DNA from: a bacterium
GTDB lineage: Bacteria > SM23-81 > DAOVCL01
Length of the DNA stretch: 35,687 bases
Direction of reading: 5' to 3'
Assembly (NCBI GenBank): GCA_029932675.1
Contig: JAOZPP010000031.1
Location: 1 to 35,687 of the forward strand
Every line of letters starts with the position of its first letter. Position 1 is the first letter of the stretch. Shown here in pieces: positions 1 through 35,687 of this stretch. The position numbers were made by a program, and so were the translations under genes. The notes beneath the pieces were generated by a model. The model was not told the origin of the DNA. It was given only the letters and a program-made list of their open reading frames with translations, and did no database searches.

Positions 1-144
1 TTAGCTAAATTCTTAGGCTGTTGACGCTAAATAGAAAAGCGAAAGTCGGGTTAAGAGACCCTCCTTTTTAAATTGAAACTTATGGTTAGAGATCATCTCG
101 CTTTTGCTGAGGAGCCATTTTTTTAACAACAAAGGAGGTGAAAG

Positions 145-444
145 ATGAGAGTTGACCTTCAGGAGATAGAGCCGGGGATGAGGCTTGCCCGGTCGGTATA
201 CAACTTGGAGGGGGAACTTCTCCTTAAACAGGGGGAGGTGATTACCCCGGACCATCTTTTGCTTTTCCGCACCTGGGGAGTGGGTCAGTTTGAAGTGGAG
301 GGCAGTGGGGAAGGGGAAGAGAGGATTGAGGGGGAGGTCGCGGAGGAGGTAGAGTCCATATTCTCTTCTGTGGAGAAGACGGAGGTTGTGGAGGAGATCA
401 AGGGGGCGGCAAAGAGGATTAGAGCCAATCGGAGGAAAGGATAG
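145..444 (+). CDS. Small HD-GYP N-terminal-domain-like protein
   Basis: This 99-residue protein starts at ATG behind a near-perfect Shine-Dalgarno sequence (AAAGGAGGTGA, 131-141). Residues 10-53 (GMRLARSVYN, then GELLLKQGEVIT and a LLLFRTWGV stretch) resemble the short N-terminal module that precedes many HD-GYP phosphodiesterase domains. The rest is an acidic, Glu-rich tail ending in a basic cluster (KRIRANRRKG). No catalytic domain follows, so the module stands alone. It is the first gene of the signalling operon, with 3 bp to the HDOD gene, so a role as a partner or regulatory subunit of HDOD/HD-GYP proteins is inferred. The similarity is motif-level only and the function is unknown. Confidence 0.75.
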   Translation: MRVDLQEIEPGMRLARSVYNLEGELLLKQGEVITPDHLLLFRTWGVGQFEVEGSGEGEERIEGEVAEEVESIFSSVEKTEVVEEIKGAAKRIRANRRKG

Positions 445-447
445 CCG

Positions 448-1296
448 ATGAAGGAGGGGCAGTTAAAGGGCATAGTAGGCAGAGTAGGTGATTTACCCAC
501 CCTCCCCATAATCTATAAGAGGGTGCGGGACCTACTCGATGATCCCCAGACCTCAGCATCTGATGTGGGAAAGGTAATCACCCAGGATCAGGTTTTGACC
601 ACAAAACTGCTTAAGTTGGTCAACTCCTCCTTCTATGGATTTATGCAGGAGGTTACCACAGTAAGTAGGGCTATTGCCATAATAGGGTTCAGGGCTTTAA
701 AGGCGATGGTTTTGGCTACTTCTATCCTGAGAAGCTTTTCCTTAGAGGGAAACGATGGTTTTCAGGGCGAGGGCTTCTGGGAGCATTCCATTGGATGTGC
801 ATTGGGTAGCAAGATAATCGGTAAGCACCTGAGGCACAGCGAAACGGATGAGCTCTTTGTTGCAGGGCTTATCCATGATATCGGGAAACTGGTGGAATAT
901 ATCTCCTTTGGCCCTGAATTTAAAGAGGTGATAAAGGTTGTTGAGGAAGAAGGGGTCTTCATTCAGGAGGCAGAGAGGAGGGTTCTGGGTTCAGATCATA
1001 CGCGGATTGGCAGTTTATTAGTGGAGAGATGGAAATTGCCCCCTGAGCTTGCTGAACCCGTTGCTTACCATCATACCCCAGGGGAAGCCAAGAACTTCCC
1101 CCAGGAGGTAGGGGTGGTACACTTGGCGGATATTCTCATCAAGGCTTTGGGTTTGGGTTGGGCAGGTGATGAGAAGGTCCCCCCCCTTGAACTTGAGGTT
1201 TGGGATGGATTAGGGCTGAAGAAAGCGGCCATCGATCCCATTATGGCGGAGATAGAAGCAGGGTATCCTGATGCTGTCTCGTTACTAAAGGAATAG
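448..1296 (+). CDS. HDOD domain signalling protein
   Basis: This 282-residue soluble protein has an HDOD domain over about residues 6-205. It opens with VGDLPTLPIIYKRV, carries the LVNSSFYG segment near residue 58, has a histidine at 113 (FWEHS), an HD pair at 143-144 (LIHDIGKL) and a later HHTP near 209. HDOD proteins are HD-superfamily relatives that often lack enzymatic activity and act as signalling scaffolds in two-component and c-di-GMP networks. The start is ATG with GGAGGAAAGG seven bases upstream. It is translationally close to the preceding small protein and 67 bp from the kinase gene. Family assignment is firm; ligand and role are not known. Confidence 0.9.
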   Translation: MKEGQLKGIVGRVGDLPTLPIIYKRVRDLLDDPQTSASDVGKVITQDQVLTTKLLKLVNSSFYGFMQEVTTVSRAIAIIGFRALKAMVLATSILRSFSLEGNDGFQGEGFWEHSIGCALGSKIIGKHLRHSETDELFVAGLIHDIGKLVEYISFGPEFKEVIKVVEEEGVFIQEAERRVLGSDHTRIGSLLVERWKLPPELAEPVAYHHTPGEAKNFPQEVGVVHLADILIKALGLGWAGDEKVPPLELEVWDGLGLKKAAIDPIMAEIEAGYPDAVSLLKE

Positions 1297-1363
1297 GGTA
1301 GGGGACAAAAACAGACCCAAGCTTTTTGCTCAAGCGGAGAAGGGTTACTAGGGGGAGAGGAAT

Positions 1364-2725
1364 ATGCCTGTTATTGGGGTGGAAAAATTGAAGGGGGAGT
1401 TGGAGAGAGCCAAGAGGGAGATAAGACAATTGAAGTTTTCTAACAGTTGCCTCACGGAGTGGTTGGGTAGGTTAGAGGCAACGGGTGAGTTCCAGGAGAA
1501 GGTGGAACTTTCTCTGGATCTGGGCCAATTGGCGGAGATACTTATAGATGAGGCCGCCCAGTTGATCAAAACAGAGGTCGCCGCTCTTTTCTTAGTTGAA
1601 CCCCATTCCCGGACATTTAAGCTAAAGGCATCCAGACCATCAGACTTAGCTTCCCTCTGCGCGCGGGAGGTGGAAGAGCAGATAAAATCCGGGGTCTTTT
1701 CTTGGGTGTTAAATCAGAGGAGACTGGCGATAATCCCTTCCCTCGGCTTGGGTGAGGGGAGGGGAGAATTGATTATGATTCCCCTTATTACCGCGAAGCG
1801 AACGATTGGTATATTCCTTCTCCTTCCTGGTATACCTGTTGACCTTATCCCCCAGGAGCTGCTGAAGCTCCTCTCCGTCATGGTGAAACAGGCCTCCTTT
1901 GCTATAGAAAACTGCGAACTGTACCAAGGGCTTAGGGAGTACAGCCTTAATCTAAAGAAGATAGTAGAGGAGAGAACCCAAAAATTGAAGGAAACCCAAT
2001 CTCAGCTTCTCCATTCGACGAAATTGGCCGCAGTGGGCCAGCTCGCTGCCGGGGTGGCCCATGAGCTGAACAATCCCTTAGGGGGCATTTTAGGATATAC
2101 CCAATGGCTTTTGGAGAGGGTGGAGGGGATGGTCGATCAGAGGAAGGATGTGGACCAAGTAAAAAGATGGTTGGAATTTATCGAGGAGGAAACCCAGAGG
2201 TGTAAGAGGATAGTAGGAGGGTTGCTGGAATTTTCCCGTCAGGAGGAGATGGATTTTGCTCCCTTAGATGTCAATCAGATCCTTCAGGAATCCCTCCTTC
2301 TCTCCGCGCATTCTCTGAAACTTAAGCAGATTAGGTTGATCAAGAGGCTTGATCCCTCGCTTCCCCAGATCCAGGGGAACGCCAGTCAACTCCAGCAGGT
2401 CTTTACCAACTTAATCCTCAACGCTCAGCAGGCGATGCCCCGGGGTGGGGTTCTGAGGGTGCGCTCCTCATTTTCTTCCCAGAGTAGGGAGGTAAAGGTG
2501 GAATTTCAAGATAGTGGGAGCGGGATACCCTCGGCGCATTTGAACAGGATATTCGAACCGTTCTTCACTACCAAAAAGCGAGGAGAGGGGACGGGGCTTG
2601 GTCTCTCCATAAGCTATGGAATTGTGAAGAGCCATCGGGGACATATAGAGGTGGAGAGCGAGGAGGATAAGGGAGCAACATTTACTGTTTGTTTACCAGA
2701 GGGGAGGGAAGTTGTTCACCGCTAA
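1364..2725 (+). CDS. GAF-domain sensor histidine kinase
   Basis: This 453-residue kinase has no membrane segment, so it is probably cytoplasmic. Order: N-terminal coiled coil (1-45), GAF-like sensor (about 48-190), linker coiled coil (190-215), HisKA with phospho-acceptor His233 in the H box [12 protein letters not shown], and HATPase. The ATPase has the N box ([12 protein letters not shown], about 347-359), G1 (DSGSG, 383-387), F box (FEPFFTTKK) and G2 (GEGTGLGLS, about 407-415). All catalytic motifs are intact. The start is ATG behind GGGGGAGAGG. Its end overlaps the REC-GGDEF gene by 14 bp, so the receivers that follow are the likely phosphotransfer partners. The GAF ligand cannot be read from sequence. 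Confidence 0.93.
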
Positions 2726-3716
2726 GGGGGATGTTAAGTTACCCACAGAACCAGTGATAGATCAACCACAGGATGGGGGCGGTTCATCCATTTTAGTGGT
2801 CGATGATGAGGAGATAATGAGGAGCTTTCTCCACGATGTGCTCAGCGGAGAAGGCTATCAGGTAGAGGTTGCCCCCACAGGTGAGGAGGCGGTGGAGAGG
2901 TTCAAGGAGAAAGAGTATGACTTGGTAATAACTGATATAAAGATGCCCGGCATTGATGGGATGGAGGTCTTGCAGGAGGCCAAAAGGCTTCACCCAATGA
3001 CCGAAGTAGTGGTGATGACCGGTTATGCCTCACTGGAGTCAGCAGTGGAGTCGATGAAGAAGGGAGCCGCTGATTACATTACCAAGCCCTTCAACATCGA
3101 TCAAATAAGGATTGTGGTGGCCAAAACCTTGGAGAGGAGGAAATTAAGGCAGAAGGCAGAGGATGAGGAATTTTATAAGCATCTATCGCGCACAGACGGT
3201 CTCACTAACCTTTATAATCATAGGTTTTTTCATCAATTGTTGGAATCAGAGATTTCCCGGGCCAAGAGGTTTAAGCAATCCGTCTGTCTTCTGATGTTGG
3301 ATATAGACAATTTCAAGATATATAACGATAAAAACGGACACTTAGCCGGAGATCAAGCCCTGAAGCAATTGGCCTGGATATTAGATAAATCGGTGCGCAG
3401 TTGTGATATAGTAGCCAGATACGGGGGGGAGGAGTTTGTAGTCATCGCTCCACAGACCGATTTGGAGGGGGGGGAGATACTGGCTACAAGGTTAAATAGG
3501 TTGGTAAGGGAAGCAAAGTTTGATGGGGAGGGAGTCCTCCCCCAGGGAAGGCTGACCATATCAATCGGTGTGGCCTCTTTCCCTGACCAGGCAGCAGATG
3601 AGCGGAGCCTTATCGAGAAGGCCGACCGAGCTCTCTATCAGGCCAAAGCCCAAGGGAGGGACAAAGTCTGTATCTATGGAGAGAAGGATAAAGAGGCAAA
3701 GGGTTCTGGTAATTGA
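2712..3716 (+). CDS. REC-GGDEF response regulator diguanylate cyclase
   Basis: A 334-residue response regulator predicted to make cyclic-di-GMP from GTP on phosphorylation. The receiver spans about 26-140: acidic pair D31/D32, phospho-acceptor D75 (VITDIKMPG), T103 (VMTGYA), K125 (ITKPFN). The GGDEF domain spans about 160-325 with GGEEF at 238-242. An RxxD inhibitory site (R229-D232) lies five residues before the signature, so product feedback is likely. The start is TTG at 2712, inside the kinase gene, with GGGGAGGGA upstream; a nearby ATG at 2731 is out of frame. Its own 3' end contains the start of the next gene (41-bp overlap), pointing to coupled translation. Confidence 0.93.
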   Translation: MFTAKGDVKLPTEPVIDQPQDGGGSSILVVDDEEIMRSFLHDVLSGEGYQVEVAPTGEEAVERFKEKEYDLVITDIKMPGIDGMEVLQEAKRLHPMTEVVVMTGYASLESAVESMKKGAADYITKPFNIDQIRIVVAKTLERRKLRQKAEDEEFYKHLSRTDGLTNLYNHRFFHQLLESEISRAKRFKQSVCLLMLDIDNFKIYNDKNGHLAGDQALKQLAWILDKSVRSCDIVARYGGEEFVVIAPQTDLEGGEILATRLNRLVREAKFDGEGVLPQGRLTISIGVASFPDQAADERSLIEKADRALYQAKAQGRDKVCIYGEKDKEAKGSGN

Positions 3717-4047
3717 CGACGAGCCGGTGATCAGAAATCTCCTTTCCGATGTGCTCAGGGAAGAGGGATTGGATGTGGTTACGGTTACCGGAGGAGAGGA
3801 GGGGATAGAGAGGGTCAGGGAGGAGGAGTTTGACCTTGTCTTCACCGATATTCACCTTGCCGATGTGAACGGAATTGAGGTGCTCAAGGCATTGAGAGGG
3901 CTGAGGAGATGCCCCCCGGTAGTCCTTATGGACAGCTATCCAGATGGGTTGGTGGAGAGGGGGTTATCCTTGGGAGCCTGGGGTTGCTTGCATAAGCCCT
4001 TTGAGTTGTACAGGTTGAGGGCTATCTTGGAGGATCTGATAGGATGA
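3676..4047 (+). CDS. Single-domain response regulator (REC only)
   Basis: A 123-residue stand-alone receiver. It has the acidic pair D14/D15 (VLVIDDEP), phospho-acceptor D58 (VFTDIHL), a Ser in the Thr/Ser position (VLMDSYP) and the conserved Lys before PF (CLHKPFEL). No output domain follows. The open frame extends upstream to 3568, but those 36 codons lie fully inside the GGDEF gene and encode nothing receiver-like, so ATG 3676 is chosen. It ends in an ATGA overlap with the REC-GAF-HD-GYP gene. Such lone receivers act as phosphate shuttles or sinks, or bind a partner; which applies here is not visible. Confidence 0.88.
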   Translation: MERRIKRQRVLVIDDEPVIRNLLSDVLREEGLDVVTVTGGEEGIERVREEEFDLVFTDIHLADVNGIEVLKALRGLRRCPPVVLMDSYPDGLVERGLSLGAWGCLHKPFELYRLRAILEDLIG

Positions 4048-5393
4048 GTAAGGTTTTAGTAGCAGATGATGAAGAGATAATCAGGGAGTTGGCCAAGGAG
4101 GTCTTGGAGGCAGAAGGATATGAAGTGATTACGGCAGAGGACGGCTCGGCTGCATTGAGCAAGATCGCGGAAGGGGGGATTGATCTGCTCCTCACCGATA
4201 TCAAGATGCCGGAGATAGATGGGCTGCGGTTAATAAGGGAAGCCAAGAAGGTGATCCCAGATCTTCTCTCTATAATAATGACCGGTTATGCCACCATAGA
4301 GACGGCCCGGAAGGCTATTCGGGAGGGGGCTTATGATTATCTCCTCAAGCCCTTCAATTTGGTCGATTTGAGGATGGCGGTTACTAAGGCTTTTCAGAGG
4401 AAGAGGTTGGAGGAAGAAAATGCCCGGCTAAAGCAGTTGACTGCCCTTTTTGAAGTTAGTCAGAAGCTGAGTGGAACCGTGGAGAGGGATAACCTCCTCA
4501 ACCTCCTCCTGCGATCTGCTATTGCTCAAACCAAGGCACTGGGAGGGGAGATATGGTTGATAGATGATAGGAAACCACGCAGGGCAGCCGCCCTTGGGGC
4601 TAACTTAAACCTGAATGGGGTGGTGAGGGAAGCAGTGCATAATGGTAAGCCCATCTCAATCTCCTCCAAGGAGGGGGAGGTGGTCTTCATTCCTTTGATC
4701 TCCGGAAGGAAGGTTTTGGGGGGGATAGCCCTGGGGAAAGATGGAACTGGCTTCAGCCAAGGGGATAGGGAGCTTCTCCACCTTTTGGCCAACCAGGCGG
4801 CAATCTCTTTGGAGAACAGCTACCTCTTCTCCAACCTCCAGGATGCATACTTCTCCACCATAAAGTCATTGAGTCTTCTTTTAGAGGCCAATGATCCCTA
4901 TATAAAAGGGCATTCCCAACGGGTAACCGAGCTCTGTTTAAGATTGGGTAGAGAACTTGAATTAAATGAGGAGGGGATGGAGACTTTAAGGCAGGCGGCC
5001 CCCTTACACGATATTGGAAAGATAGCGGTAAGCAACGATATCCTCCACAAAAGGGAGGAGTTGAACCCTGATGATTGGGAAGCTATAAAGTCTCATCCCA
5101 TTGTGGGGGACGAGGTCCTGGCACCAATAGGCTTTCTTTACCGAGCGAGGAAGCTCGTCCGTCATCATCATGAAAGGATGGATGGGAAAGGTTATCCAGA
5201 TGGGCTAAGTGAGGGGGACCTTGACCTGCCCACCAAGATAATTATCGTTGCCGATGCCTATGATGCTATGGCCTCGGATCGTCCCTATCGGAAGAGGTTG
5301 CCCAATAAGAGAATTATCAAGGAGTTCAGGGATAATGAAGGAACCCAATTTGACCCCTTGGTCGTTCATACACTTTTGGAGCTGTTAAATTGA
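4044..5393 (+). CDS. REC-GAF-HD-GYP c-di-GMP phosphodiesterase
   Basis: A 449-residue response regulator predicted to hydrolyse cyclic-di-GMP. Receiver (1-120): D8/D9, phospho-acceptor D52 (LLTDIKMPE), T80, K102 (LKPFN). A GAF domain follows over about 130-260. The HD-GYP domain spans about 268-445 with HSQRV at 290, the HD pair at 322-323 (LHDIGKI), H351 and the HHERMDGKGYP signature at 375-385. All metal-ligand motifs are present, so it should be active. It is encoded with the diguanylate cyclase upstream, giving opposing activities from one operon. Starts by ATGA overlap; ends in a TTGA overlap with the sigma54 activator. Confidence 0.94.
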   Translation: MSKVLVADDEEIIRELAKEVLEAEGYEVITAEDGSAALSKIAEGGIDLLLTDIKMPEIDGLRLIREAKKVIPDLLSIIMTGYATIETARKAIREGAYDYLLKPFNLVDLRMAVTKAFQRKRLEEENARLKQLTALFEVSQKLSGTVERDNLLNLLLRSAIAQTKALGGEIWLIDDRKPRRAAALGANLNLNGVVREAVHNGKPISISSKEGEVVFIPLISGRKVLGGIALGKDGTGFSQGDRELLHLLANQAAISLENSYLFSNLQDAYFSTIKSLSLLLEANDPYIKGHSQRVTELCLRLGRELELNEEGMETLRQAAPLHDIGKIAVSNDILHKREELNPDDWEAIKSHPIVGDEVLAPIGFLYRARKLVRHHHERMDGKGYPDGLSEGDLDLPTKIIIVADAYDAMASDRPYRKRLPNKRIIKEFRDNEGTQFDPLVVHTLLELLN

Positions 5394-6733
5394 GTTTCCT
5401 TCTCATCGCTGGAGAGCAGGAGAATCCAGCAATGCGGTTGGTGAGGGAGGTGGTCTCAGCGAGGGGGGAGGGGGGAGTTTGGGTGGAAAGCTTGCGGGAG
5501 GCTCTGCAGATAGCCGAGGAGACCTCTCCTCAACTCGCTCTGATAGACCTTGACCATCTGGGGGAGGAGGCCTTTGAGCTAATCAGGAGACTGAAGTCCA
5601 GAAACCAGGGGATAAGGGTGGCGCTGACCTCCTCTCGCTCCTCCTTAGGGGATGAACTAAGGGCTGTGCGGGTAGGGGCGGAGAGCTTCATTCCCCTTCC
5701 CCAGAAGATCGATAAGCTCAAGTCCTTCTTGGGAAAAGCTTCCCCTGTGGAGGCAAATCCTTATAGCTTAGAAGGAAAAGGGTTTGAGGGGATAATCGGA
5801 GAGAGCCCAAAGCTAAGGAAGGTCCTAGAGTTGGCTCGAAAAGTCAGCCAGAGTTCAGCGCGCACAATCCTCATCAGGGGGGAGACTGGAACCGGGAAAG
5901 GGCTATTGTGTAGAGCAATTCACCAATCAAGCCCTAGGGCCAAGGGACCCCTTATAGAGGTAAACTGCACGGCCATTCCGGAGACCCTTTTGGAGGCGGA
6001 GCTCTTTGGCCACGAGAAGGGGGCCTACACCGATGCCAAGGAGAGGAAACTTGGTCTCCTCCAGTTGGCCGATAAGGGGACGATCTTCCTCGATGAGATA
6101 GGGAATATGAGCCTCAATACTCAGGTTAAACTTCTCAACGCCATAGAGGAGAGGAAGTTCAAGAGATTAGGGGGGACGGAGGATATTAAAGTTGACATAA
6201 GGGTAGTTGCTGCTACTAATAGGGATTTAGAAACTGCGGTAAAGGAGAAGGGCTTTCGTGAGGACCTTTACTACAGACTCAATGTGGTTTCCCTTTTGCT
6301 TCCCCCTCTTCGGGAGAGGGGGAAGGACGTCATCCTTTTGACCCATCACTTCATTGAAAAGTATAATCGGGAGTTTAACCGTCGGGTGAGAGGGCTTACT
6401 CCAGAGGCAGAGGGGTTCCTGCTCAGTTACGATTGGCCGGGCAATGTTCGGGAGCTGAAGAATTTTATCGAACGGGCTGTTCTTTTGGGGGAGGGAGACT
6501 TCATCGGCCCAGGAAATATGCCGGATGCTGGCTGCTCCCTGGAAAAAGGAGATAGGGAGGATGACCTCCATGCTCTGGTGATCAGCTTGCCGGAAATGGA
6601 GAAGAGACTTATCCAGAGGGCTCTCCGATTGACCAAGGGGAATAAGAGCAAGGCAGCTCGTCTTCTGGATATATCCCGCCCTCGCCTGCTGCGGAAGATA
6701 GAGAAATACTCCTTGGGAGCTGAGTATCTGTAA
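5390..6733 (+). CDS. Sigma54-dependent transcriptional activator (NtrC family)
   Basis: A 447-residue enhancer-binding protein. Residues 1-115 are a receiver-like fold in which the usual acidic pair is missing (LLIAGEQEN); Asp53 (LIDLDH) remains but the conserved Lys motif reads PLPQK, so it may not be phosphorylated. The AAA+ domain (about 133-360) has Walker A GETGTGKG (164-171), the sigma54-contact loop GAYTDA (211-216; canonical GAFTGA), Walker B TIFLDEIG (231-238) and YDWPGNVREL. A Fis-type helix-turn-helix closes the protein (GNKSKAARLLDISRPRL). The start is TTG overlapping the upstream stop. A perfect sigma54 promoter lies about 145 bp after its stop, making the downstream lipoprotein gene the nearest candidate target. 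Confidence 0.93.
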   Translation: MSFLLIAGEQENPAMRLVREVVSARGEGGVWVESLREALQIAEETSPQLALIDLDHLGEEAFELIRRLKSRNQGIRVALTSSRSSLGDELRAVRVGAESFIPLPQKIDKLKSFLGKASPVEANPYSLEGKGFEGIIGESPKLRKVLELARKVSQSSARTILIRGETGTGKGLLCRAIHQSSPRAKGPLIEVNCTAIPETLLEAELFGHEKGAYTDAKERKLGLLQLADKGTIFLDEIGNMSLNTQVKLLNAIEERKFKRLGGTEDIKVDIRVVAATNRDLETAVKEKGFREDLYYRLNVVSLLLPPLRERGKDVILLTHHFIEKYNREFNRRVRGLTPEAEGFLLSYDWPGNVRELKNFIERAVLLGEGDFIGPGNMPDAGCSLEKGDREDDLHALVISLPEMEKRLIQRALRLTKGNKSKAARLLDISRPRLLRKIEKYSLGAEYL

Positions 6734-6781
6734 CGAAATGGACCATTAAGGTAGTACCCTTCAGGCCCGTCCGTTTTGATA

Positions 6782-6811
6782 TACCAAAATGTGACAGTTT
6801 GCTCTTTGGTA
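6782..6811. promoter_or_regulatory. Inverted repeat, possible activator binding site
   Basis: TACCAAA (6782-6788) and TTTGGTA (6805-6811) form a perfect 7-bp inverted repeat with 16 bp between the arms. It lies about 70-95 bp upstream of the -24 element, where an enhancer-binding protein site would be expected. Which protein binds it is inferred from position only. Confidence 0.4.
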
Positions 6812-6815
6812 AAAA

Positions 6816-6829
6816 TTTGTTGTAACAAA
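6816..6829. promoter_or_regulatory. Short palindrome upstream of the sigma54 promoter
   Basis: TTTGTT-GT-AACAAA has 6-bp perfect arms around a 2-bp centre. It lies 50 bp upstream of the -24 element and five bases after the TACCAAA/TTTGGTA repeat. It could be a second activator half-site or a binding site for another factor. Confidence 0.3.
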
Positions 6830-6878
6830 AACCCGTTGGTTAATAAAGGGTTAGGGCACTTCCCTCTCTGAATTTTTC

Positions 6879-6894
6879 TGGCACGGGACTTGCA
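6879..6894 (+). promoter_or_regulatory. Sigma54 (-24/-12) promoter
   Basis: TGGCACG-GGAC-TTGCA matches the sigma54 consensus TGGCACG-N4-TTGCW at every defined base, with the invariant GG and GC ten bases apart. Transcription would begin near 6905 and give a leader of about 30 nt before the lipoprotein gene. It directly follows the gene for a sigma54 activator. Confidence 0.88.
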
Positions 6895-6935
6895 ATTAAG
6901 GAATGTGGTGGAGGAAAATTAACCGGAGGTGTCCT

Positions 6936-7463
6936 ATGTTCAAAGAACATAAGTGGAAATTAATTAGCTTCGGGGGGGGCCTCCTTTTTACCCTTCTCCT
7001 CTATGCCGGATGTGGGCAGAAGGGGAACCCTACCGCCCCCAATCCAGTTTCCTCTCAGTTGAAGATCGTCACCTTAAAGCAAGATGAGTCGAGTTCAAGC
7101 AATACGACCTCAGTGAGGATATGTGCCGCGGAAGGAGGAGAGGTTGAGCTTAACGGTAATCGGCTGGAGATCCCTCCAGGAGCTCTCCCTGCGGATACGA
7201 CCATCACTATGATCTGCCCTAACCCAGATAAGGCAATGGTTCAGCTTAAGCCCAATCGGTTGGTTTTCCTCCGATCAGTCCTTCTCACCCTATCCTATGC
7301 TGAGGCCGAGGATCTCGATGAGGAAGCCCAACTTTCCATCTACTGGCAGAATCCGGATAACCAGGAGTGGGAGTGGATGGGGGGAAGGGATGACAAGGTG
7401 AAGGAGGAGGTAACAACCCAGATCGGGCACTTCTCCCGCTATGCACTTGCGGAGAGCTATTAG
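6936..7463 (+). CDS. ZU5-like domain lipoprotein under a sigma54 promoter
   Basis: A 175-residue predicted lipoprotein. ATG 6936 has GGAGGT (6925-6930) five bases upstream; an upstream in-frame ATG at 6903 has no comparable site and would overlap the transcription start. The N-terminus is basic then hydrophobic and ends in a lipobox-like LLYAGC with Cys26 (Tyr at -3 is unusual), followed by a low-complexity linker. Residues about 55-170 resemble a ZU5-like beta fold: GGEVELNG, LEIPPGALPADTTITM, then a VLLTLSYA strand, IYWQNP and a final GHFSRYALA. It is a monocistronic unit closed by a strong terminator. The role of the domain at the surface is unknown; ZU5-like modules are usually protein-interaction folds. 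Confidence 0.82.
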   Translation: MFKEHKWKLISFGGGLLFTLLLYAGCGQKGNPTAPNPVSSQLKIVTLKQDESSSSNTTSVRICAAEGGEVELNGNRLEIPPGALPADTTITMICPNPDKAMVQLKPNRLVFLRSVLLTLSYAEAEDLDEEAQLSIYWQNPDNQEWEWMGGRDDKVKEEVTTQIGHFSRYALAESY

Positions 7464-7480
7464 ATATTTGGTACTTCAGT

Positions 7481-7513
7481 AAAAAGCCACGGGTGAAACC
7501 GTGGCTTTTTTTA
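7481..7513 (+). terminator. Rho-independent terminator
   Basis: AAAAAGCCACGG (7481-7492) pairs perfectly with CCGTGGCTTTTT (7499-7510) around the loop GTGAAA, and the 3' arm runs into a T tract. It ends the lipoprotein transcript; the A-rich 5' arm would let it work in both directions. Confidence 0.93.
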
Positions 7514-7545
7514 TGTGATTCTTGGATAAACATTGGAAGATGGAG

Positions 7546-9309
7546 ATGATGAACTCCCGGGGACGCTTAAAAGAGGGGCTTATCCGCCTCAAGGAGAAAG
7601 GGGATAAGGCCCAGGAGGCCGCCAACTATAAGGATGCCTCTACATATTATACCTCAGCCATTACAGCCCTAAGGAGAGAAAGATCTACGGACTTACGGGA
7701 GTTGGAATTTGAGCTTCTGCTCAAGTTAGGAAAGGTTAATGACCTTTTAGGCGAGACTCATCAGGCGATGGAAAATTTCCAAAGCTCCTTAGGGTTGGGG
7801 GAGTTCGTTTATGCTCACCCCCTCTATCCAGAGCTCTTACGCCAGATGGGGCGGCTCTATGCGCGGAGGGGGGAGAGGGAGAAAGCGCGAAGGTTTCTCT
7901 CTCGCAGCATCAGGGCATTTGAGGAGAGGGGGAATCCGAAGGGAATGGCCGATGGTTATCTCTCTTTGGGAAACATAGCCTTTGAACGAGGGGATTGGAA
8001 GGGGGTGACAGAGTTTTTCAACCTTGCCCTTCAGATTGGAGAGAAGATGGGGGATTTTAAACTTATGGCCCATATTTATAACAACTTCGGCGCTATGTTC
8101 AACATCCAAGGCGACTGGGAGGAAGCCGTGGCTTATTACCGAAAGAGCAGTCGATTATATCGGAGGATTAAGGACGATTTCGGTTTGGCTCGTACTTATC
8201 ACAATATGGGGATGACCTTTGTTGATCAGAAGGATTACCAAACGGCAGACTACTATTTCACCAGAAGCCTGAAGATATCCGAGGCCAAGGGGATAGCCAG
8301 CCTAATGGCTACTACCTATCTGAGTAAGGCAGAGATCCTGGTTAAATCCTCTTGTTTGAGAGAGGCAAAGAAGTTCTGCGATGAGGCGGAGAAATACTTT
8401 AAAAGGCTGGAGGATGAATTAGGGATAGCTGAGGTAGAGAAATTGAGGGGGGTAATATTCAGGGAAGGGAAGAAGTGGAGACTGGCTGAAGATCACCTAA
8501 TGAGGAGCGCGGAGATAAATCGACGCGCCCAATGTCCTTTGGGCCTAGCCGAGGCCTATCGAGAGTTAGCGATTACTTGTCGACAAAAAGGGGAGAACGA
8601 AAAGGCCTTAAGCCTACTGGGAGAAGCTATAGAGCTCTTTAGGGATCTGAGAGCAGAAAAGGATTTGGAGGAGGTCAATAAAGTAGCCTCTCAGATAGAG
8701 GGGCTATATCTGAGGTTAGTGCGGTCGATGGGGACCCGGGTGGAAGCGAAGGATCCCTATACCCTAGGACATTCAGCAAGGGTGGCTCACTACTCATTGA
8801 GGATTGCCCAGAGGTTGGGGCTTTCCAGGGAAGAAGTTAAGGGGATTCTCACTGCAGCCTATCTGCACGACTTGGGAAAGATATTTATTAAATCAAACAT
8901 ATTAAGGAAACCAAGGAAATTAACCCCTCAAGAATACGAAGAGATAAAGCTCCATCCCGCCAAGGCATTGGAGATCTTGCATGATGTGAGGTTCCCCTGG
9001 GGGGTGGAGGAGATTATCCTCCATCATCATGAGAGGTGGGATGGAAAAGGCTATCCGGCGGGGCTTAAAGAGGAGGAGATCCCTTTGGGAGCGAGGATAA
9101 TAGCAGTGGCCGATTCCTTTGATGCGATGACCACCTCCCGTCCCTATAGGTCGGCTTTGAGTAAGGAGGAGGCCTTAGATGAGATAGAGGAAAAGTCAGG
9201 GATAATGTATGACCCTAAGATAGCCAAGACATTTTTAGCAATAATCGCTGAAGAGGGTAAGGAGAAGGTCGACTCCACGTTTGACTCGGTCTGGGGAAGC
9301 ATCCGCTGA
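7546..9309 (+). CDS. TPR repeat protein with C-terminal HD-GYP domain
   Basis: About 587 residues. The first 390 or so form tetratricopeptide-type helical repeats (for example GYLSLGNIAFERGDWKGV, HIYNNFGAMFNIQGDWEEA). The C-terminal domain is HD-GYP: GHSARVAHYS, HD pair near residue 441 (LHDLGKIF), a later His in LHPAKALEI, then the HHHERWDGKGYP signature and ADSFDAMT. All metal-binding motifs are present, so c-di-GMP hydrolysis is likely. There is no receiver or signal peptide. The frame opens at a TTG (7522), but ATGs at 7540, 7546 and 7549 follow; 7546 is preferred because GGAAG sits six bases upstream. It begins just after the lipoprotein terminator, so it is a separate transcription unit. 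Confidence 0.9.
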   Translation: MMNSRGRLKEGLIRLKEKGDKAQEAANYKDASTYYTSAITALRRERSTDLRELEFELLLKLGKVNDLLGETHQAMENFQSSLGLGEFVYAHPLYPELLRQMGRLYARRGEREKARRFLSRSIRAFEERGNPKGMADGYLSLGNIAFERGDWKGVTEFFNLALQIGEKMGDFKLMAHIYNNFGAMFNIQGDWEEAVAYYRKSSRLYRRIKDDFGLARTYHNMGMTFVDQKDYQTADYYFTRSLKISEAKGIASLMATTYLSKAEILVKSSCLREAKKFCDEAEKYFKRLEDELGIAEVEKLRGVIFREGKKWRLAEDHLMRSAEINRRAQCPLGLAEAYRELAITCRQKGENEKALSLLGEAIELFRDLRAEKDLEEVNKVASQIEGLYLRLVRSMGTRVEAKDPYTLGHSARVAHYSLRIAQRLGLSREEVKGILTAAYLHDLGKIFIKSNILRKPRKLTPQEYEEIKLHPAKALEILHDVRFPWGVEEIILHHHERWDGKGYPAGLKEEEIPLGARIIAVADSFDAMTTSRPYRSALSKEEALDEIEEKSGIMYDPKIAKTFLAIIAEEGKEKVDSTFDSVWGSIR

Positions 9310-9556
9310 GGGGTTCTGAGGAAGACAAGGAAACTTTTCTATCTGCCGAACTAACTAAGCCCCTTCTCTCTCACTTTCCCCCCTCGCTTCAAAAGGGGGG
9401 TTATAATTTGACAGTCATCCCCCTCTATTAAAGAAGTGTCCCCTCCCTTTTTCCCACCGTAAAGGGCAAGGCTTTACGCCCCCCATAAACCAACCTTTGC
9501 CAGTTTTCCTTTTAATAAGAAGATGATCAAATTTTGTCCCTTCATTACAAAATCCC

Positions 9557-9584
9557 TTGATTTTTTTTCTCATTTTGTTATAGT
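9557..9584 (+). promoter_or_regulatory. Sigma70-type promoter of purD
   Basis: TTGATT (9557-9562) and TATAGT (9579-9584) are 16 bp apart, about 25 bp before the purD start. The spacer 9310-9608 also holds a C6/G6 hairpin near 9377-9402 and a CGTAAAG/CTTTACG hairpin near 9458-9478. No gene is seen in it. Confidence 0.6.
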
Positions 9585-9608
9585 GTGACTTATTAGGGAG
9601 GAGAGAGG

Positions 9609-10874
9609 ATGAAAGTAATGATAGTTGGAGGAGGAGGGAGGGAACATGCTCTGGCCTGGAAAGTGGCGCAGAGCCCAAAGGTGAATAGGTTATATGCCGC
9701 ACCAGGAAATATAGGGATGGCGCGAATCGCCAAGTGTATAGGTATCTCTCCGTCTGATCCGGAGAAGTTAGCCAACTTTGCCGAGGAAAAGGATGTAGAC
9801 CTCACCTTTGTGGGCCCAGAGCTTCCCCTTTCCTTAGGAATAGTTGATCTTTTCGTCAAAAGGGGTTTGCGGATATTTGGCCCCTCTCAAAGGGCGGCCA
9901 AGCTCGAGTGGAGCAAGGGCTTTGCCAAGGAGTTTATGGGGAGATGGAACATCCCCACACCCCCCTTTAAGCTTTTCACCGATTCGTTAGAAGCAATGGA
10001 CTATCTGAAGGGGAGGAGGTTTCCCCTTATGGTAAAGGCTGATGGGTTGGCCGCTGGAAAAGGTTCTATCTTAGCTAAGTCGTTCGAGGAGGCCGTGGAT
10101 GCAGTTAAGGCCATAATGGTGGAGAGGATATTTGGCAGATCAGGGGAGAGGATAGTGATAGAGGACTGGCTTCAGGGGAAGGAGGTCACCGTATTGGCTT
10201 TTAGCGATGGTAAATCCTGTATCCCCATTCTACCGGCCAAAGACTACAAACCGATCTATGAGGGGGACAAGGGCCCAAACACAGGAGGAATGGGTTCCTA
10301 TGCCCCTGCCCGGAGTATAGATGATGACCTAATGGAAGAAATCAAGAGCCATATACTTGAACCGACCATTAAAGGTCTCTCCGAGGAGGGGATCGAATAC
10401 CGAGGGGTTCTCTATGTGGGGTTAATGCTCACCGCGGAGGGTCCTCAAGTGTTAGAATATAACTGCCGCTTTGGCGATCCAGAGACTCAGGTTATAATTC
10501 CCCTTTTGAAGACGGACTTAGTGGAGATTGCCGAATGGGTTATCGAAGGTGGGTTGGAGGGAAAAAGGGTTGAATGGGAGGAAGGAGCAGCGGTTTGTGT
10601 GGTTTTGGCCTCCGAAGGTTATCCAGGAAGGTATAAGAAGGGAGCTCCGATCACTGGAACGGATGGAGTGGCTAATGATATCCTCCTCTTCCATGCCGGT
10701 ATAGCAAATAGGGGGGGTAAACTGGTTACCAATGGAGGGAGGGTCTTGGGGGTTACTGCCAAAGGGGAAGACATAAAAGAGGCCCGAGAGAAGGCCTATA
10801 ATGCGGTTGGGGCGATTAACTTCCCTGGAATGCAGTTTAGGAAAGACATAGCCTTGGAGGGAACTGATGGGTAG
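9609..10874 (+). CDS. purD: Phosphoribosylamine-glycine ligase
   Basis: A 421-residue GAR synthetase, the usual length. It joins glycine to phosphoribosylamine using ATP in the second step of purine synthesis. Visible motifs: the N-terminal MIVGGGGREHAL nucleotide-fold start, LYAAPGNIG, DLTFVGPELPL, an ATP-grasp core (PLMVKADGLAAGKG), the signature PNTGGMGSYAPA, and YNCRFGDPETQ of the Mg-binding region. The start is ATG behind AGGGAGGAGAGG. Its last codons overlap purE by 8 bp, a common purine-gene pairing. Confidence 0.97.
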   Translation: MKVMIVGGGGREHALAWKVAQSPKVNRLYAAPGNIGMARIAKCIGISPSDPEKLANFAEEKDVDLTFVGPELPLSLGIVDLFVKRGLRIFGPSQRAAKLEWSKGFAKEFMGRWNIPTPPFKLFTDSLEAMDYLKGRRFPLMVKADGLAAGKGSILAKSFEEAVDAVKAIMVERIFGRSGERIVIEDWLQGKEVTVLAFSDGKSCIPILPAKDYKPIYEGDKGPNTGGMGSYAPARSIDDDLMEEIKSHILEPTIKGLSEEGIEYRGVLYVGLMLTAEGPQVLEYNCRFGDPETQVIIPLLKTDLVEIAEWVIEGGLEGKRVEWEEGAAVCVVLASEGYPGRYKKGAPITGTDGVANDILLFHAGIANRGGKLVTNGGRVLGVTAKGEDIKEAREKAYNAVGAINFPGMQFRKDIALEGTDG

Positions 10875-11331
10875 ACCACTGGTTGCTGTGGTGATGGGTA
10901 GTGAATCGGATCGGGGGGTGATGGAGCTTACCGCTCAGATGCTAGACCATTTTGGTATAGATCATGAGGTCATAGTCTCCTCTGCCCACCGCAGCCCAGC
11001 TAAGACCAGGGAATACGCTCGATCTGCTGTGCGGCGAGGGATAAAGGTAATCATCGCTGGGGCCGGGATGTCTGCTCACCTCCCGGGGGCCCTTGCCTCC
11101 GAAACGATACTTCCCGTTATCGGGGTTCCCCTCTCCAGCTCGGCATTAAGTGGGGTCGATTCCCTTCATTCTATAGTCCAGATGCCTACTGGGGTGCCGG
11201 TAGCCACTATGGCCATAGGCCCGGCGGGGGCGAAGAACGCGGCCATCTTAGCGGCCCAGATACTCAGCCTTTCCGATGAACGAATCAGGAAAAAGCTTAT
11301 GGAATACAAGAGAGAATTAGCCGGTGAGTAG
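10867..11331 (+). CDS. purE: N5-carboxyaminoimidazole ribonucleotide mutase
   Basis: A 154-residue class I PurE, which rearranges N5-CAIR to CAIR in purine synthesis. It shows VVMGSESD near the N-terminus, SSAHRSP around residue 40, the AGAGMSAHLPG loop and VQMPTGVPVATMAIG, all hallmarks of the octameric class I enzyme. The start lies inside the end of purD, so translation is probably coupled. No purK is in the window; one is expected elsewhere if the bacterium uses the N5-CAIR route. The 3' end overlaps the cation transporter gene by 8 bp. Confidence 0.96.
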   Translation: MGRPLVAVVMGSESDRGVMELTAQMLDHFGIDHEVIVSSAHRSPAKTREYARSAVRRGIKVIIAGAGMSAHLPGALASETILPVIGVPLSSSALSGVDSLHSIVQMPTGVPVATMAIGPAGAKNAAILAAQILSLSDERIRKKLMEYKRELAGE

Positions 11332-12199
11332 GGGTTCGATATATGAGGAGAATACCTGCACCAGGATAGGCTTGGAGGTGAACATAGGTCTCACCTTGGG
11401 AAAGCTTTGGGCGGGCATCTTTGGACATTCCCAGGCAATGATTGCTGACGCCCTCCACTCCCTCTCCGATGTTATCTCCACCGGTGTGGTCTTCTTTGGG
11501 TTAAGGATAGCCCAAAAACCGCCTGATAGGGATCACCCCTATGGTCACGGTGAGGCCGATACCTTGGCTGCTCTTTTTGTCTCCCTTGTTCTTCTTTTAA
11601 CTGGGGTCTACATTGGGATCTCTGCCCTGCAGATATTTATCCATCGGAGGTTTCAGGCCCCTACCCAAATTGCCCTCTGGGCAGCAGTGGGTTCTATCCT
11701 CCTTAAGTGGGTTCTTTATCGCTATACCTTGAAGGCGGGAGAACTCTCTCAAAGCTCCGCCTTATTGGCTAATGCCTATGACCATAAATCCGATTCATAC
11801 TCCTCAATGGCCGCTTTGGCCGGGATCTTAGGGGCCAGGTTGGGTTGGAGATACCTTGATCCCTTGGCTGGACTCTTTATCGCCGTCCTCATCCTGAAGA
11901 TTTCCTTCCGCCTTTTAAAATCAAACCTTCATTTGCTCATGGAGGGAGCTCCTGATCGTTCAATCGTTGATCGGATAGAGGAGATCGCCCTTCAGGTTCC
12001 AGGGTTGAAGGGAATCAAGGAGACAAGGGTTAGATCACTGGGTTCAGAGTATGTGGTGGATATGAAGATCGTTGTCGAAGGGGAGATGAGCGTTTATGAG
12101 GGCCATAAGGTGGCCTCAGAGGTGAGAGAGATCTTGCTTAGAAGGGGTGAGAGGATTAAGGATGTAATGGTGCATGTAAACCCTTACTTGGGAGGTTAG
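11324..12199 (+). CDS. Cation diffusion facilitator family transporter
   Basis: A 291-residue CDF (FieF/MamB-like) membrane protein predicted to export divalent metal ions by proton exchange. The transport-site motifs are visible: DALHSLSDV in TM2, DHPYGHGEADT after it, and the HKSDSYSS motif of TM5, giving the expected Asp and His ligands. Hydrophobic segments cover about 15-210. The C-terminal 80 residues form the cytoplasmic ferredoxin-like domain, ending in DVMVHVNPY. The start is GTG overlapping the purE stop; no better start exists nearby. Metal specificity is not assigned. It is embedded in a purine/sugar-nucleotide gene string with no obvious functional link. Confidence 0.92.
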   Translation: MSRGSIYEENTCTRIGLEVNIGLTLGKLWAGIFGHSQAMIADALHSLSDVISTGVVFFGLRIAQKPPDRDHPYGHGEADTLAALFVSLVLLLTGVYIGISALQIFIHRRFQAPTQIALWAAVGSILLKWVLYRYTLKAGELSQSSALLANAYDHKSDSYSSMAALAGILGARLGWRYLDPLAGLFIAVLILKISFRLLKSNLHLLMEGAPDRSIVDRIEEIALQVPGLKGIKETRVRSLGSEYVVDMKIVVEGEMSVYEGHKVASEVREILLRRGERIKDVMVHVNPYLGG

Positions 12200-12200
12200 C

Positions 12201-13475
12201 TTGTCGGTGATCTGCCTCTTTGAGGATGCCGGATACCGCAACCTTCTCCCCTTAGTCTATACCAAGGCGGTTTATGAGTTGAGGTGTGGGATATTTACCT
12301 TAGGGGAGAGGCTGATCTTGCTCTACCCTGAGAGTCGAGCCTTCCTCCACTGTCGGGAGTACCTCCTCTCCACGGTGACCGAAAGGTTAAACCTCCCTCC
12401 TCTTCAATCCCCCGGGAGTGAACCAATTCTCTTCCTCAATGGGAGGGTCATTTCTAATCAAAGCCTTTCCCGACTCATCCCCCCCCAAGGGGAAGAGGTC
12501 CTCTACTTATGTGGTAAGACTGTGGTTGGAGCGAGGCTAAATGGTCATAAGGCAGAGGAGTTTATCCTTTGGTTAAAAGGGGGGGGAGAGGGCCTTCCAG
12601 ATTTGGGGGAAGGGGTTTCAACCTCTCAGATAGAGGTGACTATCATAGAATACCCCTGGGATCTGGTTGCTAATAACGAGGATTTAATTAGGGAGGACTT
12701 TAAGGGCTTAGATAAGGGGGGAACAAGGGAGGGAGAAGTGGATAGCTTGGCTAAGCTATCTGGGGAGGGGAGGATATATTTGGGGGCAAAGAGTAGGGTG
12801 GAGCCCTTTAGCTATTTGGATGCCAGCCAAGGTCCTATCTACATCGATAAGGGGGCGATTATCTCCTCCCATAGCAGAGTAGAGGGACCCGCTTACATTG
12901 GGGAGGAGGCCATAATTACCGGAGGGAAGATAAGGGGAGGATGTAGTATCGGACCTGGGTGTAGGGTGGGGGGGGAAGTGGAGGCTACCATATTTGAGGG
13001 ATTTGCCAACAAATATCACTCCGGTTTTCTCGGCCATTCCTACATTGGGAAATGGGTTAATTTGGGGGCGTTGACCACAAATAGCGATCTAAAGAACAAT
13101 TATAAGCCGGTGAAAGTTCAGGTTAGTGGGGGTTCAATTGATACTGGCATCATCAAGTTGGGAAGCTTCATTGCTGATCATGCTAAGACTGGAATTGGTA
13201 CCCTTCTCAACACCGGAACGGTAATTGGGGTAGGATGCAACATTTTTGGGGGAGGGCTTCCCCCCAAATATATTCCTTCCTTCCTCTGGGGGGGAGGAGG
13301 GGGCTTTTCAGAATACAAATTGCACAAATTCTTAGAAACCGCCCAAGTAGTTATGGAGAGGAGGGGAAAGGTTCTTTCTTCTCAAGAGAAAGAAGCCTTG
13401 AGCAAGGTCTTTGCCTTGAGCAGGGAGGAGAGGGAAGAATTTCTTAACTCGGCAAGATCGGGTTCTCCCCATTAA
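12201..13475 (+). CDS. GlmU-like sugar nucleotidyltransferase with hexapeptide repeats
   Basis: A 424-residue protein matching the 'alternative GlmU' family known mainly from Bacteroidetes. The N-terminal half has LLPLVYTKAVYELRCGIFTL instead of the classical GlmU glycine-rich nucleotide loop. The C-terminal half is a left-handed beta-helix with hexapeptide repeats and family-specific segments GHSYIGKWVNLGALTTNSD, DHAKTGIGTLLNTGTVIGV and PPKYIPSFLWGG. Predicted role: UDP-GlcNAc (or related) synthesis by acetyl- and uridylyl-transfer. The start is TTG with GGAGGT four bases upstream, one base after the transporter stop. The family is recognised from motifs; the substrate is inferred. Confidence 0.85.
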   Translation: MSVICLFEDAGYRNLLPLVYTKAVYELRCGIFTLGERLILLYPESRAFLHCREYLLSTVTERLNLPPLQSPGSEPILFLNGRVISNQSLSRLIPPQGEEVLYLCGKTVVGARLNGHKAEEFILWLKGGGEGLPDLGEGVSTSQIEVTIIEYPWDLVANNEDLIREDFKGLDKGGTREGEVDSLAKLSGEGRIYLGAKSRVEPFSYLDASQGPIYIDKGAIISSHSRVEGPAYIGEEAIITGGKIRGGCSIGPGCRVGGEVEATIFEGFANKYHSGFLGHSYIGKWVNLGALTTNSDLKNNYKPVKVQVSGGSIDTGIIKLGSFIADHAKTGIGTLLNTGTVIGVGCNIFGGGLPPKYIPSFLWGGGGGFSEYKLHKFLETAQVVMERRGKVLSSQEKEALSKVFALSREEREEFLNSARSGSPH

Positions 13476-13550
13476 AAGGGGAATATTCTAATTTCTAAAG
13501 GGACCGTATAGTAAGGGGGGGTTCATTATTTATTCCTATTGGGGGGATTA

Positions 13551-14549
13551 ATGCCCGAACTGAGGAAAGATCCGGTAATAGGCAGGTGGGTAATTATCTC
13601 CACCGAGAGGGGAAAGAGACCCTCGGATTTCGAGGGATTGGGCAAGAAGAGGACTGAGGGGTTTTGCCCCTTTTGCCCTGGAAACGAGGATCAGACCCCC
13701 CCGGAGATTATGGCGGTGCGCCCTTCTACGACCCTTCCTAACACTTCGGGGTGGAGCTTAAGGGTTTTCCCCAATAAATTTCCTGCTTTGAGGATCGAGG
13801 GCAATCTTAATCGGGAAGGAATAGGTATCTTCGACAAGATGAACGGCATCGGGGCCCATGAGGTGATTGTAGAAACGCCAGACCATAACCTCGATATGGC
13901 CGATTTGGAGACCTCCCAGATCAGAGATGTTCTCATTGCCTATCGGAATAGGGCTCTTGATCTAAAGAAGGATCCACGGTTTAGATATGTGCTCATCTTT
14001 AAAAATCAAGGTGTTTTAGCTGGTGCATCCTTAGAACACAGCCATAGTCAGCTCATCGCTACTCCAATTGTGCCCAAAAGGGTGATGGAGGAAATAGAGG
14101 GGGCAAAGAGGTATTATGACTACAAGGAGAGGTGCATCTGGTGCGATATAATAGCCCAGGAGAGGAAAGACCAAGTGAGATTGGTTAGTGAAAATGATGA
14201 GTTCTTAGCCATAGAGCCATTTGCCCCGCGTTTCCCCTTTGAGACCTGGATTATCCCACAAGCCCATCAGTCGACCTTTGAGGAGATTGAAGATAGTTCA
14301 GTGGAGTCACTCGCTGGAATATTGAAGGAGGTTCTCGCTAAGGTCTGTCAAGGGCTAAATTATCCCCCCTACAACTTTGTAATCCATACCGCCCCCTTAA
14401 TAGATCACCACGAGGAGGAATACCATTGGCATATAGAATTTATGCCCCGTCTCACGCGAGTGGCTGGATTTGAATGGGGGACCGGTTTTTATATCAATCC
14501 TACCCCCCCTGAAGAGGCAGCGGCCTTCCTCCGCGGGGTAGAGATCTGA
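13551..14549 (+). CDS. galT: Galactose-1-phosphate uridylyltransferase
   Basis: A 332-residue GalT of the HIT superfamily, exchanging UMP between UDP-glucose and galactose-1-phosphate. It has RKDPVIGRWVIIS at the start, a zinc CxxC (FCPFCPGNE), RVFPNKFPAL, GAHEVIVETP and the catalytic HSHSQ-type motif (LEHSHSQLIA), a second CxxC (CIWCDII) and a C-terminal HWHIEFMPR. ATG 13551 follows GGGGGG four bases away; an in-frame TTG at 13539 falls in that site and is rejected. It lies 75 bp from the GlmU-like gene and upstream of glgA, consistent with hexose/glycogen metabolism. Relatives with ADP-sugar specificity exist, so the exact donor is not certain. Confidence 0.9.
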   Translation: MPELRKDPVIGRWVIISTERGKRPSDFEGLGKKRTEGFCPFCPGNEDQTPPEIMAVRPSTTLPNTSGWSLRVFPNKFPALRIEGNLNREGIGIFDKMNGIGAHEVIVETPDHNLDMADLETSQIRDVLIAYRNRALDLKKDPRFRYVLIFKNQGVLAGASLEHSHSQLIATPIVPKRVMEEIEGAKRYYDYKERCIWCDIIAQERKDQVRLVSENDEFLAIEPFAPRFPFETWIIPQAHQSTFEEIEDSSVESLAGILKEVLAKVCQGLNYPPYNFVIHTAPLIDHHEEEYHWHIEFMPRLTRVAGFEWGTGFYINPTPPEEAAAFLRGVEI

Positions 14550-14562
14550 CCGATTTTGGACA

Positions 14563-14589
14563 GGATTAACAGGATGACCAGGATAAATA
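14563..14589. repeat. Degenerate 9-bp tandem repeat
   Basis: Three successive nonamers of the form ACAGGATNA occur just after galT, the third beginning CCAGGAT. Related 'acaggat' runs occur between genes in many bacteria. It opens a 339-bp gene-free stretch (14550-14888) that also holds a dispersed repeat and two hairpins; no gene is visible in that stretch. Confidence 0.6.
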
Positions 14590-14620
14590 ACTCGTTTATT
14601 GAACACCGAAAATCACTGAA

Positions 14621-14681
14621 CCCGAATTATTTATAAATTTCTAACGGTTCAGTCTAATCTGCCATCACCCTGAATGTTAGG
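14621..14681. repeat. Dispersed repeat, copy 1
   Basis: This 61-bp segment matches 28052-28115 at roughly 70% by eye. Shared blocks are CCCGA(A/T)TTATT(T/C)ATAAATTTC, then TAATCTGC and GTTAG near the end. Both copies are intergenic and in the same orientation. Confidence 0.5.
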
Positions 14682-14702
14682 GATTGTCATCTCACCAAAA
14701 GT

Positions 14703-14747
14703 GAACAGGACCCCTGTTCTCCCACGGTCAGATCACGGATCTGACCG
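14703..14747. repeat. Two adjacent perfect hairpins
   Basis: GAACAGG/CCTGTTC (14703-14719, 3-nt loop) is followed five bases later by CGGTCAGATC/GATCTGACCG (14725-14747, 10-bp arms, 3-nt loop). There is no T tract, so they are not a classical terminator. Role unknown; they may be an intergenic repeat unit, operator or RNA structure ahead of glgA. Confidence 0.6.
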
Positions 14748-14888
14748 CTCAGCTATTGGTGGTTTCCTCTCCCCTGATGTTAAGGAGAGGGTGATTATGG
14801 GAGAGGTATATGGAAGCGACAAAGTGATATAGATTTGCTTAATATTTTGGTACCAATAGACTACGGTTAAGTTAAAAGAGGAGGTTGC

Positions 14889-16388
14889 TTGAAGTCAAAG
14901 GGAAGGGTTCTCATTGTCTCTCCGGAGATGGTCCCTTTTGCTAAAACGGGTGGACTGGCCGATGTGGCGGGAGCTTTACCCTTGGCCCTCTCTTCTCTAG
15001 GTTGGGAGGTGAGGACCATAATCCCCAAATACAGGATGGTGGATGAGGACAGATTCGGCCTGAGGGATAGCCTCCCCAAGGGTACTTCAATATCTGTGCC
15101 AGTAGGGGAAAGGGTAGAGAAGGGTACACTTAAGGAAACACAGATGCCTAACTCAACCATAGTCTCCTATTTTTTGGTCCACCCGGAATTCTATGATCGG
15201 GAGGAGCTTTATCGGGATAGGGCTAGGGATGGGGACTATGTGGACAATGACGAGAGATTTATCTTCTTTGCGCGAGGGGTCTTGGAGGCTTTGAAGGCGG
15301 TGGGATGGAAACCCCAGGTTATCCACTGTAACGACTGGCAGACCGGCCTCATCCCCCTTTTCTTAAAGAGCGTCTATGCACAAGATAGTTTCTTCCAAGG
15401 GGTGGCCACCCTCTTCTCCATCCACAACTTGGGTTATCAAGGTAACTTTCCAGCAACCACTTTTCCCAAGCTCTGCCTCGATGGAAACCTCTTCAAGCCT
15501 ATGGGTCCATTAGAATTTTGGGGTCAGGTAAGTTTTCTCAAAGCTGGGCTTGTCTATGCAGACATTCTTAACACGGTAAGTCCGAGGTATGCTCAGGAGA
15601 TACAATCCGACCAGAAATATGGACTGGGGATGGAAGGGGTATTGAGATCGAGGAGCAAGGACCTTTATGGAATAGTCAATGGGATTGACCAGCGAGTTTG
15701 GAACCCCCAAACGGATAGTTTCATCCCTTATCGCTACTCTGAGGCCGATCTTTCTGGGAAGGAAAGAAATAAGTTTGCCCTTTTGAAAAGGGTTGGGCTA
15801 CCTATTCCTTGGGGGAGGGTTCCTCTGATGGGCATCATCTCTCGGCTGGCCGATCAGAAGGGTTTTGATCTCATAGCGGAGGCAATAGACAAGATTATGA
15901 ACTTGGATCTACAGCTTGTCCTCCTGGGGACTGGCGATGAGAAGTATCACCTCATTTTTCAGGAGGTGGCCCGTAAGTATCCCCATAAAGCAGGGGTTAA
16001 CCTTAGATTTGACGATGAGTTGGCCCATCTCATAGAGGCAGGGGCGGATATCTTTCTTATGCCTTCCCAGTATGAACCCTGTGGCCTAAATCAGCTTTAC
16101 AGCCTTCGCTATGGCACTATTCCCATAGTAAGGGAGACCGGTGGATTAGCCGATACGATCCAGGACTATGAGCCAAAGTCTAACCAGGGAACGGGCTTCG
16201 TCTTTCGGGACTATACCTCCCAAGGGATGTTGAAAGCCATCAAGAGGGCCCTTACGCTCTATCAAGACCAAACATCCTGGGAGAGGCTCATGCGGAGGGC
16301 AATGAGGGAGGACTTCTCCTGGGAAAGATCTGCTGGGGAGTATGCTCGTCTCTACGAAAAAGCCATGGCGAAAGGGAATGGTGGTTAA
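14889..16388 (+). CDS. glgA: Glycogen (starch) synthase
   Basis: A 499-residue GT5 glycogen synthase, transferring glucose from ADP-glucose to the growing alpha-1,4 chain. Near the N-terminus is VPFAKTGGLADVAGALP (the KTGGL ADP-glucose motif); HCNDWQTGLIP and SIHNLGYQG follow. The C-terminal Rossmann domain has RLADQKGFDLIAEA and a late PSQYEPCGLNQ with YGTIPIVRETGGLADT. Length is slightly above the 475-490 typical of the family. The start is TTG with AGGAGGT three bases upstream. A preceding 339-bp gene-free gap separates it from galT, so it is likely its own unit. An A/T-rich palindrome (AAAAATGC-TT-GCATTTTT, about 16389-16407) follows the stop. Confidence 0.95.
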   Translation: MKSKGRVLIVSPEMVPFAKTGGLADVAGALPLALSSLGWEVRTIIPKYRMVDEDRFGLRDSLPKGTSISVPVGERVEKGTLKETQMPNSTIVSYFLVHPEFYDREELYRDRARDGDYVDNDERFIFFARGVLEALKAVGWKPQVIHCNDWQTGLIPLFLKSVYAQDSFFQGVATLFSIHNLGYQGNFPATTFPKLCLDGNLFKPMGPLEFWGQVSFLKAGLVYADILNTVSPRYAQEIQSDQKYGLGMEGVLRSRSKDLYGIVNGIDQRVWNPQTDSFIPYRYSEADLSGKERNKFALLKRVGLPIPWGRVPLMGIISRLADQKGFDLIAEAIDKIMNLDLQLVLLGTGDEKYHLIFQEVARKYPHKAGVNLRFDDELAHLIEAGADIFLMPSQYEPCGLNQLYSLRYGTIPIVRETGGLADTIQDYEPKSNQGTGFVFRDYTSQGMLKAIKRALTLYQDQTSWERLMRRAMREDFSWERSAGEYARLYEKAMAKGNGG

Positions 16389-16433
16389 AAAAATGCTTGC
16401 ATTTTTGTAGAAGAGGTATTAAATTTGCAGTAA

Positions 16434-16505
16434 GCGGGTGTAGCTCAGTGGTAGAGCCCCACGTTGCCAACGTGGTTGTCGTCGGTTCAAATCCGATCAC
16501 CCGCT
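16434..16505 (+). tRNA. tRNA-Gly (GCC)
   Basis: A full cloverleaf: acceptor GCGGGTG pairs with CACCCGC, the anticodon stem CACGT-type arm carries GCC at 16466-16468, and the T loop is GGTTCAAATCC. No 3' CCA is encoded. It is the first of three tightly spaced tRNAs. Confidence 0.96.
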
Positions 16506-16516
16506 CTCTCATTTCG

Positions 16517-16589
16517 GGCGGCATAGCCAAGTGGCTAAGGCAGAGGTCTGCAAAACCTCTATTCCCCGGTTCGAATCCGGGTGCCGCCT
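16517..16589 (+). tRNA. tRNA-Cys (GCA)
   Basis: Acceptor GGCGGCA pairs with TGCCGCC. Anticodon stem GAGGT/ACCTC encloses CTGCAAA with GCA at 16550-16552. T arm GGTTCGAATCC. CCA is not encoded. It lies 11 bases after tRNA-Gly. Confidence 0.96.
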
Positions 16590-16596
16590 CTTTAGA

Positions 16597-16683
16597 GCCG
16601 GGGTGGCGGAATTTGGTAGACGCAGCGGACTTAAAATCCGCTGTCCAATTTCGGACGTGCCGGTTCGAGTCCGGCCCTCGGCA
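16597..16683 (+). tRNA. tRNA-Leu (TAA)
   Basis: An 87-nt class II tRNA with a long variable arm. Acceptor GCCGGGG pairs with CCTCGGC (one G-T). Anticodon stem GCGGA/TCCGC encloses CTTAAAA with TAA at 16632-16634. CCA is not encoded. It is followed by an A8 run. Confidence 0.96.
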
Positions 16684-16689
16684 AAAAAA

Positions 16690-16768
16690 ATTCCCTGCTG
16701 GCGGCCAGGTTTAGTTTGGACTCTCAGATAGGGGCTAGTCCACAGCATATCCTGGCACAGCAGGGAAT
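16690..16768. other. Long nested inverted repeat after the tRNA cluster
   Basis: ATTCCCTGCTG (16690-16700) pairs perfectly with CAGCAGGGAAT (16758-16768). Inside, CCAGG (16705-16709) pairs with CCTGG (16751-16755), and GGACT (16718-16722) pairs with AGTCC (16737-16741). The result is a nested stem of about 21 bp. No T tract follows. It may be a processed or stable RNA, or an unusual tRNA-operon 3' structure. The surrounding 16684-17286 has no protein gene I can support. Confidence 0.55.
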
Positions 16769-16950
16769 CTGGGGGTGGTAAGCTTTGTGCGGAGGCCGTC
16801 TCCAAGGATATAAATTTTGCAATTCCTATGCCAAACGGGTAGCTTTTAATTTGACTTTCAAAACTTATTGCCTTTAAATATTTTACAAGCGTATCCTTTT
16901 TAAATCTTGGTTTCGACTTTCTTATAGAGATTGAAGTTTGTTGCCGTTTT

Positions 16951-16966
16951 TGGCAAAATTCTTGCA
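16951..16966 (+). promoter_or_regulatory. Second candidate sigma54 promoter
   Basis: TGGCAAA-ATTC-TTGCA keeps the invariant GG and GC with exactly ten bases between them and a perfect TTGCA; two of the seven -24 bases differ from TGGCACG. Transcription would start near 16977 and run into two hairpins and no sizeable open frame. Confidence 0.45.
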
Positions 16967-16995
16967 TATTGAGAAACGAGCGGAGCCCGAATTTG

Positions 16996-17128
16996 AAATT
17001 GAGGATGTAGAATTAAAATTGACCGTAATCGGCCAGCCGTCAAGTGTTCTTACCTGACGGCAAGGAGGAAAAGTGGCAGAATCGGGGTTCTGCCACCTCG
17101 TAGTTGGGAAAATTGAGAATGTAGAATT
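16996..17128. repeat. 19-bp direct repeat pair
   Basis: AAATTGAGGATGTAGAATT (16996-17014) recurs with one change at 17110-17128. A related AATTGAGGATGTGATT occurs at 27803-27818. All are intergenic and in the same orientation. Confidence 0.55.
17036..17096 (+). other. Two hairpins downstream of the candidate sigma54 site
   Basis: GCCGTCA/TGACGGC (17036-17061, 12-nt loop) and GTGGCAGAA/TTCTGCCAC (17073-17096, 6-nt loop). Between them is AAGGAGG (17062-17068), four bases before a GTG (17073) that opens a 25-codon frame to 17150. The micro-frame has no recognisable content, so I do not call it a gene. The layout could equally be a structured small RNA. Confidence 0.4.
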
Positions 17129-17197
17129 TAGGAATGGAAGAGGTTATTGATTGATGGTAGCGGGGTTTGGACTTCAGCCCCACACTCTTCCCTTTCT

Positions 17198-17278
17198 CAG
17201 CGACCAGCAATAAGCGGTCAGTCTTCAGTCAATTGTTATTGCTCTTCCTAAGCTCTGAAAACTGATGACTGGAGGCTG
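17198..17278. repeat. Inverted heptanucleotide-repeat element (family B)
   Basis: Five degenerate 7-bp units beginning CAG or AAG (17198-17232) are followed, after about 22 bp, by three units beginning CTG plus a partial one (17255-17278). The second set is the reverse complement type of the first (CAGNNNN versus CTGNNNN), so the element can fold back. The same unit type appears at 27462-27508 and inside the coding sequence at 20202-20229. Confidence 0.65.
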
Positions 17279-17286
17279 TTTCCAAA

Positions 17287-17360
17287 GGGCGATTAGCTCA
17301 GATGGTTAGAGTGCTTGCTTGACATGCAAGAGGTCACTGGTTCGAATCCAGTATCGCCCA
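17287..17360 (+). tRNA. tRNA-Val (GAC)
   Basis: Acceptor GGGCGAT pairs with ATCGCCC, anticodon GAC at 17321-17323 within CTTGCTT/ATGCAAG surroundings, T arm CTGGTTCGAATCCAG. CCA is not encoded. It lies about 600 bp from the other three tRNAs, directly after the heptad-repeat element. Confidence 0.96.
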
Positions 17361-17377
17361 CTACTCTGAGTATACAA

Positions 17378-17415
17378 AGAGGGGAGGTGGTAGATTTTTT
17401 CGCCACCTCCCCTCT
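17378..17415. terminator. Bidirectional hairpin terminator
   Basis: AGAGGGGAGGTGG (17378-17390) and CCACCTCCCCTCT (17403-17415) form a perfect 13-bp stem. The 12-nt loop contains T6. It lies between convergent tRNA-Val (+) and the DUF3160 gene (-). T tracts after the stem are short on both strands, so it may rely on stem strength. Confidence 0.7.
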
Positions 17416-17441
17416 GGCCTTTAATCAGGTCCGCGGTACCC

Positions 17442-19907
17442 TTACCGCAAAAGGACCATCTTCCTTGTTCTTTCAACCGCTAACCCATCACCTATCACCT
17501 GTAACCTACAAAAATAGATTCCGCTCCCCACATCTTGGCCGTGCGAACCCTTACCATCCCAGGTAACTTTATGAAGTCCAGGTGCTTGCTTCCCAGCAAC
17601 CAGGGTCCTCACCTCCTGGCCTGTTATGTTGTAAATCTTGAGGGTTGTAGGGCAGGGACGATCTACGATTAACGAGTAACGAATAACGGTATTTGCATTA
17701 AACGGATTTGGGTAGTTCTGTTGCAGTAAGAAAACCTCAGGCAAACTATGAGGGTCTTCTTCAGGTGGAACCTCCGTATCCATATGTAGGCTGTAATGGA
17801 AGGGACAGGGATTCAAGAAGCTCTGGCTGGTATCTATGAAGCTGGCCATCCAGACCGGCAAGGGCTTTGGGTTGTCACTCGTCTGTATCTCCTGCCACTG
17901 TTCGTCGGTTAATCTCTCTGAAATCGGCTGGGTGAACTCATAATAGGAGAAGATGGCCCCCTTGGTCACCTTTACTGTGTCCTCCACAGATACGATCACA
18001 AATATCTCCAGTGGATAGCCAATTCCCTCCTCTAAACAGGTAAAAGTGACATAGGCATCGGTATGCACATCGGCGATCACGGCCATCGCATCGTCAATGT
18101 CGTTCTCTATCTGCCCGGATATTTCTGGTGGAAAGGTGACGATCTCTTCTATCTTCTCCCCGAAATGGCAGAGAAGATCATACTCCTCCTCGCTCAGAGC
18201 TTGATTGGTCAGCTCCTTTATGGAAATATCCTTCAGGGACAGGAGCAGCGTCTCCAGGTCCTCCAACCTCGTTCTGAACTCATCGAGCAACAGCCCTCTG
18301 GTTTCGAAGCCGGTTATCATAAACCTGGCCAACGAGGCCAACCTGGCATACAGATAAGGGTTGGGCTCGACATATCCCTTTGTAAACCAACTCTGTGGAG
18401 GACCTCCTTCTGTCCCACTCTGTTTGGCATACAAAATCGTGTCGTGCCTCAGCTCTCCCCAGGAGCCCAGAGAGGTGGAGAGTTCTTTATCGGTCCACGC
18501 CTGGTTTTGCATAAAGGGAGGATAGCCTTCCCCCTTAGGAAAAAGAAATGGCATAAGGCAATAGAGCCAATTCCAATACAGATTTTGAGCCCAGAGGGAG
18601 TCGAGGAGAGACTTAAATTCAACCTTAAGAGAATCCATCATCTCGGAATAGCCTAAATGGCTGGTCTCATGATAGATCTCATCCAGGATCTGATAGGCCC
18701 TTTCAGAGCCAAGAATGGACATAACATCCAAGCCCTTGGGCATAAGTCTATCTACAAAAGGGGCAACCAGCCTATCGAACATATAAGAATCAGGGATGAA
18801 CCTCTGTCCCATAAACCTAAAACCCTTGGGTGTCCAGGTGGTTATCATTGGACCAGGGAGCTTGTCGGCCTCCACCAAAAATTCGTTGAGCAGAACCTCG
18901 TTACCCAGGCTGTCCACCCTCAAATTCGCAAAATCGGCTCCATAGACCTGTTTGGCGATAGAAGTATACTGGTAGATGTTCAGATCATCAGACTTTCCCA
19001 CAAAGAAGACGGTGGGATCATAGATCCTGGCCCAACTATCCAAGGCCGGCTCCCCCTCTACATCGACGCTGTTCAATGCCTGGGTAAGCAATATCGCCTG
19101 TAGGGTCTGGGGGAGGGCTATATTAGGGCAATGGTCTGTATTTCTCACGGCAAATGAGATCCTGCCATACCACATCATTGACCTGAAATACCTCTTCAAA
19201 ATCTCCTTTCTGGTGTAGTGACCTCTGGGAAGATATTGGCTGTAGTCCTCCCAATAGCAGAAGATAGGGGAATACTCATAGAATTCGTGGGCCTCAATGA
19301 GGGAAAGTTCTGCACCAACCAGACTGTCCACATAGGAGGGAATGACCGTTGTGCTGTCCAGAAGCACGCTTCCCACCGCGAAATAGGCCACATTCTTTCG
19401 AGCCGCCTCCTTAACATCCGGGTCAGTTGCCTCCGCATACATCGCTTCAGCCTTAGCCAGCATCGCCTCGTTCAGAGCACTCAAATCGTCGGTAAACTCC
19501 TGCACCTCCAGTATCCTGAGCATATAGTCGTAGAGGATGTGATAGGTATGAAGCACAGCATCGGTGGTCACAAAAGCGGGAGTTCTTATATCACCGCACT
19601 CATTGTAGACATCGTAGATCTGCTTGTAGTGGGATGGTTTGACCACAAAGCCATTCTGCAGAAGCAAGGCTTTGTCAGCATCGCTAAAGGTGAAATCGTT
19701 GAAATTAACCACATTTGAAAAGTCTGGCTCAATTGTGTAAGGCTCAACACAGGGCTCCACATCCACCAGATAGGGATGATAGGTGCCAAACTCCGTCTCC
19801 ACATCCTCGGTGATGTCGGCAATCATCTGAGCTGCAACATGGCCTGACCAGAAAAAGATACCAAGAAGGAGAAGGGAAATGGCCAGGAAATTTTTAAACT
19901 TTTCCAT
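17442..19907 (-). CDS. DUF3160 exported protein with C-terminal sorting domain
   Basis: An 821-residue exported protein. A signal peptide (MEKFKNF, hydrophobic core, cut near HVAAQ) leads into a DUF3160 domain of unknown function: LLQNGFVVKPSHYKQIYDVY and FVTTDAVLHTYHILYDYML are family hallmarks around residues 84-132. The last 85 or so residues are a FlgD-like/type A sorting domain with QNYPNPFN, TLKIYNITGQEV, WDGKGSHG and RKMVLLR, as in proteins exported by type IX-like systems. The start is ATG behind GGAGGT (minus strand). It is last in a co-directional series, 77 bp after the PD40 gene. Two stretches of its sorting domain are encoded by 7-bp-period repeats (17475-17509, 17659-17686). Confidence 0.9.
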   Translation of the reverse strand: MEKFKNFLAISLLLLGIFFWSGHVAAQMIADITEDVETEFGTYHPYLVDVEPCVEPYTIEPDFSNVVNFNDFTFSDADKALLLQNGFVVKPSHYKQIYDVYNECGDIRTPAFVTTDAVLHTYHILYDYMLRILEVQEFTDDLSALNEAMLAKAEAMYAEATDPDVKEAARKNVAYFAVGSVLLDSTTVIPSYVDSLVGAELSLIEAHEFYEYSPIFCYWEDYSQYLPRGHYTRKEILKRYFRSMMWYGRISFAVRNTDHCPNIALPQTLQAILLTQALNSVDVEGEPALDSWARIYDPTVFFVGKSDDLNIYQYTSIAKQVYGADFANLRVDSLGNEVLLNEFLVEADKLPGPMITTWTPKGFRFMGQRFIPDSYMFDRLVAPFVDRLMPKGLDVMSILGSERAYQILDEIYHETSHLGYSEMMDSLKVEFKSLLDSLWAQNLYWNWLYCLMPFLFPKGEGYPPFMQNQAWTDKELSTSLGSWGELRHDTILYAKQSGTEGGPPQSWFTKGYVEPNPYLYARLASLARFMITGFETRGLLLDEFRTRLEDLETLLLSLKDISIKELTNQALSEEEYDLLCHFGEKIEEIVTFPPEISGQIENDIDDAMAVIADVHTDAYVTFTCLEEGIGYPLEIFVIVSVEDTVKVTKGAIFSYYEFTQPISERLTDEQWQEIQTSDNPKPLPVWMASFIDTSQSFLNPCPFHYSLHMDTEVPPEEDPHSLPEVFLLQQNYPNPFNANTVIRYSLIVDRPCPTTLKIYNITGQEVRTLVAGKQAPGLHKVTWDGKGSHGQDVGSGIYFCRLQVIGDGLAVERTRKMVLLR
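17475..17509 (-). repeat. Five heptad repeats within coding sequence (family C)
   Basis: Exactly five 7-bp units with plus-strand pattern (A/C)ACCNNT/C tile 35 bp inside the DUF3160 protein's sorting domain. On the coding strand they read as AGGTNAN-type units, encoding LQVIGDGLAVE just before the last strand. The PD40 gene has the same family at the same place (20016-20050). Confidence 0.75.
17659..17686 (-). repeat. Four heptad repeats within coding sequence (family A)
   Basis: Four 7-bp units of plus-strand form CGANTAA (first unit CGATCTA) tile 28 bp. On the coding strand they are CGTTANT-type and encode RYSLIVDR, the loop after the YPNPFN strand. The same family is at the matching place in the gene at the window end (35580-35607). 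Confidence 0.75.
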
Positions 19908-19984
19908 TTAAAACACCTCCTTTCAAATCAGAAAAATTTTTATTAACACCTTAAACTACAGGAAATTACAGCCGATATCACCAT

Positions 19985-21889
19985 TCACCTGAGTAGAACC
20001 ATCTTCCTGGTTTTTGTTACCTTTAACCTGTCACCTATAACCTCTAACCTGTAGATATAGACCCCACTGGAGACCTCCCTGCCAAAGTTATCCCTTCCAT
20101 CCCAACAGACCTCGTAATAACCAGCTTTCTGGTCTTCATCCACCAGAGTCTTTACCACCTGAGCCAAGATGTTGTAAATCTTTAGGGTGGTGCGGTGTGG
20201 CCTGACCGCTGACAACTGATAGCTGATCGCTGTAGTCGAATTGAACGGATTGGGGTAGTTGGGGAAAAGGGCAAATCTGTCAGGGATTTCATTAGGATGT
20301 TTCGGCTCCTTTACCGATGAATTCGTCTTCACTCTTACTTCGCCAGAATAGCCGCTCTCGCTACCAAAGCTATCTGTAGCCGTGATTATGTAAAAATAGA
20401 CAGTATTGGCGGTTACATTTGTGTCCAGATAAAAGGTTGTCCTTAAGGTACCAAGCATATCGGTAGGAATAAATCCGCTAAGAGTGTCACGATATATGGA
20501 ATAATAGGCCAAATCAGGCTCTTTGTTTCTTGCCCAGCTCAAAATAACTCCCAAATCCTTCCCAGTTGTGTCGGCAGAGATGCTATCCGGGCAGGCGGGT
20601 GGAATAACCTCCGGCTGGATCTCCCTCATCCCCCCGGTGGGCGAATTTCCGATGACATCCAGGGTGAACCTCAGAGGAACCCCAAAAACATCCCTGGCCG
20701 AATCAACCTCTAAGCAATAGATGTCACAATCTCCATCTTTGTCTGAGGAAAAATAGATGTGATCGAACTGAGGTGAGGAAAAATCGGGAGCTAAATAGAC
20801 GGGATACATATTATCCCCAGAGCCATAATCCTCAAACTCTATCGTCAGACTTTTCCCATGCACCCCGTTTGGATCCATAGTGAGGATATGGAATGTAGGC
20901 TCTGAATTTGCCAACCCCTTCCACTCCGCCTCCTGAGCCCGGGAGCAAAGAACCAGCGACTCTCCACCTGGACTCCAGCGAGGGCAACCAGCATCACCTT
21001 GGAGGCTGTCTGTTATGCATTCAACCTGCGAAGGGATGCTTAGATCCATCTTGTAGATCTGGTAGATGGTATCCCTTTGGGTATCAAAGGCGAGCTGATC
21101 TCCACAGGGTGAGAAGTCGGGGTTACCATCATAGTCAGGGTTTGTGGTCAATTGGGTGGGGGACCCGCTTCCATCGCTCTCCATAACAAATATGTCGTAG
21201 TTGCAGAACTGATCAGAGCTATATGCTATCTTTGAGCCATCATAGGACCAAGAGGGGCTAACATCGGTGTAGGTATTAAAGGTGAGCCTGATCAGATCTC
21301 CCCCGTCGAGACTTCTCATCGAGTAAAGCTCGAAGTTCCCATCTCGATTGGAGGAGAAGACTATTCTCGTCCCATCCGGTGAGAGGTCCGGGGTGATGTC
21401 AATTGCTGGGTTAGTGGTTAGCCTCACCCGATTATCGCCAGCGCTGTCTCCATCGGCATCCACTGCATCCATTCTCCAGATGTCCCATCCCTCGACGAAG
21501 ACGATCCAGTTGTTGGGGAGGACATCTATTACCTGAGAGGAGTCCGACTCGATGGAATCGCTGTTTAATGCCGCGACAAAATAGCTGTAGAGGGTATCAT
21601 TGATCAACCCATGGTCCACATAGAAGGTATCGGTGACGGTGGAATCGATCTTCTCAAAGGTAGCCTCACCCAAAAGCTTTCGGTAGATGTTATAGCTGAG
21701 AGGAGGATCCCCAGGTGGGGGAGCCCAGCTCAATTTAGCCGAATGGTTGCCGGCCTGGATATAGAGGGAAGGTATGGTTGGGTTGATCGAAGTTGATTTT
21801 GAGTATAAATCTCCATAGATGATCAATAATAATTCCAATAGAACCCCGAGAAAGACGATTTTCCTCCTGTGCAATTTTATATTTAGCAT
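19985..21889 (-). CDS. Fn3 / PD40 beta-propeller exported protein with sorting domain
   Basis: A 634-residue exported protein. N-terminus: basic then hydrophobic (HRRKIVFLGVLLELLLIIYG). A fibronectin III-like domain (about 40-125, LSWAPPPGDPPLSYNIYR), then WD40-like PD40/TolB propeller repeats (DITPDLSPDGTRIVFSSNRD, DVSPSWSYDGSKIAYSSD, GNPDFSPCGDQLAF), a second Fn3 domain (about 440-530) and a FlgD-like/type A sorting domain (FPNYPNPFN, TLKIYNILAQ, WDGRDNFG, RKMVLLR). The start is ATG with GGAGGT five bases upstream. It follows the BNR-repeat gene by 53 bp in the same direction. Binding function is not known. Heptad repeats encode two loops of the sorting domain. Confidence 0.9.
   Translation of the reverse strand: MLNIKLHRRKIVFLGVLLELLLIIYGDLYSKSTSINPTIPSLYIQAGNHSAKLSWAPPPGDPPLSYNIYRKLLGEATFEKIDSTVTDTFYVDHGLINDTLYSYFVAALNSDSIESDSSQVIDVLPNNWIVFVEGWDIWRMDAVDADGDSAGDNRVRLTTNPAIDITPDLSPDGTRIVFSSNRDGNFELYSMRSLDGGDLIRLTFNTYTDVSPSWSYDGSKIAYSSDQFCNYDIFVMESDGSGSPTQLTTNPDYDGNPDFSPCGDQLAFDTQRDTIYQIYKMDLSIPSQVECITDSLQGDAGCPRWSPGGESLVLCSRAQEAEWKGLANSEPTFHILTMDPNGVHGKSLTIEFEDYGSGDNMYPVYLAPDFSSPQFDHIYFSSDKDGDCDIYCLEVDSARDVFGVPLRFTLDVIGNSPTGGMREIQPEVIPPACPDSISADTTGKDLGVILSWARNKEPDLAYYSIYRDTLSGFIPTDMLGTLRTTFYLDTNVTANTVYFYIITATDSFGSESGYSGEVRVKTNSSVKEPKHPNEIPDRFALFPNYPNPFNSTTAISYQLSAVRPHRTTLKIYNILAQVVKTLVDEDQKAGYYEVCWDGRDNFGREVSSGVYIYRLEVIGDRLKVTKTRKMVLLR
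20016..20050 (-). repeat. Five heptad repeats within coding sequence (family C)
   Basis: Five 7-bp units ending ACCT on the plus strand (NTNACCT) tile 35 bp and encode LEVIGDRLKVT of the sorting domain. Position and unit number match 17475-17509 in the neighbouring gene. Confidence 0.75.
20202..20229 (-). repeat. Four heptad repeats within coding sequence (family B)
   Basis: Four 7-bp units CTGANNN tile 28 bp (followed by CTG) and encode the SYQLSAVR loop after the YPNPFN strand. This is the same protein position as 17659-17686 but a different repeat family, the one also found between genes at 17198-17278 and 27462-27508. Confidence 0.75.
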
Positions 21890-21942
21890 CTTACACCTCC
21901 ATAGCGTAATATGAGTCCCCTTTTACTTAGACCCATCTGTCT

Positions 21943-23229
21943 TTATCTGATGAGGACAAGTTTCCCAGTGGAAGTTAGCTTTTTCGACCTCATTTGACAG
22001 AGATATATCCCGCTGGGAAGATCATGTCCTTCCTCATCCTTGCCGTCCCAGAGGATGGTATGGCGGCCAGGTCTCTGGTTCCTATCCAAGAGGGTTCTCA
22101 CCTTTCCCCCAAAAATGTTGAAGATCGAAATCTCGGTCCTTCTCGGATGGCTTCCACCCAGGTAATAGGGGATTTGCGTATAAGAATTGAAGGGATTGGG
22201 GTAGTTGGCAAAAAGCTCGCATCTATTGGGATAGGGATGAGGGGCTGGGGGTTGGGTAACTCCAGCCAGGGTGTCTGTGTAGCTCCATACTCCCTGGTCG
22301 GTCCCTGCGTAGATCAATCTGGGGTCTTGATAGTCCAAGGCCAAGCAGTGAACATTAGTGTTGGATAGACCATCATTAATGAAAGTCCAACTCTTTCCAT
22401 CTGGGCTTCTTGCAACCCCCCATTCTAAGGAAGCAAGATACATAACCCTGAGAGAGGAGATCTGAAAGGAGGATGCCTTCAACATCCATTCTATAACTGT
22501 CCAATTTTCTCCCCTGTCCCTCGATTTGTAGAGGCCGTCAGAGTAAGAACCCGCTCCCATTGTGGCATAGATTATGTTGGTCGTATCCGGATCGATGAGC
22601 AATGAGGTTACATTAATTGGCGATCCAAGGCATAAGTTCCAATCCTTTCCCCCATTATCCGATCGATAGACCCCTGAGGGCGTCCCCGCATAGATGAGGT
22701 TAGAGTCTTGAGGAGAGATGGCTAAACACCAGACTGAGGAGTCAGTCAAGTTTTGATTAACCCAGCTCCAACTTGTGCCCGCCTGAGTGGTTTTGGCTAC
22801 CCCCTCAATGAATGAACCAGCGTAGATAAAGCTGGGATTGCGTGGATAGATAGCCAGACAACTGGGGTAGAAGAGCCAAAGGGAGACCCTCCAGTTGTCT
22901 CCTCCGTTGGTGCTCTTGTAGATACCATCACTTCTGCTCCCATGGCCACAGGCTCCATATACCACTATGCAGTCGAATCGGGGATCAAACCCGAATCCAT
23001 AAACCGGAAGGCCCAGACACTCAAGAGTATCCCACTCCTCTCCCTCATTGAAGCTTCGATAACCCCCCCTTTCGGTGCCTGCAAAGATTGGGCCTGAAAT
23101 CTCTGGATAGGTACCAATGGCCAAGCAGGTATCCTGCCCTAGTCCCAGGAAGTTCCATCCCCCCTGAGAAGGTATGGAGATGGCAAGAACGGCGATAAAG
23201 GTAACTATAGATAGATAATAGCCTTTTAT
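21943..23229 (-). CDS. BNR/sialidase-like repeat exported protein, probable AUA start
   Basis: Predicted 428-residue exported protein built of BNR-type propeller repeats (GIYKSTNGGDNWRV, IYAGTPSGVYRSDNGGKDW, GLYKSRDRGENWTV, IYAGTDQGVW), ending in a type A/FlgD-like sorting domain (FANYPNPFN, WDGKDEEGHDLPSGIYL, GKLVLIR). The first ordinary start in frame, TTG at 23124, gives no signal peptide. The frame continues upstream without a stop through a credible signal sequence (KGYYLSIVTFIAVLAIS, then IPSQGG) to an ATA codon at 23229-23227. This ATA lies six bases after GGAGGT (complement of 23236-23241), as in its neighbours. AUA initiation, or an ATG lost by mutation or sequencing error, is inferred. 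No heptad repeats are seen in this copy. Confidence 0.82.
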   Translation of the reverse strand: MKGYYLSIVTFIAVLAISIPSQGGWNFLGLGQDTCLAIGTYPEISGPIFAGTERGGYRSFNEGEEWDTLECLGLPVYGFGFDPRFDCIVVYGACGHGSRSDGIYKSTNGGDNWRVSLWLFYPSCLAIYPRNPSFIYAGSFIEGVAKTTQAGTSWSWVNQNLTDSSVWCLAISPQDSNLIYAGTPSGVYRSDNGGKDWNLCLGSPINVTSLLIDPDTTNIIYATMGAGSYSDGLYKSRDRGENWTVIEWMLKASSFQISSLRVMYLASLEWGVARSPDGKSWTFINDGLSNTNVHCLALDYQDPRLIYAGTDQGVWSYTDTLAGVTQPPAPHPYPNRCELFANYPNPFNSYTQIPYYLGGSHPRRTEISIFNIFGGKVRTLLDRNQRPGRHTILWDGKDEEGHDLPSGIYLCQMRSKKLTSTGKLVLIR

Positions 23230-23292
23230 TTTCGCACCTCCATTTTGAGAAAGATTGAAATGGCTTTCACTCTAATCTCCTTATTCTATCAA

Positions 23293-26115
23293 CTAATCCT
23301 TCCCTATGAGAATAAATGGTGCCCAATAGTAGGGATGGCTCCATTTCTCACTTCCCTTCAACATCCCCACCTGGGCATCCCTGAGGGCTTGAGACTTTGA
23401 TTTCCCTTGGCGCAGACCGCGATAAAATGTTTCCATCAACGCTTTCGTCGACTTATCATTTACTGCCCAGAGGCTAACCAGAAGGGAGGATGCTCCCGCA
23501 TAGAGAAATCCCCTGCTCATCCCTAAGACCTCGTCTCCTAAGGCTAAGGTATTGAGGCCGGTATCGCACCCACTTAGGGTGACCAGTGAGGCATTCAGCT
23601 TGAGGTCATAAACTTCCCCCACTGTCAGCCAGCCATCGGCCAGTTTCAACCTGGAGAAGAGGGGGCTATCCTCTCGGAAGACCCCATGGGAAGCGATGTG
23701 CAGGATGTTGCATTCCTCAGCATATCGCTCTAAGACCTTCCTTGTGGCCAATCGTCCGGTGAAGGTTAAGGCCTCGGGGAAGAGGGCCTTAAGGGTTTCT
23801 ATCTCCTCAGTCACCGCCGGAATCCTCTCATCCGGAACACCGATGGCCAACAAAGGTCCACCCTTCCTGCTTTCCCTTTGAGAGCACAGCTTGAAGATGT
23901 GGGAGCTGGGATAATAGCAAATCCGATGTTTTTCGATGAGGAACTCTTCCCCATCGTGGAGGGCGCCAAAGGGAAGAAGGTGGAGTAGGGAATGGGGGAT
24001 GATAATCAGACGAGGGTACTCCCTGAGGTTGGCTATGGGCTCGATTAAGATTCGATGGAGGGAGCGGAGGTAATCCTTGGTAGCCAAACCTATCCAGGCT
24101 AACCTCTCCCTTCCGGGTTTAGGCCCCCACATCAGTTTGGTGAGCTGAAAACGGAACCTTTCCAGAAGATCGCCTACCTCCCTACTTGAGGAAAGGCCCT
24201 GATAGATGGCCAAATCGTGCTTGGTTAAGGAGAAGAGGTGAACTTCATCGTTGGCAACATAATATTCTAATAACATTTCTCCCTCACCGAGGAGGTCTCT
24301 GATCTCCGGTAGGGAAACCCCGGTTGACCTGAGCAGACCCCTCCCCAGAGGAATTGCCGCCTCCCTATCCTCGATAAGCCGTTGCAGCCTCCTCTCCCGG
24401 CTTCTTATGGCTTGGAAGACCTTCACCCCACCTCCCCTTTCCCCCCCTTTGCCTTCCTCCTCAGCTTTGCTATACCACCAGTTCAGCTCTTCCCTTAACT
24501 TCTCTACCGTTTTCTGGAATTTCTCGTCTTTCCCTTTGAAGTCCAGTTTCTGGGAGAGGAGATCAACCAAGGCCCGGGATTTGGCCTTCTCCACATAATA
24601 GAGAGCTTCCTCGTCCTTGCCTAACTCTAGGCAGAGGGAAACCATATCATGAAAGGCCTCCAGCTTATCTTGGAGGAAGGAGATGGTCAGTTTCTCCCTT
24701 CCCCTTAAGGAGACCTGCATCTTCTCAATCTCCTCAATAGAACTGCGCAACCAACTGTAAGCCTTATCCTTTGCCCCCCTCTTGTAGGAGATTTTCCCTA
24801 ACCCATAATAGGCCTGGTGCAGGATCCAAGGGATCTTATACTCTCTTTGGAGGGAGTGGTAGAGCCCCTCCGCCTCATCAAGCTCTCCCGATTTCAGGTG
24901 GGCAGCGGCAGCAACCAGTTTAGCTGTAGCAGTGAGCAGCCCTGGGCCGCTTACTTCGGTGAACAAATCGATCGCTTCTGAACTCAGCCTCAAAGCTTTG
25001 GCATAATCCCCCTGTGCCAAAAGAATCTTGGACCTCTCCAGCTTAATGCCGGCAATCTTTGTCCTCAACCCCTCCTCCTCAAAGACCTCTTCCGCCCTCT
25101 GGAAGAGCTCATCCGCCTTGGAAAACTCCCCTAATCCCCCATAGGCTACCGCCTGGTCATACCAGGTGAGGGCCAGGCTATACCTCATCCCTTCTTCCTG
25201 GAACACCGTCTGGGCGAAACTGTATGATTCTATCGTCTCCTCATAGAGGCCAAGCCGTAAGTAGGTATTGGCTATGCAGGTATCCACATTTGCCTGAGCC
25301 CTCTTCAATCCCAATATCCGATAGGCATCCTTGGCCTCCCTGTAGGCTTCCAATGCCTTTCCATATTGCCCCATATAGTAGTAGATGTTGCCCGTGCTAT
25401 AATCGACATTAGCTAACTGCCTTTTCAGCTTCATTTCCTGGAAGAATCGCCTGGCCTCCTCGCTCTCGGCCAAGGCCTCCCTGAACCTGTTTAGGTGGGG
25501 GAGGACTATGGACTTATTCATCTTGGTTTGGGCCAATTCTAACCTTTTCTCGTTGGCGGCAAAATATGATTCAGCCCTCTCTAAGAGTTGGAGGGATTTG
25601 GCAAACTCATTTCGCCAGAAATGAATGGAGGCGGTGATCCTCTCCAGTTTCGCCAGTTCATATTCTGCCCGGTGGCTCCTCAGGAGGGAGGTAGTCTTTT
25701 GGGAGAGTTGAAGGGCGTCGCGGTATCTTCCGATAATCCTTAAGGCCTCTACCTTGCCCACATTGGCTATGGCCATTTGGAGTTCGTTACCTTGGGCACG
25801 GAAGAACTCAACTGCCTCATCGACGAGGTTGAGGGATTCCTGATGGGCTCCCAAAGCGCACAGGGCATTGGCCTTGGCTCGCTTGCATATTGCAATAAAG
25901 AATGGATTACCTAAGGCTTGAGAGGCGGTAAGGGAAGTTTCTGCTATTTTCAACGCCCGAGCTGGATCGGAGGAGAGGTCTTCCTCAACCTTTCTGCAAA
26001 TCAGCTCAATCACCTCTTCGTTGAATTCCTCCCCCCTCTCCTTTACGAAGCTAGTTATCTCTTCTCCGCGCCCCAACCTCAACAATTGTTCAACTAATCC
26101 CTTTATCTGAGACAA
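23293..26115 (-). CDS. TPR-CHAT caspase-like protease
   Basis: A 940-residue cytoplasmic protein. Residues about 1-520 are a long series of TPR-like helical hairpins (for example NVDYSTGNIYYYMGQYGKALEA), followed by a coiled linker with a Glu/Gly-rich patch (about 545-570). A C-terminal CHAT domain (about 690-938) follows. The CHAT catalytic dyad is present: His810 in LHIASHG and Cys850 in TLSGCDTG, plus SLWAVNDKST and HPYYWAPFILIG typical of the family. CHAT proteins are separase/caspase-related peptidases. The ATG start is directly adjacent to the zinc-finger protein's stop, so it is co-transcribed with the sigma/anti-sigma genes. Candidate substrate is the zinc-finger protein or another regulator; that is inference. 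Confidence 0.92.
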   Translation of the reverse strand: MSQIKGLVEQLLRLGRGEEITSFVKERGEEFNEEVIELICRKVEEDLSSDPARALKIAETSLTASQALGNPFFIAICKRAKANALCALGAHQESLNLVDEAVEFFRAQGNELQMAIANVGKVEALRIIGRYRDALQLSQKTTSLLRSHRAEYELAKLERITASIHFWRNEFAKSLQLLERAESYFAANEKRLELAQTKMNKSIVLPHLNRFREALAESEEARRFFQEMKLKRQLANVDYSTGNIYYYMGQYGKALEAYREAKDAYRILGLKRAQANVDTCIANTYLRLGLYEETIESYSFAQTVFQEEGMRYSLALTWYDQAVAYGGLGEFSKADELFQRAEEVFEEEGLRTKIAGIKLERSKILLAQGDYAKALRLSSEAIDLFTEVSGPGLLTATAKLVAAAAHLKSGELDEAEGLYHSLQREYKIPWILHQAYYGLGKISYKRGAKDKAYSWLRSSIEEIEKMQVSLRGREKLTISFLQDKLEAFHDMVSLCLELGKDEEALYYVEKAKSRALVDLLSQKLDFKGKDEKFQKTVEKLREELNWWYSKAEEEGKGGERGGGVKVFQAIRSRERRLQRLIEDREAAIPLGRGLLRSTGVSLPEIRDLLGEGEMLLEYYVANDEVHLFSLTKHDLAIYQGLSSSREVGDLLERFRFQLTKLMWGPKPGRERLAWIGLATKDYLRSLHRILIEPIANLREYPRLIIIPHSLLHLLPFGALHDGEEFLIEKHRICYYPSSHIFKLCSQRESRKGGPLLAIGVPDERIPAVTEEIETLKALFPEALTFTGRLATRKVLERYAEECNILHIASHGVFREDSPLFSRLKLADGWLTVGEVYDLKLNASLVTLSGCDTGLNTLALGDEVLGMSRGFLYAGASSLLVSLWAVNDKSTKALMETFYRGLRQGKSKSQALRDAQVGMLKGSEKWSHPYYWAPFILIGKD

Positions 26116-26778
26116 TTAATTACTCTCCTGCCTGGTTGGAAAAGGTTCCTCCACCATCAATTCCCTTACCTCCACTTCCCTCACCCCCAAGTCTAACTTC
26201 AACCTATATTGACCAGGGGCCAAATCCCGGAAGACAAACTCGCCCCATCTGTCTGTCGTGCCTGACTTAATGAGGGTCTCTCCTTGGAGTAGCTTCACCC
26301 CTGCCTGCTGCAGATCGGCGACATCCCCCTTCTGCAAACTGACCTCTCCGAAGAGGGTCCTTCCTTTCCCTCTGCCACCAGCTTGAAGGAGGAGCTCCAG
26401 ATCGATTTCCTCGGCCCGATAGAGGAGATAAACCGGCCTAATTCCCCCGGTTCTTGTCTCCGCATATCCAGGCAATCGGCGGCTGTCCAGGACCAACTTG
26501 GCCACTGAACTGCGCACAGTCGGCTTAGCTTGCCGAAAGGCCAGCCACGCCCTCCGAACGATATTGGACGGTGGTTCCTCAAGGAGGGAACCTTTGCCTA
26601 TTCTTAGGTCTTCCTCCAAGAACCTTAGATCGCCGGTACAGGCCGGACATCCCTCCAGAAGGTGAGCTCTGATCTTCCTCTCCATCTGCTGGGGGAGTAG
26701 GCCTTCCAAGTGATCTATTAGGTTTTTAAATGATGGACATTTCACCTTAGACTTTAACCCCCTTATTTGTCTCTTCAT
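26116..26778 (-). CDS. Soluble zinc-finger anti-sigma-like protein
   Basis: A 220-residue protein with an N-terminal zf-HC2/ZAS-like module: Cys14, then His39 24 residues later, Cys44 and Cys47 (HLLEGCPAC). Spacing is H-x4-C rather than the usual H-x3-C. There is no membrane segment, so it is cytoplasmic. The C-terminal half (about 150-215) is a beta-rich domain like carboxypeptidase-regulatory/Cna-B folds (GTTDRWGEFVFRDLAPGQYRLKL). An in-frame ATG at 26847 exists, but those 23 codons lie inside the sigma gene and look like a shadow of it; ATG 26778 is 14 bp past the sigma stop with AGGAAG upstream. Encoded between an ECF sigma factor and a CHAT protease, it is the predicted sigma inhibitor. 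Confidence 0.78.
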   Translation of the reverse strand: MKRQIRGLKSKVKCPSFKNLIDHLEGLLPQQMERKIRAHLLEGCPACTGDLRFLEEDLRIGKGSLLEEPPSNIVRRAWLAFRQAKPTVRSSVAKLVLDSRRLPGYAETRTGGIRPVYLLYRAEEIDLELLLQAGGRGKGRTLFGEVSLQKGDVADLQQAGVKLLQGETLIKSGTTDRWGEFVFRDLAPGQYRLKLDLGVREVEVRELMVEEPFPTRQESN

Positions 26779-26792
26779 ATAAATAGAGCTTC

Positions 26793-27362
26793 CTAATCGG
26801 TAAAATGGGACATCTCCTGCCAGATTTTTTTCAATTTTCTGAGGCATCTGCTTCTCAACTTAGCGATGCTCCCCTTCTTTACCCCCAAAATTTTGGCTAT
26901 CCTTTGATGGGATAGCTTTTTTCCGGGACGGAAGAAAAGGTAGTAGATCAGCTTCTGACACCGCGGTGAGAGCAGGGCCAGCGCCTCCCTAATCCTCTGC
27001 TCCCTCTCTAAGGCTTCGACCACCTCCAACGGGAGCTCCCATCTGGGTGGCAGCTCATCCGGCGAAGGGGACCTTCTCTCTCTCCTCCGAAGGAGCTTCC
27101 AGCACTCCCTTGAGGTAGTGGTAATCAGCCAGGAACTGATTTTGGACGAATCCCTCAGCCAGCCAAGCTTCTCTACCAAGAGGAGGCAGACATCCTGAAA
27201 GATGTCCTCGGCATCCGACTTGGAAAGGCCGTACTTGAAGGGGATGGAGAAGATGAGCCCTTTATACCTGTTGATTAATGCCTTCCAAGCCAGGTGATCC
27301 CCGGAGATGCAGGCCTCAACGAGCTGCTTATCGGTGAATAGGTTATATTTATCCTTGGACAC
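26793..27362 (-). CDS. ECF-type RNA polymerase sigma factor
   Basis: A 189-residue sigma70-family factor of the extracytoplasmic-function class. Region 2: LVEACISGDHLAWKALINRY, the DAEDIFQDV core-binding helix and SSWLITTTSRECW. Region 4: EALALLSPRCQKLIYYLFF and the helix-turn-helix SHQRIAKILGVKKGSIAKLRSR. The frame extends upstream to 27461, but GTG 27362 is preferred: a good -35/-10 pair ends six bases before it, so the upstream codons would not be transcribed and the message may be leaderless. It heads the run sigma, zinc-finger protein, TPR-CHAT, then three exported proteins. Autoregulation is plausible but not shown. Confidence 0.88.
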   Translation of the reverse strand: MSKDKYNLFTDKQLVEACISGDHLAWKALINRYKGLIFSIPFKYGLSKSDAEDIFQDVCLLLVEKLGWLRDSSKISSWLITTTSRECWKLLRRRERRSPSPDELPPRWELPLEVVEALEREQRIREALALLSPRCQKLIYYLFFRPGKKLSHQRIAKILGVKKGSIAKLRSRCLRKLKKIWQEMSHFTD

Positions 27363-27368
27363 TATTCC

Positions 27369-27397
27369 AATATACCTACAATTGGATATAAAATCAA
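27369..27397 (-). promoter_or_regulatory. Promoter of the sigma/zinc-finger/CHAT operon
   Basis: On the minus strand, TTGATT (27397-27392) and TATATT (27374-27369) are 17 bp apart. The predicted transcription start falls at or next to the GTG 27362 start codon. Confidence 0.6.
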
Positions 27398-27461
27398 AAG
27401 TAAATTTTGAAAACAGTTGAGAGGATAATCGAGGAGACAGTGGTAAGTGTATAGCAGACAA

Positions 27462-27508
27462 AGGTTATCAGTTATCAGAGATTCTTTTTGAACCCTGGAA
27501 ACTGGTCC
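27462..27508. repeat. Heptad-repeat element upstream of the sigma gene (family B)
   Basis: Units AGGTTAT, CAGTTAT and CAGAGAT (27462-27482) are followed after 12 bp by CTGGAAA and CTGGTCC (27495-27508). It is a shorter version of the fold-back element at 17198-17278. Confidence 0.55.
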
Positions 27509-27539
27509 TTTGCTCGTTGAGGATGTTTTTCATCGATCT

Positions 27540-27730
27540 TGTGGGAGAAGCTCCCCAACCTCGGACAATAATCAGCACCAGGAGATTCCTCCCACACCGG
27601 GAAAGGTCCCATCTTTACCAGACGCAGACACACCTCTCATTGCAAGGTATTGAAAGTGCCGGAGTAATCTTTCCCCTGTGCTGTTAGGACTCCCGCTCCG
27701 AGGGAAATTCAGCCTAGTGGGGACTCCAGA
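27540..27730. other. Structured non-coding region, possible RNA gene
   Basis: TGTGGGAG (27540-27547) pairs with CTCCCACA (27589-27596); inside it CTCC (27551-27554) pairs with GGAG (27581-27584). Further on, GGAGT (27661-27665) can pair with ACTCC (27689-27693), and TCCC with GGGA around 27690-27705. GGACTCC occurs twice (27687 and 27721). No open frame is convincing and no known RNA family (tmRNA, RNase P, SRP, 6S) is recognised. It belongs to a 1.1-kb gene-free stretch (27363-28434). Confidence 0.35.
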
Positions 27731-27746
27731 AGATCCAAAATAGGAC

Positions 27747-27775
27747 TTGACAACTCCCTTTTAAAGTAGTTAGTA
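27747..27775 (+). promoter_or_regulatory. Candidate promoter
   Basis: TTGACA (27747-27752) is perfect; a weak -10 (TTAGTA, 27770-27775) lies 17 bp on. A transcript from here would be about 100 nt and end at the 27842-27882 terminator. Confidence 0.35.
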
Positions 27776-27841
27776 ATTTAGCATCCGGGAAATTCGGTTA
27801 GCAATTGAGGATGTGATTAAGGATGTAAGGATGAATTTAAA

Positions 27842-27882
27842 GCTCTCTTTTTGCCCTTTGGGCAAGCCAGAGAGCCTTTTTT
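27842..27882 (+). terminator. Rho-independent terminator
   Basis: GCTCTC (27842-27847) pairs with GAGAGC (27870-27875); inside, TTGCCC (27851-27856) pairs with GGGCAA (27860-27865) around TTT. A T6 tract follows on the plus strand. No gene lies upstream on that strand, so it implies a small RNA or an unseen transcript. Confidence 0.7.
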
Positions 27883-27914
27883 GCTCTAAGACGAGGGTCA
27901 AACATCGTGCTTCA

Positions 27915-27950
27915 AACCTCCCTCGGGTTGTTTAGAACCCGCCGGAGGTT
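27915..27950. other. Two-tier hairpin
   Basis: AACCTCC/GGAGGTT (7 bp) encloses CGGGTT/AACCCG (6 bp) with a 2x2 internal loop and a 6-nt apical loop. There is no T tract. Its outer arms resemble those of the terminator at 28175-28204. Confidence 0.55.
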
Positions 27951-28051
27951 GTTATTTGGATCCAATCTCTAAATAGACCTCACGGCGTAAATACTATTCC
28001 ATCTCCCTCCCAATAGAATCATAGGCTCATAACTGCAGGGATTGGTTTTGG

Positions 28052-28115
28052 CCCGATTTATTCATAAATTTCCAAGTTCATTGTGTAATCTGCTGTAGTC
28101 CTGTGGGTTAGAGCA
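28052..28115. repeat. Dispersed repeat, copy 2
   Basis: Counterpart of 14621-14681, in the same orientation (CCCGATTTATTCATAAATTTC, cut here to its first part, then TAATCTGC). Confidence 0.5.
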
Positions 28116-28117
28116 AC

Positions 28118-28204
28118 CCTATCCTCATAGGGCCTAACGCACTCGGGTGCGGTAGAAGAGCCCAAAGTAATCCCAACCTCCCGCCGAATCTGTGGGAGGT
28201 TTTT
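28118..28204 (+). terminator. Hairpin series ending in a terminator
   Basis: CCCTAT/ATAGGG (near 28118-28134) and GCAC/GTGC (near 28138-28150) precede AACCTCCC (28175-28182) pairing with GGGAGGTT (28194-28201), which runs into TTTTT. Only the last is a convincing plus-strand terminator. It implies a transcript ending about 150 bp upstream of the mraZ promoter, though no gene is seen for it. Confidence 0.6.
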
Positions 28205-28358
28205 CTTACAGCTAAGGGTAGGGCCAACGCAAAGAAGATGCCAAGTTGGCCCAAATCCTCCCCATCTTTCCTCGGCCTACGTAATCGCTTGAAATCCAAG
28301 AAGTTTGTATATGGGCCTTCAGAAGGGGTTTTCCGAGAAAAAAATTCCATTTTTCCCC

Positions 28359-28387
28359 TTGACAAGAGGCGGGGATGGGTGTAGTTT
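28359..28387 (+). promoter_or_regulatory. Promoter of the dcw (mraZ) cluster
   Basis: TTGACA (28359-28364), a 17-bp spacer and TAGTTT (28382-28387). It lies about 48 bp before the mraZ start with no other promoter nearby. Confidence 0.6.
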
Positions 28388-28392
28388 AGCGG

Positions 28393-28427
28393 TGGGAGAA
28401 AGTGGCAGATAAGGGCTGAAAATGGGT
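28393..28427 (+). promoter_or_regulatory. Possible MraZ operator
   Basis: Pentamers TGGGA (28393), TGGCA (28403), GGGCT (28413) and TGGGT (28423) recur at exactly 10-bp spacing. MraZ proteins bind TGGGN direct repeats spaced 10 bp apart upstream of their own gene. The first and last units are perfect and the middle two degenerate. Confidence 0.45.
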
Positions 28428-28434
28428 GATTAGT

Positions 28435-28917
28435 ATGTCAAAGTTCAGGGGAAGAGGAGAATCGAAACTGGATAGTAAGGGGAGGATACTTCTCCCTGCC
28501 AAGTTTAGGAGGAGTATCTCCCAAGAGGCTGAAGAGAGATTTGTCATCACCCGGGGAACAAGGGGGTGCCTCTATGCTTACCCCCTGGATGAGTGGAAGA
28601 AGATAGAGAATCGATTTGAGGACATACCCGAGAACTTGGAGAACAGCGAGTTGAAGACCAAGCTAAACGAGTTCCTGATCGAGTCAAATTTAGACAGCCA
28701 GGGAAGGATCGGCCCCCTGGGGGACCTAATTGGAATTGCTAGGCTAAATAAAGATGTCCTCCTCATCGGTGTGGGATCGAAGATAGAGATATGGGATCCC
28801 CAGGTGAGGGAGGAGGTAAGGAACAACATCGACAATCGTGATGATACGGAGAAGAAGCTGGATGAACTATACTACAAGGCCATGAAGATGATCAAGAACC
28901 CAACCAAAAATGGCTAA
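28435..28917 (+). CDS. mraZ: Transcriptional regulator MraZ
   Basis: A 160-residue AbrB-fold DNA-binding protein, first gene of the division/cell-wall cluster. Two SpoVT/AbrB-like repeats are visible: KFRGRGESKLDSKGRILLPAKFR at the N-terminus (quoted by its LDSKGRILLPAKFR core) and SNLDSQGRIGPLGDL around residue 84. ATG 28435 is preferred to the GTG at 28426, since family members begin just before the FRG motif; GGGTG lies six bases upstream. It overlaps rsmH by 8 bp. It probably represses its own operon through the TGGGN repeats upstream. Length is a little above the usual 140-155. Confidence 0.95.
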   Translation: MSKFRGRGESKLDSKGRILLPAKFRRSISQEAEERFVITRGTRGCLYAYPLDEWKKIENRFEDIPENLENSELKTKLNEFLIESNLDSQGRIGPLGDLIGIARLNKDVLLIGVGSKIEIWDPQVREEVRNNIDNRDDTEKKLDELYYKAMKMIKNPTKNG

Positions 28918-29794
28918 ATCGGAGATCTTCCATCGGCCGGTTCTCCTTGAGAAGGTTTTGGAATTCTTGATCACAGATTTGGAAGGGACCTATATAGACT
29001 GCACCATTGGTGGGGGGGGGCACGCCAAAGGGATCTTAGAAAACACTAAAGGCAGGTTGATAGGTATTGATAGGGATGAAGGGGCGTTGGTCTACTCCCA
29101 GAGAGCTTTGGGGGACTACTCCTCGCGGCTTACCCTTCTTCGGTTAAGCTTCGGACAACTGGAGGAGCTTCCGGGGAGGGTGGAGGAAAAAAAATTCCAA
29201 GGGTTCCTCTTCGACTTAGGCATCTCCTGGTATCAAATTGAGACCCCTCAGAGGGGATTTAGCTATCTCGTTGATGGTCCGTTAGATATGAGGATGGATC
29301 GCGAGGAAGGATTGACTGCAGAGGAGGTGGTTAACGAGTATCCCCAAGCAAGGCTTGCCCTTCTCCTCACCAGGTATGGGGAGGAACCGCGGGCTAAAAG
29401 GATAGCCAGGAGGATAGCCCAGGTGAGGAAAAGGGGGAGGATTACCTCCACCCTCCAATTGGCCAGCATTATTTCACCTCTATTTCCCTCTTATGCGAGG
29501 ATGAGAGGGCTCTCCCGCAGCTTCCAAGCGATAAGGATTGAGGTCAACGATGAGCTTGAGCAGTTGAAGAGGGGCCTCAGAGGGGCTTGGGGGTTATTGA
29601 GTGTAGGGGGAAGGATCTGTGTCATCTCCTACCACTCCTTAGAGGATAGGATAGTAAAGGAAACCTTCAGGGCATTACCAGGGGGGAAGGTCCTTACGAA
29701 AAAAGTTGTTAGACCTTCCCCCGAAGAGGTGAGAGGGAACCCCCGGGCTAGGGGGGCAAAGCTTAGGGCAGTGGAGAAAGTTGGGGGATTATGA
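28910..29794 (+). CDS. rsmH: 16S rRNA (cytosine1402-N4)-methyltransferase
   Basis: A 294-residue SAM-dependent RsmH (MraW). It methylates N4 of C1402 in the ribosomal P site. Motifs: HRPVLLEKVLEFL at the start, YIDCTIGGGGHAKGIL (SAM loop), GIDRDEGAL, FLFDLGISWYQI (usually S-S-x-Q in this loop; here SWYQ), DGPLDMRMD, FQAIRIEVNDEL and ISYHSLEDRIVK. Length is close to the usual 300-315. The gene starts inside mraZ and ends in an ATGA overlap with ftsL, so the cluster is translationally coupled. Confidence 0.96.
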   Translation: MAKSEIFHRPVLLEKVLEFLITDLEGTYIDCTIGGGGHAKGILENTKGRLIGIDRDEGALVYSQRALGDYSSRLTLLRLSFGQLEELPGRVEEKKFQGFLFDLGISWYQIETPQRGFSYLVDGPLDMRMDREEGLTAEEVVNEYPQARLALLLTRYGEEPRAKRIARRIAQVRKRGRITSTLQLASIISPLFPSYARMRGLSRSFQAIRIEVNDELEQLKRGLRGAWGLLSVGGRICVISYHSLEDRIVKETFRALPGGKVLTKKVVRPSPEEVRGNPRARGAKLRAVEKVGGL

Positions 29795-30102
29795 GCAGAA
29801 GAGTTGCAGGGAAGGGTTTTATTTTCACCATTTTCATGATTACCCTTTTAGTGTTGGCTCATCTCTGGCAGAAGGTCTACATCACCCAACTCAGTCAGAA
29901 GATCCAATCCCTCGAACAGATTAAGAAGAAGATAGAGGGAGAAAATAAACAATTGTTGGTAAGATGGGCTCAGCTATCCGACCCGCAAAGGATGGAGGGG
30001 ATAGCGAAGGGTTGGGGTTTCTCCTATCCCTCCCCTCAAGATGTGGTCTTTTTGATAGTTTCTCCTTCAAAACGGGAGCAAGGAAAGAAGAGAGGTAAAT
30101 AA
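29791..30102 (+). CDS. ftsL: FtsL-like divisome protein
   Basis: A 103-residue bitopic membrane protein: short basic N-terminus, one transmembrane helix (about 9-26, FIFTIFMITLLVLAHLW), then a coiled coil (about 30-60, LSQKIQSLEQIKKKIE). The C-terminal part has the RMEGIAKGWGFSYPSPQDVV segment that recalls the 'A.k.lGl..p...' end of FtsL/DivIC-type proteins. Sequence identity in this family is low; the call rests on size, topology and position between rsmH and ftsI. The start overlaps the rsmH stop (ATGA). Confidence 0.82.
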   Translation: MSRRVAGKGFIFTIFMITLLVLAHLWQKVYITQLSQKIQSLEQIKKKIEGENKQLLVRWAQLSDPQRMEGIAKGWGFSYPSPQDVVFLIVSPSKREQGKKRGK

Positions 30103-30109
30103 GTTGCTG

Positions 30110-30142
30110 AAGAAGGTGGAGAGAGATTCTCTGCACCTTCTT
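30110..30142. other. Long hairpin in the ftsL-ftsI gap
   Basis: AAGAAGGTG (30110-30118) pairs perfectly with CACCTTCTT (30134-30142), and AGAGA inside pairs with TCTCT. This gives a stem of about 14 bp in the only sizeable gap (65 bp) of the dcw string. A long T tract is missing, so it is more likely a processing, stability or attenuation element than a full terminator. Confidence 0.6.
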
Positions 30143-30167
30143 TAAGTGCAATTTTGGAATAAGGGTA

Positions 30168-32024
30168 ATGCTTGGTAAACCTCATACGAAGAGACTGATC
30201 ATTTTAGGTGTAGTAGGTGGGGGGGTGTGGATGTTCTTTCTTTTTACCTTTTTCTCCATTCAGATCTTGCATCACCACTATTGGCTTGAGGAGGCCCTCT
30301 CCCAACAAGTGGTTAGATTAAGGGGACGAGGGGAAAGGGGGAAGATCTACGACAGGAACTTTCAACTTTTAGCCACCAATCTCGAAGAGGGAAGATGGTA
30401 TCCCCTGGGGACATCTCTCTGCCATGTGTTAGGTTTCTCCAACCTCGATGGGGAGGGATTGGAAGGCGTAGAGCTCTATTATGACCAATATCTACAAGGA
30501 GATGGTACGGGGCTTGTTCTCCTTACCGATGCAAAGGGGAACAGGTTTTCCCCTCCCGGTTTGCCCCTTCCCCCCCGCAGGGGAAAAAACCTGTGTTTGA
30601 CCATCGATGCAGATTACCAACGCATCTGTGAGGAGGAGTTGAGGAAGGGTGTGGAGAGGACTCAGGCAAAGGGTGGTTCGGTAGTGATTATTTCTCCTCC
30701 CACCGGAGAGATCTTAGCCATGGTAAACCTCCCCGACTACGATGTCAACCTCCCTCAGAGATCCACCCCCCAGGTGAGGCGAAACAGGGCGATAACAGAC
30801 GAATACGAACCAGGGTCTACATTTAAGTTGGTTACGGCGGCAGCAGGTTTAGAGGAGGGGGTAATATCGCCTGCAGACTCGATTTGGTGCGAGAATGGAG
30901 CGATAACGGTTGCCGGTACCAGAATTAGGGATAACGAGAGATTTGGTTGGTTGACCTTTAGGGAAATAATAGAGAAATCAAGCAATGTGGGGGCGATTAA
31001 GCTGGCAGAAAAGGTCGGGAAGGACAATTTCTATAGATATGCGCGCAGCTTAGGTTTTGGTTCCCCCACCGGGGTTGACTTTCCCGGGGAACCCGGGGGG
31101 CTCCTGAGAACCCCAGAAAAATGGTCTGGGCTCTCCTTGGCCTCAATGGCCATAGGGCAGGAGGTCGCCGTGACCCCTCTGCAACTTTTGAATGCCTATT
31201 GTTGCGTGGCCAATGAAGGTCTCCTCATGCAACCTCATCTTCTCAGAGCCATCCTTGATCAGAGGGGGAGGCCAGTGAGGGAATATTCCCCCACCCCCAT
31301 CCGCCGCGCTCTCTCCCCTTCTACTGCGCACCTACTCACCGATCTCCTTGTGGGGGTAGTAGAGGAGGGAACTGGACGAGAGGCAAAGATTGAGGGAGTA
31401 AGGGTAGCTGGGAAGACGGGGACGGCACAGAAACCGGACCCCAATTCCCGAGGGTACACCGATGGGAGGTTGATCATCTCCTTTGTTGGCTACCTTCCTG
31501 CCTCAAATCCGAGATGGGCAGGATTGGTCCTAATAGATGAACCACAGAGGGAGCGCACAGGTGGCAAGGGGGCGGCCCCCGTCTTTAGGAGGATAATGGA
31601 GAGGATTCTCTCTCAGGAGGGTTTGCCGCAACGACGAATTCCCCAAAGGGATGACCAATTGCATCGCTATGTAGTAGTCCCTAATGTCTTGAACATAGAG
31701 ATCTCTCAGGCCTTACTGATCCTCAAGGCACGGGAGCTTATGGGGGAGAAGGAAGGGAGAGGGAGGATCGTAAGCGCTCAGAGTCCACCTCCAGGGAGCC
31801 TCATACCAAAAGGGACAAAAGTTAAACTAACCCTCTCCTCATCTCTACCGCCTCATATGCCCGATCTGCGGGGGATGAGTTTGAGAAGGGGTGTCTCCTT
31901 GCTCTCCTGTTGGGGCCTCCAGATAGAAGTGGAGGGTGAGGGGATAATAACAGCACAGGTTCCTCAGCCAGGCGAGGAAATCTCTCCTGGATCTCAATGT
32001 CATTTGGTCTGTTCCCCCGAATGA
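30168..32024 (+). CDS. ftsI: Division transpeptidase FtsI (PBP3-type) with PASTA domains
   Basis: A 618-residue class B penicillin-binding protein that cross-links septal peptidoglycan. One N-terminal transmembrane helix (about 10-32) precedes the dimerisation domain (LRGRGERGKIYDRN). The transpeptidase carries SxxK (PGSTFKLVTA), SSN (EKSSNVGAIK) and KTG (GKTGTAQKP). The C-terminus has two PASTA domains (VVPNVLNIEISQAL and MPDLRGMSLRRGVSLL), as in SpoVD/PBP2x-like forms and many FCB-group FtsI proteins. ATG follows AAGGG. The stop overlaps murE by ATGA. Position in the dcw cluster supports the septal assignment. Confidence 0.95.
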   Translation: MLGKPHTKRLIILGVVGGGVWMFFLFTFFSIQILHHHYWLEEALSQQVVRLRGRGERGKIYDRNFQLLATNLEEGRWYPLGTSLCHVLGFSNLDGEGLEGVELYYDQYLQGDGTGLVLLTDAKGNRFSPPGLPLPPRRGKNLCLTIDADYQRICEEELRKGVERTQAKGGSVVIISPPTGEILAMVNLPDYDVNLPQRSTPQVRRNRAITDEYEPGSTFKLVTAAAGLEEGVISPADSIWCENGAITVAGTRIRDNERFGWLTFREIIEKSSNVGAIKLAEKVGKDNFYRYARSLGFGSPTGVDFPGEPGGLLRTPEKWSGLSLASMAIGQEVAVTPLQLLNAYCCVANEGLLMQPHLLRAILDQRGRPVREYSPTPIRRALSPSTAHLLTDLLVGVVEEGTGREAKIEGVRVAGKTGTAQKPDPNSRGYTDGRLIISFVGYLPASNPRWAGLVLIDEPQRERTGGKGAAPVFRRIMERILSQEGLPQRRIPQRDDQLHRYVVVPNVLNIEISQALLILKARELMGEKEGRGRIVSAQSPPPGSLIPKGTKVKLTLSSSLPPHMPDLRGMSLRRGVSLLSCWGLQIEVEGEGIITAQVPQPGEEISPGSQCHLVCSPE

Positions 32025-33469
32025 AGACAGAGGATCTGATAAAGGCCCTTCCCAAGAGGCAGGTCTTCGGCGAACTGGCAAGGGAGGTGGGGGGAATCTC
32101 CTATGACTCCCAAATCCTTAAACCGGGGGAGCTATTTGTGGCGCTCCCTGGGACGAGATCTGATGGACATCGCTACCTACCAGAGGTCTTTGAGAAGGGG
32201 GCGGTGGGAGCAGTTGTAGAGAGAAAGGTTGGGGATTTCCCTCAAATCCTTGTTCCCGATTCAAGGGAGGCATTAGCCCTATTGGCTTGCCAATGGTATA
32301 GGGCTCCTTCTCAGGACCTTTGGATGGTGGGAATTACTGGTACAAACGGGAAGACAACCACCTCCTACCTGATAAAGTCCATCTGGGAGAAGGAGGGCAA
32401 ACCGGGTGGTCTCCTGGGGACGATTGGTTATCAAATTGGGGAGGAGGTGCGGGAGGAGGAGCTCACCACTCCTCAGTCCCTTGATCTGCAGAGGATACTC
32501 CGCCAGATGGTGGAAAGATCTGTAGATAGGGTGGTGATGGAGGTCTCCTCCCATGCCCTTTCCCAGAAAAGGGTTTTGGGAACAGACTTCGATCTGGCGG
32601 TTTTTACCAATCTTTCCCGCGACCACCTCGATTATCACAAGGATATGGAATCCTATTTCCAGGCCAAGCTTATCCTCTTCGAGGGATTGAAATCGGGGGC
32701 GATTGCCCTCTTGAACTTGGACGATCCCAGAACAAGTCTCATCCACCAACAGACCCGAGCAAAAGTCCTCACCTATTCCTTAAAGCAGAAGGCGGATGTC
32801 TGGGCCAAAGGGTACAGGCTTTTTCCCAACAGATCTGAGGTGGAGGTCGTTACTCCCCGAGGGGAAATCACTTTAAAAAGCAAGCTTTTAGGGAAAGCCA
32901 ACCTCTATAATCTCTTGGCTGCAGTAGGTGCAGCCCTTGCTGGAGGAAGTCCCCTTGAGGCTATAAAGGAAGGTATAGAGAGCCTCCCTTCGGTGAGGGG
33001 AAGAATGGAGGTGGTGGAGGGAGGGGGATATAAGATCCTTATAGATTACGCTCATACGCCAGATGCTTTGCAGAACCTCCTCACCTCCTTGCGGGAAATC
33101 GTCACGGGGAGACTTATCCTCATCTTTGGATGTGGAGGAAACAGGGATCAGGGGAAGAGACCAGTAATGGGAAGGGTAGGGTCGAGGCTAGCAGATAAGC
33201 TTATCCTTACTTCCGACAACCCCCGCTGGGAAGACCCTAAGCAGATCATTGACCAGATAGCGGCAGGAGTGGAGGGAGAATTTGAGGTCGTTGAAGAGAG
33301 AAGGGAGGCGATAAGAACTGCCCTGAGGCAAGCCAAGAGGGGGGATTGGGTAATTGTGGCTGGAAAAGGCCATGAGAGAAGACAGATTGTGAGGGATAAA
33401 GCCATCCCCTTTGATGACCGTCAGGTGGTGGAGGAGGAGCTGAGTAGATTATGGAAGATGTCTCCTTAG
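32021..33469 (+). CDS. murE: UDP-MurNAc-tripeptide ligase, meso-DAP type
   Basis: A 482-residue Mur ligase adding the third stem-peptide residue. ATG 32021 overlaps the ftsI stop (ATGA); the frame opens earlier at 31997 but only within ftsI. Motifs: ISYDSQILKPGELFVALPG, the ATP loop ITGTNGKTTTSYL, LTTPQSLDLQ, VMEVSSHALSQKR, FTNLSRDHLDYH, IDYAHTPDAL and the DNPRWEDP motif. DNPR marks meso-diaminopimelate-specific MurE, so a Gram-negative-type DAP peptidoglycan is predicted. The KGHE motif (VAGKGHERRQIV) near the end is intact. It overlaps murF by 19 bp. Confidence 0.96.
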   Translation: MKTEDLIKALPKRQVFGELAREVGGISYDSQILKPGELFVALPGTRSDGHRYLPEVFEKGAVGAVVERKVGDFPQILVPDSREALALLACQWYRAPSQDLWMVGITGTNGKTTTSYLIKSIWEKEGKPGGLLGTIGYQIGEEVREEELTTPQSLDLQRILRQMVERSVDRVVMEVSSHALSQKRVLGTDFDLAVFTNLSRDHLDYHKDMESYFQAKLILFEGLKSGAIALLNLDDPRTSLIHQQTRAKVLTYSLKQKADVWAKGYRLFPNRSEVEVVTPRGEITLKSKLLGKANLYNLLAAVGAALAGGSPLEAIKEGIESLPSVRGRMEVVEGGGYKILIDYAHTPDALQNLLTSLREIVTGRLILIFGCGGNRDQGKRPVMGRVGSRLADKLILTSDNPRWEDPKQIIDQIAAGVEGEFEVVEERREAIRTALRQAKRGDWVIVAGKGHERRQIVRDKAIPFDDRQVVEEELSRLWKMSP

Positions 33470-34839
33470 TAGATATCGCTGAATGGTTGGGGGCGGAGGT
33501 GGTGGGGGAGGTGGGCTCCCAAGCCAGGGAGATCGAAGTATCCACGGATTCCCGGACCATCTCCCCTGGTGAGCTCTTCTTTGCTCTCCCGGGACCGAGG
33601 TTTGATGGCCACCGCTTCGTTGAAGAGGCCCTCCGCAAGGGGGGATTAGCGGCAGTTGTCTCTCGAGCTTGGTGGCAGGGAGAGGGGGGCAAAGAGCCAG
33701 GGCCATTTCTGATCGTGGAGAACACCATTGATGCCTTGGGAATCCTAGCCATGAAGTATAGGGAGAGGTTCTCTCCCACCTTTCTGGCCATAACCGGCTC
33801 AAACGGTAAGACGACTACTAAGGAGATAATTGCCGACTTCTTCTCCCGTCAATACCCCACCCTTAGATCGGAGAAGAGCTTCAACAACCGTATAGGTCTG
33901 CCCCTTACCCTGCTCCGCCTCCGCTCCCAACATAGGATGGTGGTGGTAGAGATGGGCACTTCGGCCTTAGGTGAGATAAGGGCCCTCTGTCAAATCTGTC
34001 CTCCCAACTTGGGATTGATTACTAACATAGGGCCTACTCATCTGGAGAACCTCCGCACCCTTTCTCAGGTAGCTCAGGCTAAGTTGGAACTTTTGGAGAG
34101 CCTGCCCCCCACGGGTTTAGGTTTTCTCAATGCTGATGATCTACACCTTCGTTTTCAAAGCGTCCTTCCCGCAGAGAGGATTGTGACCTTTAGCATAGAG
34201 CGGAGGTCAGATTTTTGGGCTGAGAAGGTGAAAAGGTGGGAGGGGGGAATGGAGTTCGTCGTGCGTGGGGTTGCCTTTAGGCTGAAGCTTATGGGCACCT
34301 ACAATGTCTATAATGCGTTAGCCGCCATCTCGGTGGGCAGAACCTTGGGGTTGGAATGGGGGGAGATGAGGGAGGTTCTGGAATCATTTCAGCCCCCCCC
34401 GATGAGAGCCGAGAGGACCGTCCTAAACGGTGTAACTATCATCAATGATGCATACAATGCCAATCCCGAATCGATGAAGAGCGCCCTAACTGCCCTGGAG
34501 GGGGAGAAAGGGCGAAGGTTTGCTGTCCTCGGTGATATGTTAGAACTGGGTGAGGAAAGCGGCCAGTACCATATAGATGTTGGGAAACACTTGGCTGGGT
34601 TAGACATAGATTTTCTGCTCACTGTGGGTGAGCTCTCCCCGCAGATAATTGAGGGGGCAACGAGGTTGGGCTTTCCAGAGAAGTGGACTTATAGTGTGGC
34701 CACAAACGAGGAAGCGGTGCGATATCTTAAAGAGACCATCCTTTACGGGGACACGATACTGGTAAAAGGCTCCCGAAAGCTACGGATGGAGGAGATAGTG
34801 GAAGGGGTGAAGGACTTCCTTACTGTTCGCCAGGAGTAG
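33451..34839 (+). CDS. murF: UDP-MurNAc-pentapeptide synthetase
   Basis: A 462-residue Mur ligase adding D-Ala-D-Ala to the tripeptide precursor. It shows VSTDSRTISPGELFFALPG, the ATP loop ITGSNGKTTTKEII, SFNNRIGLPLTLL, VVEMGTSALGEI, NIGPTHLENL and a late NDAYNANPESMKSAL, all typical of MurF. The start is ATG within the murE end. It is the last visible gene of the dcw run: the next gene (34982) is unrelated, so mraY, murD and ftsW must lie elsewhere or the cluster is interrupted here. Confidence 0.96.
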   Translation: MEDVSLVDIAEWLGAEVVGEVGSQAREIEVSTDSRTISPGELFFALPGPRFDGHRFVEEALRKGGLAAVVSRAWWQGEGGKEPGPFLIVENTIDALGILAMKYRERFSPTFLAITGSNGKTTTKEIIADFFSRQYPTLRSEKSFNNRIGLPLTLLRLRSQHRMVVVEMGTSALGEIRALCQICPPNLGLITNIGPTHLENLRTLSQVAQAKLELLESLPPTGLGFLNADDLHLRFQSVLPAERIVTFSIERRSDFWAEKVKRWEGGMEFVVRGVAFRLKLMGTYNVYNALAAISVGRTLGLEWGEMREVLESFQPPPMRAERTVLNGVTIINDAYNANPESMKSALTALEGEKGRRFAVLGDMLELGEESGQYHIDVGKHLAGLDIDFLLTVGELSPQIIEGATRLGFPEKWTYSVATNEEAVRYLKETILYGDTILVKGSRKLRMEEIVEGVKDFLTVRQE

Positions 34840-34922
34840 GGAACTTGAGGAGCAATCTCCAGGATAAGATTATTCGCTTACTCCACATTTCATTCGTGAC
34901 ACGGCTCACCGCTAGGATCTAA

Positions 34923-34940
34923 AGGTTACAGGTAGTAAGG
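34923..34940. repeat. Short heptad-repeat remnant (family C)
   Basis: AGGTTAC and AGGTAGT followed by AAGG. These match the AGGTNAN units found in coding sequence at 17475-17509 and 20016-20050, but here in a gene-free gap. Confidence 0.35.
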
Positions 34941-34981
34941 ACAATGAGGATGGCTGTTATTAGATAAAGGAAGTGATGTTA

Positions 34982-35687
34982 ATGAAGAAAAGGTGCTTTT
35001 TGATGTTTTTAGGGTTAGTCATTATTTTGTCACTTTCCTCTGTTTTTGCTCAAGATATAACCTTTGGCCCCAGCATCAGGGTGGATGATGATACCACGGG
35101 GCAGCCTCAGGTTCGGTGTGGTATGGCTACTTATGGGGATAGTATCATCTACATAGCCTGGTGTGACTGTAGGGACCATCTCCATACTGGTAAAAACAAC
35201 ATCTACTTCTCCAGCTCCTTTGATGGAGGAAGAACCTGGACGAAGAACCTGAACATAACGAACAACTCCACTCCAGACCCAGATTTCCCGGATATGGAGA
35301 CGGACGATGCGGGGAACATCTACCTGGTGGAGTGACCCCATCAGGGTCGATGACAGCACGATGTTTTTTTGTGAAATACCCTCTGTAAGTATTGTTGATG
35401 ATGGACGAATATATGTTGTGTGGGATGGTGATGACCTGCCAGAGCCAGAGGATCTGTGCATTTTCTTCTCCTGGGCGCAGGGGCCGGATTGGGTGGAGGA
35501 GAGGGGAGATGAGGTTTCCATCCCCCGGTTCAGGCTGGCTCAGAACTATCCCAACCCGTTTAACGAAAATACCGTGATTCGTTACTCGTTGCTCGTAGAT
35601 CGTCAAAGGCAATCAGGGGAGGGGGGTTCACTAGCACGAACTACGAGCACGAGCTACGTTAGTTTAAAGGTCTACAACATTTTGGGG
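34982..35687 (+). pseudogene. Frameshifted exported BNR-like protein with sorting domain, truncated by window end
   Basis: ATG 34982 (AAGGAAG upstream) opens a signal peptide (MKKRCFLMFLGLVIILS, ending SVFAQ) and a BNR/sialidase-like segment with SFDGGRTW and DDAGNIYLV. The frame stops at 35333-35335. From about 35326 the +1 frame continues without a break (WSDPIRVDDSTMFF, DDGRIYVVWDGDD) into a type A sorting domain (AQNYPNPFN, then SLKVYNILG) at the window edge. Restoring two bases near 35331 would rejoin IYLV to WSDP, as BNR repeats require. This could be a true decay, an assembly error or phase variation. The loop of the sorting domain is enlarged by a heptad-repeat element. Confidence 0.75.
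35580..35658. repeat. Full fold-back heptad element inside coding sequence (family A)
   Basis: Four units CGTTACT, CGTTGCT, CGTAGAT and CGTCAAA (35580-35607) are followed after about 28 bp by reverse-complement-type units ACGAACT, ACGAGC and ACGAGCT (35636-35655) plus ACG. It inserts about 15 extra residues between the RYSL and SLKVYN strands of the sorting domain compared with the other copies in this window. Confidence 0.65.

Follow-up and report, generated by a model that had tools for sequence, protein, structure and literature searches.

Six genes on the minus strand occupy positions 17442-27362 of the window, the 35,687-nucleotide stretch of DNA that was analyzed in this study, and, as the earlier note had described, they encode an ECF sigma factor, a zinc-finger protein, a TPR-CHAT protein, and three proteins with FlgD_ig tails (Table 1). 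With the start codons chosen in the present analysis, the intergenic gaps are 14, 0, 63, 53, and 77 nt. The first gene product carries Sigma70_r2 (3.8e-10; residues 62-130 in ORF numbering) and Sigma70_r4 (1e-7; residues 160-212) without sigma3, and its score of 82.8 bits against TIGR02937 (cut-off 42.9) places it among the ECF sigma factors. Four tRNA genes (Gly, Cys, Leu, and Val) are located on the plus strand at 16434-17361, just past the end of the operon, and a regulatory cluster at 145-9309, recognized by sequence alone, appears to encode an HDOD-like protein, a histidine kinase, a GGDEF response regulator, a sigma-54 activator, and HD-GYP-like proteins, one of which carries TPRs.

Table 1. 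Features of the six-gene operon (positions in the window)
Feature	Position	Strand	Evidence
ECF sigma factor (sigma2 + sigma4), GTG start	26793..27362	-	TIGR02937 2e-23, Sigma70_r2, Sigma70_r4
Candidate anti-sigma, ZAS-like and soluble, Ig-like domain at the C-terminus	26116..26778	-	Profile match to RsiW and RslA; AF2 model
Zinc ligands C14, H39, C44, C47	26638..26739	-	Alignment A3
Segment D98..R109, hypothetical recognition or cleavage segment	26452..26487	-	Alignment A3 and model
Cytosolic TPR-CHAT caspase/separase-like protease, TTG start	23293..26115	-	CHAT 8e-67; AF2 pLDDT 88
Codon of catalytic His810	23686..23688	-	Alignment
Codon of catalytic Cys850	23566..23568	-	Alignment
Exported BNR/Vps10-like protein, FlgD_ig tail, probable ATA start	21943..23229	-	Domain search and start-codon analysis
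Exported fn3/PD40 beta-propeller protein, FlgD_ig tail	19985..21889	-	Domain search
Exported DUF3160 protein, FlgD_ig / type A sorting tail	17442..19907	-	DUF3160 1e-195, TIGR04183 25.5 bits
Sigma-70-like promoter match, chance level	27369..27397	-	Consensus scan against shuffles

The second gene product is an anti-sigma homolog with an added Ig-like domain, and it may inhibit the sigma factor. A profile of 23 such middle proteins (alignment A3) matches the solved anti-sigma factors RsiW (1.2e-5) and RslA (9.3e-5), in agreement with the earlier description of a zf-HC2-like protein and its reading as the inhibitor of the sigma factor; the window protein alone scores below Pfam zf-HC2, and some of its relatives reach it. 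It had also been called membrane-free, and with a best 19-residue hydropathy of 0.56 it contains no transmembrane segment. H39, C44, and C47 are invariant among the 23 proteins, and position 14 is Cys in the window and His in the relatives, both of which are able to bind zinc. In the window protein the motif reads Hx4Cx2C and the first ligand is Cys, as compared with Hx3Cx2C in class I anti-sigma factors, and the ligand positions are conserved in all 23 proteins. The Hx3Cx2C motif itself is missing from many genuine class I anti-sigma factors (PMC7406223). In the AF2 model (pLDDT 86), four helices (residues 17-25, 30-41, 45-63, and 71-83, mostly at high pLDDT) form an N-terminal helical bundle, which is followed by a beta domain. 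Foldseek matches to this model are dominated by Ig domains, and no anti-sigma factor or helical bundle was retrieved. D98 and R109 are also invariant among the 23 proteins; residues 100-115 are mostly loop and modeled at lower confidence, with D98 at the edge of the loop, where a beta strand ends, and R109 inside it. That R109 may be a cleavage site is a guess, and a structural cause of its conservation would be equally likely.

The third gene product matches the CHAT domain at 8e-67 (Table 1), the protein has no signal peptide, and the His810/Cys850 dyad, previously noted as intact, is invariant in an alignment of 18 proteins including that of the window. The best fold match to its AF2 model is Csx29 (8eey, with Csx30; 1.8e-17), followed by separase. 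Against the Csx29 family model NF041237, the protein scores 70.4 bits, with the CHAT region alone matched, and because the cut-off is 300, it is not a member of the Csx29 family. No RAMP proteins were found in the source genome (97% complete), and hence no Cas7-11. Because the CHAT fold is nearest to Csx29 and the genome lacks RAMP proteins, the idea of a CRISPR-free relative that works like Csx29 is reasonable, as the earlier note had proposed.

The conservation of this gene arrangement was examined by seeking CHAT genes in 386 genomes from across the bacterial families, of which many are fragmented assemblies, and by reading 120 neighborhoods, selected by CHAT score, with the genes of the relatives taken as simple ORFs. 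An ECF gene lies within 1.5 kb of CHAT in 47 cases, whereas the 3-9 kb background predicts 2.95 (P 2.7e-39). When the distance is extended to 2 kb, an ECF gene accompanies 50 of the 126 CHAT genes; the other 76 have none nearby, some of these being cut by contig ends. Six of the middle proteins, including that of the window, define a soluble subfamily in which an Hx4Cx2C ZAS-like finger is combined with an Ig-like C-terminal part and membrane segments are absent, and a zinc-finger model built from these six alone (A2) retrieved new members in many families and several phyla. At the held-out A2 loci with room for the neighboring gene, which include a minority of the matches from the last of the zinc-finger-model searches, the ECF gene is adjacent on the upstream side in 20 of 20 (including L194, counted by hand, where the ORF caller had merged genes), and CHAT is located downstream in 15 of 17. 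The two exceptions are the second copy in L204, which runs towards CHAT from the opposite side, and L210, in which the next gene encodes a protein whose start resembles a signal peptide. Another broad search, largely of the same genomes, gave no additions. The earlier proposal had been made to depend on the trio being kept as a unit, and these counts bear it out: judged from gene order, the ECF, zinc-finger, and TPR-CHAT genes are a genuine conserved unit.

The source genome contains three CHAT genes in total. A second CHAT-ECF-zinc-finger set with a different gene order is found at L031 (3261-8657) of this genome; there, the start of the CHAT protein resembles a signal peptide, and the zinc-finger protein carries TPRs at its C-terminal end. 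The one same-genus genome examined was without a CHAT match, and a same-phylum genome gave a single match with no ECF gene nearby; among close relatives the distribution of the unit is therefore patchy, by loss or transfer. In the CHAT-domain tree, which is noisy and holds only 7 subfamily members after a length filter had removed most of them, the subfamily was not recovered as one clade, and Csx29 lies on a long branch. At L119 (6989-10517), the CHAT protein of which is close to that of the window in this tree, a small Ig-like protein without a zinc finger is encoded directly before CHAT, with no ECF gene and with a large FlgD-tailed protein upstream.

The last three gene products had been described as signal-peptide proteins with type A/FlgD-like sorting domains. 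FlgD_ig was found above its cut-off in all three, so that this part of the description stands; on the other hand, the cut-off of TIGR04183 (T9SS type A, 23 bits) is reached by the third protein alone, the other two scoring 21.5 and 20.8 bits, and gene 4 possesses a signal peptide only with a rare ATA start (23229-23227). This codon has GGAGG close upstream, and TTG at 23124, the first start codon of an ordinary kind, falls within the mature part of the protein; alternatively, an assembly error is possible. A mini-ORF, MEVRK (23226-23243), has a stop codon that overlaps the putative ATA start. The source genome (3.03 Mb) contains 130 FlgD_ig tails, often clustered, together with a SprA_N protein (1.4e-37), which suggests a type IX-like export route. 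Because of these 130 tails, the sorting tails are weak evidence here, and the view that three of them are a special feature of the operon was rejected. Positions 34973-35687 of the window encode a further exported protein, whose sorting tail contains QNYPNPFN; at the end of the contig its gene seems to be broken into two frames.

In the soluble subfamily, the gene after CHAT usually encodes an S8 subtilase with a signal peptide or lipobox. By a strict motif, subtilases were found at 11 of the 20 subfamily loci, as compared with none of 40 other ECF-CHAT loci and a single one of 66 loci at which CHAT has no ECF gene. Pfam S8 was confirmed in 10 of 10 proteins, a biased rate since those tested were picked as likely candidates, and three of them also match FlgD_ig; a FlgD-type tail is present on the exported subtilase at some loci (L204, L207, and L208). 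In an incomplete check with a single pattern, the catalytic Asp and His motifs were seen in most of the subtilases and the Ser motif in 5 of 9. In the window operon, no subtilase follows CHAT, and the three exported proteins are found in that place; S8 genes occur elsewhere in the source genome, with no membership of the relatives' group implied. The exported cargo belongs to the pattern, and subtilase is its usual member. The physical link to exported cargo put forward in the earlier note thus survives in that an exported fourth gene recurs, but the conserved partner is an S8 subtilase and not a sorting-domain protein as such. At L134 and L124, TPR-CHAT is followed by a subtilase-like gene with no ECF or zinc-finger gene nearby.

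Two kinds of gene arrangement suggest a direct functional link between the zinc-finger protein and CHAT. At L087 (6296-10410), the TPR-CHAT protein carries two Hx3Cx2C motifs in an N-terminal fusion, and its gene lies 12 bp behind an ECF gene; N-terminal zinc motifs occur in 2 of 129 CHAT proteins (L087 and L139), as compared with 0.25 expected in shuffles, and no ECF gene was seen with the motif-bearing CHAT of L139. At L204 (374-6237) and L123 (8172-13659), two ECF-zinc-finger pairs surround one CHAT gene. Throughout the subfamily, with one doubtful call, the anti-sigma has no membrane segment and CHAT no signal peptide, and in most other trios the middle protein spans the membrane and the CHAT protein bears a hydrophobic N-terminus, as called by hydropathy heuristics rather than by signal-peptide or membrane-helix predictors. 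The compartment match was rejected as independent evidence, as it holds only for the subfamily against the rest (P 0.61 outside the subfamily).

The promoter situation differs from that described in the earlier note, which had placed one good promoter at the operon head: 10 promoter-like sites were counted, as compared with 11.5 +/- 3.7 in shuffles. In relatives of one phylum, an ECF-type motif of approximately AGGTGGG-N13-CTGATA is present upstream of the ECF gene, and in four relatives GGAACA-N18-TCTAA precedes the conserved start of ECF by about 104 nt, with sense-strand matches upstream of ECF only being counted; these motifs suggest autoregulation. Neither was found upstream of the window operon, and no copy of either was seen in the interval that separates CHAT from the exported gene. 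Matches of motif A on the opposite strand within the trio were discarded as promoters and probably reflect coding conservation.

Taken together, these data are best read as a proteolytic switch, to which we assign a probability of about one half, in which the CHAT protease would cut the anti-sigma and free the sigma factor for transcription of the operon, including the exported genes. The zinc-finger protein would hold the ECF sigma factor inactive, and the TPR superhelix of CHAT could sense an unspecified intracellular cue. Activated CHAT may then cut the zinc-finger protein, perhaps in the R109-bearing loop, a cut that would part the sigma-binding bundle from the remainder of the Ig-like domain. 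Once released, the sigma factor would transcribe its own operon, which leads to an S8 subtilase in most relatives or to three surface proteins in the window. Several observations count against such a switch: most CHAT genes (76 of 126) have no ECF gene nearby, L124 and L134 pair CHAT with a subtilase-like gene in the absence of ECF, D98 may be conserved for structural reasons in view of its position at a strand end, the region upstream of the window operon is without the motifs of the relatives, and the subfamily is not one clade in the CHAT tree.

It is rather unlikely that the trio is real and the three exported genes of the window are merely unrelated neighbors, a reading that is compatible with either account of the trio given here. 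In its favor, the 3.03-Mb genome has 130 FlgD_ig tails, often clustered, and L031, the second ECF-CHAT trio of the same genome, has no such cargo alongside. However, subfamily relatives regularly have an exported subtilase next, sometimes with the same tail type, and the gaps in front of the three genes of the window measure 53-77 nt, where no promoter of their own rises above chance.

An unlikely alternative on present evidence is that CHAT is the output, the ECF/zinc-finger pair sensing redox or metal in the manner of RsrA or ChrR, with CHAT and the exported proteins as effectors. Cytoplasmic class I anti-sigma factors are often redox sensors, and approximately 72% of the soluble ones carry the zinc motif (PMC7406223); the conserved zinc ligands and the presence of CHAT and an exported gene in one gene run would also fit. 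Nevertheless, the zinc-finger-CHAT fusion in L087 and the double pairs around one CHAT in L123 and L204 suggest that the two proteins are directly linked, and redox sensing alone does not explain the conserved Ig-like domain and loop. A defense or cell-death cassette, in which TPR-CHAT would detect an invader and act on several proteins with the sigma branch as one arm, as in type III-E CRISPR, is very unlikely. The Csx29 precedent (PMC10028731), the occurrence of CHAT domains in proposed conflict systems (PMC10907252), and the patchy distribution, with a same-genus genome without a CHAT match, are set against PADLOC matches for 0 of the 6 proteins, the absence of RAMP proteins, and conserved cargo that is exported.

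The proteolytic switch has one close precedent, in which the CHAT protein Csx29 cuts Csx30, a binder and inhibitor of an ECF sigma factor (PMC10028731, PMC9729208). In a literature search for ECF-zinc-finger-CHAT combinations, this type III-E system (Csx29/Csx30/CASP-sigma, Craspase) was the sole direct parallel; the search covered mostly open literature, and an earlier description is possible. Both systems encode together a TPR-CHAT protein with a His-Cys dyad, an ECF sigma factor, and its inhibitor or putative inhibitor. In contrast to Craspase, the candidate inhibitor of the window is a ZAS homolog with an Ig-like domain instead of Csx30, exported cargo follows, the source genome has no RAMP/Cas7-11, and the CHAT protein falls below the Csx29 cut-off. 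Class I ZAS anti-sigma factors such as RsiW, RslA, RsrA, and ChrR share the zinc ligands, the helical bundle, and the ECF-adjacent gene position with the window protein, whereas one extra motif residue (Hx4Cx2C), the Ig-like C-terminal domain, and the TPR-CHAT protease in the same gene run set the latter apart. By analogy, the proposed logic of cutting an anti-sigma to free a sigma factor would resemble the proteolysis of RseA by DegS/RseP and of RsiP by signal peptidase (PMC10028731, PMC8844934), but all of the window parts are predicted to be cytosolic, and the caspase-like protease is encoded in the same operon. Separase/securin likewise combines an alpha-helical superhelix with a caspase-like protease and gives a strong fold match to the window CHAT, although that system is eukaryotic, with a different substrate and regulation.

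More tentatively, and with the odds somewhat against it, the window operon could represent a widespread CRISPR-free class in which the secretion of subtilases or surface proteins is induced once a soluble ZAS-Ig anti-sigma has been cut by a cytosolic TPR-CHAT protease, Craspase being a CRISPR-captured version of an older CHAT-sigma logic. If this is the case, caspase-like control of sigma factors would be a general mode of bacterial signaling and not a peculiarity of CRISPR, and many orphan TPR-CHAT proteins would gain a candidate substrate in the next gene. It would also give a hint at the origin of the Csx29-sigma branch of Craspase, and the purpose of the switch might be guessed from its conserved partnership with an exported subtilase.
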